Source: Siminovitchia fordii DSM 16014 = CIP 108821 (lineage in GTDB: Bacteria > Bacillota > Bacilli > Bacillales > Bacillaceae_C). Taken from it: a DNA stretch of 46,400 nt. Shown piece after piece: positions 1 to 46,400 of this stretch (within the stretch, counting starts at the first letter, position 1; every line of letters starts with the position of its first letter). Position numbers and translations under genes: made by a program. The notes under the pieces were generated by a model that was not told the origin of the DNA, searched no databases, and saw only the letters and a program-made list of their open reading frames with translations. The stretch is from positions 34,486-80,885 of the forward strand of contig NZ_KB894700.1 in the NCBI RefSeq assembly GCF_000374565.1. Reading direction: 5' to 3'.

Positions 1-200
1 CTTTCTCCAACATTGGTGACCGCTTTTTACCAAAATCTCTCGTAACGGGCACCTCCCCGTTTTTTCTCGAAACCTCTCTTAACGGGAACCTTTCTTCACT
101 ATTGGTGACCGCTTTTTAGCAAAATCGCTCATGATGGGATCTTTCTCCCTAAACCTGACCGCTTTTAATGGAAACTACAAAAAGCGGGCACCAAGAGGGG
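1..200 (-). repeat. Degenerate dispersed repeats, opposite orientation to the 2800-3357 array
   Basis: The stretch holds about four diverged units built around CCG-TTTTT, AACGGG-ACC and TTGGTGACCG blocks; one pair (TTGGTGACCGCTTTTTA near 13 and near 102) recurs at 89 bp, roughly two units. Read on the other strand, the blocks line up with the 52-bp units at 2800-3357: the GGTGACC, GAAAAAACGGG and GAGGAAAGGT pieces occur in the same order. I therefore call it the same repeat family, inverted and more decayed. The rest up to the first gene (201-438) holds only a terminator-like hairpin. Confidence 0.6.
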
Positions 201-309
201 TTCCAACGTTGCATACTTTCGTTTGATTAATAAGTGAACCTTCTGAACATCCCCTTGTTCTTAAAATACATCCCGCCTGTCCCCAACTAAAAACCCTCCA
301 CAAACACAA

Positions 310-350
310 GAATCCGGCAGAATGAACGAATCGTTCTCTCTACCGGATTC
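310..350 (-). terminator. Hairpin terminator of the siderophore-binding lipoprotein gene
   Basis: GAATCCGG and CCGGATTC form the base of an 18-bp imperfect stem with a short loop. It lies about 90 bp beyond the stop codon of the leftward lipoprotein gene. The T-rich tract that follows on the minus strand is interrupted (TTGTGTTTG), so termination strength is uncertain. Confidence 0.6.
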
Positions 351-438
351 ATAAAAAAGGGGGTAATTGAACTATGGCATTATCAAACTTTGAACTATAT
401 TATTCAGGTCTTAGCATGTTAATCAAGGTTTATCTGAA

Positions 439-1395
439 TTAGTACGCTTCTTCAACGCCTTTGATCATTGCTTTAATAGATTGTAGCCCTCCACCAGAAA
501 GGTACCAGTAATCAGCATCCAAGTAGATAATTTTTCCGTCTTCATACGCTTTTGTCTTTTTCACAAGGTCATTTTCAATCGTTTCTTTGGCCGGTTCAGA
601 GTCTTCTTCAATCGCAGCATTCCGGTCAATGACAAACAGAATATCTGGGTTGGTTTCTAAAATGTATTCGAATGAAATTCCCTGTCCATGTGGGGATACT
701 TCAATATTTTCATCGGCTGCTTTAAATCCTAGAACATCATGGATCCAGCCAAATCTAGATTTAGGTCCGTAAGCACTCACTTTTCCTTCATTAGCCAAAA
801 CAATCAGCGCTTTTTTATCGATGGATTCCGCTTTTTCTTTTACACCTGCAATTTGATTGTCGACCTCTTCCAGTTCAGCTTTAACTTGGTCTTCCTTGCC
901 GAAAATTTCACCAATCGTATTCATGTTCTTTTCAAAGGATTCCAGGTATTGATTAGTATCAACTCCCATGTATACAGTAGGAGCTATTTCTGCAAATTGG
1001 TCATACAATTCAGCCTGCCGTCCGGAAATGAAGATGACATCCGGCTTTAATTCATTGATAGCCTCAAAATCCGGCTCTTTCAAACTTCCAACGTTTGTAT
1101 ATTCATCTCCTGCATATTTTTCGAGGTAAGCAGGAATGGTCGCTTGTGGTACCCCGGTTACTTTGATTCCCAATTCATCCAATGTATCCAACACACCAAA
1201 ATCGAAGACAACAACCTTTCCAGGATTTTTCTTGACTTTTGCTTCTCCATATTCATGCTTGATTGTTATCTCTTCCGCCTGCTTATTCGTGTCATTCTGC
1301 TCTTTCGCTCCGGATTTGCTTTCTTCTTTTGATCCACAAGCTGCAAAAACAGCTGCCATAGCTAAAAGCATAATGAATAAAGTCCACTTTTTCAT
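439..1395 (-). CDS. Iron-siderophore ABC transporter substrate-binding lipoprotein
   Basis: This 318-residue protein captures a ferric siderophore outside the membrane and hands it to an ABC permease. The N-terminus has two lysines, a hydrophobic stretch and a lipobox-like FAAC with the lipidated Cys at residue 20, so it should be a membrane-anchored lipoprotein. The rest is a periplasmic-binding-protein type 2 (FhuD/BtuF-like) fold with the typical pieces GKVVVFDFGVLDTLDELG near residue 60, EAINELKPDVIF, and WYLSGGG near the C-terminus; the overall pattern resembles YclQ-type petrobactin binders. The start is backed by AAAGGAGAAT 7 nt upstream. A consensus promoter with an overlapping Fur box lies upstream, so iron repression is likely. 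No permease or ATPase gene is adjacent, so it may work with a transporter encoded elsewhere. The family is clear; the exact ligand is inferred. Confidence 0.9.
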   Translation of the reverse strand: MKKWTLFIMLLAMAAVFAACGSKEESKSGAKEQNDTNKQAEEITIKHEYGEAKVKKNPGKVVVFDFGVLDTLDELGIKVTGVPQATIPAYLEKYAGDEYTNVGSLKEPDFEAINELKPDVIFISGRQAELYDQFAEIAPTVYMGVDTNQYLESFEKNMNTIGEIFGKEDQVKAELEEVDNQIAGVKEKAESIDKKALIVLANEGKVSAYGPKSRFGWIHDVLGFKAADENIEVSPHGQGISFEYILETNPDILFVIDRNAAIEEDSEPAKETIENDLVKKTKAYEDGKIIYLDADYWYLSGGGLQSIKAMIKGVEEAY

Positions 1396-1554
1396 TTGTC
1401 CATTCTCCTTTAATCCATTGAAATATGTAAAATGAAATCCATATAAGGAATGCCAGCAGAAAAAATATCTGCTGTTAAACCGCGTACCAGCAATCTCAGA
1501 TCTATCTTATCAAGATAACATTTTCCAGATTCACCTACCCTGATTTAACGACAA

Positions 1555-1569
1555 TGATAATCATTATCA
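1555..1569 (-). promoter_or_regulatory. Fur box
   Basis: TGATAATCATTATCA is a perfect 7-1-7 inverted repeat matching the Bacillus Fur consensus. It starts about 15 bp downstream of the -10 element of the promoter at 1585-1612, a position where bound Fur would block initiation or early elongation. It supports iron-dependent repression of the lipoprotein gene. Confidence 0.9.
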
Positions 1570-1584
1570 GTTGAGCTCGTATTT

Positions 1585-1612
1585 ATTATAACACCGCTTT
1601 CTCAAGTGTCAA
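1585..1612 (-). promoter_or_regulatory. Sigma-A promoter of the lipoprotein gene
   Basis: On the minus strand TTGACA (1607-1612) and TATAAT (1585-1590) are perfect consensus hexamers with a 16-bp spacer. The predicted start near 1577 leaves a leader of about 180 nt before the ATG at 1395. Confidence 0.85.
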
Positions 1613-1620
1613 TAACTAAT

Positions 1621-2060
1621 TGAGAATTTTTCTCATTTGTTTAATACAGAATTGTGATCACAAAACCCTCATAACCTAAACCTGCCGCCAATTATCGATA
1701 AGGGTACAATTGCTTCCTCCCAATCTTTGGCAATCTAATCCCAAACAATGACCTATTTTAGGTTATTCGGTTTTTTTATAATAATGTCACCTTATAAGTT
1801 CCTTACTAAAAAGTTTGTGACAAGGTTAGAAGCCGACAATGCTTTTCCCACCCTTGAACAGGGTCTGCCTGGTGATAAAGTCTTTCCCTGGATGGTTGAA
1901 GCTTCCTTCTTGCCATTAACTGTTCCAGGTATCACTTTTATAATTTTGAATAATCAGAAAACAACAACACAGGAAGTGGGGTAAAAACCCCACCTTCATA
2001 TCCTTAGTCTATGTAGTAAATCAACACCATGGCTACCATCTCAATTAGTCAACATATAAC
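1621..2060. other. Gene-poor stretch with one hairpin
   Basis: No convincing gene is seen; a 78-codon rightward frame at 1748-1984 lacks a ribosome site and resembles no family. GAAGTGGGG and CCCCACCTTC (1973-1997) form a stem with a TAAAAA loop and could be a weak terminator in either direction. Confidence 0.5.
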
Positions 2061-2381
2061 TTATTCTTCAGAGTAACGTTCTGAGAGCTTCCTCTTATGA
2101 GAATGAAATACTTCTTCTAAAGAGATATTATATTTATTGGCAATAACCATTACGTTGCCTAATACGTCTCCTAACTCCTCTACCAATTCCTGTCTGTTTT
2201 CCTCAAATGATTCTGTTGCCTCGTCTGGTCTATCCCTACCGATTTCAAGGGCTCTTATAGCTCGTGCTACTTCTCCCGTTTCCTCTGCTAAAAAGCCGAT
2301 TCGAATAAAAATGTCTAATTCAGACCAGCCCCTATTATCATAATAATCATTTACCCATTGTTGAAATTCAGCTACATCCAA
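2061..2381 (-). CDS. MazG-like nucleotide pyrophosphohydrolase
   Basis: This is a 106-residue single-domain all-alpha NTP pyrophosphohydrolase. The family hydrolyses (d)NTPs to monophosphates and pyrophosphate and cleans the nucleotide pool; the preferred nucleotide cannot be told. The metal-binding pattern E-E-x-x-E (residues 33, 34, 37) followed by E-x-x-D (69, 72) is intact, with the sequence FLAEETGEVARAI typical of MazG domains. I prefer a TTG start at 2381, because AAGGAG sits 8 nt upstream; a GTG at 2390 would overlap that ribosome site. The gene stands alone, with a dead LOG-family gene divergent on its left-hand neighbour strand. Confidence 0.85.
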   Translation of the reverse strand: MDVAEFQQWVNDYYDNRGWSELDIFIRIGFLAEETGEVARAIRALEIGRDRPDEATESFEENRQELVEELGDVLGNVMVIANKYNISLEEVFHSHKRKLSERYSEE

Positions 2382-2475
2382 TTTTCTCACTCCTTAAATG
2401 CCGGTATGATAAAGTTTAACAAAGTATCGGGTTTTTTGTATAATGTAAACGCTGATTTCGCTAGGGGGAGATTAT

Positions 2476-2685
2476 ATGAAAAAGATAGCCATATTTTGAG
2501 GTTCCAGTAATGGAGCATCCAGTGTTTATATAGAAAACGCAAAAAAAATTGGTAAAGAACTAGCAAGGCGTAATATCACACTTGTTTATGGCGGAGCAAG
2601 TGTTGGCGTTATGGGGGCCGTTGCAAATTCCGTTTTAGAAGAAAACGGACAAGTCATTGGCGTTATAAATAAATGGAAGTATTAG
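2476..2685 (+). pseudogene. Truncated LOG-family (TIGR00730-like) gene with an in-frame stop
   Basis: After GGGGGAG and an ATG, the reading MKKIAIF-stop-GSSNGASS follows the N-terminus of LOG-family proteins (lysine decarboxylase-like Rossmann fold, cytokinin nucleoside phosphoribohydrolase-type), in which the stop position is normally Cys. TGA at 2497-2499 is one base from TGT/TGC. The reading continues through LVYGGASVGVMGAVANSVL and NGQVIGVI, all typical of the family, then diverges and stops at 2685 after only 69 codons, against about 190 in intact members. The catalytic PGGxGTxxE motif is missing, so it is dead both by nonsense mutation and by loss of its 3' two-thirds. Confidence 0.85.
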
Positions 2686-2689
2686 AGAT

Positions 2690-2799
2690 AGCATATTCCC
2701 AATGAACCAGTTCAATTCATCATCCGGAATCAAAGCGAACGCCAACAATCCCGATGTAAGTCCTACAATTATAGATATAAATGCCGCCCGGGTATTCAA
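2690..2799 (-). pseudogene. Possible remnant of a membrane-protein gene
   Basis: On the minus strand an open frame between the repeat array and the LOG fragment reads as a hydrophobic stretch (AAFISIIVGLTSGLLAFALI followed by PDDELNWFIGNMLSL), like one or two membrane segments. It has no start codon or ribosome site and soon reaches a stop inside the LOG fragment. It may be the remains of another gene joined to the LOG fragment by a deletion near 2668. I do not recognise a family. Confidence 0.3.
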
Positions 2800-3357
2800 C
2801 GGGTACTATTCATGAAGGAAGGTGACCGGTTTGGGCTCAAGTTCGAAAAAACGGGTACTATTCGTGTGGAAAGGTGACCGGTTGGGGCACGTGTTTGAAA
2901 AAACGGGAACTAATCGTGAGGGAAGGTGACCGGTTGGGGCCCGTGTTCGAAAATACGGGAACTAATCGTGAGGAATGGTTCCCGGTTGGGGCCCGTGTTC
3001 GAAAATACGGGAACTAATCGTGTGGAAAGGTTACGGTTTGGGGCCGAGGTCGAAAAAACGGGTACTATTCGTGAAGAAGGTGACCGGTTTGGGCTCAAGT
3101 TCGAAAAAACGGGAACTAATCTTGAGGAAAGGTTACCGGTTCGGGCCGATGTTTGAAAAAACGGGTACTATTTATGAGGAAAGGTGACCGGTTGGGGCTC
3201 GAGGTCGAAAATACGGTAACTTATCGTAAAGGAAGATTCCCGTTTGGGGCCGGTGTTTGAAAAAACGGTAACTTATCGTGAAGGAAGGTTCCCATTTTGT
3301 GTCCCAGGTCGAAAAAACGGTAACTTATCGTGAAGGAAGATTCCCGTTTTGTGTCCT
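2800..3357 (+). repeat. Array of about 11 degenerate 52-bp tandem repeats
   Basis: Each unit begins CGGGAACTAATCGTGAGG or a variant, continues AAGGTGACCGGTTGGGGCC and ends TTCGAAAAAA, with 51-53 bp between equivalent points. Sub-families alternate (GGTACTATTC, GGAACTAATC, GGTAACTTATC), and the last three copies are the most diverged. There are no unique spacers between units. Frames open across it translate to KTGTNREER-like periodic peptides with no ribosome site and are not genes. The same family occurs inverted at 1-200. Confidence 0.85.
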
Positions 3358-3421
3358 ACAAATAAAAGAGTGAACCTGAGCAAGATAGCAGGCGGATGAC
3401 AAATATTCAAGACAACACATA

Positions 3422-3459
3422 GAGCCCTTGGGAACATCGCCTAGATTTCCCAAGGGCTC
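3422..3459. terminator. Strong inverted repeat downstream of the YHYH gene
   Basis: GAGCCCTTGGGAA and TTCCCAAGGGCTC form a perfect 13-bp stem with a 12-nt loop. It lies about 180 bp past the stop of the leftward gene at 3639. Neither side has a clean U-tract, so it may be a terminator or a mobile-repeat relic. A second small hairpin, GGGCAG/CTGCCC, lies near 3507-3526. No gene is seen in 3358-3638. Confidence 0.45.
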
Positions 3460-3638
3460 ATGAGTCTTATTCTACTATACGTTTAACAACTGTACTGAAG
3501 ATGTGAGGGCAGGATTAACTGCCCTTTGAACCAGCATATCCCGGATCTTTGCCACCCCGGAAGTGGAATCCCCAAGTTAAGGGGTATATGTACCCGAAAA
3601 CGGTAAGGCCCGAATTGATCCCCCAAACATCAATTATT

Positions 3639-4697
3639 TCACTTGGCCAGCTTTCCTTGTTTATAAGCCGCCTTGTATAGACCTTTATACTCTTTATACT
3701 TTTTAGGAACCCAGCTTGTCGAGAAGAACTTCTTACCTTTTTTGAACCCTGCTTTTCTAACTTCTGCAGCCTTTTTATTTGAGTCGAAGCCTTCCTTATA
3801 CCATTTGGAATAGTCCTTATGATCCTTATACTGTTTTGGGATCTTCACACTATAATTAGTGTTTGCGGACTTTTTCCCTTCTTTTGTGATGGTTTTCTTT
3901 ATACCAGCCTTATAGCCGTCATTGTAAGCTTCGACATATTGCTTTCTGTCTTTATTTCCAGGTTTAATTTCCTTCTTCTTTAATCCATGTTTTTTACCCA
4001 ATTCATATTGTTCTTTTTTTATCTTTTTTACTCTTTCCTTATTCCCTTTCTTAAAGCCCTCTTCAAAAACACCTTGCCTTTTCTTGGGGACCTCTTTCAA
4101 ATCCATTTTCTCTTGACTTAACCCTTGCTCATAACCTTGATCAAAGTACTCTTTTTGCTCTTCTTTTTCTTTCCATGCTGCTGCATAGCTCTTCTTAAAA
4201 GCTTTTGCATAATGAGGTGATTTACCTTTTATGTGCTTATCAGGATCTTTTTCTTCTTCATTCTCGAAGTCATCTTTCGCTTTCTCAGCACCTTCTTTTT
4301 CTCCCAACCCACGATCTTTTATCGCTTTTTGTCTAGCTTTTTGTCTAGCTTTCTCCTCTTCTTCCGCTCTTTTTCGCTCCAATTCCTCTTGTTTACGTTG
4401 TTCTTCTAATTTTTTTTGATCCACCTTTGGAGCTTGAGCAGGTGGTGGGGTCACCTTCTCGGTAGTTGCTGGAGCTGGAGGTGGGGTTTCCTTCTTCATA
4501 GCACCTCCACTTCCACCGGAGTTCCCTCCATTATGATAATGATACTCTCCATACTCCAATCCCCACTTTTCACAATTGGTCCTACAAGTATGACCTCCGT
4601 TTGCATCCGTTCTTCCAGGATGGGCACTGGACTGGCTTGGGATCAATAATAAGAAAATTAATAAGCCAAAAAATCCTATACAAACCTTTTTACCCAT
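3639..4697 (-). CDS. Secreted YHYH-domain protein with charged F/Y-x-x-G repeats
   Basis: This is a 352-residue exported protein of unknown function. The start at 4697 is chosen because GGGGAG lies 9 nt upstream; the longer frame from 4733 has no ribosome site and would bury the signal peptide. Residues 1-26 (MGKK, then a long Leu/Ile/Phe core ending SSA) form a signal peptide. A YHYH domain follows, with HPGRTDANGGHTCRTNCEKW then EYHYHNGG, a pattern rich in His and Cys that may bind metal. Next come a Gly/Pro linker, a KxxEEEK coiled-coil-like stretch, and about five diverged units centred on F/Y-x-x-G-Y/F-x-x-G and rich in Lys. No anchor is seen, so release or wall binding through positive charge is possible. 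It stands alone. Confidence 0.75.
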   Translation of the reverse strand: MGKKVCIGFFGLLIFLLLIPSQSSAHPGRTDANGGHTCRTNCEKWGLEYGEYHYHNGGNSGGSGGAMKKETPPPAPATTEKVTPPPAQAPKVDQKKLEEQRKQEELERKRAEEEEKARQKARQKAIKDRGLGEKEGAEKAKDDFENEEEKDPDKHIKGKSPHYAKAFKKSYAAAWKEKEEQKEYFDQGYEQGLSQEKMDLKEVPKKRQGVFEEGFKKGNKERVKKIKKEQYELGKKHGLKKKEIKPGNKDRKQYVEAYNDGYKAGIKKTITKEGKKSANTNYSVKIPKQYKDHKDYSKWYKEGFDSNKKAAEVRKAGFKKGKKFFSTSWVPKKYKEYKGLYKAAYKQGKLAK

Positions 4698-4739
4698 ATT
4701 GTTTTTCTCCCCTTTCGCCATATATTCTGACATATTTCC

Positions 4740-5189
4740 TGGGAAAATGGGCCTGTTATTAGGGGAATTCGTTCGTCAAAAAATGACAAAATTCAATTTT
4801 GACGACTTTTTTTATATTAAAATTTAATTTTCCTCTAAATCTAATTAGAAATGGACTCAACGCCCGAAACACTATAACTTTGTGCATAATTCCGCTCGCA
4901 CTTGTAACTATTTGGCAAATTGGATCATTAAGCATAAATTTAAAATGGCTACCGATCTTCCAACAGTAGATTATGTCCAGACCCGTACATGTCAACCTTT
5001 TAAAAAATGATATATTAATTACGGAGAACCTTATAAATTTTTATGAGATTAATTAAAGTAGATTGCTTTAGTAGACTAAAAAATAAGGGATAACTCATCT
5101 AACAAAACCAAACCGCAGCTAATCTAAATGAACTACTATCCAGCTATAAGCATTAACCTGAATTAAATTTTATTTATTTTCATTAAACC
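4740..5189. other. AT-rich intergenic stretch, no gene seen
   Basis: This stretch separates the YHYH gene from the BCCT gene. A 78-codon leftward frame (4759-4995) lacks a ribosome site and has an unlikely Cys/His-rich composition, so I leave it out. Two AAATTCAATTTT-like blocks and TTGACG near 4771-4776 may belong to the YHYH promoter, but no well-spaced -10 is seen. Confidence 0.4.
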
Positions 5190-5219
5190 AAAAAAATCGG
5201 AGTATCATATGATACTCCG
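5190..5219 (-). terminator. Rho-independent terminator of the BCCT/amidohydrolase operon
   Basis: CGGAGTATCAT and ATGATACTCCG (5198-5219) form a perfect self-complementary stem, followed on the minus strand by a run of seven T. It sits 12 bp after the BCCT stop codon. Confidence 0.9.
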
Positions 5220-5230
5220 GCAAAATTTGA

Positions 5231-6772
5231 TTATCCCACTTCCCTTTCTTCTACATCACAAGATTTTCTATCATATTCTACTTTATTGTTGCTCCCAAAA
5301 GTTTCATTTCTTAATGACTTGATGAATGAAACACACATCAACAAGACAACAACAGAAAATGGCAATCCTGCTACAGCTGAGACCGTTTGCAATGGCGTTA
5401 ATCCTCCACTCAACAAGAGTGCAATAGCCACCCCGGCGATAACTACCCCCCACATAATTTTACTTTTGTTTGATGGATCCGTGTTTTCCTCACTATACAT
5501 TCCAAGCACATATACAGTAGAATCTGCAGATGTAATAAAGAATATAATAAGGGAAACCATTGTCATGAAGATGAGAACCGGACTGAATGGGAACAGCTGC
5601 AAGAAATAAAATAACGCTGTATCCATATTTTCCAATATCCTGTTTGCCAGCTCGTTGTTACCTAAGTTTACAATATTGTATAGTGCACTTCCCCCAATGG
5701 TTGAATACCATATCATAGTGGCTAGACTCGGAATAAGCATGGCTCCGAAAATAAATTCCCGGATCGTCCGCCCTTTAGAAATTCGTGCAATAAAAAGACC
5801 GACGAAAACACCAAAGCTGATAGCCCAACCCCAGTAGAAAAAGTCCCAGCCTGCCTGCCATGTATAGTCATTAAGAAATGGCTCCAAATGAAAACTCATG
5901 CTAATGAAATTCTGCATATAATTGCCTGTAGTGTTTACAAGAATGCCAAGGATGTTGCGTGTCGGTCCGGCTATAAAAATAAACATCATAATCATCAGCG
6001 CCAACACGATATTAATATTGGACAACCACTTGATCCCACGTTTGATACCGGTACTGGCAGATATTATAAATAGCACGGTGAGAATTAAAATGAGTATGAT
6101 TTGATTCGTAAAATTATTTTCTATTCCCCAGACATAATCAAATCCAGCACCCATTTGCTTGACGCCAAGCCCCAATGAGGTAGTAATACCACTTATTACC
6201 GCAAAGATAGCAAGTATATTAATAAATTTCCCGATTGGCCCGAAAGCTTTTTTTCCCAGCAAAGGTTCCAGACTTTCATTTATTAACGGCAATGTGTTCT
6301 TTCTATATTGAAAGTACGCCATGATTAAGCCGATAATGGCATAGGAGCCCCAGCTATGCAGCCCCCAGTGAAAAAAGGTATACTGCATTGCTGTTTTTGC
6401 TGATTCCTGTGTTTCCCCTGTGCCAAATGGCGGATCTATATACATAAGTACAGGCTCTGCTACACCCCAAAAGAACAAACTAATGGCCAATCCTGCGCTG
6501 TACAGCATGGCAATCCATGTAAACCGGTTAAATTCCGGTTTATCTGTATCCTTACCTAACCGAATATTTCCATATTTTGATAGAGCTACATATAAGCAAA
6601 TGACGACAAATGTAAAAGCAGCGAGCATGTAGTACCAGCCAAAGTTCTCACTGATAAAGGTATTCAGAATATAACTAGCGGCCTGTCCCAATGTTTCAGG
6701 AGCAATGATCCCAAAGAGCACGAATATAAAAGTTAAAGTTAGTGCCCCTATGACCACAATATTTTTACCCAT
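5231..6772 (-). CDS. BCCT-family transporter
   Basis: This 513-residue inner-membrane protein with about 12 membrane segments belongs to the betaine/carnitine/choline transporter family, which imports quaternary-ammonium or similar zwitterionic compounds, usually with sodium or protons. Family marks include FFHWGLHSWG at 133-142, GLGVKQM at 201-207 and FVGLFIARISKGRTIREF at 323-340. The tryptophan-box segment (305-318) reads W-G-W-A where the usual pattern is W-x-W-W, hinting at a changed substrate. AGGGAGGGG lies 6 nt before the ATG. It is the last gene of a sigma-54-driven operon, 18 bp after an M20 amidohydrolase, so it probably imports the compound the two hydrolases split. The short tails argue against a pure osmosensing role. 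Confidence 0.92.
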   Translation of the reverse strand: MGKNIVVIGALTLTFIFVLFGIIAPETLGQAASYILNTFISENFGWYYMLAAFTFVVICLYVALSKYGNIRLGKDTDKPEFNRFTWIAMLYSAGLAISLFFWGVAEPVLMYIDPPFGTGETQESAKTAMQYTFFHWGLHSWGSYAIIGLIMAYFQYRKNTLPLINESLEPLLGKKAFGPIGKFINILAIFAVISGITTSLGLGVKQMGAGFDYVWGIENNFTNQIILILILTVLFIISASTGIKRGIKWLSNINIVLALMIMMFIFIAGPTRNILGILVNTTGNYMQNFISMSFHLEPFLNDYTWQAGWDFFYWGWAISFGVFVGLFIARISKGRTIREFIFGAMLIPSLATMIWYSTIGGSALYNIVNLGNNELANRILENMDTALFYFLQLFPFSPVLIFMTMVSLIIFFITSADSTVYVLGMYSEENTDPSNKSKIMWGVVIAGVAIALLLSGGLTPLQTVSAVAGLPFSVVVLLMCVSFIKSLRNETFGSNNKVEYDRKSCDVEEREVG

Positions 6773-6790
6773 AAAACCCCTCCCTTTCTG

Positions 6791-8377
6791 CTATTCCTTT
6801 TCTTTCATTGCTGGTATAACCCATTCTTCTCCACGCTGTGTTGTCACATATTCCGGCCAACGGTAATGAATAGGCGGTTCATAATCACAAAGCGGAGCCT
6901 CCCACTTGCTTCCATTAATTCCTCCGCCAGTTCTCTCCTTAAACTCGTCCTGCGCCTTCTTTAATAATTCAGGCTGGGTAAGCAAATCAATGATGGTCAT
7001 TCCAACCGTTTTGGATGCACTTACAATCATCGGATCGATACATTCCCGAATGCCTCCCAGCGCGTTCATCACCCAAGTTGGATAGGCATAGCCCGGTTTA
7101 GGAGACTTTAATGCTGGTCTTCCAATATACAATCTTACTGTAGGAGCATGCCAGCAGTATTCCGTATAATCGTCAGATGTGAAATGCTGCTGCCAAGCAG
7201 GTAATGACTCTCTTAGCTTCTTTTCCGCCTCTTCCGGCTCAATGAGTTGCTCTATTTCATCTATAAACGGCTTTTCCATCGGTTCAAAACCAAGTTTCTC
7301 CTGAATTTTTTGAGCAACCTTGATAGCCTGCTCATCAAACACAGGGGCACCGGCAATTTTTAGATTATTAAACGTTGTTTCTGCCATTGTGTGATTCGCC
7401 AATCCGGTCCGTGATTTCGTAATCCAGTTCCGCTTCCAGTTACAATGCGCAGCTTTTGCGGCACTTTCGGCATTCCGGTCAAGCACTTCCATGACTTTCT
7501 CGGCCATTTCAGTGTTGGGCACACGGATAAAATAGTAAATTTGCGCCATTTGCCCCGGAATATTATCTGCTGTTGCCTGTCCGGTGTTTAAAATGGTTTC
7601 GTTCATGGACCATCCCATTCCGTTAGAAAGCATGTGTTCCCGATACATTTTTGAAAGGGAGTACATGATTACAACCGCGTCGGTTGCACCGGGAGCTCGA
7701 GCTTCGGCATGAGATGCCGGGATTGGCGAGTCCGAACCGGACGACAGCCAGTTTTCTGGTTCATCGCAAGTAAACGTATACATAGCTGAGAATGCGACTG
7801 CACAATGGGTATCCCAACGTGCCGTGTTACATAGAGGCAGCATGTAGAAGGGATGAAAGCTGATTGCCGCATCTAGATCATCATAATATCCCTTCGCTGC
7901 GTGGATTGGCTTTGATCCTCTTAATTTCTCCGCAGGTTCACCAAAAAATTTCAACGTTCCTTTAATATCAAATTGTTCCATGACCGCTTTCGCTGCCAAA
8001 AATCCGCCAAGTGAGCCTACGCCTAATGCAGAATGCGGGTCTGTATGTCCTCCGGCATATTTACTCAATCCGTCTCGCGGCCGTTCAACCGTGTCAGCCG
8101 CCTGACAGTTTCCAGGAACAGCATCATACTCGGCATAACCGCCAATCACAGGTCCTTCCCCATTTTTCCAAGTGGCGCAGAAAGCAGTAGGCATGCCGCC
8201 ACTGCCTTCTTCCACTTCGAATCCCTGTTCCCTTAACTGTTTTACATACCAAGCAGAAGATTTGTACTCCCTCCAGGCTGTTTCTCCATAATGCCAAATG
8301 GTTTGATTCCAGTCGGAGAGTGTATTTTTATTGTTCTCCACCCAATCCATTACTTGTTGTTTGTTTTTTGAAATCAT
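6791..8377 (-). CDS. M20-family amidohydrolase, AbgB-like
   Basis: This 528-residue zinc-dependent hydrolase resembles the p-aminobenzoyl-glutamate hydrolase B subunit and other M20D amidohydrolases that split amide bonds of small acylated compounds. Visible family pieces are GGYAEYDAVPGNCQ, the metal-site-like AGGHTDPHSALGVG, and FGEPAEK-RGSKPIHA. It has no signal peptide, so it should act in the cytoplasm. The start at 8377 overlaps the upstream stop as ATGA, with GGGAG just upstream, which suggests translational coupling; the longer frame to 8437 would run into the previous gene. AbgB normally works with AbgA, and no AbgA homologue is present, so the substrate is probably different. Confidence 0.85.
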   Translation of the reverse strand: MISKNKQQVMDWVENNKNTLSDWNQTIWHYGETAWREYKSSAWYVKQLREQGFEVEEGSGGMPTAFCATWKNGEGPVIGGYAEYDAVPGNCQAADTVERPRDGLSKYAGGHTDPHSALGVGSLGGFLAAKAVMEQFDIKGTLKFFGEPAEKLRGSKPIHAAKGYYDDLDAAISFHPFYMLPLCNTARWDTHCAVAFSAMYTFTCDEPENWLSSGSDSPIPASHAEARAPGATDAVVIMYSLSKMYREHMLSNGMGWSMNETILNTGQATADNIPGQMAQIYYFIRVPNTEMAEKVMEVLDRNAESAAKAAHCNWKRNWITKSRTGLANHTMAETTFNNLKIAGAPVFDEQAIKVAQKIQEKLGFEPMEKPFIDEIEQLIEPEEAEKKLRESLPAWQQHFTSDDYTEYCWHAPTVRLYIGRPALKSPKPGYAYPTWVMNALGGIRECIDPMIVSASKTVGMTIIDLLTQPELLKKAQDEFKERTGGGINGSKWEAPLCDYEPPIHYRWPEYVTTQRGEEWVIPAMKEKE

Positions 8378-10029
8378 TTGCTGACCACTCCCTCTTGCAT
8401 TTCTTCTTTTGCGTATACTTTTTCTCCTGAAATCCAAGTTTCACAAACATCGATATTTTTTAATTCATTGATTTCAACTTCATATGGATCTTTTTCCAAC
8501 ACAACGAAATCCGCCAGCTTTCCTTCTTCGACGGAACCAATGATATTCTCTTTGTGAATCGCTTTTGCCGCTTCAATGGTATATCCCTTTAAAGCTTCAG
8601 TCAGTGAAATACGATGCTCTGCTCCAATGACATTACCTTGCAGCGTGTTGCGGGTAACAGCAGCATATACAGCAAGAATCGGATTTGGCGGTGCTACTGG
8701 TGCGTCTGATGAGAGAACAATCGGGATATTTTTCTCCTTGAACCAACCGTACGGTGAATAGTTAATGCCATGATCACCGACTGCCCTGACGACACCTTCC
8801 GCGAATTGGTAAACATGCTGTGGCTGCGGAACAGGCCAGATTTTAAGATCGGCCAGATCATTAATTTGTTCCTTGCTTGGCAGGCCGCAATGTTCGATCC
8901 GGTGCCGGATATCCTCTCTCAATAGCTGTTTCTGCGACTCTCTGACACTATCAATTACCACCTGAATGGCGCCGTCACCCTGTGCATGAGTAATCGTTTG
9001 AAAACCCTGTTTGTGCGCTTTAACAAACATCTCTTTAAACTCATCAGGTGAATGGTATAAGTATCCTTGGGTCCTTTTGCTGTCTGAATATCCAGAAGAA
9101 AGATAAGCTGTACCTGAATTAAGCGAGCCGTCCGCATAAAATTTTATCGACCCGATGGAGAGCTGGTCATCACCGAAGCCGGAACGGAAACCAAGGTCAA
9201 TCAATTTATCTAAATAGGTTGATAGAAACGACATGATAATGCGCATCTTTAGCAAGCCGTTTTTCCGAGAACTTTCAAATGTTTCCAGCTCCTGCTTGGT
9301 CACTTGTGGATCGTTAATAGTCGTAACACCGGCTGCAAGACATTGCTCCTGCCCCACTTTCACAAGTGTTAACAAATTATCAGGAGTATCCGGCATGTGG
9401 ATATTTGGCCCGTTATTGCCAATCACCACGCCGGCATTTTTGGCAAAAAAGTCGTTAGCGCTGTCATACAACTGTCCATTGGGCACTCCATTTTCATCTC
9501 TTCCAATAACCCCGCCTTCCGGATCTCCTGTATGTTCATCTACACCCAGTTGTTTAAGAAAATAATGGTTCACAACATTCGAGTGCCCACTGACATGCAT
9601 GATTTGAACAGGAAAGTCGGTTGTGACCCGGTCCAGGTCATCTGCAGTGGGATAGCGCTTCTCGGCAAGGTTTCGCTGATCAAATCCAAATCCCCGGATA
9701 ATGCCGCCATCTTTCAACGTATCTTTGAACTTGGAAAGCTCCATAACGATATCATCAATACTTTTTACTTTTGGATAGCTGAGATCAATCCATGTATGGC
9801 ACATGCCAAGCATCATCAAATGGGCATGTGGATCAATGAAGCCCGGCATCAAGCAGCGGCCCTCTAAATCTATTTTTTCCACTTCATGTCCCGAAACCGC
9901 TTCTTCACACGCTTTCAATGAACCGGCAAAGATGATTTGATCCCCCCGGACTGCTACAGCTTCCACTTTTTCTTTCTCATCCATTGTTAAAATGGTTCCA
10001 CCATAAAATATTTTAAATTCTTCGTGCAT
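8374..10029 (-). CDS. YtcJ-like amidohydrolase (amidohydrolase family 3)
   Basis: This 551-residue metal-dependent hydrolase has a TIM-barrel core. The N-terminal beta-sandwich (IFYGGTILTMDEKEKVEAVA) leads to GFIDPHAHLMMLG with the metal-binding HxH at 68/70; later come the barrel pieces KFYADGSL, THAQGDGAI and IEHCG, and SSDAPVAPPNPI, which carries the late catalytic Asp. Relatives include N-substituted formamide deformylase and many uncharacterised exoenzyme-like proteins. It is the first gene of the operon: AGGGGGA lies 7 nt before the ATG, and a sigma-54 promoter lies about 60 bp upstream. Together with the M20 enzyme it suggests two-step hydrolysis of an imported amide or cyclic compound. 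The substrate is unknown. Confidence 0.88.
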   Translation of the reverse strand: MHEEFKIFYGGTILTMDEKEKVEAVAVRGDQIIFAGSLKACEEAVSGHEVEKIDLEGRCLMPGFIDPHAHLMMLGMCHTWIDLSYPKVKSIDDIVMELSKFKDTLKDGGIIRGFGFDQRNLAEKRYPTADDLDRVTTDFPVQIMHVSGHSNVVNHYFLKQLGVDEHTGDPEGGVIGRDENGVPNGQLYDSANDFFAKNAGVVIGNNGPNIHMPDTPDNLLTLVKVGQEQCLAAGVTTINDPQVTKQELETFESSRKNGLLKMRIIMSFLSTYLDKLIDLGFRSGFGDDQLSIGSIKFYADGSLNSGTAYLSSGYSDSKRTQGYLYHSPDEFKEMFVKAHKQGFQTITHAQGDGAIQVVIDSVRESQKQLLREDIRHRIEHCGLPSKEQINDLADLKIWPVPQPQHVYQFAEGVVRAVGDHGINYSPYGWFKEKNIPIVLSSDAPVAPPNPILAVYAAVTRNTLQGNVIGAEHRISLTEALKGYTIEAAKAIHKENIIGSVEEGKLADFVVLEKDPYEVEINELKNIDVCETWISGEKVYAKEEMQEGVVSK

Positions 10030-10087
10030 TCGTCAGTCCCCCTAGTTGTTTGGAATGAGTGTAATGATTGACTTCACATGTATATAT

Positions 10088-10104
10088 TGCAATTAATATG
10101 CCAA
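10088..10104 (-). promoter_or_regulatory. Sigma-54 promoter of the amidohydrolase-BCCT operon
   Basis: On the minus strand TTGGCATATTAATTGCA carries the invariant GG and GC with correct -24/-12 spacing, and matches YTGGCACGRNNNTTGCW at all fixed positions except the CGR triplet. The predicted start is near 10076, giving a short leader before the ATG at 10029. A sigma-54 activator gene lies divergently next to it, which supports the call. Confidence 0.85.
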
Positions 10105-10156
10105 CACACACACCACAGCAAAATAAAGGGAACTCCTTGCATCATATCTTACTCTT

Positions 10157-10251
10157 TATTCAAAATTGTATAGAAAATAGTGGAATAACCTGTATATCCT
10201 ATATAATATTTCTCTCTATACAAAATTGTATAACCTATACGAATGTGTATA
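10157..10251. promoter_or_regulatory. Three palindromic upstream activator sites
   Basis: TATACAAAATTGTATA (10217-10232) is a perfect 7-2-7 palindrome. TATTCAAAATTGTATA (10157-10172) differs by one base and lies 60 bp away. TATACGAATGTGTATA (10236-10251) is a weaker copy 19 bp further. They sit 50-165 bp upstream of the sigma-54 promoter, as enhancer sites do, and directly before the regulator gene, so self-regulation is also possible. TATAAT at 10202-10207 may be the regulator's -10 element, flanked by these sites. Confidence 0.75.
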
Positions 10252-10285
10252 ATTGTAGTAATAATTAAGGTTGGGGGTATAGACG

Positions 10286-11653
10286 ATGCCATTGGAGATA
10301 GGAGAGCGGTGGAAAGAAATTGTAGATGGACTCTATACGGATGTGATTATTACTGACAAAGAAGGAGTCATTGTATATGCGAACGAATCGACAGAGTACT
10401 GGTTCAATATGGAGAAAAGAGATATTATCGGAAATAGCGTATTTGAATTAGAAAAGAAAAAAATTTTTTACCCGTCCGTTGCAAGAATGGTATTAGAAAG
10501 CGGACAAAAACAAACCCTAATCCAACAAACAAGAAATGACAAGAAGCTGCTTGTAACCGGGAACATCATTTATGACAGCAAGCAAAATATTGAATATATT
10601 GTCTGCTATTCGCAAGATATTACAGAAATAGAAAAGCTGAAGTCTTATATCAAGAAAGTGGAAGGCGAACTGGAGAGCATCAAAAAAGAATTGCAATTCT
10701 ACCAAAAACTTCAAATGGAAGATTCTCGCCTTGTTGCGAAAAGTCCTAAAATGCAAAAAGTATTATCGGTAATGGATCGTGTGGCCGATACTGATGCAAC
10801 CGTACTTCTCACTGGGGAATCGGGTGTGGGAAAAAGCCTTCTGGCAGAACAGCTTCATAAGAAGAGTAATAGAAAGGGAGAGTTCGTGGCAATCAATTGC
10901 AGCAGCATCCCTGAATCTTTAATCGAGTCAGAGTTGTTTGGGTATAAGCCTGGGGCATTCACAGGCGCCAGCCAAAAAGGAAAAGTGGGCCTAGTGGAAA
11001 AAGCCCAAAATGGAACCCTTTTTCTTGATGAAATTGGTGAATTACCAATCAATGTACAAGCAAAATTATTGATGCTTATTCAAGAAAAGACGTTTTACCG
11101 AATCGGAGATTCGCAGCCAAGGGAAGTGAACTTCCGACTCGTGGCGGCAACCAATGTAAATCTGGAAGAACTCATCAAACAAGGAGCGTTTAGGAAGGAT
11201 CTTTACTTTAGGCTATCCGTCATCCATATCTCCATTCCACCTTTAAGAGAAAGACAGGAAGATTTGCTGAACCTTTTAATGAATATGACCGAGAGGTTTA
11301 ATAAACGATATGACAGGCATAAAGAATTAACTCATGAAACAATCGATTGCCTTCTTCGCTATTCCTGGCCCGGCAATGTACGTGAGCTCTCAAACATCGT
11401 CGAACGATTGGTATTAACAATTGAAGAAGATGTGTTACTGCCTGAACATCTTCCTGAAAATATAAATACAGGCCATCTGGCAGCACCATTAATTGGAATC
11501 GGCCATAAATCATTAAAAGAAATCGTGGAAGAGACAGAAATAAGGGTATTAAAGGATGCCCGTAAAAAATACATTAGCACAACAAAAATGGCCAAGATTT
11601 TAAAAGTCAGTCAGCCAACCATTGTGAGGAAGCTGAAAAAATACGGTTTATAG
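10286..11653 (+). CDS. Sigma-54-dependent activator, PAS-AAA+-Fis
   Basis: This 455-residue enhancer-binding protein activates sigma-54 RNA polymerase by ATP hydrolysis. A PAS sensor domain fills residues 8-115 (TDVIITDKEGVIVYANEST). A short coiled coil follows at 114-142, then the AAA+ domain with Walker A GESGVGKS at 177-184, the sigma-54 contact loop GAFTGA at 223-228, Walker B GTLFLDEIGE at 243-252 and the arginine-finger region FRKDLYFRLSV. A Fis-type helix-turn-helix ends the protein (TKMAKILKVSQPTIVRKLKKYG). It faces the amidohydrolase-BCCT operon, and the palindromes between them are its likely targets. The PAS ligand is unknown. The start has the RBS-like GGTTGGGGG about 10 nt upstream. 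Confidence 0.93.
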   Translation: MPLEIGERWKEIVDGLYTDVIITDKEGVIVYANESTEYWFNMEKRDIIGNSVFELEKKKIFYPSVARMVLESGQKQTLIQQTRNDKKLLVTGNIIYDSKQNIEYIVCYSQDITEIEKLKSYIKKVEGELESIKKELQFYQKLQMEDSRLVAKSPKMQKVLSVMDRVADTDATVLLTGESGVGKSLLAEQLHKKSNRKGEFVAINCSSIPESLIESELFGYKPGAFTGASQKGKVGLVEKAQNGTLFLDEIGELPINVQAKLLMLIQEKTFYRIGDSQPREVNFRLVAATNVNLEELIKQGAFRKDLYFRLSVIHISIPPLRERQEDLLNLLMNMTERFNKRYDRHKELTHETIDCLLRYSWPGNVRELSNIVERLVLTIEEDVLLPEHLPENINTGHLAAPLIGIGHKSLKEIVEETEIRVLKDARKKYISTTKMAKILKVSQPTIVRKLKKYGL

Positions 11654-11958
11654 CTACCATTTACGTTTAGAAACGAACTTGAGATTAAAAGGATAAAACT
11701 TTGATGCCTTAAATTTCCTCCTTCTTAGAGCCCTCTTTGCAGACTCTCTTATAACACTTATCAAAAAACATATCGTCTTTGACAGCGTTATCTGATACAA
11801 CCTAACTACTAAACCGTTTTAATAACAGAAAAACATCTATAACCTCCCCTCAAGCAAACGTTTCATTCTGCCTGCTTAAGGGAGAGGACCGAATCAATTG
11901 TTAAGTACGAAACTAAGATAGACCGCCAACATCCTATGTTTAGGCTACCACATCTTCA
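11654..11958. other. Intergenic stretch between convergent genes, with a long hairpin
   Basis: CCTCCCCTCAAGCA and TGCTTAAGGGAGAGG (11843-11887) form a 13-bp stem with one bulge and one mismatch. It lies 72-116 bp past the leftward thiolase stop and is the best terminator candidate for that operon, although the T-tract after it on the minus strand (GATGTTTTTC) starts only about 10 nt later. No gene is seen. Confidence 0.5.
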
Positions 11959-13164
11959 TCAGTCTAAATTTTCTACGACTGTCGCAATACCCTGGCCAAC
12001 CCCGATACACATAGTGGCGGCTCCGTATTTTACTCTTCTCCTTCTCATTTCATAGATCAACGTTGTAAGAATTCTGGCTCCGCTTGCCCCAAGCGGGTGC
12101 CCGTAGGCGATGGCTCCGCCGTTTACGTTGACAATATCCGGGTTCAGGTTAAGTTGTTTGATACATTCAAGGGACTGTGAAGCAAAGGCTTCGTTAAGCT
12201 CCACTAGACCCAAGTCTTCGACATTTAATCCGGCTCTATTCAACGCTTTTCTCATGGCGTAGATGGGGCCGAGTCCCATGACCGCAGGCTCTAATCCGGC
12301 GGTTGCTGAAACGACATATTTTGCCAATGGCTTAAGGTGATATTGCTCCGCTTTTTCTTTGCTCATTATCAATAGGACGGCTGCTCCGTCATTTATTCCA
12401 GATGCGTTACCGGCCGTCACCGTTCCGCCTGAAAAAAGTGGCCTTAGTTTGCTCAGCTTTTCTAAGGTCGTGTCGGGTCTCGGGTGTTCGTCTTTCTCTA
12501 CATAAATGACGTTTCCCCGTCCATCTGAAACCGGCACGGGAACAATTTCCTCATCCAGTTTACCACTCTCCATTGCTTCTTTTGCTTTCATTTGGCTGTT
12601 AAAAGCAAATTCGTCCTGGGCTTTCCGCGAGATATTATAGCGTTTAGCTACGTTTTCCGCTGTCTGGGGCATGCTGCCCGTTCCAAATTTCTCGGCAATC
12701 GCTGGGTTTGGAAAACGCCAGCCAATCGTTGTATCTACCAATTCCATATTTCCTCTCGGAAACTCGACCTCAGGCTTCAACATGACAAACGGCGCTCTCG
12801 TCATACTCTCCGTTCCGCCGGCGATGAATACATCTCCTTCACCAACCAAAATTGCCCTAGCCGCGTAATTCACTGCATCCAGTCCGGAGCCGCAAAGGCG
12901 ATTTAACGTTGTGCCGCCTGTTTCGATCGGAAGGCCGGCAATGAGGCTCGCCATTCTTCCGACATTACGGTTTTCTTCCCCGGCGCCATTTGCATTTCCC
13001 AAGACAACTTCTTCTATTTCCTCTGGATGCAGACCTGGATTTCTTTCCAACAATGCTTTAATGGCAATTGCTGCAAGATCATCAGGTCTGACCGTTTTTA
13101 ATGCACCTTTGTATCTCCCTATTGGCGTTCGGACCGCATCGACAATATACACTTCTTGTGACAC
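11959..13164 (-). CDS. Acyl-CoA thiolase, 3-oxoadipyl-CoA thiolase-like
   Basis: This 401-residue thiolase cleaves a 3-oxoacyl-CoA with CoA to release acetyl-CoA. The catalytic residues are Cys91 in NRLCGSG, His356 in GHPLGASG and Cys386 in MCIGVGQG. The pattern VRPDDLAAIAIKALLERNPG and the 401-residue length are typical of the PaaJ/PcaF branch, which acts on dicarboxylic 3-oxoacyl-CoAs. A GTG start at 13164 is chosen because AAGGGGG lies 6 nt upstream and the upstream hydratase stops 1 bp before it; the longer frame to 13314 lies inside that gene. It is the last gene of the PrpR-type sigma-54 operon and would finish the pathway by releasing acetyl-CoA from the opened chain. Branch assignment is by recall of family patterns. 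Confidence 0.9.
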   Translation of the reverse strand: MSQEVYIVDAVRTPIGRYKGALKTVRPDDLAAIAIKALLERNPGLHPEEIEEVVLGNANGAGEENRNVGRMASLIAGLPIETGGTTLNRLCGSGLDAVNYAARAILVGEGDVFIAGGTESMTRAPFVMLKPEVEFPRGNMELVDTTIGWRFPNPAIAEKFGTGSMPQTAENVAKRYNISRKAQDEFAFNSQMKAKEAMESGKLDEEIVPVPVSDGRGNVIYVEKDEHPRPDTTLEKLSKLRPLFSGGTVTAGNASGINDGAAVLLIMSKEKAEQYHLKPLAKYVVSATAGLEPAVMGLGPIYAMRKALNRAGLNVEDLGLVELNEAFASQSLECIKQLNLNPDIVNVNGGAIAYGHPLGASGARILTTLIYEMRRRRVKYGAATMCIGVGQGIATVVENLD

Positions 13165-13165
13165 A

Positions 13166-13939
13166 TTACTCCCCCTTAAAAGCGGCCTTTCTTTTTTCCA
13201 AAAAAGCGGCTGTTCCTTCTTTTTTATCCCCAGTGCTAAACAACACAGCCTGCAACGCTTTTTCCAACGCCAACCCCGCTGATAAATCAACGGTAGGACT
13301 TTCGTTAACCGCAATTTTGACCATTTTAATTGCTACTGGCGGTTTCCTTGCAATCTTTTCTGCGATCTCCATCACTTTGTCCATCAGCGAATTATCAGGT
13401 ACGACATGGTTTAATAATCCGAGTCGCTGGGCTTCCTCAGCGGAGATGATATCTCCAGTAAAAATGAGTTCTTTCGCCTTGGCCAATCCAACGGTTTTTG
13501 CTAATTGCTGGGTTCCTCCGCCTGCGGGTAAAATCCCTAAATTAATTTCTGGCTGTCCGAACTTTGCTGACTCACAACCTATTCGAATATCGCAAGCGAG
13601 GGCAAGCTCACATCCTCCTCCCAAAGCGTAACCGTTTACCGCTGCAATAACCGGCTTTCCCGAACGATACACATTTAGCAGTACATCTTGTACGGCTAGT
13701 CCATAAATATCCAATGGCTTTCTGTCATGAATCCATTTAATATCCGCTCCGGCCACGAATGTTTTTTCGCGGCCTGTAATGATGATGACCCTAACGTTAT
13801 CATCTAAATTTAACTCCTTGACTGCCTGATCAAGTTCAGCCCAACTGGCGGGATCCATTGCATTGCGCTTTTCAGGTCTTGAAATTTGAATGATGCCAAT
13901 CTGATTGTCAATTGTTATATTCAGCGATGAATAATTCAT
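13166..13939 (-). CDS. Enoyl-CoA hydratase (crotonase), PaaF-like
   Basis: This 257-residue crotonase hydrates a 2,3-enoyl-CoA to a 3-hydroxyacyl-CoA. The oxyanion-hole segments FVAGADIKWI and YALGGGCELA are present, and both catalytic glutamates are kept: Glu111 in GGGCE and Glu131 in GQPEI, 20 residues apart as in mitochondrial enoyl-CoA hydratase. Length and layout match ordinary beta-oxidation hydratases, in contrast to the unusual crotonase at the head of the same operon. It sits 14 bp after the 3-hydroxyacyl-CoA dehydrogenase gene and 1 bp before the thiolase start, so the three form a compact beta-oxidation cassette. Confidence 0.92.
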   Translation of the reverse strand: MNYSSLNITIDNQIGIIQISRPEKRNAMDPASWAELDQAVKELNLDDNVRVIIITGREKTFVAGADIKWIHDRKPLDIYGLAVQDVLLNVYRSGKPVIAAVNGYALGGGCELALACDIRIGCESAKFGQPEINLGILPAGGGTQQLAKTVGLAKAKELIFTGDIISAEEAQRLGLLNHVVPDNSLMDKVMEIAEKIARKPPVAIKMVKIAVNESPTVDLSAGLALEKALQAVLFSTGDKKEGTAAFLEKRKAAFKGE

Positions 13940-13953
13940 TCTGTCACCCCAAG

Positions 13954-14811
13954 TTAATTATCTTTGTAGTCATATACACCTTTTCCGGTTTTTCTTCCAA
14001 GCCTGCCCGCCTTCACATACTTGATTAATAATGGGCTCGGACGAAAGCGCTCACCAAGTGTTTTATGAAGGTACTCCAAGTTATTCAATCTTGTATCAAG
14101 GCCAACAAGATCTCCTAATTTGAATGGTCCCATCGGGTAATTTAAACCAAGTTCTATTGCTTTGTCGATCTCCTCAGGCGTCCCTACACCTTCCATTAAC
14201 ATATTAAAAGCTTCATTGCCTACTAAACTGCTAATTCGGCTAGTAACAAATCCAGGAAATTCATTAATTCGTACTGTTTCTTTCCCCATTTTTTCGGCCA
14301 CCCACTTCACGGTTGCAGCTGTCTCGTCGGTGGTCTCCAATCCTTTTACTATTTCTACTAGCTTCATTTTGGGAACCGGATTAAAAAAGTGCATTGCGAT
14401 AACTTTCTCCGGCCTAGTCGTATAGGACCCGATTTCTGTTGGACTCATCGTTGATGTATTTGTTGCAAGAATCGTCTCCGGCCGTGTGTATTGATCCAGA
14501 TTCTCAAAGACACTCTGTTTAATTTTTTGTAGTTCTGGAACCGCCTCGATCACAAAGTCTGCCTTTTCTGCACTCGCTTTCAAATCCGTTGTAAACTCGA
14601 TCCGTTTTAAGGCTGCTTCTGCTTCGTCTGCCGTCAGCTTGTTTCTCTCCACGCCCTTTGACAGGGTATCTTCAATCGTTTTTTTGGATTTCTCCAGGCT
14701 CTCTTCCTGAATATCCTGAATCGTGGTTTGGAAGCCGCCAACACCACTGACATAACCGATCCCGCTTCCCATTAATCCTGAGCCTACTACGAGTAAGTTT
14801 TTGATTTCCAT
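13954..14811 (-). CDS. 3-hydroxyacyl-CoA dehydrogenase
   Basis: This 285-residue NAD-dependent dehydrogenase oxidises a 3-hydroxyacyl-CoA to the 3-oxoacyl-CoA. The nucleotide-binding GSGLMGSG starts at residue 10, and the catalytic dyad is His141 (AMHFFNPVP) and Glu153 (KLVEIVKG), with the 12-residue spacing of the family. The C-terminal dimer domain ends [15 protein letters not shown] at 14811 is preferred, because AAGAGG lies 10 nt upstream, while the GTG at 14820 is only 1 nt from it. It is flanked by the zinc dehydrogenase and the hydratase genes in the same operon. Chain length cannot be told; it is of the short 3-hydroxybutyryl-CoA dehydrogenase type. Confidence 0.92.
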
Positions 14812-14842
14812 GTGTATCACGCCTCTTCAGTCGAATTCTAAA

Positions 14843-15904
14843 TTATTTTTGAAAGATTGGATTTTCTAGTATCAACTTACCTATATACCTTCCTTCTTCC
14901 ATAAATTCATGAGCTGTTTTCGCATCTGCAATAGAAAATATTTTGCCAATATGAGGGAAGAGATTTTTTCTTTGTAAGAATGCCACTACTTCAACGAAGT
15001 CTTTCAAATCTCCCATCCATGAACCGGTAATCGTGATTTGCTTACCAAAAATCAGACGCAAATCGACTTCTGTCATCGGCCCTGTCGTTACGCCGCAAAA
15101 AGCGAGCCTCCCTCCTCTGGCAAGCATTTGTAAACTGGTTGAAAATGTTTTTCTGCCAACATGATCCAAGACAATATCAGCCCCGCTTTTCCCGGTTAAC
15201 TCACGGACTTTTCTTGGAATGTCTTCATCTCTTGTCATAAAATCAAATGTTTCAAATCCGTTCTTCTTTAAAAAGTCGATTTTACTTTGTTCTCCGACAA
15301 TGCCAATTGCCTTCGCTCCGATACCTTTTGCGATTGACAGGGCAGCATAACCCAATCCTCCGGAGGCACCCCATATGACGGCGGTGTCATTAGCGGTCAG
15401 CTTTCCTTTCGTCACAAGGGCGTTCCATGCCGTTACGTAAGCAACAGGTACACCCGCCCATTGCTTGGTAAACTGATCGGGTATCTTTATGGCGCGCTTT
15501 TCTTCCGTCACTACATATTCTGCGTATCCACCGTCTATATGGTAGCCAAGAATTTGAAAACGCCGGCATAAAGTTTCTCTCCCGTTAATACAGGATGGGC
15601 AAGTACCGCAACCTTTCCCGGGGTATAAAACAACAAAATCACCTTTTTGGAGATATTTTACTTCGGTGCCGGTTTCAGTGACCCTTCCAACGACATCGCT
15701 CCCCGGAATGCGGGGCAATGTTAATTTATCACCCGTTCCACCTTTTCGCAGCCAAATATCCAGATGATTCATGCCGCAATATTCCACATTTACCAAAACC
15801 TCATTCGGCTTTATTTCAGGAACATCCGCCTCTTTCTTAAATAACAATTCTTCCGGCCCACCGTGGCTCTCCAGAACAATACCTGTCATTTTCTGTTCTC
15901 CCAT
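14843..15904 (-). CDS. Zinc-dependent medium-chain alcohol dehydrogenase
   Basis: This MDR-family oxidoreductase has 353 residues from this start. It has Cys43 (EYCGMNHLDIW) and GSD near 68-70, where classical enzymes have GHE, and a structural zinc site Cys99, Cys102, Cys105, Cys113 (GCGTCPSC then C). The NAD(P) fold carries WGASGGLGYAALSIA. In the benzoyl-CoA pathway an MDR dehydrogenase (Had) makes the 6-oxo substrate of the Oah/BamA ring hydrolase; as a BamA-like gene heads this operon, a Had-like role is a reasonable inference but not shown. A start at residue 6 is equally likely, as GGGAG precedes that ATG by 8 nt, while AGGAGG is 13 nt from the first ATG. Confidence 0.85.
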   Translation of the reverse strand: MGEQKMTGIVLESHGGPEELLFKKEADVPEIKPNEVLVNVEYCGMNHLDIWLRKGGTGDKLTLPRIPGSDVVGRVTETGTEVKYLQKGDFVVLYPGKGCGTCPSCINGRETLCRRFQILGYHIDGGYAEYVVTEEKRAIKIPDQFTKQWAGVPVAYVTAWNALVTKGKLTANDTAVIWGASGGLGYAALSIAKGIGAKAIGIVGEQSKIDFLKKNGFETFDFMTRDEDIPRKVRELTGKSGADIVLDHVGRKTFSTSLQMLARGGRLAFCGVTTGPMTEVDLRLIFGKQITITGSWMGDLKDFVEVVAFLQRKNLFPHIGKIFSIADAKTAHEFMEEGRYIGKLILENPIFQK

Positions 15905-15921
15905 GCTTATCGTCCTTCCTC

Positions 15922-17316
15922 CTATCGGCGATCTTCGAATCGTTTGAGCTTAGCCCGTATGCCATGTCCGGTTAATGGCTGTAACTCATCTTCATCAACA
16001 ATGCTGACATTGATTTTTACGCCTACTTTTCTCTTTAAAAGCTCTTCCAGTTCTTTTTTTAGTAAGAAATAATCACTGCTCGCATGTTTTGCCTCTGCTA
16101 TAACAGTCATTTCATCCCTTGCAGGAGAGCCGACTCTTTCTACATAGCAAAAGTACTCGCCGTTTACCTTCGGGTTTTCTTTAATGTATTCGCCGATCGC
16201 TTCAGGCCATATATTAATTCCTCTTAGCTTAATCATGTTATCGCTTCTGCCCTGGAAATAGTCAATCTTTTTATGCCAGCTACCGCAAGCACACTGTTTA
16301 ACTTTATAACTTGCAGAAATATCTTGAATGTTGTAGCGGATTTGCTGGGTGCTTGTCTTGTACAAAGCCGTAACGACTATGTTTCCTCTATGCCCAGGAG
16401 GCAGCACTTCACCTGTTTCGAAATCGACAATTTCCACGATGAAAGCATCCTCAAATACGTGAAGGCCGTCCTCTGCTTCACATTCAGCTGCCACATACTG
16501 CACTTCGTGGAATGCATACGAATCGTAAACCGGGCAACCCCATACTTTCTTCACTTCTTCTTTCGGCCCAAAAGCTGACAGCGTTTTGATATTCAAGTCG
16601 ACTTTCGGATCAAGGCCCATTTTCTTGGCTGTATTTCCGATATGAATTAAATAATCGGAAGTAGCCAAGATAGACGAAGCACCAAATGTTTTAACAAACT
16701 CCACTTGCTTCTCTGTCGGTGTCACTGCCCCTGTTCCTGTAGTAATTGGTGTGCAGCCGAGCCACTGCCAAAGCCCATGGTCCATAATCCAAGCTGCATT
16801 GTGTGTGGAGTATGCCCAAGAGTTCATGACTGCATCGCCGGGACGTATGCCATGCATATAAAACGTTCTCGCACTTAATATTGCGCCTATCTCTCTATCC
16901 CAGGCGGAGTAGATTGTTGGTCTCGGCGAACCTGTCGTTCCACCGCTTGTATAAAAACGGAGCGGCGTATGCTTGCCGTCTTCAAAATGATATTTTTGAT
17001 AATCCCCAAACGGTGGGTCTAGATTGATGCTGTCTCTGATGTCATCGATCGTGTATGATGGGATTTTAGAAATATCATCTAGACTTTTTACATCTTTCGG
17101 AGAAAAATCACGCTTGGCCCATAACCGTTGGAAAAACGGAATCTCCGAACCTTTTGCCAGCGTCTCCTTTAATCTTTTTAATTGCGTTTCTTCAATTTTT
17201 TCCCGGCTCCACTTCCATGTGCCTTCCATAAACTCTAATGGTGGTTCATATTCTGTTACCAATTTTTCGAAGTCTACAGATTTATAATAGTAAGGAATTT
17301 TTGTCTCAACGTTCAT
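15922..17316 (-). CDS. PaaK-like AMP-forming CoA ligase
   Basis: This 464-residue member of the phenylacetate-CoA ligase branch of the ANL superfamily activates a carboxylic acid to its CoA ester with ATP. The ATP-binding loop YTSGGTTGSPRPT lies at 122-134, and the C-terminal domain shows YFQGRSDNMIKLRGINIWP and TGHGIRAKLKRFEDRR, typical of PaaK relatives. The residues AAECEAEDGLHVFED are also characteristic. AAAGGAGACGG lies just before the ATG. No phenylacetyl-CoA epoxidase genes are nearby, so phenylacetate itself is unlikely; an aromatic or alicyclic acid brought in by the adjacent transporter is the best guess. It would catalyse the first step of the route. Confidence 0.9.
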   Translation of the reverse strand: MNVETKIPYYYKSVDFEKLVTEYEPPLEFMEGTWKWSREKIEETQLKRLKETLAKGSEIPFFQRLWAKRDFSPKDVKSLDDISKIPSYTIDDIRDSINLDPPFGDYQKYHFEDGKHTPLRFYTSGGTTGSPRPTIYSAWDREIGAILSARTFYMHGIRPGDAVMNSWAYSTHNAAWIMDHGLWQWLGCTPITTGTGAVTPTEKQVEFVKTFGASSILATSDYLIHIGNTAKKMGLDPKVDLNIKTLSAFGPKEEVKKVWGCPVYDSYAFHEVQYVAAECEAEDGLHVFEDAFIVEIVDFETGEVLPPGHRGNIVVTALYKTSTQQIRYNIQDISASYKVKQCACGSWHKKIDYFQGRSDNMIKLRGINIWPEAIGEYIKENPKVNGEYFCYVERVGSPARDEMTVIAEAKHASSDYFLLKKELEELLKRKVGVKINVSIVDEDELQPLTGHGIRAKLKRFEDRR

Positions 17317-17373
17317 TTTCCGTCTCCTTTATAATGTCAATATGTTTTATTCGGCAGAATATTCTGTAATTAT

Positions 17374-18747
17374 TTACAGTGGCAAGAACGTTAAACCAAT
17401 CGCCCAAATGACACCTACTGCAAGCAGGATAGGTAAGCAATAACCAAGAAAATCTCTTACTGTCAATCGAGTACCTACTGCAAGAATCGGAAAATACAAC
17501 AATGCCCAAAATGGCTGAACCAAGTTTGTCCAAATATCTCCATACGTGATCGAAAGAATAGCTCTCGGAATTTCTACGCCAAGCTCCTCAGCTGCAGGAA
17601 TGATAAATGCCGCCGTTGCTGTAAATTGTGATCCTGCAGAAGGGACAAACATGTTAATCACACCAGATATGAGGAACGTAAATAATGGAAATGTAGTTTC
17701 ATTAGCAACACTAACAATCATCTGTGTAACTTTATCTGCCAAGCCTGATTGAATGAGTATTGCCGCTATACCTCCGTAAATAGGAAACTGCAATGCGATA
17801 CTACTAGTTGCTGTAATATTTTTTGAAAAAGAATCCATGTAGGTCATGGGGTTTTTATGCACTAAAAATCCTAAAATGATTGCTATAAATGCCACCGAAT
17901 TTAAATTCAAACCATCGATGCCATTTATCGCAAAGAAATAAAACAAATAGACTACACCTAACAGACCGATAATCAAGATGGCTGGACGAAAGTTATTGAT
18001 TTTATCCGAAATAGATCCTTTCTGTACAAGGATGTCCTCGGTATTTTCCGCTGTTTCGATTGCAGCTGCAGTTTCACCTTCATGTTTAATGGCCAGGTCA
18101 TGAAAAGTCACAATATCCTTCTTATTTTTTCCAATAACGTAAAAGATGGTGGTAGTTACAGCTACAATAGCTATTGCAGTTACCATATTTAAAGTTGAAA
18201 ATGTAGTTGCCTGTAACGGATAAATCCCGCCTAAAATATCTGTAAAATTACCTTCAGTTGCCACAAACAATGGAATTGTTCCTGAAATTCCGGTTAATGA
18301 GATTGTAAAGGAGGCGTAAGATACCGCAGATAAAAGTCGGTAGTCCACTCCCTTAACGTTTTGGCCAATAGACCTTGCAAATAGAGCTGTAATTATCGGA
18401 CCAATATACCAGCCAATAAAGGATGTAACTGCACCCACAATACTTACTGAAACATAGGCAGAAGTCGGTCTTTTTACCATGCTCGACATTTTTTTAATGA
18501 TCCTTTGCATGACTGGTGTATCAACAAGGACCAATGCAGCAGCATAGGTAATAATTAACTGAAATGCAAAGGTGAATAGCATTGGTACACCTTCAAACCA
18601 ATATCCTAAAATTGAGATAGGGCCTGAATCAGTGAACAAAACCGCAAACAACATAGCCAACAATGTCAAAACTAAAGCAAATATAAATGCGTCCGGAAAA
18701 TATCTGCTATACCAATCTGCTACTCTTTCAGATAGACTTTTTCTCAA
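17374..18747 (-). CDS. AtoE-type short-chain fatty acid transporter
   Basis: This 457-residue polytopic membrane protein belongs to the AtoE family, related to the short-chain fatty acid permease of E. coli (about 440 residues). Marks include YFPDAFIFALVLTLLAMLF near the start, the IGWYIGPIITALFARSIG segment, and PSAGSQFTATAAFIIPAAEELG in the second half. A TTG start at 18747 is chosen, because GGGGGA lies 7 nt upstream and the size then fits the family; the longer frame to 18837 runs through a hairpin and a cre-like site. It lies second in the operon, between the BamA-like crotonase and the CoA ligase, and probably imports the acid that the ligase activates. Confidence 0.88.
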   Translation of the reverse strand: MRKSLSERVADWYSRYFPDAFIFALVLTLLAMLFAVLFTDSGPISILGYWFEGVPMLFTFAFQLIITYAAALVLVDTPVMQRIIKKMSSMVKRPTSAYVSVSIVGAVTSFIGWYIGPIITALFARSIGQNVKGVDYRLLSAVSYASFTISLTGISGTIPLFVATEGNFTDILGGIYPLQATTFSTLNMVTAIAIVAVTTTIFYVIGKNKKDIVTFHDLAIKHEGETAAAIETAENTEDILVQKGSISDKINNFRPAILIIGLLGVVYLFYFFAINGIDGLNLNSVAFIAIILGFLVHKNPMTYMDSFSKNITATSSIALQFPIYGGIAAILIQSGLADKVTQMIVSVANETTFPLFTFLISGVINMFVPSAGSQFTATAAFIIPAAEELGVEIPRAILSITYGDIWTNLVQPFWALLYFPILAVGTRLTVRDFLGYCLPILLAVGVIWAIGLTFLPL

Positions 18748-18775
18748 ATCCGTTTCCCCCTTTTCTGACCCAAAA

Positions 18776-18789
18776 TGTAAACGCTTACT
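18776..18789 (-). promoter_or_regulatory. CcpA cre-like site
   Basis: TGTAAACGCTTACT matches the consensus TGWAANCGNTNWCA at every position but the last. It lies between the first and second genes of the operon, 28 bp before the transporter start, where bound CcpA could act as a roadblock and lower the distal genes when good sugars are present. Confidence 0.65.
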
Positions 18790-18795
18790 AATAGA

Positions 18796-18830
18796 GTTCA
18801 GGTCTTTCAAAAAAGGAAAAAGACCTGAAC
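18796..18830. terminator. Intercistronic hairpin after the BamA-like gene
   Basis: GTTCAGGTCTTT and AAAGACCTGAAC form a perfect 12-bp stem with an 11-nt loop, 22 bp past the crotonase stop. No T-run follows on the minus strand, so partial termination or mRNA processing that keeps the first cistron more abundant is more likely than full termination. Confidence 0.55.
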
Positions 18831-18851
18831 CTTTCATTTTACATCAGTCAT

Positions 18852-19811
18852 TTACGCCAATGGAGAACCGCAAACACCACAATGCTTAAAGTGCTCAGGA
18901 ATGTCTTTTGCTCCACACTCGGAACACTCAAGCATTGGTGCTCCCCATAGATGCTCATAGGAGTCTCCTGTTGCCAAGCGGTTTCTAAGCATCTCATAAT
19001 CAGGCATACGCTTTTGGTTAAATGCTCTCATCGCTTCGTGCGTCTCAAACGCGCCTGTATGAACAGTCAGCCAATCTCTCGCATGACCAACAGTCAAATC
19101 AAGGGACATCTTCTTCCAGAAGTTTGTCTGTTCTTTCGTATAACGTACACACTCCGGCAGCTTATTAAGAAGTTTCTTCGCCATTTCATTCACTGCATCA
19201 TCAAGCTGCTCATAAGGGACAACTTGGTTTACAAGTCCCCAATCAAGTGCTTTTTCCGGACTGATTTCTTCGTTAAGCCACAAAATTTCTCTTGCACGGC
19301 GGTCACCCACCATAATCGGCAACCACTGAGTGGCTCCACCAGCTGCAACGCTTCCATGAGAGTTTCCAACTTGTCTAATGTATGCATGGTCAGCCATAAT
19401 AGCCAAATCACAGTTCATATTAAACTCGTTTCCTCCACCAACGGCCATTCCATTTAATTTCGCGATTGTTGGCTTCCCAATATCTAGTAATCTCTTATGG
19501 GCTTCAATAAACTGCCCCATCCATTTCCAATAATTATGCGGGCGATCTAAAATTTCAGCGTTTTGTTCTTTCATATCGGCACCTGTACAGAAAGCTTTAT
19601 CTCCTGCCCCCGTTAAAACAACGACTCCTACCTCGTCATCCCATGATGCATATTCGAACACTCTGCACATTTCTCTTAAAGTGCGGAAGTTCAGGCAGTT
19701 ATACACCTTAGGACGATTTATCGTAACCGTTGCGATTCCATCTTTTTTCTCATACTTAACAAATTTGAGATCTAATTCCTCTGGCTGTGGTGGATTCAAG
19801 AAATGTTCCAT
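18852..19811 (-). CDS. BamA/MenB-like crotonase with C-terminal zinc ribbon
   Basis: This 319-residue crotonase-superfamily protein heads the operon, with AGGAGG 8 nt before the ATG and a sigma-54 promoter upstream. The oxyanion-hole segments KAFCTGADMKEQ and MAVGGGNEFN are present. Glu129 (GGGNE) is kept, but the second hydratase glutamate is replaced by Gly149 in RQVGNSHGSVAAGGATQWLP. This layout, with the QxG-x-x-HGS-x-x-x-GG run, resembles the ring-opening hydrolase of the benzoyl-CoA pathway (Oah/BamA) and, further off, MenB and BadI, rather than simple hydratases. About 25 C-terminal residues add CSECG and CGVCG, a four-Cys zinc ribbon not usual in the family. A ring-cleaving or C-C bond-acting role on a cyclic acyl-CoA is inferred; a hydratase cannot be excluded. 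Confidence 0.82.
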   Translation of the reverse strand: MEHFLNPPQPEELDLKFVKYEKKDGIATVTINRPKVYNCLNFRTLREMCRVFEYASWDDEVGVVVLTGAGDKAFCTGADMKEQNAEILDRPHNYWKWMGQFIEAHKRLLDIGKPTIAKLNGMAVGGGNEFNMNCDLAIMADHAYIRQVGNSHGSVAAGGATQWLPIMVGDRRAREILWLNEEISPEKALDWGLVNQVVPYEQLDDAVNEMAKKLLNKLPECVRYTKEQTNFWKKMSLDLTVGHARDWLTVHTGAFETHEAMRAFNQKRMPDYEMLRNRLATGDSYEHLWGAPMLECSECGAKDIPEHFKHCGVCGSPLA

Positions 19812-19848
19812 TTAACATACCTCCTAAAATATTGTCTACTAGAATTAT

Positions 19849-19865
19849 CGCAAGAAGCGTGCCAA
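19849..19865 (-). promoter_or_regulatory. Sigma-54 promoter of the BamA-like/CoA-ligase operon
   Basis: On the minus strand TTGGCACGCTTCTTGCG matches the complete TTGGCACG -24 element and TTGC at -12 with correct spacing. The expected start is near 19838, so the leader is under 30 nt. It faces a sigma-54 activator gene, as expected for a regulator-target pair. Confidence 0.92.
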
Positions 19866-19915
19866 CATGCCAAACGCCAAGAATAGAGCGTTTTCAATAA
19901 TAAATTTATATTAGT

Positions 19916-19953
19916 CGTTCATAAAATGAACGGTATTGTTTAACTAATGAACG
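19916..19953. promoter_or_regulatory. Activator binding site (palindrome plus half-site)
   Basis: CGTTCATAAAATGAACG (19916-19932) is a perfect 7-3-7 palindrome, and AATGAACG (19946-19953) repeats one arm. They lie 50-90 bp upstream of the sigma-54 promoter in the divergent gap and are the best candidates for the enhancer bound by the PrpR-like regulator. Confidence 0.7.
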
Positions 19954-19990
19954 AATCTAACTATTTTGAAGTTTATTTTACTGCTTGTTT

Positions 19991-20019
19991 TTGATGATGC
20001 AGTAAATATTTGTTATAAT
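19991..20019 (+). promoter_or_regulatory. Probable sigma-A promoter of the PrpR-like regulator
   Basis: TTGATG (19991-19996) and TATAAT (20014-20019) are separated by 17 bp and would give a leader of about 80 nt. A second TATAAT at 20066-20071 lacks a well-spaced -35 element. Confidence 0.6.
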
Positions 20020-20105
20020 TTTTCTTAAACTTCTTTGTAATAAAATATTTTTAAAAATTTTCATATATAATACAGAAAATATGCAGGGAAAAAGAGGTGT
20101 CTGTA

Positions 20106-21980
20106 ATGATTGGCGTCATCGCACCCTACTCTAAATTCAAAGGAGAAGTCGAAATAACCGCAAAAAGGTTAAACATTCCAATCGTTGCTGAGGTCGGCGC
20201 ATTGAATTCAGGCTTAAGAAAAGCAAAAAATATGATCAAAACTCACAAAGTAAAGGTCATTATTGCAAGAGCTTCAACGGCTGACTACTTAAGAGAAAAA
20301 CTGGATATACCGATCATCAAAATTGAAATTACCAATTTTGATGTCATAAAAACATTGAAAAGTACAGATATTACAGAGAGTTTTGTCGTATTATTGAACC
20401 ATTTTACTGACCAGAATCGGATAGATATTCAAACAATCAGCGAAATAATGAATATCCAATTAGATGTAAAATACTTCGGGAATGAGCGTGATATCACCCG
20501 CCATCTCAATACCCTCGCCTCTCAAAATGACTTACAATCCATTGTCGGAACAGCTGAATGTGTCGCTGCAACCGCGGGTAGAAAAGGGATGCAATCTTTG
20601 GTTGTCTATACGCAGGAGGAATCGATCACGGAAGCATTGCTCCGGTCAAAAGAAGCGATGGAAAACTTACTAAAGGAAGAAATCAAGCAACGGCATTTGG
20701 AAACGATCATTTCCCATGCGTTTGATGGGGTGATATCGACGAACCAGGATGGTTATATTACTGTTTGTAACGATGTCGCAGCCAACTATATCGGTATTTT
20801 TGAAAACGAAATCATTCAACGTTATTACAAAAGCATTCATATCCCTCTATTAAAAAAGCTTTTTGGCGACGGCCAAAATATTACAAAACATATCATCAAT
20901 AATGGAAACCAAAAGTTTGTTTTAAACCGCAATCATTTAGGTGAAGAAAGCTATGTTATTACCTTCCAAGAAGTCGAGACTCTCGTTGAATCAGATTCCA
21001 ATATCCGAAGTAAATTGTATAACCGCGGATTTTTTGCCAAGTATCATTTTGAGGACATCATCCATAAAAGCAAGGAAATGAAACAAACGGTTTCTTTAGC
21101 AAAAGCTTACTCGAAATCAGAAGGAAATATTTTAATTTACGGCGAGAGCGGGACAGGAAAAGAATTATTCGCACAAAGCATTCATAATGAAAGCTTCAGA
21201 TCAAAGGGACCTTTTGTGGCTATAAATTGTGCGGCCCTTCCGGAAAATCTGTTGGAGAGTGAGTTATTCGGCTATGATGAAGGGGCTTTTACCGGAGCAA
21301 AGAAGGGCGGGAAACCCGGACTATTTGAAATGGCCCATAAAGGAACGATTTTCCTCGATGAGATTGGAGAAGTTTCCCTATCCTTACAAGCACGTCTGCT
21401 AAGGGTACTACAAGAAAAGGAAGTTATGAGAATTGGAGGAGAGAAAATTATACCAGTCGATGTGCGAGTCATCGCCGCAACAAATAAGAACTTAAAGGAT
21501 AGTGTCGAGAAACAAAAGTTTAGAGAGGACCTATATTACCGACTAAACATTTTGTATATCCACATCCCCCCTCTAAGAAAAAGAATAGAAGATATAGAGT
21601 TGCTTATAGACGCATTATTCGCCAAATATGGCGGTCAACCGGAATTTATTACAGATAAAATGAAAGAAGACTTTAAGAGATACAACTGGCCAGGAAATAT
21701 TAGAGAACTAGAGAATTTTATTGAACGAATCATCACAATTAAACAACATCTCCATGAAGATGTTCCCCTCACCGTCATCAAACATGCCTTCCAACCGAAT
21801 TTAGCGGAAGAAGCTGCAATGGATGATTATATTCGGGTAAAGGTTGGCAGTTTACAAGAAATGGAAACTGAAATCTACGAGCAGCTTCTTAACAAATTTG
21901 ATGGAAACAAAACACTCGTTGCAAATAAGTTGGGCATCAGCCGAACAACCCTCTGGAAGAAGGTCAAAGAGGTGACTTAG
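20106..21980 (+). CDS. Sigma-54-dependent activator, PrpR_N-PAS-AAA+-Fis
   Basis: This 624-residue enhancer-binding protein has, in order, a PrpR_N-type sensor (1 to about 170, MIGVIAPYSKFKG through KVIIARASTADYL), a PAS domain (about 195-290), an AAA+ domain with Walker A GESGTGK at 346-352, GAFTGA at 393-398 and Walker B GTIFLDE near 413-419, and a Fis-type DNA-binding end (LVANKLGISRTTLWKKVKE). PrpR_N domains sense small carboxylic acids or acyl-CoA-related metabolites (methylcitrate in PrpR), so the inducer may be the imported acid or a pathway product. The ATG at 20106 has GAGGTG 6 nt upstream and is preferred over GTG at 20097. It faces the operon it probably controls. Confidence 0.93.
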   Translation: MIGVIAPYSKFKGEVEITAKRLNIPIVAEVGALNSGLRKAKNMIKTHKVKVIIARASTADYLREKLDIPIIKIEITNFDVIKTLKSTDITESFVVLLNHFTDQNRIDIQTISEIMNIQLDVKYFGNERDITRHLNTLASQNDLQSIVGTAECVAATAGRKGMQSLVVYTQEESITEALLRSKEAMENLLKEEIKQRHLETIISHAFDGVISTNQDGYITVCNDVAANYIGIFENEIIQRYYKSIHIPLLKKLFGDGQNITKHIINNGNQKFVLNRNHLGEESYVITFQEVETLVESDSNIRSKLYNRGFFAKYHFEDIIHKSKEMKQTVSLAKAYSKSEGNILIYGESGTGKELFAQSIHNESFRSKGPFVAINCAALPENLLESELFGYDEGAFTGAKKGGKPGLFEMAHKGTIFLDEIGEVSLSLQARLLRVLQEKEVMRIGGEKIIPVDVRVIAATNKNLKDSVEKQKFREDLYYRLNILYIHIPPLRKRIEDIELLIDALFAKYGGQPEFITDKMKEDFKRYNWPGNIRELENFIERIITIKQHLHEDVPLTVIKHAFQPNLAEEAAMDDYIRVKVGSLQEMETEIYEQLLNKFDGNKTLVANKLGISRTTLWKKVKEVT

Positions 21981-21987
21981 GGTAAAT

Positions 21988-22023
21988 GCCTCAGCCCGGA
22001 CTAATCGGACTGAGGCAGTTTTA
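21988..22023 (+). terminator. Rho-independent terminator of the PrpR-like regulator
   Basis: GCCTCAG and CTGAGGC form the stem, with a CCCGGACTAATCGGA loop, followed by AGTTTTA. It begins 8 bp after the stop codon. The rest of the gap up to 22218 shows nothing else. Confidence 0.85.
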
Positions 22024-22218
22024 AATATTCAGGAATAATCACTGTCCTTATAAACAAGCTTTAGGAAGATTACAATATCATGTACTTATTCAACTTTCAT
22101 ACCAGAGAATTGGATCTACACCCTTGAAATATTCGCCTTTTCATATCCCCCATACGTAACTCTTACATGCCTTTGACACTCATTGAATAAGGTATCACTT
22201 GGTGTATTTATTTTGAAC

Positions 22219-22249
22219 AAAAAAATAGCAAGCTGAGAAAAAAATTGCT
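22219..22249 (-). terminator. Probable terminator of the acyl-CoA operon
   Basis: On the minus strand AGCAA and TTGCT form a short stem, followed by ATTTTTTTG. It lies 34 bp past the 3-hydroxyacyl-CoA dehydrogenase stop. The stem is short, but the T-run is good. Confidence 0.6.
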
Positions 22250-22282
22250 CTTCCCCGCCTGCCTTTTATAACCCTAATAGTC

Positions 22283-23155
22283 CTATAAAGACGATTCTAC
22301 AGGTTTACCTTCCTCATCATATACATAAAATCCTCTCCCTGTTTTTCTACCAAGATTTCCGGATTCGACCATCTTTTTCAAAAGAGGAGCAGGGCGATAC
22401 TTTGAATCACTAAATCCTTCATACAAACCTTCCATAGTAGCCAGCAGAACGTCCAATCCTACAAAGTCAGCCAATGCGATAGGACCCATTCTATGATTAG
22501 CTCCCAGTTTCATGGCTTGGTCTACATCCTCAGGTTTCACGCCTTCCATCAAACAGAAAATCGCTTCATTGATCATGGGTACAAGAATCCGGTTAACTAA
22601 AAATCCCGGATAATCTTTACATTCAACCGGCTCCTTTTTTATGTCCCTGACAAATTGACTAGCAGTTTCATAAGTTTGTTTGTCAGTAAGTAATGAAGGT
22701 ATCACTTCTACCAGTTTCATTACAGGCGCCGGGTAAAAAAAGTGCAGGCCTATCACTTTTTCCGGTCTTTTGGTAGCCGATCCGATGGCTGCTATGGAAA
22801 GGCCAGAAGTGTTAGAAGCAATAATGGCATCCTTCGCTGCATGCACTTCTATCTGACGGAATACTTGTTTCTTAAGATCCAAATTTTCCGGAACAGCTTC
22901 TATAATAAATGGAGCTTCCCGAATTTCTTCCATATCTGTCGTCCCCGATATCCGGGCTAACGTTTCATCCATGTACTCTTTTGTGCATTTTCCTTTTTTG
23001 ACTTTTTTGCTTAAATTGTTTGATATGATTTCAAGGCTGTTATGTACCCTGCCTGAATCCACTTCCACTAAGCATACTTTTTTGCCGGCTTCCGCAATCA
23101 CTTGTGCAATCCCAGATCCCATCAATCCTCCGCCAATCACCGCAACCGTTTTCAT
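22283..23155 (-). CDS. 3-hydroxyacyl-CoA dehydrogenase
   Basis: This 290-residue NAD-dependent enzyme oxidises 3-hydroxyacyl-CoA, most likely 3-hydroxybutyryl-CoA-sized chains. It shows GGGLMGSG at 8-15 and the dyad His138 (LHFFYPAP) and Glu150 (KLVEVIP), and ends with LGRKTGRGFYVYDEEG. It is a paralogue of the enzyme at 13954-14811, with clear but modest identity, so each of the two pathways has its own copy. It is the last gene of the long leftward run, 16 bp after the YdcZ-like membrane protein, and a terminator follows. Confidence 0.92.
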   Translation of the reverse strand: MKTVAVIGGGLMGSGIAQVIAEAGKKVCLVEVDSGRVHNSLEIISNNLSKKVKKGKCTKEYMDETLARISGTTDMEEIREAPFIIEAVPENLDLKKQVFRQIEVHAAKDAIIASNTSGLSIAAIGSATKRPEKVIGLHFFYPAPVMKLVEVIPSLLTDKQTYETASQFVRDIKKEPVECKDYPGFLVNRILVPMINEAIFCLMEGVKPEDVDQAMKLGANHRMGPIALADFVGLDVLLATMEGLYEGFSDSKYRPAPLLKKMVESGNLGRKTGRGFYVYDEEGKPVESSL

Positions 23156-23171
23156 TCAAACAGATCCTCCT

Positions 23172-23606
23172 TCATTTATGATGAAACAAATAAATCGCAC
23201 TCAACATCAAACAAAGAGCTATTCCCTTTTTCATGTCCAATGGAATTTTTGGAGCGCCAAACAATCCAAAATGATCAATCAGAGAGCTGATCAAGAGTTG
23301 GCCTGTTATCACTGCCACGAAAGACATTGAAACACCTATTCTCGGAACAGCAACTACAATAGTGGCTAAATAAAACGCACCTAAAATGCCGCCTGTCAAT
23401 TGGTGTTTGGGTACCTCGGATACTGCAAGAATATTGCCTTTCCCCCAGAATACAACCATAAAAAACAATGCAGCTGTACCGATACAAAAAGAAATAAAGG
23501 TGGCTTCAATTGATCCCACCTTTTTTCCAAGACCACCGTTAATAGCTGCCTGCATTCCAACTGCAAGGCCGCCGGCTAAAGTTAGCAATAAATAAAACCA
23601 TTTCAT
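23172..23606 (-). CDS. YdcZ-like (DMT superfamily) membrane protein
   Basis: This 144-residue protein has four to five hydrophobic segments and belongs to the YdcZ/DUF606 branch of drug/metabolite transporters, which are usually about 140-150 residues and probably act as dimers. The N-terminal GGLAVGMQAAINGGLGKKVGSIEATFISF is a strong family mark. The ATG at 23606 follows GAGGAGG closely; the longer frame to 23666 is unlikely. It sits inside the acyl-CoA operon between the thiolase and dehydrogenase genes and could export a by-product or import a co-substrate. No direct evidence points to its cargo. Confidence 0.85.
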   Translation of the reverse strand: MKWFYLLLTLAGGLAVGMQAAINGGLGKKVGSIEATFISFCIGTAALFFMVVFWGKGNILAVSEVPKHQLTGGILGAFYLATIVVAVPRIGVSMSFVAVITGQLLISSLIDHFGLFGAPKIPLDMKKGIALCLMLSAIYLFHHK

Positions 23607-23690
23607 CTTTCCGCCTCCTCTTTCAAGAAGAGCAGCCCCTCGCCGATCCCAATAAAGAGCGTACAAGGAGGGGCCACTGGGCTGAACGAA

Positions 23691-24881
23691 TTACTTTACT
23701 CTTTCAAAGAGAGCTGATATTCCTTGTCCACCGCCGATGCACATCGTAACGATTCCTTTATCCAAGTTGGACCTCTGCATTTCATACAAAAGTTTCACCG
23801 TCAAAATGGTACCGGTAGCACCTACAGGATGTCCCAAACTAATGGCACCGCCATTCACGTTGACCTTGGCAGGATCAATATCCAAATCTCTCACAACTGC
23901 GCACGCCTGTGAAGCGAATGCTTCATTCACCTCAAAAATATCGATTGATTTTAAATCCACGTTCAACTTTTTGGCCAGTTTTTCTGTCGACAGCTTTGGG
24001 GCATACCCCATTACATCCGGACTGTTTCCTGCTACGGCATATCCTTTTATGGCCAAAATCGGTTGAATTCCAAGCTCTTTTGCCTTCTCTCTTGACATCA
24101 ATACTACGGCAGCCGCTCCATCATTGATCCCTGAAGAATTGGCAGCTGTCACAGACCCGCCTTCTTTAAAGGCAGGTTTCATTTTTGCCAGCTTTTCCAT
24201 TGTCAGGCCTTCTCTAGGATGTTCGTCCGTATCCACAACGGTTACATTGCCTTTTCTATCTGTCACTTTGATCGGCACGATTTCATCCTTGAATACCCCT
24301 TCTTTGATGGCCCTTATCGCTTTTTCCTGGCTGTCAATAGAAAACTCATCTTGCTGCTCTCTTGTCACTTCATACTTATCAGCAACATTTTCAGCCGTAA
24401 TCCCGTTATGATAAGGTCCGCCAGGCCATGTCAAAATCGTTAAAAGCCCATCTTCCAATACACCATTCCCCATTTTATATCCAAAACGGGAACCCTTGTC
24501 ATAATACGGAAGCTGAGACATATTTTCGGTCCCGCACGCAATCACGACATCGGCATTTCCTGTTTGGATTTCAAGCATTCCGTCTACAATGGCCTGTAAT
24601 CCCGATCCGCATTGTCTATTCACGGAGTAAGCAGTTGTTTCTTCGGGTAAATCAGATTTCAACGATACGACCCTGCCAATAAATCCGTTCTCTGCAATCT
24701 GTCCAACATTTCCGACAATCAGCTCATCAACCACATGTGAGTCAATGCCTGCTCTTTTGACTGCCTCTTTAACAGCATATGCCGCCAAATCAGTTGGATG
24801 AATATCCTTTAAACTGCCGCCGAATCTTCCAATGGGTGTTCTTGCACCAGATACAATTACTACTTCTTTCAAGTTGCTCAT
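23691..24881 (-). CDS. Acetyl-CoA C-acetyltransferase (thiolase)
   Basis: This 396-residue degradative or biosynthetic thiolase has catalytic Cys91 (NRQCGSG), His351 (GHPVGATG) and Cys381 (MCIGGGQG). The N-terminal VIVSGARTPIGRFGGSLKD and the length fit acetoacetyl-CoA thiolases. With the CoA-transferase, the SDR reductase and the dehydrogenase of the same run, it would split acetoacetyl-CoA-type intermediates into acetyl-CoA. It differs from the PaaJ-like thiolase at 11959-13164 in lacking the LLERNPG pattern. Spacing to its neighbours is under 90 bp. Confidence 0.92.
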   Translation of the reverse strand: MSNLKEVVIVSGARTPIGRFGGSLKDIHPTDLAAYAVKEAVKRAGIDSHVVDELIVGNVGQIAENGFIGRVVSLKSDLPEETTAYSVNRQCGSGLQAIVDGMLEIQTGNADVVIACGTENMSQLPYYDKGSRFGYKMGNGVLEDGLLTILTWPGGPYHNGITAENVADKYEVTREQQDEFSIDSQEKAIRAIKEGVFKDEIVPIKVTDRKGNVTVVDTDEHPREGLTMEKLAKMKPAFKEGGSVTAANSSGINDGAAAVVLMSREKAKELGIQPILAIKGYAVAGNSPDVMGYAPKLSTEKLAKKLNVDLKSIDIFEVNEAFASQACAVVRDLDIDPAKVNVNGGAISLGHPVGATGTILTVKLLYEMQRSNLDKGIVTMCIGGGQGISALFERVK

Positions 24882-24908
24882 TGTACAACACTCCTTCTTT
24901 CTGCTTGA

Positions 24909-25649
24909 TTAAAGAACCATTCCTCCGCCAACATTAATGACTTCACCAGTAATATAAGAGGCTTCATCTGATGCCAGGAAAGCAATCATGTTCGCTACAT
25001 CAGAAGGGCTTCCCGCTCTTCCCATTGGAATTTTAGAGACCATAATATCCCATACTTTTTCAGGGACTCCTCTTGTCATGTCGGTATCAATGAAACCTGG
25101 GCAAATGGCATTGCATGTAACATTTTTCTTCGCCAATTCACGCGCGGCCGTTTTCATAAGGCCCACAACACCAGCTTTTGAAGCAGCATAGTTGGCTTGT
25201 CCATAGTTGCCAAGCCAGCTCGCTGAAGAAATGGAAATAATTCTCCCGTATTCTTTTTCGCGCATAATTTTGGCTGCTTCCTGTGTGCAGAAGAAAGTAC
25301 CCGTCAAATTCACATCAATCACCTGCTGCCACTGTTCGGCAGTCATTTTATGGAGAGTCACATCTCTATTGATTCCGGCATTATTTACTAAAATATCAAC
25401 CGTTCCGAAAGTTTCCAATGCGTACTTGAACAGCCCCTGTACTTCTTCCTGTTTTGCTATATTGGCAGTATAGTATGAAGCATTATACCCTTGTTCTGTA
25501 AACTCTTGTACTGCAGATTTGCAGCTTTCCTCATTCATATCTACCACAATCACATTTGCGCCTTCTTTTCCAAGCTTCTCAGCGATACCTTTTCCCAGTC
25601 CCCTGGCGGCACCTGTTACAATCGCCACTTTATTTTCTAATCTTCCCAT
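24909..25649 (-). CDS. FabG-like short-chain dehydrogenase
   Basis: This 246-residue SDR reductase most likely acts on 3-oxoacyl-CoA or 3-hydroxyacyl-CoA (acetoacetyl-CoA reductase type), given its operon. It has cofactor motif TGAARGLG at 12-19, NNAG near 89-92 and the catalytic Ser141, Tyr154 and Lys158 (NYGQANYAASKAG), and ends with GEVINVGGGMVL, a classical FabG tail. The start at 25649 is chosen because AAGGAGG lies upstream in the preceding codons; the longer frame to 25667 has no site. No acyl-carrier-protein genes are near, which argues against a fatty-acid synthesis role. Confidence 0.9.
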   Translation of the reverse strand: MGRLENKVAIVTGAARGLGKGIAEKLGKEGANVIVVDMNEESCKSAVQEFTEQGYNASYYTANIAKQEEVQGLFKYALETFGTVDILVNNAGINRDVTLHKMTAEQWQQVIDVNLTGTFFCTQEAAKIMREKEYGRIISISSASWLGNYGQANYAASKAGVVGLMKTAARELAKKNVTCNAICPGFIDTDMTRGVPEKVWDIMVSKIPMGRAGSPSDVANMIAFLASDEASYITGEVINVGGGMVL

Positions 25650-25671
25650 TTCTTCTGCCTCCTTCATTACG

Positions 25672-27249
25672 CTACTCTTTTGTCATGAAATCTCTTAATC
25701 CGAATGGACCGTCTTTAAAGAGTTCGACATCCATAACTTTCAAATCCCGACTGACAATCGGCTCAAAGTCCATCATATCAAGCACATCTTTTTGCAAATC
25801 CACTCCGGGAGCAATTTCAATTAACATGACTCCTTCTTTGACCAGCTTGAAAACAGCCCGCTCTGTAACAAAAATTACTTGCTGCCCTTTCTCCCTTGCC
25901 AATTTTCCGTTGAAGGAGATTTGAGAGACTTTTGACACCATTTTTTTGATTGAGCCTTCCTGCTCGATGTTGATTTGGTTATTCTCAAAGTTGATTTTGG
26001 CACCACGGGTGCTGAATGTAGCACAAAAAACAACTTTTTTGGCATTTTGTGTAATGTCAATGAATCCGCCTGACCCCGTACATAATGGGCCCATCTTAGT
26101 CGCATTGACATTCCCTTCCCTGTCCAGTTCGCCAGCACCCATAAAAGTGACATCAACGCCCGTTCCATTATAGTAATCCATTTGCTGATCGTGGCTGATC
26201 ATCGCGTATACATTTTGTCCGATTCCAAAATCGATGCCGCCCGCTTGAACTCCTCCGTAAATCCCGGACTCCACGGTAATCATCATCTCATCAGATATAC
26301 CTTCTTCATTTGCGATATTCCCAATGACATCATTCGGTATGCCGGTTCCAAGATTGATGATGTCCCCTTTTTTGATTTCGTACATTGCTCTTCTGCCAAT
26401 GAATTTTCGGATGTTCAATTCCAACGGCTTGATTGATGTCTGGGGAACTCTCAGACTTCCGGAATAAGAAGGGTCAAAGTACCAAGAGGACGTTTGTCTG
26501 TGATCCTCAAAAGGGTTTTCACATTCCACCACTACATCCACAAACACACCCGGAACCACAACATCTTTAGGATTTAACGTTCCTGTCTGGGCAACTCTTT
26601 TGACTTGGGCAATCACTTTTCCCCCAAACCTTTTTGTCGCCAGCACAGCAGGCAAAACCTCCAGTTTCATTGCTTCCTCTTCCATCGTGATATTGCCCAT
26701 TTCATCCGCCGTTGTACCGCGAATGATACATACATCCAATGGAATTTTTTTATAGAACATATACTCTTCATTGTCATATTCTATAATTTCGGACAGATCC
26801 TCCAATGGCTCCGTACGATTATTCATCTTGCCGCCTTCCACCCTTGGATCGATAAAGGTCCCCAATCCCACTTTACTCATCTTTCCCGGAAGGCCGCAGG
26901 CCATTGACCTGTATAATTGAGCCATCTGCCCCTGCGGCAGACAATAAGCTTCCACTTTATTGTTGGCAATCATGTCCATCCATCTCGGCTGCAATCCCCA
27001 ATGTGAGCCTATGATTCTTTTAACCAATCCTTCATGGGCAAAATGCTGAATTCCATCTTTGCGATCACTTTGCCCTGCGGAGTGAACAAGCGTGATATCT
27101 TTCGGATGCCCTGTTTCCAGATATCTGGTCTCAATCGCCTTTAAGACCGCTTCTGCGGCACCTACCAGCGTCATTCCGACCGTCGTGACTGTCTCGCCAT
27201 CCTTTATCAGACCAGCAGCTTCTTCCGCCTTCATAAACTGTGCTTTCAA
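25672..27249 (-). CDS. Acyl-CoA:acetate CoA-transferase (class I, propionate CoA-transferase-like)
   Basis: This 525-residue fused alpha-beta class I CoA-transferase moves CoA between short acyl groups. The catalytic glutamate is Glu327 in ITVESGIYGGVQAGG, preceded by NLGTGIPNDVIGNI. The first half carries GSHWGLQPRWMDM and AYCLPQGQMAQLYR, typical of the propionate CoA-transferase/YdiF type. It overlaps nothing and is 1 bp after the ligase stop, so the operon offers two ways to activate acids: ATP-driven ligation and CoA exchange. The usual substrates are acetate, propionate, butyrate or acetoacetate; which one applies here is not visible. Confidence 0.92.
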   Translation of the reverse strand: MKAQFMKAEEAAGLIKDGETVTTVGMTLVGAAEAVLKAIETRYLETGHPKDITLVHSAGQSDRKDGIQHFAHEGLVKRIIGSHWGLQPRWMDMIANNKVEAYCLPQGQMAQLYRSMACGLPGKMSKVGLGTFIDPRVEGGKMNNRTEPLEDLSEIIEYDNEEYMFYKKIPLDVCIIRGTTADEMGNITMEEEAMKLEVLPAVLATKRFGGKVIAQVKRVAQTGTLNPKDVVVPGVFVDVVVECENPFEDHRQTSSWYFDPSYSGSLRVPQTSIKPLELNIRKFIGRRAMYEIKKGDIINLGTGIPNDVIGNIANEEGISDEMMITVESGIYGGVQAGGIDFGIGQNVYAMISHDQQMDYYNGTGVDVTFMGAGELDREGNVNATKMGPLCTGSGGFIDITQNAKKVVFCATFSTRGAKINFENNQINIEQEGSIKKMVSKVSQISFNGKLAREKGQQVIFVTERAVFKLVKEGVMLIEIAPGVDLQKDVLDMMDFEPIVSRDLKVMDVELFKDGPFGLRDFMTKE

Positions 27250-27250
27250 G

Positions 27251-28852
27251 TCATCTCTCTCCTTTAAGCCTTGTGAGGCGTTCCCTTATACCTTTTTTAT
27301 CCACTTTCCCGTTAGGCGTTTTATCGACTTCCTCCACAAAGAAAAACTCAACAGGAATTTCATAACTTGCCAACCGGCTTTTTAAGCAGGACCGTATATC
27401 ATCCTCCTCTACAAGATAACCGGCTTTTACTGAAACAACAGCGACCGGAACCTCTCCATACTTTTGATCTTTCCTTCCGACAACTGCCACTTCATGAATG
27501 CCATCAATCTTTCGTATTTCATTCTCGATGTCATAACTGAATATTTTTTCGCCGCCGCGATTGATCATGTCTTTTTTTCTATCTACAATAAAAAGATATC
27601 CGGCCTCGTTCACATAACCGATGTCGCCAGTCTTCAGCCATTTATCCGCGGATATTAAATCGGTCTCCCGCTTGTAATATTCTTCAACGACATTGGTTCC
27701 TTTTAAGTAGATTTCTCCAATGTCTCCATCTTTCACTTCCTCACCGGACTCATCCACTATTTTTAAACATAGACCCGGAATGGGAATACCGGAAGATCCA
27801 ATATACTCGCTTTCAGATGCATCTTCTGGAAATATAGTGGCAGGAGAAGTGGTTTCTGATAGTCCGTAAATCGTGCGGAAAGACATTTGAGGCAGCCACT
27901 TCTTTAACTCGGCAATCATTTCACCAGGCATATTTCCACTTCCGCATCCTAAAGTTTTGAGAGTCGGAAGGTTCGGAAATTCATTTTTCTTTTCTAATAA
28001 AAGTGCAAAAACCGTAGGTGATGCATGATAAAAAGTGATGCTGTATTTCTCGATATACGTCAATAGCCGGGCTGCATCAAAAAACTTGTGCAAATAAACC
28101 GTTCCTTTACATTGCAGGAACAAGCACAATGTGGCTGCAAGCCCGGTAATATTATAAATTGGTATGGATAGAACGGTAGAATCGCTTTCTCCCAAGTTTA
28201 ATATTTTCCTATATGAAATGACGGCATGTTGTAAATTGAAATTCCTGATAACAACTCCTTTGCTGAATGAAGTTGTTCCGGAAGTAAACATTATAATCGC
28301 CGTATCTTCCAATAAACCGCCATCCGTTGTTTCTGTATAATGGTATGGAATGTCACGCCATGATGGCTTGGTAAAAACAAAAACATGCTTGCCTTCATTT
28401 TTAAACTTTTCCATCCAAGGTTGAAATGTTTCATCAACAATAAGCAGATCACAATCACTCTTGGAGATTAAAGAATCAATGGCCGACTCTTTATATTTTG
28501 TTGGAAATGGAACGATGACCGCCCCCAATTTTTGAGCCGCTAAAAATGAGATCACAAACTCCATGGAATTATATAAAAGTAATCCGATGTGGCTCCCTTT
28601 TCGTATGTGATACTTTTCAGCAAAGTAAGCAGACAATCGATCTGTCAGAACCAACATGTCTTGATAGGAGTACGATTTTCCATCGATATCAATGATTCCA
28701 ACTTTATTAGGGCATTCTTCCGCATTATCTTTGAGAACTTGGTACATATTGCTTTTCATGTCATTAAACGTATGATATTCTCTGTTATTCAATTTTCTAA
28801 CCATCATTTCATCAGTTAAGCCTTTGCCCCAATAATCATTTCCCTTTATCAA
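27251..28852 (-). CDS. AMP-forming acyl-CoA synthetase
   Basis: This 533-residue ANL-superfamily enzyme activates a carboxylic acid with ATP and CoA. The P-loop TSGTTSFSKG follows AIIMFTSG, then come YGLSETTSP, KTGDIGYVNEAGYLFIVDRKKDMI and the C-terminal catalytic lysine region PNGKVDKKGIRERL. TTG at 28852 is chosen because GGAGGTGG lies upstream with 5-8 nt spacing; the frame also allows TTG at 28867, but that would have no ribosome site. A hairpin precedes the gene. It may start the short or branched acyl chain through the downstream beta-oxidation genes. Confidence 0.9.
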   Translation of the reverse strand: MIKGNDYWGKGLTDEMMVRKLNNREYHTFNDMKSNMYQVLKDNAEECPNKVGIIDIDGKSYSYQDMLVLTDRLSAYFAEKYHIRKGSHIGLLLYNSMEFVISFLAAQKLGAVIVPFPTKYKESAIDSLISKSDCDLLIVDETFQPWMEKFKNEGKHVFVFTKPSWRDIPYHYTETTDGGLLEDTAIIMFTSGTTSFSKGVVIRNFNLQHAVISYRKILNLGESDSTVLSIPIYNITGLAATLCLFLQCKGTVYLHKFFDAARLLTYIEKYSITFYHASPTVFALLLEKKNEFPNLPTLKTLGCGSGNMPGEMIAELKKWLPQMSFRTIYGLSETTSPATIFPEDASESEYIGSSGIPIPGLCLKIVDESGEEVKDGDIGEIYLKGTNVVEEYYKRETDLISADKWLKTGDIGYVNEAGYLFIVDRKKDMINRGGEKIFSYDIENEIRKIDGIHEVAVVGRKDQKYGEVPVAVVSVKAGYLVEEDDIRSCLKSRLASYEIPVEFFFVEEVDKTPNGKVDKKGIRERLTRLKGER

Positions 28853-28893
28853 CGTATCCACCTCCAATCAATATTTGATCATGCAAGATGCAG

Positions 28894-28927
28894 CTTGGAA
28901 CGCTCCCCTGGAGAGGAGCGTTCCAAG
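28894..28927. terminator. Intercistronic hairpin between small unknown gene and acyl-CoA synthetase
   Basis: CTTGGAACGCTCC and GGAGCGTTCCAAG form a perfect 13-bp stem with an 8-nt loop, 2 bp past the stop of the upstream gene. No T-run follows on the minus strand. It could divide the long operon into two expression segments. Confidence 0.55.
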
Positions 28928-28929
28928 AA

Positions 28930-29490
28930 CTAATAGGCCAGCCGTAATGGATGATAGTCTGTTCTGCCGGTGTTCAGATCCTCATGCAGTGTAGTCAAAA
29001 TCTCTACAAACTGGTCTCTATTCCTTTTAAGTTCCTCCGGCGACATTGACATGGAAGCGACCACCATCCTTTTGGTTTCCTTGGAATAGAAGAATACCTG
29101 GAGTACTTTTACCAATTCGTCTTTTCCAAAAATCCGGTAAATGCTATGGTTTGCGACAAACTCGTTCTCCAATAAGCATCCCTCGGTTCCATTCATCTGG
29201 ATTTTGGATTTGCTCACTATTTTGTACCGATCTTTACGGCGGCTTCTTTTTTCCTTCCACTTAAATTGTTTTTCCAGTTCTTCCACATATTCTTCAAGCG
29301 TGATATCATCCACCATTTTCGCCCAGCGAATGGATAAAGAAGCTTTGGCTTTCTGTGATCCCTTTACTTTATCAACCTTAATTAATCCTTCATCGAACGT
29401 GAACTTACTGTTTGGATTGACAAATACTTGCCAATCCACCGGATGGTTGATACGGATGCCATAAATGTTTAACGGTACACTATTAATCAT
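28930..29490 (-). CDS. Conserved protein of unknown function, PsbP/DUF1795-like pattern
   Basis: This 186-residue soluble protein has no signal peptide and no membrane segment. It starts IYGIRINHPVDWQVFVNP-NSKFTFDEG and ends VASMSMSPEELKRNRDQFVEILTTLHED, a layout like the beta-sandwich PsbP/Mog1/DUF1795 fold in which a hydrophobic substrate-like profile is followed by an S-x-x-x-E-x-F helix. The family call is by pattern only. Its start overlaps the 3' end of the sodium symporter by 8 bp, which suggests translational coupling and a function tied to the transporter or to its cargo. AGAAAGG precedes the ATG. Confidence 0.6.
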   Translation of the reverse strand: MINSVPLNIYGIRINHPVDWQVFVNPNSKFTFDEGLIKVDKVKGSQKAKASLSIRWAKMVDDITLEEYVEELEKQFKWKEKRSRRKDRYKIVSKSKIQMNGTEGCLLENEFVANHSIYRIFGKDELVKVLQVFFYSKETKRMVVASMSMSPEELKRNRDQFVEILTTLHEDLNTGRTDYHPLRLAY

Positions 29491-31057
29491 TTTTAGCGAC
29501 CTTTCTATTGTTTAATGATGATAAAGATGCATCCACAGCCGAATTGATTTCTGTACCGGAATTAATGATTGAGTCTATACGCACGATATATTTGTTGATA
29601 ATTTCTTCCGGCGCTTTTGTCACAAGGCTGACCACAATATAGGCAGCAGTATTGGCAAGCAATGCCCATACTAGTGCGGAGAAGCCCAATGGCGGTGTTA
29701 CAAAGAATGTGAAAATCGTTGTAACAACCAACCCTAAGATGGTTCCTGCAAAAGCACCTTCTTTTGTTCCTCTCTTCCAGAATAATCCACCTACAGTAGC
29801 AGGGAGAATCTGTGCAAAGAACGGAGAAGACAGCTTATAGGCATAATCAACAATATATGCCGGTCTTAACGCAACAACAAATAATGTCAGAATCATTAAG
29901 ATCACCAAAAGAACACGCCCAAAGTAAACAACTCTCTTCGGATCCACCGTTTTTCCCTTCAACTCATAGGCATGACGGACAAATACATCGCGGGATCCAA
30001 TGGCACTCGCTGATAAAAGCATGGAGTCTGCTGTTGAAACACCAAATGCGAATAGACACAGCAAAGATATGAAAGAAATAATAGGCGGTGCATACTCAGT
30101 CGACAAAATCGAGATAATGTTGTCTGTATCGGCAAAGCCAGGGCCTACGATGGCCGGCGCAAGAATGGCACCAATAAGAACAATAAAGAAATAAACAAAT
30201 ACGTAAGCCACTGGAAGTGACCAGGACATGAATCTGAAAGTTTCTTTATTTGCCGCAATATAAGTTCTCATGAAGATATGAGGCCAAACGACTGTTGCCA
30301 CTGCACCTGTAAGCACATTTGACAAGGTTCCCTGCCAATTGAATGTCCCATTTGGACCAGGGTGGGATAAAATAGCTGCCGTTTCCGGACTTTTCATCAT
30401 GATATCCACTGCCTGTGCAAGCCCTCCATCCGGGAAATAAGCCATCGTCAAGTAGACAACCAATGTGATCAACGTACCGGCGCCTAAAATAAAATGGAAC
30501 GTATCCATCCATGCGACAGATTTCATACCGCCGCCAATGATATGCAAGGATACAACAATTGTGGCGAGACCTACTGCAACAATATAAGGAACCAAACCAT
30601 CCGTGGTTACAACTGTCGCGTCTCCGATGGCAATCAACTGCATGGCTACATATGGGACAATGAATAGGATTAGAATGGCCGCAACCAACAAACCATATAG
30701 TTCGGACCCATAGCGTGATCTCAAATAATCAACAGGTGTCAGAAAACCATATTCTTTACCAAGAATCCATAAACGGTAACCGATAAGTACGAATAGCAGT
30801 CCTGCAACCATTCCACCTGTATTGGAAAAGTATCCTATACCTTCACGGTAGATGGCCGCCGGTACACCATAGAATGCCAAAGCGGAAAATACGGAAATGG
30901 CGGTAGTCGCTAATAATACGAACGGATTTACTCCTCTGTCTGCTGTAAAAAACGCTTCGGAAGACTTACTGGTCTCTTTAAAAGAACTGAAGCCCTGTAA
31001 AATCAATGCACCAGCATAGATTAAGATTCCTATGACGATGAGTACACTTGGATTCAT
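29483..31057 (-). CDS. Sodium:solute symporter, MctP-like
   Basis: This 524-residue member of the SSS family has about 13 membrane segments and imports a small solute with sodium. It shows STALAFYGVPAAIYREGIGYFSNTGG-type N-terminal segments, GFLTPVDYLRSRYG, and the sodium-site region LCLFAFGVSTADSMLLSASAIGSRD. SSS proteins preceded by a DUF3311 protein, as here (20 bp upstream), include the monocarboxylate permease MctP, so lactate, pyruvate, propionate or glycerate are plausible cargos. AAGGAGG lies 7 nt before the ATG. Confidence 0.9.
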   Translation of the reverse strand: MNPSVLIVIGILIYAGALILQGFSSFKETSKSSEAFFTADRGVNPFVLLATTAISVFSALAFYGVPAAIYREGIGYFSNTGGMVAGLLFVLIGYRLWILGKEYGFLTPVDYLRSRYGSELYGLLVAAILILFIVPYVAMQLIAIGDATVVTTDGLVPYIVAVGLATIVVSLHIIGGGMKSVAWMDTFHFILGAGTLITLVVYLTMAYFPDGGLAQAVDIMMKSPETAAILSHPGPNGTFNWQGTLSNVLTGAVATVVWPHIFMRTYIAANKETFRFMSWSLPVAYVFVYFFIVLIGAILAPAIVGPGFADTDNIISILSTEYAPPIISFISLLCLFAFGVSTADSMLLSASAIGSRDVFVRHAYELKGKTVDPKRVVYFGRVLLVILMILTLFVVALRPAYIVDYAYKLSSPFFAQILPATVGGLFWKRGTKEGAFAGTILGLVVTTIFTFFVTPPLGFSALVWALLANTAAYIVVSLVTKAPEEIINKYIVRIDSIINSGTEINSAVDASLSSLNNRKVAKND

Positions 31058-31077
31058 ACCTTTGCCTCCTTATCTCC

Positions 31078-31293
31078 TCATTTATAATCCACATGCGATT
31101 GTGTTTTGAAAAAAGCATTATAATAGATAGCCCAAACGGTTGCTGCAACTAGCGGCAAACCAAATAGTAAGAACATTTGAAGAGGCATCCACCCGAATAA
31201 TAACGGATTCGGCATGTATGGAATCAGCATCCAATCAAAAGTAAAATAGGCTACATTAAATAGGATAAAAAGAACTTTGGCTTTTTTACTCAT
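31078..31293 (-). CDS. DUF3311 small membrane protein
   Basis: This 71-residue protein has two hydrophobic segments (VLFILFNVAYFTFDWMLIPY, then PLQMFLLFGLPLVAATVWAIYY). DUF3311 proteins are regularly encoded just before SSS symporters and are thought to be partner subunits. It has AAGGAGGAAAAAG before the ATG and lies 13 bp after glycerate kinase and 20 bp before the symporter. Confidence 0.85.
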   Translation of the reverse strand: MSKKAKVLFILFNVAYFTFDWMLIPYMPNPLLFGWMPLQMFLLFGLPLVAATVWAIYYNAFFKTQSHVDYK

Positions 31294-31306
31294 ACTTTTT
31301 CCTCCT

Positions 31307-32452
31307 TCATCTTCCTAAGAACTTTCTTAAGAGATAAGCCCGCATAACCTTTTCTCCGGCATCTTCAGTCAGTTTTTCTACGTTTTTCATCGCCTCTTGT
31401 ATTTTCATTGGTTTGTTAATGATATCGATAACCAGATCAATGCCATGTTTATATACTTGGTTGGCTTGATCTCCCTCAGACCCTACAACGGCTACAACAG
31501 GAACTTTGAAAGCATTGGCAATCTTTGCAACCCCAATAGGTGCTTTACCTTGTACTGATTGAAAATCCATTTTCCCTTCCCCTGTAATGACCAGGTCTGC
31601 ACTCTCCACATATTCCCTTAAACGGATTATTTCCAATATTTTTTCGATACCGGAATTCACTTCAGCATTGCAAAATGCCATTAACCCTGCGCCAAGACCG
31701 CCAGCAGCACCAGAACCCACCACATCGATGAAGGTTCTGCCAAGCTTTTCCTCGAGTTTTTCACCGTATGATCTTAACAGAGAATCAAGTTCTTGAATTT
31801 CCTCGCTCGAAGAAGCACCTTTTTGAGGCCCATATACAAAGGATGCTCCGTTTTCCCCACATAAAGGGTTGGTCACATCAGAAAGCACGGTTATTTTAGT
31901 ATGGGCGAGTCTTTTATCCAGACCAGCCAAATCGATATATTGGATTTTTTCTAACGCTCTTGCTCCAAACGGAATTTCAAGGTTATCAGCATCTTTGAAT
32001 GATCCCCCTAAGGCTTGCGCCATTCCAACCCCGCCATCATTCGTTGCACTGCCTCCTATACCGATTAAGATTTCCTTCACATCGAAGTCCAAGGCGGCCT
32101 TAATCAGTTCTCCGGTACCATATGTGGTCGTGATAAAAGGATTTTTGTCTTCCTCCTTGATCAATGTAAGTCCTGACGCCTCCGCCATTTCTATAACAGC
32201 AATCCGGTCATTGATGATTCCGAATTTTGCTTTTACTTTTTCTCCCAAAGGGCCAGTTACTTCTCTTTCTACATATCTCCCTTCCAGTGTGGAAGTGAGC
32301 GCCTCCACAGTTCCTTCTCCTCCATCTGCTAATGGCAGCTTTACGATATTTGCACCTGGTGTAACTCTTCTAATCCCTTTCTCGATGAAGCCAGCAACTT
32401 CCAAAGAAGATGCACTTCCCTTAAAAGAATCAGTCGCGATAACAATATTCAT
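31307..32452 (-). CDS. glxK: Glycerate kinase
   Basis: This 381-residue glycerate 2-kinase-type enzyme phosphorylates D-glycerate. Family marks include the start IVIATDSFKGSASSLEVA, LPLADGGEGTVEAL near 43, GIGGSATNDGGVGMAQALGG near 130-150, and SADLVITGEGKMDFQSVQGKAP in the second half. Length matches the GlxK/GarK family. It heads the leftward run after the promoter and cre-like site at 32481-32541, and lies 158 bp downstream of cdaR, whose family commonly controls glycerate and sugar-diacid genes. GAGAGGG lies upstream of the ATG. Its pairing with acyl-CoA genes is unusual. Confidence 0.93.
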   Translation of the reverse strand: MNIVIATDSFKGSASSLEVAGFIEKGIRRVTPGANIVKLPLADGGEGTVEALTSTLEGRYVEREVTGPLGEKVKAKFGIINDRIAVIEMAEASGLTLIKEEDKNPFITTTYGTGELIKAALDFDVKEILIGIGGSATNDGGVGMAQALGGSFKDADNLEIPFGARALEKIQYIDLAGLDKRLAHTKITVLSDVTNPLCGENGASFVYGPQKGASSSEEIQELDSLLRSYGEKLEEKLGRTFIDVVGSGAAGGLGAGLMAFCNAEVNSGIEKILEIIRLREYVESADLVITGEGKMDFQSVQGKAPIGVAKIANAFKVPVVAVVGSEGDQANQVYKHGIDLVIDIINKPMKIQEAMKNVEKLTEDAGEKVMRAYLLRKFLGR

Positions 32453-32480
32453 TTATTGCACCCTCTCAAGCTGTAAAAAA

Positions 32481-32541
32481 AGAAAACGTTTTCCGAAAAC
32501 GTATTTAAATCAATTATAGAAGGTTATCATGATCCTATCTA
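32481..32541 (-). promoter_or_regulatory. Promoter and cre-like element before glycerate kinase
   Basis: On the minus strand TAGATA (32536-32541) and TATAAT (32513-32518) are 17 bp apart. About 19 bp downstream of the -10 element, AGAAAACGTTTTCC (32481-32494) matches the cre consensus in its core but not at either end base. A CcpA or CdaR role is inferred from position. Confidence 0.5.
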
Positions 32542-32573
32542 TGTCTCTAAAAACGATTTTTTTATAAATGAAA

Positions 32574-32609
32574 GAAGCCAAATTTGTTACAGGTAACAAA
32601 TTTGGCTTC
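32574..32609 (-). terminator. Terminator hairpin of cdaR
   Basis: A perfect 17-bp inverted repeat (GAAGCCAAATTTGTTAC and its complement, 2-nt centre) starts 1 bp after the cdaR stop, and TTTCATTTAT follows on the minus strand. It should separate cdaR from the glycerate kinase run. Confidence 0.8.
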
Positions 32610-32610
32610 T

Positions 32611-33732
32611 CTATTTATGGCTTTTATATAACAAAAATGCGATTTTCAGCATTAAAAAATCTTGGTAATTCCTCATATCAAACCCTGTTTTCTCGTACAA
32701 TCGATTCAACTTATACTGTAGTGTGTTTTTGTGAATAAAGAGTACATCAGAAATCTTTTTAATGGACCCGTTATGCGTATCGAATAGAGAAATAATCTTT
32801 TCATACTCTTTTAAGTCTTTATGATTCAAGGAGCCGATCACTTGATGGACAAATGTATCGGATATTTCTTTTGAAACCTCTTCAAGAATCAACTCTATCC
32901 CCAAGTCATTATAATGGACAATCCCATCATCACTTGAGACGTCAGCCCAGCTTTGCGAAATACATGCCTGTTCATATGATTGTTTCACATGTAATATATC
33001 CTGCACTACAGCTCCGACACCAATTTTTATATTAAGATTCAGCTTGTTCTCTACTTCATTTGTAATATTGAATAAAATCTGATTCAATTCTTGTTGGGGC
33101 AATTCACGAAGGATAATGACAATATTGTTGTAGATTTGGGCAATCAGATTGTCATAGTATTTCACTAATCTCTCGTGAAAAATTTGGAAGATCTGTTCTG
33201 TCTTATCGATGATCATATCATCATCTTCCATTTTAGCCACAACTGCTATCCTTGGAACACTTGTGTCCACATTAGAAATATTAAGTCTTTTTAAGATGTC
33301 CTGCTTCTCTTCCTCACTGGCAGCTATAAGTAACTGTTCCACCATCATACGCTGTGTTTCCTTCTGTTGACTGATCACCCTGTTTGCATAGGCATCCTTG
33401 ATCAATAACTCTGTCATCCGTTTAATAATCTTTCCGTATCCCTCCACTTCCTCTCTCTCACCCGTGATCCCAATAACGCCTACAATTTCACTTTCAAAAT
33501 ATACCGGCATGTTTATTCCTTCTTTTGCTCCGGCAAATTCCCCATCAAATTCAATGACTAAATCGCTTTTCGTTTCTACTACTTTCTTGCCGCCTTCATG
33601 TAAAGTACCTATTCGATCTTCATTAGTGCTTGCTATGATAAAACCATCGGTATTAATATAATTAATATTCTGCCCGATAATCTCCTTCATTTCCGTTACA
33701 ATGGTTTGTGCCAGGTCCATGGAAATTTCCAT
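32611..33732 (-). CDS. cdaR: CdaR-family transcriptional regulator
   Basis: This 373-residue regulator has an N-terminal sugar-diacid recognition domain (LAQTIVTEMKEIIGQNINYINTDGFIIASTNEDRIG, HEGGKKVV, NMPVYFESEIVGVIGITG), a middle GGDEF-like segment and a C-terminal PucR-type helix-turn-helix (IKKISDVLFIHKNTLQYKLNRLYEKTGF). Relatives respond to glycerate, glucarate or glycolate and activate catabolic genes. The ATG at 33732 is chosen, as AGAAGG lies 8 nt upstream. Glycerate kinase is the next gene downstream in the same direction, so it is the likely target. Confidence 0.9.
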   Translation of the reverse strand: MEISMDLAQTIVTEMKEIIGQNINYINTDGFIIASTNEDRIGTLHEGGKKVVETKSDLVIEFDGEFAGAKEGINMPVYFESEIVGVIGITGEREEVEGYGKIIKRMTELLIKDAYANRVISQQKETQRMMVEQLLIAASEEEKQDILKRLNISNVDTSVPRIAVVAKMEDDDMIIDKTEQIFQIFHERLVKYYDNLIAQIYNNIVIILRELPQQELNQILFNITNEVENKLNLNIKIGVGAVVQDILHVKQSYEQACISQSWADVSSDDGIVHYNDLGIELILEEVSKEISDTFVHQVIGSLNHKDLKEYEKIISLFDTHNGSIKKISDVLFIHKNTLQYKLNRLYEKTGFDMRNYQDFLMLKIAFLLYKSHK

Positions 33733-33741
33733 AGAATCCAC

Positions 33742-34069
33742 CTTCTATCCCATAATATATGTATCTTCTATTATAACATTTCCCCAGCCGAGGCGTTCGG
33801 CATATCTACGAGCCAAAAGGAATGGCCACTGACACTTTATAAAAGACTTCTATCTAACAGCGTTCCTGCGAATCCAATTAAGCTACTCTCAATATCGATA
33901 ACCTCCCTCCTTGAAATCTTCTTTCGATTCCTCTTAGATTCTATGCCAATCACCCTCATTCATAATTCCCGCCTTCTTGCCCTTGGATCCTACCTCAGCC
34001 GCCCCCAATTGCCACTTCTCATACTAAAATTTATCGGGCTATGAATCTCAAATAAGTGAACTATAAGAA
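33742..34069. other. Intergenic stretch, no gene recognised
   Basis: This stretch lies upstream of cdaR. A 112-codon rightward frame starts inside cdaR (33706) and has no ribosome site; a leftward reading is broken by stops. Its composition is less AT-rich than other gaps, so a decayed gene is possible, but I cannot name one. The -10-like TATAAT at 33767-33772 on the minus strand may serve cdaR. Confidence 0.35.
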
Positions 34070-34101
34070 AAATAAAAAACCCGAAGCATTTAATACTTCG
34101 G
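34070..34101 (-). terminator. Rho-independent terminator of the ALDH/symporter operon
   Basis: CCGAAG and CTTCGG (34081-34101) form the stem, and the minus strand continues GGTTTTTTATTTTT. It lies about 155 bp after the symporter stop at 34257; the bases between show nothing else. Confidence 0.8.
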
Positions 34102-34256
34102 TAATAAACTGGAATATACGCATTTATCTGTATGCTTATCGATAAAAAATTTTTATGAGCACATACCTATTAGAGGGTGCCAAGTTCTAAGATCATATGA
34201 CAATTGAATGCTACCTGAATCTATAAGCTGTATGTTTAAAAGTTGAGTCCTATATC

Positions 34257-35732
34257 CTAGCTGCTCTTTTGGAATCCTTCATCGCGATTCTTTTCAGGAT
34301 TTATTAGCATGAAGAATTCATGGCTTCTATTCATATCTTCTTTTGTTGTTGTCATAAGAGTAACTGCTATTCCAAACAGAAGAGAGATTACGGCACCAAT
34401 TGGGCTGACAAAATAGGTTGGGAAACCATTAGCTAAAGCAATAGTGCAATATATCAATCCTGCAAACATTGAAGCGATTGCAGCTGTTGCATTGTACCTT
34501 CTCCAATAGAGAGACGTCAAAATAGGAACTGCAACCATTCCTGTAAAGATAGAGAGGTATAGCAGTGAATTTTGGATATTACCAACAAAAATGATTCCAA
34601 AAATTAATGTAGAGACAGCTATCGCCACTAACCCAATTCTACTTGCATTGATATAGTATTTTTCGCTCTTATCTTTTGCGAAATATCTCTTGAGTAGGTC
34701 ATTAACTACGATCGAAACGGCCGAATTCCAAACAGCCACAACTGTACTGATCCCCACTAACAACAGTGTCACTAGAAGTAAACCTTGAATGATAGGGTGA
34801 CTGTAATTTGCCACTAACAATGGTAACGCTTGTTCTGGTTCACTTAAATTGGGCATAGCTACTTTTGCAAGCATGGTAGAAACTGCCACAAATCCATACA
34901 GAAGTACAATAAATGTTGTATTAAATAGCATCGCCTTATAGGCAATATTCTCATTTTTAGCCGAGAAGACTCTTTGGCCATACCAAGGGGCTGCTATATA
35001 AAGAAACGTTATTTGTAATCCCCAAGTCAGCGCAATTGGAAAGTTAACCTCTGTATCCCAAACAGGTTTCAGAGATAAAAGTTTCGGTTCATAAACTTGG
35101 CTTAGGTTAGAAAGCCCGCCTGCTGCATCTAAGCCAATAAAGAAAATAGCAGGAATACCAATTAGTATCATAATAAAAGCAACAACGTCTATGCCAATAG
35201 CTGTTATCAAACCTCCTGTTATTGCTAAAAGTAAACAAATCGTGACAATAACCACAGAAAATGTTATCGGATTTACACCTAACAACACGTGTCCAATTAC
35301 TGATATACCAGCTAAATACGCAGCTGGGGCCAACCAAGTATAAAACAGAGTAATGAATGTGGATATTACACGTATTGCTTCAGAAAACTTTTCATTAGAA
35401 AACCTTCTGTCAAAAAATTGAGGTATGGTGGATATATTTAGTTTTCTATATTTTTTTGCTACTGTGAAAGCATATACTAAAAAAACCACAATAAAGATTA
35501 AAGAAGTGTACCAAACCCCAACGGTTCCGAATGCATAGGCCACTGAAGCACCGCCTATTAACGTTGCTGTATTAAACTCAGCTGCTACTAATGTTGCTGT
35601 TAAAGCGAACAACCCGGTCTTTTTTCCTGCCAGATTGTAATCTTGATAATTGTTTATCCTTTTATAAGATGAGTATGCGACGTATCCCAAGATCAATAGG
35701 AATAACATTAAAATTAAATATTTTATCCCCAT
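34257..35732 (-). CDS. Sodium:solute symporter
   Basis: This 491-residue SSS-family importer has about 13 membrane segments. The start at 35732 is preferred, as CGGAGG lies 5 nt upstream and the protein then opens with a membrane segment (MGIKYLILMLFLLILGYVAY). Typical pieces are NYQDYNLAGKKTGLFALTATLVAAEFNTATLIGG and ISTVVAVWNSAVSIVVNDLLKRYF, the latter the sodium-site region. It is the last gene of the run with ALDH, iron ADH and the M20 deacylase, so it should import the compound those enzymes use. It is clearly different from the MctP-like symporter at 29483-31057, and no DUF3311 partner is next to it. Confidence 0.9.
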   Translation of the reverse strand: MGIKYLILMLFLLILGYVAYSSYKRINNYQDYNLAGKKTGLFALTATLVAAEFNTATLIGGASVAYAFGTVGVWYTSLIFIVVFLVYAFTVAKKYRKLNISTIPQFFDRRFSNEKFSEAIRVISTFITLFYTWLAPAAYLAGISVIGHVLLGVNPITFSVVIVTICLLLAITGGLITAIGIDVVAFIMILIGIPAIFFIGLDAAGGLSNLSQVYEPKLLSLKPVWDTEVNFPIALTWGLQITFLYIAAPWYGQRVFSAKNENIAYKAMLFNTTFIVLLYGFVAVSTMLAKVAMPNLSEPEQALPLLVANYSHPIIQGLLLVTLLLVGISTVVAVWNSAVSIVVNDLLKRYFAKDKSEKYYINASRIGLVAIAVSTLIFGIIFVGNIQNSLLYLSIFTGMVAVPILTSLYWRRYNATAAIASMFAGLIYCTIALANGFPTYFVSPIGAVISLLFGIAVTLMTTTKEDMNRSHEFFMLINPEKNRDEGFQKSS

Positions 35733-35853
35733 GCAAGCCTCCGATTTTATAATATTTTGAATTATCAGGATTTTATATCCGTATGGGTGACAAATGTTGT
35801 AATGATCCAATGGGGAAACAAATTAGTTTCCACCACTGGATTGAATAATACAA

Positions 35854-37332
35854 TTAATTCAAATTGATCCAAACGCTCTTTACTTCCGTATAATTGTTTA
35901 GTGCATACGAACCCATTTCCCTACCAAATCCAGATTCCTTATAACCACCAAAAGGTGAGGCGGGGTCTGTTACATTATAACAGTTTACCCAAACCGATCC
36001 AGCTTTTAGGCGATTAGCAACATAGTGGGCATGTTTAACATTCTCAGTCCATAAACCAGCTGCAAGTCCAAAATTTGAGTTATTTGCCCTATCAATAACT
36101 TCATCTAAATCTTCATATGGCATGGCAACAACTACCGGTCCAAAAATTTCTTCTCTTGCTATGGCCATTTCCTCTTTTACATCAGTGAATATAGTAGGCT
36201 CCACAAAGTAACCTCTATCTGAATGTCCTCCACCGCAAAGCATAGTAGCTCCTTCTTCATTTCCCTTGTTTATATATTGAACTACGCGATTTTGCTGTTC
36301 TTTAGAGACAAGCGGCCCCATCTCTGTGTCAGGGGATATACCGCTTCCCTGTTTTACATTTTGAGCGAAGTTCATTAAATCAGACACTACACTATCAAAT
36401 GTTTTCTTTTGAATATAAACTCTGGATCCCGCACTGCAAACTTCACCTTGGTTAGCCATTATGCCTGAGAAAACCCCAGGTGCAGCTTTAGACAGGTCAG
36501 CATCTGGCAAAATAATATTCGGAGATTTTCCACCTAATTCAAGAGTGACACGTTTCATTGTATCCGCTGCTTTTTTCATAATCGCTTTACCAACGTTTGT
36601 TGAACCTGTAAAAGCAATTTTGTCCACATGAGGGTGTTGAACTAACGCGTCTCCTGCAGTCTCTCCAAAACCGGGTATAATATTTATAACTCCCTCTGGA
36701 AAGCCGGCCTCTGCTGCCAACTGGGCAAGGTAAAGCGCTGATAACGGCGTTTGTTCTGCCGGTTTCAATACCACCGTACAGCCTGTGGCTAGTGCAGGGG
36801 CGATTTTCCATGCAGCCATCATAAGCGGAAAGTTCCACGGGATGATTTGCCCAACTACGCCAACAGGTTCATGGCGTGTATAGTTAAAATAATTTCCTGA
36901 AACCGGGATTGTCTGTCCAACAATTTTAGTTGTCCAACCCGCAAAGTACTCAAATTGACCTACCGCATTTGGAATATCATTCCCTAAGACTTCATTTATG
37001 GGCTTGCCATTATCGAGAGAATCAATTTCAGCCAACTCTTGTTTATTATTGTCTATTAATTGAGCAAGTCGATACATCAATCTTCCTCGTTCTGCACCGC
37101 TCATTTTAGACCAAGGGCCTTCTTCAAATGCTTTTTTTGCAGCAATCACGGCTTTATCAACATCCTCAGCCTGAGCTTCATTTACATATGCCAAAACTTC
37201 ACCATTCGCCGGATTATAGGTTTCAAACGTTTTACCTGATTGTGAATCTACAAATTCGCCATTTATAAACAATTTCTTGGTACCCTTTAAAAAATCTACT
37301 ACCTTATTTGAAAGTTCAATAGTTTGAGTCAT
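35854..37332 (-). CDS. NAD(P)-dependent aldehyde dehydrogenase
   Basis: This 492-residue ALDH-superfamily enzyme oxidises an aldehyde to its acid. The catalytic Glu265 lies in LELGGKSPN and Cys299 in QGEVCSAGSRVY; PWNFPLMMAAWKIAPALATG and FTGSTNVGKAIM are family marks, and it ends NCYNVTDPASPFGGYKESGFGRE, typical of class 1/2-like and betaine-aldehyde-type members. The start at 37332 follows AGGAGG by 7 nt. With the iron alcohol dehydrogenase just upstream it could turn an alcohol into an acid in two steps. The substrate is not visible. Confidence 0.93.
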   Translation of the reverse strand: MTQTIELSNKVVDFLKGTKKLFINGEFVDSQSGKTFETYNPANGEVLAYVNEAQAEDVDKAVIAAKKAFEEGPWSKMSGAERGRLMYRLAQLIDNNKQELAEIDSLDNGKPINEVLGNDIPNAVGQFEYFAGWTTKIVGQTIPVSGNYFNYTRHEPVGVVGQIIPWNFPLMMAAWKIAPALATGCTVVLKPAEQTPLSALYLAQLAAEAGFPEGVINIIPGFGETAGDALVQHPHVDKIAFTGSTNVGKAIMKKAADTMKRVTLELGGKSPNIILPDADLSKAAPGVFSGIMANQGEVCSAGSRVYIQKKTFDSVVSDLMNFAQNVKQGSGISPDTEMGPLVSKEQQNRVVQYINKGNEEGATMLCGGGHSDRGYFVEPTIFTDVKEEMAIAREEIFGPVVVAMPYEDLDEVIDRANNSNFGLAAGLWTENVKHAHYVANRLKAGSVWVNCYNVTDPASPFGGYKESGFGREMGSYALNNYTEVKSVWINLN

Positions 37333-37369
37333 TCCAAAACCTCCTATCAAAAATTACAAGCGCGATAAA

Positions 37370-38539
37370 TCATATAGCTGATTCTAAAATATTATATATG
37401 TCCTGCCTGGTTGCTTTTCGTGGATTTGGTGCCATATAAAGCTCATCGTTGAATGCAATATCCGTTAAAACTTCTATGTTTTCCTTATCCACACCAATCG
37501 CACTAAGTTTCTCAGGAATACCGACTTCTTTTGTTAAAGTTCTAACTTTTTCAACCGCCGCTTTTGCCGCATCCTCCACTGACAGGCCCCAAGTGTTTAC
37601 ACGTAAAGCTTCACCAACTTGCGCAAACTTATAAGGGTCTGCAATCCAATTAAACTCCAATACATATGGGAGAAGAATGGCATTCACTATTCCATGGGGA
37701 GCGTCGTACTGAGCACCAATCGCGTGTGAAATCCCATGAACCAAGCCCAGACCGCCGTTTGCCATTCCAATACCTGTAGACGTACTAGCTTGAACCATCT
37801 TATTCATTGCCTCTATGTTATCTGTATTCGCTGTAGCTTCAAGAATGGAGGACCCAATAACCCGTACTGCGTGTAAATTTAATGCATCTGTAATAACCGA
37901 GCCATTTCTAGAAACATACCCTTCAATAGCATGTGTTAATGCATCCATCCCCGTTGATGCTACCAGTGCCCCCGGCATACCTCTTAATAGCTCACCGTCT
38001 AAAAAGGCTACGGCAGGAAACAACGTTTGCCCAAAAACAAGTTTTTTAGTTTTTAGCTCTGTATTATCTTCCGTTATCACTGCTGCATGCCCTCCCTCAC
38101 TTCCGGTCCCAACCGTGGTGGGAATCGCAAACAGTGGGGTCGGATCATTCTTATAGATATCGAACCCGAAATAATCTGCAATAGAGCCGCCATTTGTAAA
38201 TAATACTGAAAGTGCTTTAGCACTGTCTATTACACTTCCGCCTCCTACAGCCAAGATACTTTTAATGCCTCTGTCTTTGAATAAATTGTATGCTTCATCA
38301 GTAGCCGTTACAGTTGGGTTTGGTTTAACCTCATCATAAACGATTGTTTCCACATTAGTAGACTTCAATATTGTTTCTACCTTTTCAAGTATCCCAGAAT
38401 TTTTTATTCCTTTGTCTGTTACTATCAGCATTGTATTGCAGTCATTCTGATTTATTTCATATTTCAGTTGTTCTACACAACCGGAACCAGTTACCAATTT
38501 TGTTTTCGCTAGGAATTCCGTTAATTTGTTTGCACTCAT
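37370..38539 (-). CDS. Iron-containing alcohol dehydrogenase
   Basis: This 389-residue group III alcohol dehydrogenase oxidises an alcohol with NAD. GGGSVIDSAKALSVLFTNGG is the nucleotide-binding segment, TTVGTGSEGGHAAVITED follows, and the iron site is seen in DALTHAIEGYVS and GLVHGISHAIGAQYDAPHGIVNA. GAGGGAGGAATTAAC precedes the ATG. It lies between the deacylase and the aldehyde dehydrogenase genes; the alcohol-aldehyde-acid order suggests successive oxidation of a product freed by the deacylase. Confidence 0.93.
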   Translation of the reverse strand: MSANKLTEFLAKTKLVTGSGCVEQLKYEINQNDCNTMLIVTDKGIKNSGILEKVETILKSTNVETIVYDEVKPNPTVTATDEAYNLFKDRGIKSILAVGGGSVIDSAKALSVLFTNGGSIADYFGFDIYKNDPTPLFAIPTTVGTGSEGGHAAVITEDNTELKTKKLVFGQTLFPAVAFLDGELLRGMPGALVASTGMDALTHAIEGYVSRNGSVITDALNLHAVRVIGSSILEATANTDNIEAMNKMVQASTSTGIGMANGGLGLVHGISHAIGAQYDAPHGIVNAILLPYVLEFNWIADPYKFAQVGEALRVNTWGLSVEDAAKAAVEKVRTLTKEVGIPEKLSAIGVDKENIEVLTDIAFNDELYMAPNPRKATRQDIYNILESAI

Positions 38540-38648
38540 GTTAATTCCTCCCTCAAATTTGGCTGAGCCTTCCTCAGGTATACTTTTTCAAAGAGATTCA
38601 TGACACAAATTGCCTACTTGTAAGGTCCCCGTTAAGCACTAAAGTCAA

Positions 38649-39819
38649 TTAGGCAATCACCTCCTTAAATTGAAATCTTTTGGCTAATTCAGCGTAATAA
38701 GAGATGGAGCGAATATAGCTATTCAAGTCAACATATTCATCAGGCTGATGAGCCAGCTTTTCATTCCCCGGCCCGTAAATGATAATCGGTATCTTCAAAC
38801 TGGGAGAGTAGACAGACGCATCTGTATAATAGTTTGCCCCCCACTCTTCAACGCTGACTTTATTTAGATCCTTATTGGTTTTTAAAGCTATATGTACAAA
38901 CGGATCATCTTTTTCATTTTCAAGTGCTGGCAAATTATTGATAACATTCAGTTCAGCTTGAAAGTGATCTATTTCAGTTTCCAAGTCTTTAAGTATAGCT
39001 TCCATTTCCTTAATTATCTCTGAATGCTCAATCTCCGGAATTGTCCGTATATCCAATGTTAACTTGCATTGGTCAGGAACTACGTTTGTTTTTACACCTC
39101 CATCAATAGTACTAATTGTGAGTGTCGGTTCTCCCAATAAAGGATGTTCTTTTTCATAAGAAAATGTAAACCTCTTTAATCTTTCAATAAGCTCGCTCAT
39201 ATGTACGATTGCATTGATTCCCTCACCTGGCATGGAGCCGTGGGCTGTCTTACCGAATAGTTTAATTTCAAGCCACAACGCACCTTTGTGGGCCGTGAAA
39301 ACCTTTCCATTGCTAGGTTCACCAATCACCATCGCTCCTGCGTTTTTCAATACATCTTCGTCAACCATTAACGAAGCTCCTATACAATCAACTTCCTCGC
39401 CTGCCGTTCCAACAAAAAACTACATCATGTTCAAGCATGTCATTTCTTTCTTTCAAAAGAATCATTGCCTCAATCAATGCGGCCACACCGCTTTTCATGT
39501 CACAAGCACCTCGTCCATACATCTTTTCATCTACTATCTCAGCTGAAAAAGGATGGTATTTCCATAAATTATCGCCTACCGGCACAGTATCGAGGTGTCC
39601 ACTGAATATGAGCGAAGGCTTTTTTGGATTCCTCCCTTTCAAACGAACAACGATATTTGCCCTCCCTTTTGAAAACGCTTTAATTTCTGTGGATAAACCA
39701 GCCTTGCTAGCATGTTCGGATATTGCATTTGCAACGGCAAATTCATTCCCCGGAGGGTTAACACTTTTTATACTGATCAACTTTCGTAAAAAATGAATTG
39801 CTCTTTCTTGATTAACCAT
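38649..39819 (-). pseudogene. M20-family deacylase (ArgE/DapE-like), frameshifted
   Basis: Two adjacent frames make one M20 peptidase: residues ending LEHDVVFC in the first, and EEVDCIGASLMVDEDVLKNAGAMVIGEPS in the second. The expected VVF-VGTAGEE is restored if one T is removed from a run of six (39414-39419 on the plus strand as A), so a single-base insertion in a homopolymer breaks it. Metal-site pieces are present on both sides (FSGHLDTVPVG, GRGACDMKSG, then GTAGEE and HQPDEYVDL). Enzymes of this type remove acyl groups from amino acids or di-acids. The N-terminus is taken as the ATG at 39819 after AGGCGG. It may be a true pseudogene or a sequencing error. Confidence 0.85.
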
Positions 39820-39891
39820 GAGATCTACCGCCTGTTTTAATATTTTGAAAATGAATCTCCTGATAGAAACAACCATCTGATAGTCAATTGG

Positions 39892-39962
39892 TTGTAATTG
39901 TTTACAATACTACCATGTGATTATTTGGAGATGGGTACAAATAATGATTAAACCATTTGTAC
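39892..39962. promoter_or_regulatory. Operator candidates between the deacylase and pucR-like genes
   Basis: GTACAAAT (39935-39942) and ATTTGTAC (39955-39962) form a perfect 8-bp inverted repeat spaced by 12 bp. TTGTAA-TTGT-TTACAA (39892-39907) is a second palindrome, and its inner 14 bases match cre at all but one position. Both lie in the divergent gap and may bind the PucR-like regulator and CcpA. Confidence 0.5.
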
Positions 39963-40078
39963 ATACGAACAAGAATATGTAAAATTTTATGCATAGAGTA
40001 AATTTTTAAAATTCATTTTGGCGACATTCTCAAAGCAGACACTGAAAATATATTTTTGAAGCAGGGTGATGATGTGAA

Positions 40079-41725
40079 ATGGATATAAACGATGTCATAC
40101 AATTAAATGTACTCAAAAATACAGAAATCCTTGCCGGAGAAAAAGGTCTAAAAAATATTGTCTTAAATACCACAATAATTGATGCACCCGATGGCTATAA
40201 ATGGTGTGCCAGTGGCGATTTTATCATAACAACCGGATATCCATTCACAAGAAATATGCATTGGGAAGAAGGTATTACAAAGTTATTAGAACTTCTTGTA
40301 GAAAAAAATTGTTCCGGTTTGGGGATAAAATTAGGACGTTATATCCCAGGGCTGCCTAAAGCTGCCATTTCTTTTGCAAATGAGAATAACTTTCCCGTCC
40401 TTTCACTACCGAATAAGGTTTCTTGGTCAGAAATTATCATGCCCATCGTAACCAGGATAAACAAACAGCATCAAAGCGAATTAAAAATGAATCACACTGT
40501 TTACGAAATGTTTCATAATCACCTTAAAAAGCAAGGCAAATTAAAAGACCTTGCTCATTTACTTAATAAGATATTAGACATTCCAGTTACTATCTATATC
40601 AGAAACACCAATGAAAAAATTGATGTGCAGGAGTCTTACTTTTCAAAGGAAGAGATCGAGAATATTATATCGGCATTCTCCTGTGATCAAGAAAAACCTA
40701 TACAGAGATTAAATTGGCAACAAAAAATCTTTACCGTTAGGTGGATATACAGTTCAAACCGGTTAGAAGGTGGAGTTTTCTTATGGGAAAAGCATTGCCG
40801 CCTTCACACATGGCAAAAAGCAGCCATTGAGCAGACGGCTGTAATATCTGCTTTGGAAATTGAGAGAATGAGAACGGTATCCTCAGTGTTTCAAAGGTTT
40901 AGAAATGATTTTTTGTCCATGTTATTATCAGAAAAAGTGGAATCACGTGATACCTTATCAAGACGTGCAGAAGAGGTAAATTGGCATTTGAAGGATCACT
41001 ATAATGTAGTATTGCTAGATTTTGATACAAAAAGACAGCAACCGGTTAACAATCCAAATAACATATCTATCTGGCAACGGAAAGAAAACATTTTAGAAAT
41101 GCTGGAGTATGAATTAAAGTGGGTTCTTCCTGAAGCACTCATAGGTTTTGATAAGAATAATATATTCACTTTATTAATTCCAAATAAATATAATCAAAAC
41201 GAACTTGTAAATAACTTAACCAAACTGGTAAAAAAGATAAATATAAACTTTTATGGTGGGATTGGACGACTTAATAATGTTGAAAAATTATCTGTCAGCT
41301 ATAATGAAGCCTTACTGGCCATAAAAGTTGCCTACGCAAACATCCCCGGTGATACTCAAAACAAAATAGGCCAGTTATATATCCAAAGCTTTTCAGAATT
41401 GAACGTAGAACGCATCTTATTTTCCAGCAACCCCCATTATGAAGCAAAAAAGCTTGTAGAAGATTGCTTAGAAAAAATTATCAAGTACGATAATGAAAAG
41501 AACAGTGAATTATTACATACTTTAAAAACATTCTTAGCTAACAACGCAAACTTTGACCATACGGCTGATGCTTTATATATCCATAAAAATACGGTTAGAT
41601 ATCGCCTAAAGATGATTGAGGAATTAACTCAACTGGATCCTAAAAATATCAAGGACCAACTTCTTTTCCAAATGTCATTAGTGGCTTTTAATATATTGGA
41701 CTCTACTTCCAACACAATGAGATAA
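40079..41725 (+). CDS. PucR-family transcriptional regulator
   Basis: This 548-residue regulator has an N-terminal PucR domain (VIQLNVLKNTEILAGEKGLKN, then APDGYKWCASGDFIITTGYPF), a long middle GGDEF-like region, and a C-terminal helix-turn-helix (FDHTADALYIHKNTVRYRLKMIEELT). Relatives control purine or amine catabolic genes and often answer to a pathway intermediate. It faces the M20-ADH-ALDH-symporter run, and an inverted repeat lies in between. AGGGTGATG lies 9 nt before the ATG. It shares the HTH_30 type with CdaR at 32611-33732. Confidence 0.9.
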   Translation: MDINDVIQLNVLKNTEILAGEKGLKNIVLNTTIIDAPDGYKWCASGDFIITTGYPFTRNMHWEEGITKLLELLVEKNCSGLGIKLGRYIPGLPKAAISFANENNFPVLSLPNKVSWSEIIMPIVTRINKQHQSELKMNHTVYEMFHNHLKKQGKLKDLAHLLNKILDIPVTIYIRNTNEKIDVQESYFSKEEIENIISAFSCDQEKPIQRLNWQQKIFTVRWIYSSNRLEGGVFLWEKHCRLHTWQKAAIEQTAVISALEIERMRTVSSVFQRFRNDFLSMLLSEKVESRDTLSRRAEEVNWHLKDHYNVVLLDFDTKRQQPVNNPNNISIWQRKENILEMLEYELKWVLPEALIGFDKNNIFTLLIPNKYNQNELVNNLTKLVKKININFYGGIGRLNNVEKLSVSYNEALLAIKVAYANIPGDTQNKIGQLYIQSFSELNVERILFSSNPHYEAKKLVEDCLEKIIKYDNEKNSELLHTLKTFLANNANFDHTADALYIHKNTVRYRLKMIEELTQLDPKNIKDQLLFQMSLVAFNILDSTSNTMR

Positions 41726-41857
41726 GTTAAGCGATTTCCGCTTGTTTATTGGAAACAAATCATAGAATAGGATAGAAAAGTGTAAAAAACAACCTTTGCA
41801 GGAAAAAAAGATGTTTTGCTTGAATGTATTTGTATCAAATGTAAAGGGGTTTATAGG

Positions 41858-42346
41858 ATGAAGCAGCGGCATGAAATATTGTTTAAGCAGTTGGAATCGT
41901 ATCGACGTTTAGTTCTGGGCGTCCTGGAAGATGTTTCAGAGGAAAAAGCTGAGATCATACCAAAGGGGTTCAACAATAATATCCGCTGGAATTTAGGCCA
42001 TCTATATCTTGACCAATATTTATGGATCCAGGCTGCAACGAAAGAAGAGACGGTTGTACCAAAAGAATTCAATCAATGGTTTGGATTTGGGACATCCCCG
42101 CAGGATTTCACAAGTGAAACTCCTTCCTTTGTTGAATTAAAAGATCTTCTGGAAAAGCAGCCCCATGAAATTAAAAATGAGTACGGCCATAGATTGGAAG
42201 AGGAATTCCCACCAACAGAAATGGGGATGCATACGATCGAACAAGTTTTAACTCGCACGATTTTTCATGAGGGAATGCATTTGCAAACCATTTTGGATAT
42301 TAAGAAAGTAATGGCGGAGAACATGGAAGCTAAGCCCATCAAATAG
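41858..42346 (+). CDS. DinB-family metal-binding protein
   Basis: This 162-residue four-helix-bundle protein has the DinB-type metal triad: His48 (WNLGHLYLDQYLW), His137 and His141 (TIFHEGMHLQ). Members include YfiT-like hydrolases and bacillithiol or mycothiol transferases, so a thiol-transfer role is possible but not shown. The start at 41858 is used, because AAGGGG lies upstream with TTTATAGG between; the longer frame to 41816 has no site. It stands alone between pucR-like and the surface-protein gene, and has no visible tie to the catabolic genes. Confidence 0.88.
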   Translation: MKQRHEILFKQLESYRRLVLGVLEDVSEEKAEIIPKGFNNNIRWNLGHLYLDQYLWIQAATKEETVVPKEFNQWFGFGTSPQDFTSETPSFVELKDLLEKQPHEIKNEYGHRLEEEFPPTEMGMHTIEQVLTRTIFHEGMHLQTILDIKKVMAENMEAKPIK

Positions 42347-42700
42347 AGTGACGTATCTTTAAAAGGTAAAAAGATACTAGGTGTAGAAATAATTAAGCTG
42401 GTTAAAGTTCAATTATTATCATGTAAACGTAGTTATTTATAGGTCACTTGAAGTTTGAAATTTGTAACTCTTTCGATGGAGCAGTAGAGAGAAAGCTTTT
42501 AAACTCTCTCTTAAAGCTCGGTATGAGGGAATAATTGGTTCCTGACCAGCCATCCACTTTGCTTCCAATTTTTGTATGGTTCGTGCTGTATCAGATCGGA
42601 TGATGTAGTAAAAAAGCCTTTTCCTCCCTATGTTAAAATAACTGTTTGTCATTTAAACACTTAAAAGTACGGCCTATAAAAAATGGTCAAAGACTTAGTA
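42347..42700. other. Intergenic stretch, no supported gene
   Basis: A 71-codon leftward frame (42437-42652) lacks a clear ribosome site and resembles no family. GAGAGAAAGCTTTTAAACTCTCTC at 42489-42513 contains a short inverted repeat around AAGCTTTTAAA. It may be a remnant. Confidence 0.35.
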
Positions 42701-42708
42701 GTAAATAA

Positions 42709-42764
42709 AAAAGAGAAGACAGTCTCTCGGGCACGTTTCATACCTGAAAGATGTCTTCTCTTTT
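42709..42764. terminator. Bidirectional terminator after the surface-protein gene
   Basis: AAAAGAGAAGACA (42709-42721) and TGTCTTCTCTTTT (42752-42764) form a perfect 13-bp stem with a 30-nt loop. T-runs follow on both strands, stronger on the minus strand (TTTTTTATTT). It starts 4 bp after the leftward stop. Confidence 0.85.
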
Positions 42765-42767
42765 ACT

Positions 42768-45700
42768 TTAATTGTTGTTGGATTTTTTTCTTCTTAGTGC
42801 CAATAATCCTCCTACCAGGATTGCGAGTATACCAATTAAACCATAATTAAATAGGTTTGTAGCGGTATTCGGCAGCTTTTTGCCATCTCCTTTAGCTGTA
42901 TCAGAAGGAGGTGTTTTCACTCCCGGATTGTCATTCTGGTCCGGAGTCGGTGCTGGATCCTTTGGTTCTTTCGGCTCCTCTGGAGTTGGTGTCGGATCCT
43001 TTGGATCTTTTGGCTCCTCTGGAGTCGGTTCCGGATCCTTTGGCTCCACCTCGATTTTCGCTTCCGGATGATTTGGATCTGGTACATTATCACCACTTAC
43101 CTCGGCAATATTTTTAATCGATTCTCCAAATTGACCGGATTGAAGTTTCGCTTTAAATGTAACGGTACGCCATTCGGTGTCCTTTACATCTCCGAAGGTT
43201 GCGGTGATGGTACCATCTTTGAAATCGCCTGAACCCTTATGGCTCACTTCCAAACTGCCGTCCACATATTCCAGTCCTGCTGGCAGTTTGTCGGCAATCG
43301 TCAGGTTTTCTACCAAACTATCAGATTCTTTGTTGCGAGCTTTGATGGTATAGACAACCGTGTCGCCCACTTCGAACTTCTCTTTGTCTTTTTCCAGGTT
43401 GGCAGCCAATTTTTCAGACTCAAGAACAGAGTTCCTTGGGTACACTTGTACCACTTCTTCCGGTTTATCCGGTGTGTCGATATTGTCTCCTTCGACAACG
43501 GCAACGTTTTTAATATCCTTGCCTGCTTGGCCAGACTTGACGGTTACCAGGAATTCCACTGTATGCCAGTCTATATCTTTGATGTCGCCAAATTGACCAG
43601 CGATGCGGCCATCAGCTGCATAGCCTTTGTCTTTGTCTTTGGCATCTGTGACAGATTCACCGTCTACTTTCAGGCTGCCTGCCACATACTCCAGGCCTTT
43701 CGGAAGTTCATCCGAAATAACGAGATTTGTTACAAGACTGTTTTCTTCAGTGTTTCTTGCTTTAATCGAGTAGCGAATAGTGTCGCCTACTTCCGCATGG
43801 TCCTTATCTTTGTTGCCTTCCGCTTTGGCTTCCAGCTTCGCAGATTTCTCGGATGTGAGAACAGGATCCTTCGGATCAACGGTCACTTTCTCTCCTGGCT
43901 TATCTGGCTCATCTACATTATCCCCACCAACGGTTGCGATATTTTCGATGGCTTTGCCAGACTGGCCGAACTTGATTTTCGCTTCGAAGGTAACGGTACG
44001 CCATTCCGTATCGGTTACATCACCTAAGGTCGCGGTAATCTTGCCATCTTTGAACTCGCCTTTGCCTTCATGGCTCACTTTCAGGCTGTCAGCTACATAC
44101 TCGAGGCCTTCTGGAAGGGTATCTGCAACTGTCATGTTTTTCACTAAACTATCGGATACCGTGTTGCGAGCTTGGATTGTGTAAACAATCGTGTCACCCA
44201 CTTCGTATTTCTCTTTGCCTTTTTCAGCGTTTTCTGCCGACTTTTTAGATTCAAGCTTCGGCGTTTTTGGATCAACGGTCACTTTCTTTCCTGGCTTATC
44301 TGGCTCATCTACATTATCCCCACCAACGGTCGCGATATTTTCGATCGCTTTGCCAGATTGGCCGGACTTGATTTTTGCTTCAAAGGTGACGGTGCGCCAT
44401 TCGGTATCAGTTACATCACCGAAAGTTGCTGTAATCTTGCCTTCTTTGACGTCGCCTGTGCCTTCATGACTTACCTTCAAGCTGTCGGCTACGTACTCGA
44501 GTCCTTCTGGCAGTTTATCTGTAATCGATAGGTTTTTAACTAAACTATCGGATACCGTGTTGCGCGCTTGGATCGTGTAAACAATCGTATCGCCTACTTC
44601 GTATTTCTCTTTGCCTTTTTCAGCGTTTTCTGCTGATTTTTTAGATTCAAGCTTCGGCGTTTTTGGATCGACAGTCACTTTCTCTCCTGGCTTATCTGGC
44701 TCCTCGACATTATCTCCATCAACGGTCGCGATATTTTCGATCGCTTTGCCAGACTGGCCGGACTTAATTTTTGCTTCAAAGGTGACGGTGCGCCATTCTG
44801 TGTCTTTGACATCGCCAAATGCCGCAGTGATCTTGCCATCTTTGAACTCGCCTTTGCCTTCATGGCTCACTTTCAGGCTGTCGGCTACATATTCGAGTCC
44901 TTCTGGAAGGGTATCTGATATCGTCATGTTTTCAACTAGACTATCCGATACTTTGTTGCGTGATTTGATTGTGTAAACAATCGTATCGCCTACTTCAAAT
45001 TTCTCTTTTCCTTTTTCAGCGTTTTCTGCTGATTTCTCAGATTCAAACACCGAATGGCGTGGATAAATTTGAACTTCCTCTTCTGGCTTGTCAGGTTCGC
45101 CGACATTGTCTCCGTCGACAACCGCAATGTTTTGAATGTATTTGCCTGCTTGGCCGGATTTGACGCTTACCAGGAATTCCACTGTATGCCAGTTTGTATC
45201 CTTGATGTCGCCAAATTGGCCGGTAATGCTGCCATCAACTGCATGGCCTTTGTCATTGTCTTTGGCATCTGTGACAGATTCGCCGTCTACTTTCAGGCTG
45301 CCTTCGACATACTCGAGACCTTCCGGAATGTCATCGGAAATCACCAAGTTTTTCACCAGGCTGTCTTCAATCGTGTTTTGGGTCTTGATTGTATAGAGCA
45401 GTGTATCGCCCACCTCTGGATGATCTTTATCTTTGTTGCCTTCCGCTTTGGCTTCCAGCTTCGCAGATTTCTCGGATTTGAGAACAGGATTCTTCGGATC
45501 AACGGTCACTTTCTCTGTTGGCTCATCTGGCTTATCGATATTATCACCCGTTACTTTAGCGGTGTTTTCGATTTCTTTGCCAGATTGACCGGACTTGATT
45601 TTCGCTTCGAAGGTAACGGTACGCCATTCCGTATCAGTCACATCGCCGAAGGTCGCTGTAATCTTGCCGTCTTTGAACTCGCCTTTGCCTTCATGGCTTA

Positions 45701-46400
45701 CTTCTAAGCTGCCTTCTACAAACTCCAGTCCTGCTGGAAGTGTATCCTCAATTGCCAAGTTTTTCACTAAACTATCAGATACAGTGTTACGTGTTTGGAT
45801 TGTATAAACAATCGTGTCGCCCACTTCAAACTTCTCTTTGTCTTTTTCAGCGTTTTCTGCTGTTTTTTTAGATTCAAGCTGCGGATCTTTTGGATCCACT
45901 GTCGTTTCATTTTCTGGCTCATCCGGCTCATCAATGTTGTCTCCGCCAACATTAGCTACGTTACTGATCTTTTTGCCTGACTGGCCGGACTTGATTTTCG
46001 CTTCGAAGGTAACGGTACGCCATTCCGTATCAATCACATCGCCGAAGGTCGCCGTGATCTTGCCATCCTTGACTTCGCCTTTACCTTCATGACTTACTTC
46101 TAAGCTGCCTTCTACAAACTCGAGTCCTTCTGGAAGGGTATCTTCAATCGTCAGGTTTTTCACTAAACTATCGGATACCGTGTTGCGCGTTTGGATTGTG
46201 TAAACAATCGTGTCGCCCACTTCGAATTTCTCTTTTCCTTCTTCAGCGTTGACCGCTGTTTTGTCTGATTCGAGCTTTGGATCTTTCGGATCCACTTTGA
46301 TCGGAACTTCTGGGTGGGTTGGTGGGACTTCTTCACCTTCCACCGTCGCAATGTTTTTCAGTTCCTTGCCGGATTGTCCAGACTGGATCTTGGCATGGAA
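42768..46400 (-). CDS. Repetitive sortase-anchored surface protein, C-terminal part (5' end beyond the window)
   Basis: The frame stays open to the right edge, so the 1210 residues seen lack the N-terminus and signal peptide. Eight full repeats of 131-140 residues and a partial ninth follow one another, each with SEKSAENAEKGKEKFEVGDTI, VSDSLVKNL, DTLPEGLE, and EWRTVTFEAKIKSGQSGK, as in the DUF11/isopeptide-type surface repeats (B_ant_repeat). A Pro/Glu/Lys-rich wall spacer (DPEPTPEEPKDPKDP) precedes KKLPNTA, a membrane segment and RRKKSNNN. LPNTA is the motif cut by the class D sortase SrtC of Bacillus anthracis. It should be a long wall-linked stalk; the partner or adhesin head is beyond the window. 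Confidence 0.93.
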   Translation of the reverse strand, partial: FHAKIQSGQSGKELKNIATVEGEEVPPTHPEVPIKVDPKDPKLESDKTAVNAEEGKEKFEVGDTIVYTIQTRNTVSDSLVKNLTIEDTLPEGLEFVEGSLEVSHEGKGEVKDGKITATFGDVIDTEWRTVTFEAKIKSGQSGKKISNVANVGGDNIDEPDEPENETTVDPKDPQLESKKTAENAEKDKEKFEVGDTIVYTIQTRNTVSDSLVKNLAIEDTLPAGLEFVEGSLEVSHEGKGEFKDGKITATFGDVTDTEWRTVTFEAKIKSGQSGKEIENTAKVTGDNIDKPDEPTEKVTVDPKNPVLKSEKSAKLEAKAEGNKDKDHPEVGDTLLYTIKTQNTIEDSLVKNLVISDDIPEGLEYVEGSLKVDGESVTDAKDNDKGHAVDGSITGQFGDIKDTNWHTVEFLVSVKSGQAGKYIQNIAVVDGDNVGEPDKPEEEVQIYPRHSVFESEKSAENAEKGKEKFEVGDTIVYTIKSRNKVSDSLVENMTISDTLPEGLEYVADSLKVSHEGKGEFKDGKITAAFGDVKDTEWRTVTFEAKIKSGQSGKAIENIATVDGDNVEEPDKPGEKVTVDPKTPKLESKKSAENAEKGKEKYEVGDTIVYTIQARNTVSDSLVKNLSITDKLPEGLEYVADSLKVSHEGTGDVKEGKITATFGDVTDTEWRTVTFEAKIKSGQSGKAIENIATVGGDNVDEPDKPGKKVTVDPKTPKLESKKSAENAEKGKEKYEVGDTIVYTIQARNTVSDSLVKNMTVADTLPEGLEYVADSLKVSHEGKGEFKDGKITATLGDVTDTEWRTVTFEAKIKFGQSGKAIENIATVGGDNVDEPDKPGEKVTVDPKDPVLTSEKSAKLEAKAEGNKDKDHAEVGDTIRYSIKARNTEENSLVTNLVISDELPKGLEYVAGSLKVDGESVTDAKDKDKGYAADGRIAGQFGDIKDIDWHTVEFLVTVKSGQAGKDIKNVAVVEGDNIDTPDKPEEVVQVYPRNSVLESEKLAANLEKDKEKFEVGDTVVYTIKARNKESDSLVENLTIADKLPAGLEYVDGSLEVSHKGSGDFKDGTITATFGDVKDTEWRTVTFKAKLQSGQFGESIKNIAEVSGDNVPDPNHPEAKIEVEPKDPEPTPEEPKDPKDPTPTPEEPKEPKDPAPTPDQNDNPGVKTPPSDTAKGDGKKLPNTATNLFNYGLIGILAILVGGLLALRRKKSNNN
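43080..46400 (-). repeat. Eight long direct repeats coding for surface domains
   Basis: Equivalent codons recur near 46211, 45814, 45403, 44984, 44587, 44193, 43781 and 43361, giving steps of 394-420 bp. Units come in two kinds in the order A A B A A A B A from N- to C-terminus; kind B carries an extra KLEAKAEGNKDKDH and a VTDAKDxDKG insert. Neighbouring A units are nearly identical in DNA, so copy number could change by recombination. Confidence 0.9.

What the first reader, a model, noticed from the sequence alone, without database searches (positions are those of the whole stretch)
11959..21980. Possible undescribed cyclic-acid CoA pathway under sigma-54 control
The operon offers import (AtoE type), activation (PaaK-like ligase), an MDR alcohol dehydrogenase, a BamA/MenB-like ring hydrolase-type crotonase, and then hydratase, dehydrogenase and a PaaJ-like thiolase for dicarboxylic 3-oxoacyl-CoA. 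This order matches the lower benzoyl-CoA or cyclohexanecarboxylate routes (Had, Oah, beta-oxidation), yet no benzoyl-CoA reductase, BoxAB or PaaABCDE is nearby, and the host looks like a Bacillus. Functions are from family motifs; the pathway is inference.
Basis: partly seen in the sequence, partly recalled or inferred. Interest (0 to 1): 0.72.

Follow-up and report, generated by a model that had tools for sequence, protein, structure and literature searches.

The report
New ring-opening enzyme family in Bacillus
A gene set conserved in Bacillus relatives carries an unnamed branch of CoA enzymes related to those that cut open carbon rings, and it likely lets the cells eat some small ring-shaped acid without the ring-reducing enzyme that anaerobic bacteria use; which acid is unknown.

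Summary
The operon is real: seven genes on the minus strand (19811 to 11959) behind a sigma-54 promoter motif and a divergent PrpR-type activator gene. Ten other Bacilli genomes carry it whole or in part; all eight genes stand in seven of eleven loci, the promoter motif in eleven of eleven. The crotonase is no ordinary enoyl-CoA hydratase. It belongs to a separate family with a C-terminal four-cysteine ribbon, placed in the tree with Oah/BamA, next to BadI/MenB. It has the Oah-like glutamate and lacks the BadI/MenB aspartate. In four Bacillota genomes with benzoyl-CoA-reductase-type genes, relatives about 60% identical sit in those clusters, after a thiolase as true Oah does in another genome. 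This supports a ring-opening role. Two corrections: the MDR protein lacks two catalytic-zinc ligands, so it looks like an NADPH double-bond reductase, not a Had-type alcohol dehydrogenase; and phenylacetyl-CoA oxygenase genes do exist elsewhere in the genome. Against a pure Oah reading, the reductase-bearing genomes with this family lack a clear Dch. The substrate is unknown.

The parts
18852..19811 (-). Ring-hydrolase-type crotonase with a C-terminal CxxC...CxxC ribbon, 319 aa; first gene of the operon and the most conserved (78-87% identity over ten loci)
   Evidence: AlphaFold model mean pLDDT 83.8
17374..18837 (-). Short-chain fatty acid transporter family permease (AtoE type, PF02667), 487 aa; predicted importer of the acid
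   Evidence: PF02667 326.7 bits against cut-off 27; TIGR00366 317.9 against 575.75, not met
15922..17316 (-). PaaK-like acyl/aryl-CoA ligase, 464 aa; predicted to activate the acid
   Evidence: TIGR02155 188.7 bits against 646.3, not met; PF14535 over cut-off; best solved chain 4r1l, phenylacetate-CoA ligase
14843..15904 (-). MDR protein without two catalytic-zinc ligands, 353 aa; predicted NADPH-dependent double-bond reductase
13954..14820 (-). 3-hydroxyacyl-CoA dehydrogenase (PRK09260 type), 288 aa
   Evidence: 456.4 bits, over the cut-off of 429
13166..13939 (-). Enoyl-CoA hydratase with both catalytic Glu positions, 257 aa
11959..13164 (-). Thiolase of the 3-oxoadipyl-CoA (PcaF/PaaJ) type, 401 aa from GTG at 13164
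   Evidence: PRK09050 568.4 bits against 605, not met; start by ribosome-binding site
19850..19864 (-). Sigma-54 type -24/-12 promoter motif TGGCAC-N5-TTGC, about 50 nt before the crotonase start
   Evidence: mean 0.17 matches per shuffled window, 2 found; a motif of this type within 250 nt of the crotonase in 11 of 11 loci
19916..19932 (+). Perfect palindrome CGTTCAT-N3-ATGAACG, possible activator site
   Evidence: not rare by the tool's shuffles (22 of 100 had a match with up to two mismatches); perfect GAACA-type palindromes also upstream in L013, L016 and L045
20097..21980 (+). Sigma-54 activator with PrpR_N sensor, AAA+ and Fis-type HTH domains, 627 aa; divergent in the window and in L019, codirectional upstream in the other nine loci
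   Evidence: found beside the operon in all 11 loci

Best explanation
Window 11959-19864 holds a seven-gene operon behind a sigma-54 promoter motif that likely takes up a small cyclic carboxylic acid, would join it to CoA, is predicted to reduce a ring double bond with NADPH, likely opens the ring by adding water, and would finish the chain by beta-oxidation. The PrpR-type activator would sense the acid or its CoA ester and switch on the promoter through sigma-54 (inferred). The AtoE-type permease would import the acid and the PaaK-like ligase would make the thioester (inferred from family). The zinc-less MDR protein would reduce a ring C=C conjugated to the thioester or to a ring ketone (inferred from residues). 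The crotonase, whose readable kin sit in ring-reduction clusters, would hydrate and hydrolyse the resulting 2-oxo-cycloalkene- or cycloalkane-carbonyl-CoA to a 3-hydroxy- or enoyl-dicarboxylyl-CoA (inferred from tree, residues and neighbourhood). Hydratase, dehydrogenase and thiolase would release acetyl-CoA and a shorter dicarboxylyl-CoA (inferred from family). Shown directly: gene content, conservation, promoter motif, place in the tree, residue pattern and absence of benzoyl-CoA reductase subunits. The substrate is not known.
For: The gene set is conserved in ten other Bacilli genomes: eight genes in seven of 11 loci including the window; L016, L018 and L073 lack only the thiolase; L017 keeps activator, crotonase, dehydrogenase and hydratase. 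The crotonase is the most conserved member. Tree of 65 rows: crotonase family plus Oah 100/94; both stand with BadI/MenB across a 100/99 branch from hydratases and Dch. Glu at the ECH-144 position and Gly at the ECH-164 position in 134 of 134 rows; no Asp at the MenB/BadI position in 134 of 134. Kin of 58-61% identity: in L036 in the order SDR-thiolase-crotonase-bzdN-bzdO, with bzdN and bzdO over their cut-offs; in L037, L038 and L039 after a thiolase and before an AFOR-family gene. True Oah in L040 stands after SDR and thiolase too; SDRs of L036, L037, L038 are 62, 83, 69% identical to that of L040, thiolases of L036-L039 59, 79, 78, 79% (L039 begins at the contig end, so no SDR can be seen). 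All four genomes have a Had-like gene at 267-288 bits, as does Oah-bearing G244 at 252. No HGD-D gene in 11 of 11 operon genomes. MDR: Asn in place of the zinc Cys in 30 of 30 rows, no His at the second ligand in 30 of 30.
Against: No substrate evidence of any kind. The reductase-associated relatives are not the nearest ones: in the tree the Bacilli proteins lie closer to database rows (some named Thermomicrobiales or Actinomycetota) whose neighbourhoods could not be read. The Oah stem is long (2.1-2.4 changes per column) and a tree joining Oah with BadI/MenB, leaving the crotonase family outside, is not rejected (p-AU 0.33); joining the crotonase family with BadI/MenB is only weakly rejected (p 0.041). 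The Oah, BadI and MenB cut-offs are missed. The four reductase-bearing genomes with this family lack a Dch above the level of generic hydratases, so their pathway may not be the Dch-Had-Oah one. In L037-L039 no curated BamB model was met (tested on L037 alone). Two of 30 MDR rows, both distant, have Cys at the second zinc position. A permease of the SCFA family fits linear acids as well.
Confidence: 0.5

Rival explanations
1. Linear-acid pathway: the operon degrades a short or branched unsaturated linear acid, with the crotonase acting as a plain hydratase or beta-diketone hydrolase on a chain and the MDR protein as a linear enoyl-CoA reductase.
For: The permease is of the short-chain fatty acid family; hydratase, dehydrogenase and thiolase are of beta-oxidation types; the crotonase scores 165.8 bits with a short-chain enoyl-CoA hydratase model; a sigma-54 regulated atoE-hbd-cotX operon assigned to butyrate/butanol synthesis is listed for Clostridium (PMC6615313, passages read).
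Against: The operon already has a hydratase with both Glu; the crotonase lies outside the enoyl-CoA hydratases, has Gly for the second catalytic Glu in 134 of 134 rows, and its readable kin sit in ring-reduction clusters.
Confidence: 0.18
2. BadI-type route: the crotonase hydrolyses saturated 2-oxocyclohexane-1-carbonyl-CoA to pimelyl-CoA and an acyl-CoA dehydrogenase from elsewhere in the genome continues.
For: BadI scores higher than Oah for the window protein (177.4 against 158.4 bits); the reductase-bearing genomes with this family lack a clear Dch, and one of them (L069) has an acyl-CoA-dehydrogenase-like frame beside Had-like and hydratase genes (judged by its first residues, no family search).
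Against: For the relatives in L036 and L037 Oah scores higher than BadI (201.3 against 193.2, 204.6 against 201.7). The BadI/MenB aspartate is absent in 134 of 134 rows and the Oah-type Glu is present where BadI has Val; the tree favours Oah; no gene in the operon is of the acyl-CoA dehydrogenase family, although saturated pimelyl-CoA would need one.
Confidence: 0.15
3. One reading: hydratase, MDR and crotonase are Dch, Had and Oah counterparts acting on a cyclohexadiene- or cyclohexenecarboxylate, with the MDR protein oxidising the ring alcohol.
For: With ligase, dehydrogenase and thiolase the gene list would cover every step from cyclohexa-1,5-diene-1-carbonyl-CoA onward (route to 3-hydroxypimeloyl-CoA as given in PMC5742626, passages read; the last steps recalled).
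Against: The MDR protein lacks both catalytic-zinc ligands kept by all five Had or Had-like references, scores 80.3 bits against 338.65, and none of 11 operon genomes has a Had match at E <= 1e-60; the hydratase does not group with Dch.
Confidence: 0.12

Closest known systems
[quoted passage not shown]
   Same: Nearest family in the tree (100/94); same Glu at the ECH-144 position, Gly at ECH-164, no MenB-type Asp; in relatives the same place after SDR and thiolase (L036, L037, L038 against L040)
   Different: Score 158.4 bits against a cut-off of 464.45; lacks the roughly 50-aa insert of Oah and has a C-terminal four-Cys ribbon that the five Oah or Oah-like rows lack
2-ketocyclohexanecarboxyl-CoA hydrolase (BadI) and the ali-bad cyclohexanecarboxylate cluster
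   Same: Same branch of the crotonases; a bad-ali cluster that also works aerobically is on record (PMC9795900, passages read)
   Different: 177.4 against 467.6 bits; Asp missing and Glu present; the operon has no acyl-CoA dehydrogenase, SDR or AliA-type ligase match
Benzoyl-CoA pathway clusters (class I bzd and class II bam type)
   Same: Relatives of 58-61% identity of the crotonase lie in such clusters
   Different: No HGD-D reductase subunit in 11 of 11 operon genomes; AFOR in one of 11, G016
Phenylacetate pathway PaaF/PaaH/PaaJ lower part
   Same: Hydratase, 3-hydroxyacyl-CoA dehydrogenase and 3-oxoadipyl-type thiolase are of these kinds
   Different: No oxygenase in the operon; two operon genomes have no PaaA match at E <= 1e-10 and a third only one below the cut-off
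Sigma-54 regulated atoE-hbd-cotX operon of Clostridium
   Same: AtoE-type permease and 3-hydroxyacyl-CoA dehydrogenase under sigma-54 (PMC6615313, passages read)
   Different: No crotonase of this family, ligase or MDR is listed there; assigned to butyrate/butanol synthesis

Membership tests
Oah/BamA (TIGR03200) | Score over the curated cut-off of 464.45 bits | tested here: not met
   158.4 bits; relatives in L036 and L037 201.3 and 204.6 bits
Oah/BamA (TIGR03200) | Groups with true Oah in a tree | tested here: inconclusive
   Joined 100/94 and 100/93, but a tree with Oah nearer BadI/MenB is not rejected (p-AU 0.33)
[quoted passage not shown]
   Needs enzyme assay
BadI (TIGR03210) | Score over 467.6 bits | tested here: not met
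   177.4 bits
BadI (TIGR03210) | Asp in the GS[FV]D loop, as in the 4 BadI and 3 MenB rows | tested here: not met
   Ala or Pro in 134 of 134 rows
MenB (TIGR01929) | Score over 342.7 bits | tested here: not met
   180.0 bits; the genome has another crotonase that groups with MenB, L001
Ordinary enoyl-CoA hydratase | Both catalytic Glu (ECH-144 and ECH-164, numbering recalled) and place among hydratases | tested here: not met
   Glu129 present, Gly149 for the second; outside by a 100/99 branch
Had (TIGR03201) | Score over 338.65 bits | tested here: not met
   80.3 bits
Had (TIGR03201) | Catalytic-zinc Cys and His, as in the five Had or Had-like references (ligand positions recalled) | tested here: not met
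   Asn in 30 of 30; Ser 23, Ala 3, Thr 2, Cys 2 and no His in 30
Sigma-54 controlled operon | -24/-12 promoter, enhancer-binding activator, sigma-54 gene | tested here: met
   Motif in 11 of 11 loci; PrpR_N plus AAA+ activator; PF04552 in 11 of 11 genomes. Transcription itself not tested
Benzoyl-CoA pathway | Benzoyl-CoA reductase of class I or II in the genome | tested here: not met
   No HGD-D match in G000 or ten other operon genomes, found in 6 of 6 reference genomes; AFOR none in G000, one match in G016

The most novel reading that the evidence does not exclude
A third family of CoA ring-opening hydrolases stands in for Oah/BamA in some benzoyl-CoA-reductase-bearing Bacillota, where bamA surveys would miss it, and in Bacilli has been recruited to a route that needs neither oxygen nor benzoyl-CoA reductase: a ligase makes the CoA ester of a hydroxy-aryl or similar pseudo-aromatic acid, the zinc-less MDR protein reduces its keto tautomer with plain NADPH, and the ring is then opened by water.
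Probability: 0.08. Interest if true: 0.9.

Novelty: new variant of a known kind. Interest (0 to 1): 0.52.

Why it matters
If the ring-opening reading holds, there is a separate, ribbon-bearing family of CoA ring hydrolases that the NCBIfam models do not name (none of the 25 best-scoring of 72 matching families reaches its cut-off). It would explain how some Bacillota with benzoyl-CoA-reductase genes do without bamA, a gene used as a marker for anaerobic aromatic degradation (PMC3794298, passages read), and it would give Bacilli a self-contained, inducible route for some cyclic acid. The operon is small, has one main promoter motif and one activator gene, and can be tested directly with a handful of candidate acids and purified enzymes.

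Tried and rejected
Ordinary enoyl-CoA hydratase: rejected by tree and residues. MenB: the genome has another crotonase that groups with MenB (L001). Had-type MDR and Dch-type hydratase: rejected. A hidden benzoyl-CoA reductase or BoxB in the genome: none found. The neighbouring operon 22283-28867 as part of the pathway: it does not accompany the crotonase in the relatives examined. The sigma-54 activator at 10286-11653 as regulator of this operon: more likely it serves the sigma-54 motif at 10089-10103 before an amidohydrolase operon. Flanking genes of relatives as clues to the substrate: of ten frames scanned, two are NCS1-type permeases, three MacAB-type exporter parts, one a second hydratase after the thiolase of L013, and four match no family. 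Plasmid hits (633 records, identity under 60%): ten of the 30 listed were opened and gave BadI, BadI-like and MenB references only. A PaaK relative at 40% on a Variovorax plasmid stands, with one gene between, near an NADPH:quinone oxidoreductase-type MDR gene, which fits a ligase-reductase pair but names no substrate. Equal contig lengths suggest that PaaK relatives of 65-69% and MDR relatives of 46-51% identity share contigs (seven lengths: 20953, 8564, 11536, 10456, 9006, 5437, 5244); some named relatives in those lists are actinobacteria, but the lists give no contig identity, so this is a hint only. Paper searches (listings with starts of abstracts seen) showed no paper on this operon or crotonase family; the library holds open-licence papers only, so this is not proof of absence.


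Full report
Anatomy. The window lies in a 4.5-Mb assembly of 45 contigs, 99.64% complete. Open frames and family scans confirm the operon on the minus strand: crotonase, SCFA-family permease, PaaK-like ligase, MDR, 3-hydroxyacyl-CoA dehydrogenase, enoyl-CoA hydratase, thiolase. The first five gaps are 14-57 nt; the thiolase most likely starts at GTG 13164, one base after the hydratase stop. An activator with PrpR_N, sigma-54 AAA+ and Fis-type HTH domains lies divergently at 20097-21980.

Control. A TGGCAC-N5-TTGC motif stands at 19850-19864 on the minus strand. A motif of this type (one locus, L013, with ATGC at its end) lies within 250 nt before the crotonase in 11 of 11 loci, and 200 mononucleotide shuffles gave a mean of 0.0 loci. 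The sigma-54 gene is present in 11 of 11 genomes; it lies directly downstream of the operon in G020, and in G016 after one opposite-strand frame. The activator gene is divergent in the window and in L019 and codirectional upstream in the other nine loci. Sigma-54 control is therefore well supported by sequence; no transcript was measured.

Conservation. Relatives of the crotonase at E <= 1e-60 occur in 2 of 33 other genomes of the family, and at E <= 1e-90 in 3 of 396 others of the order sample and 4 of 397 others of the phylum sample; nine loci came from genome contigs, of which eight are close. Eight genes are present in seven of the 11 loci. L016, L018 and L073 lack the thiolase at the locus, and L017 lacks permease, ligase, MDR and thiolase there. 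In L019 the permease lies ahead of the crotonase and has its own sigma-54-type motif. The crotonase is the best conserved member (78-87% identity, against 71-81% for the ligase and 53-66% for MDR).

The crotonase. It misses the curated cut-offs of Oah, BadI and MenB. In a tree of 65 rows (21 of the 120 listed database relatives were included) the family joins Oah with 100/94, and both stand with BadI/MenB across a 100/99 branch from hydratases and Dch. With six long or odd rows removed and the database rows halved (49 rows) the join is 100/93; holding the crotonase family with BadI/MenB is weakly rejected (p-AU 0.041), while holding Oah with BadI/MenB is not rejected (p 0.33). So it is a distinct line in the ring-hydrolase branch, best placed beside Oah but not firmly; the program warns of long branches in both trees. 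Over 134 rows (14 loci and all 120 listed proteins) Glu129, Gly149, Asp79 and Gln147 are invariant, no Asp occurs at the BadI/MenB loop position, and the four ribbon cysteines are present in 133, 133, 134 and 133 rows. The five Oah or Oah-like rows share the Glu and the missing Asp; the BadI and MenB rows have Val and Asp. A model (mean pLDDT 83.8; the loop 155-158 is under 50) matches MenB chains best by E-value, though with rmsd near 16, and hydratases such as 3pea best by TM-score.

Neighbourhood of distant relatives. The four phylum-sample relatives outside the window's order all sit in clusters of benzoyl-CoA-reductase type. In L036 the order is SDR-thiolase-crotonase-bzdN-bzdO, the last two over their cut-offs. 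In L037, L038 and L039 the crotonase lies after a thiolase (in L038 and L039 with a frame of 121-130 aa between) and before an AFOR-family gene followed by ferredoxin- and Hdr-like genes; the curated models tested on L037 named no BamB, so 'bam type' rests on family and gene order. The SDRs of L036, L037 and L038 are 62, 83 and 69% and the thiolases of L036-L039 59, 79, 78 and 79% identical to those before true Oah in L040. None of these four genomes has a second TIGR03200 match at E <= 1e-42, though G123 and G158 are only 85 and 83% complete. All four have a Had-like gene (267-288 bits, below the cut-off, as in G244 which has true Oah; three other Oah genomes have Had over the cut-off). Against a straight swap, Dch-like matches of 146-174 bits are found in the four Oah genomes tested (none reaches the Dch cut-off of 292.5) but not in these four, where matches are at generic level (96-97 bits) or absent at E <= 1e-25. 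Their substrate may thus be a 2-oxocyclohexane rather than a 6-oxocyclohexene ring. These relatives also form a clade apart: the Bacilli proteins lie nearer to database rows whose neighbourhood I could not read.

The MDR protein. All eight operon MDRs aligned keep the four structural-zinc cysteines but have Asn for the catalytic Cys and Ser or Ala for the His that five Had or Had-like references keep. Over 30 rows (window, seven loci and 22 of 120 listed proteins) Asn46 is invariant; position 69 is Ser 23, Ala 3, Thr 2, Cys 2, never His; one row lacks the structural cysteines. At the end of the second Rossmann strand these rows have Val or Ala where three of five Had or Had-like references have Asp, then Gly or Ser, and an invariant Lys208, which I read as NADPH preference (inference). 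Zinc-less MDR proteins are, as recalled, double-bond reductases. Sequence search against solved chains is mixed: the best is 2eih, filed as alcohol dehydrogenase, and both alcohol dehydrogenases and quinone or crotonyl-CoA reductases follow.

Genome background. No HGD-D subunit in 11 operon genomes, while six of six reference genomes have them; AFOR only in G016 of the 11; no BoxB in G000. PaaA is over its cut-off in 8 of 11, with two copies in G000; G708 has a weak match and G020 and G806 none at E <= 1e-10, so the operon does not depend on the phenylacetate pathway everywhere.

Verdict. The reading as a CoA pathway that opens a ring is the best-supported one, at about even odds, with the MDR step changed from oxidation to reduction. 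Substrate, order of reduction and ring opening, and the exact product are inference. Of the literature I saw search listings and passages of PMC5742626, PMC9795900, PMC3794298 and PMC6615313; none of the passages describes this operon.

Noticed in passing
window 5231-11653: A separate sigma-54 unit: activator with PAS domain (10286-11653, +) and a TGGCAT-N5-TTGC motif at 10103-10089 (-) before an amidohydrolase, an M20-type amidohydrolase-like frame and a BCCT transporter.
   Followed up: partly
window 22283-31057: Next genes: 3-hydroxybutyryl-CoA dehydrogenase, YdcZ-type membrane protein, BktB-like thiolase, FabG, FadX-like CoA-transferase, acyl-CoA ligase, a 186-aa frame with no NCBIfam or Pfam match, and an SSS symporter; they do not travel with the crotonase operon in the loci examined.
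   Followed up: partly
L036, L037, L038, L039: Bacillota genomes with benzoyl-CoA-reductase-type clusters and Had-like genes but neither a true Oah (no second match at E <= 1e-42) nor a clear Dch; the ribbon crotonase stands in their clusters.
   Followed up: partly
L045 18226-19563 and L046 19124-19900: The sigma-54 gene lies directly downstream of the operon in G020, and in G016 after one opposite-strand frame.
   Followed up: no
window 20097-21980; L012-L019, L045, L046, L073: The activator gene is divergent in the window and L019 but codirectional upstream in the other nine loci, so it has been turned round at least once.
   Followed up: no
G000 C8:87423-88310 and C1:720327-721214: Two PaaA genes over the cut-off, the second near two crotonases at C1:717974-719491; possibly two phenylacetate-type clusters in one genome.
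   Followed up: no
L072 11196-16545: On a Variovorax plasmid a PaaK-like ligase (40% identity) stands near an NADPH:quinone oxidoreductase-type MDR gene, an SDR and an amidohydrolase.
   Followed up: no
window 42768-46343: Long surface protein with DUF11 repeats, a Cna-B-like match and an LPXTG anchor.
   Followed up: no
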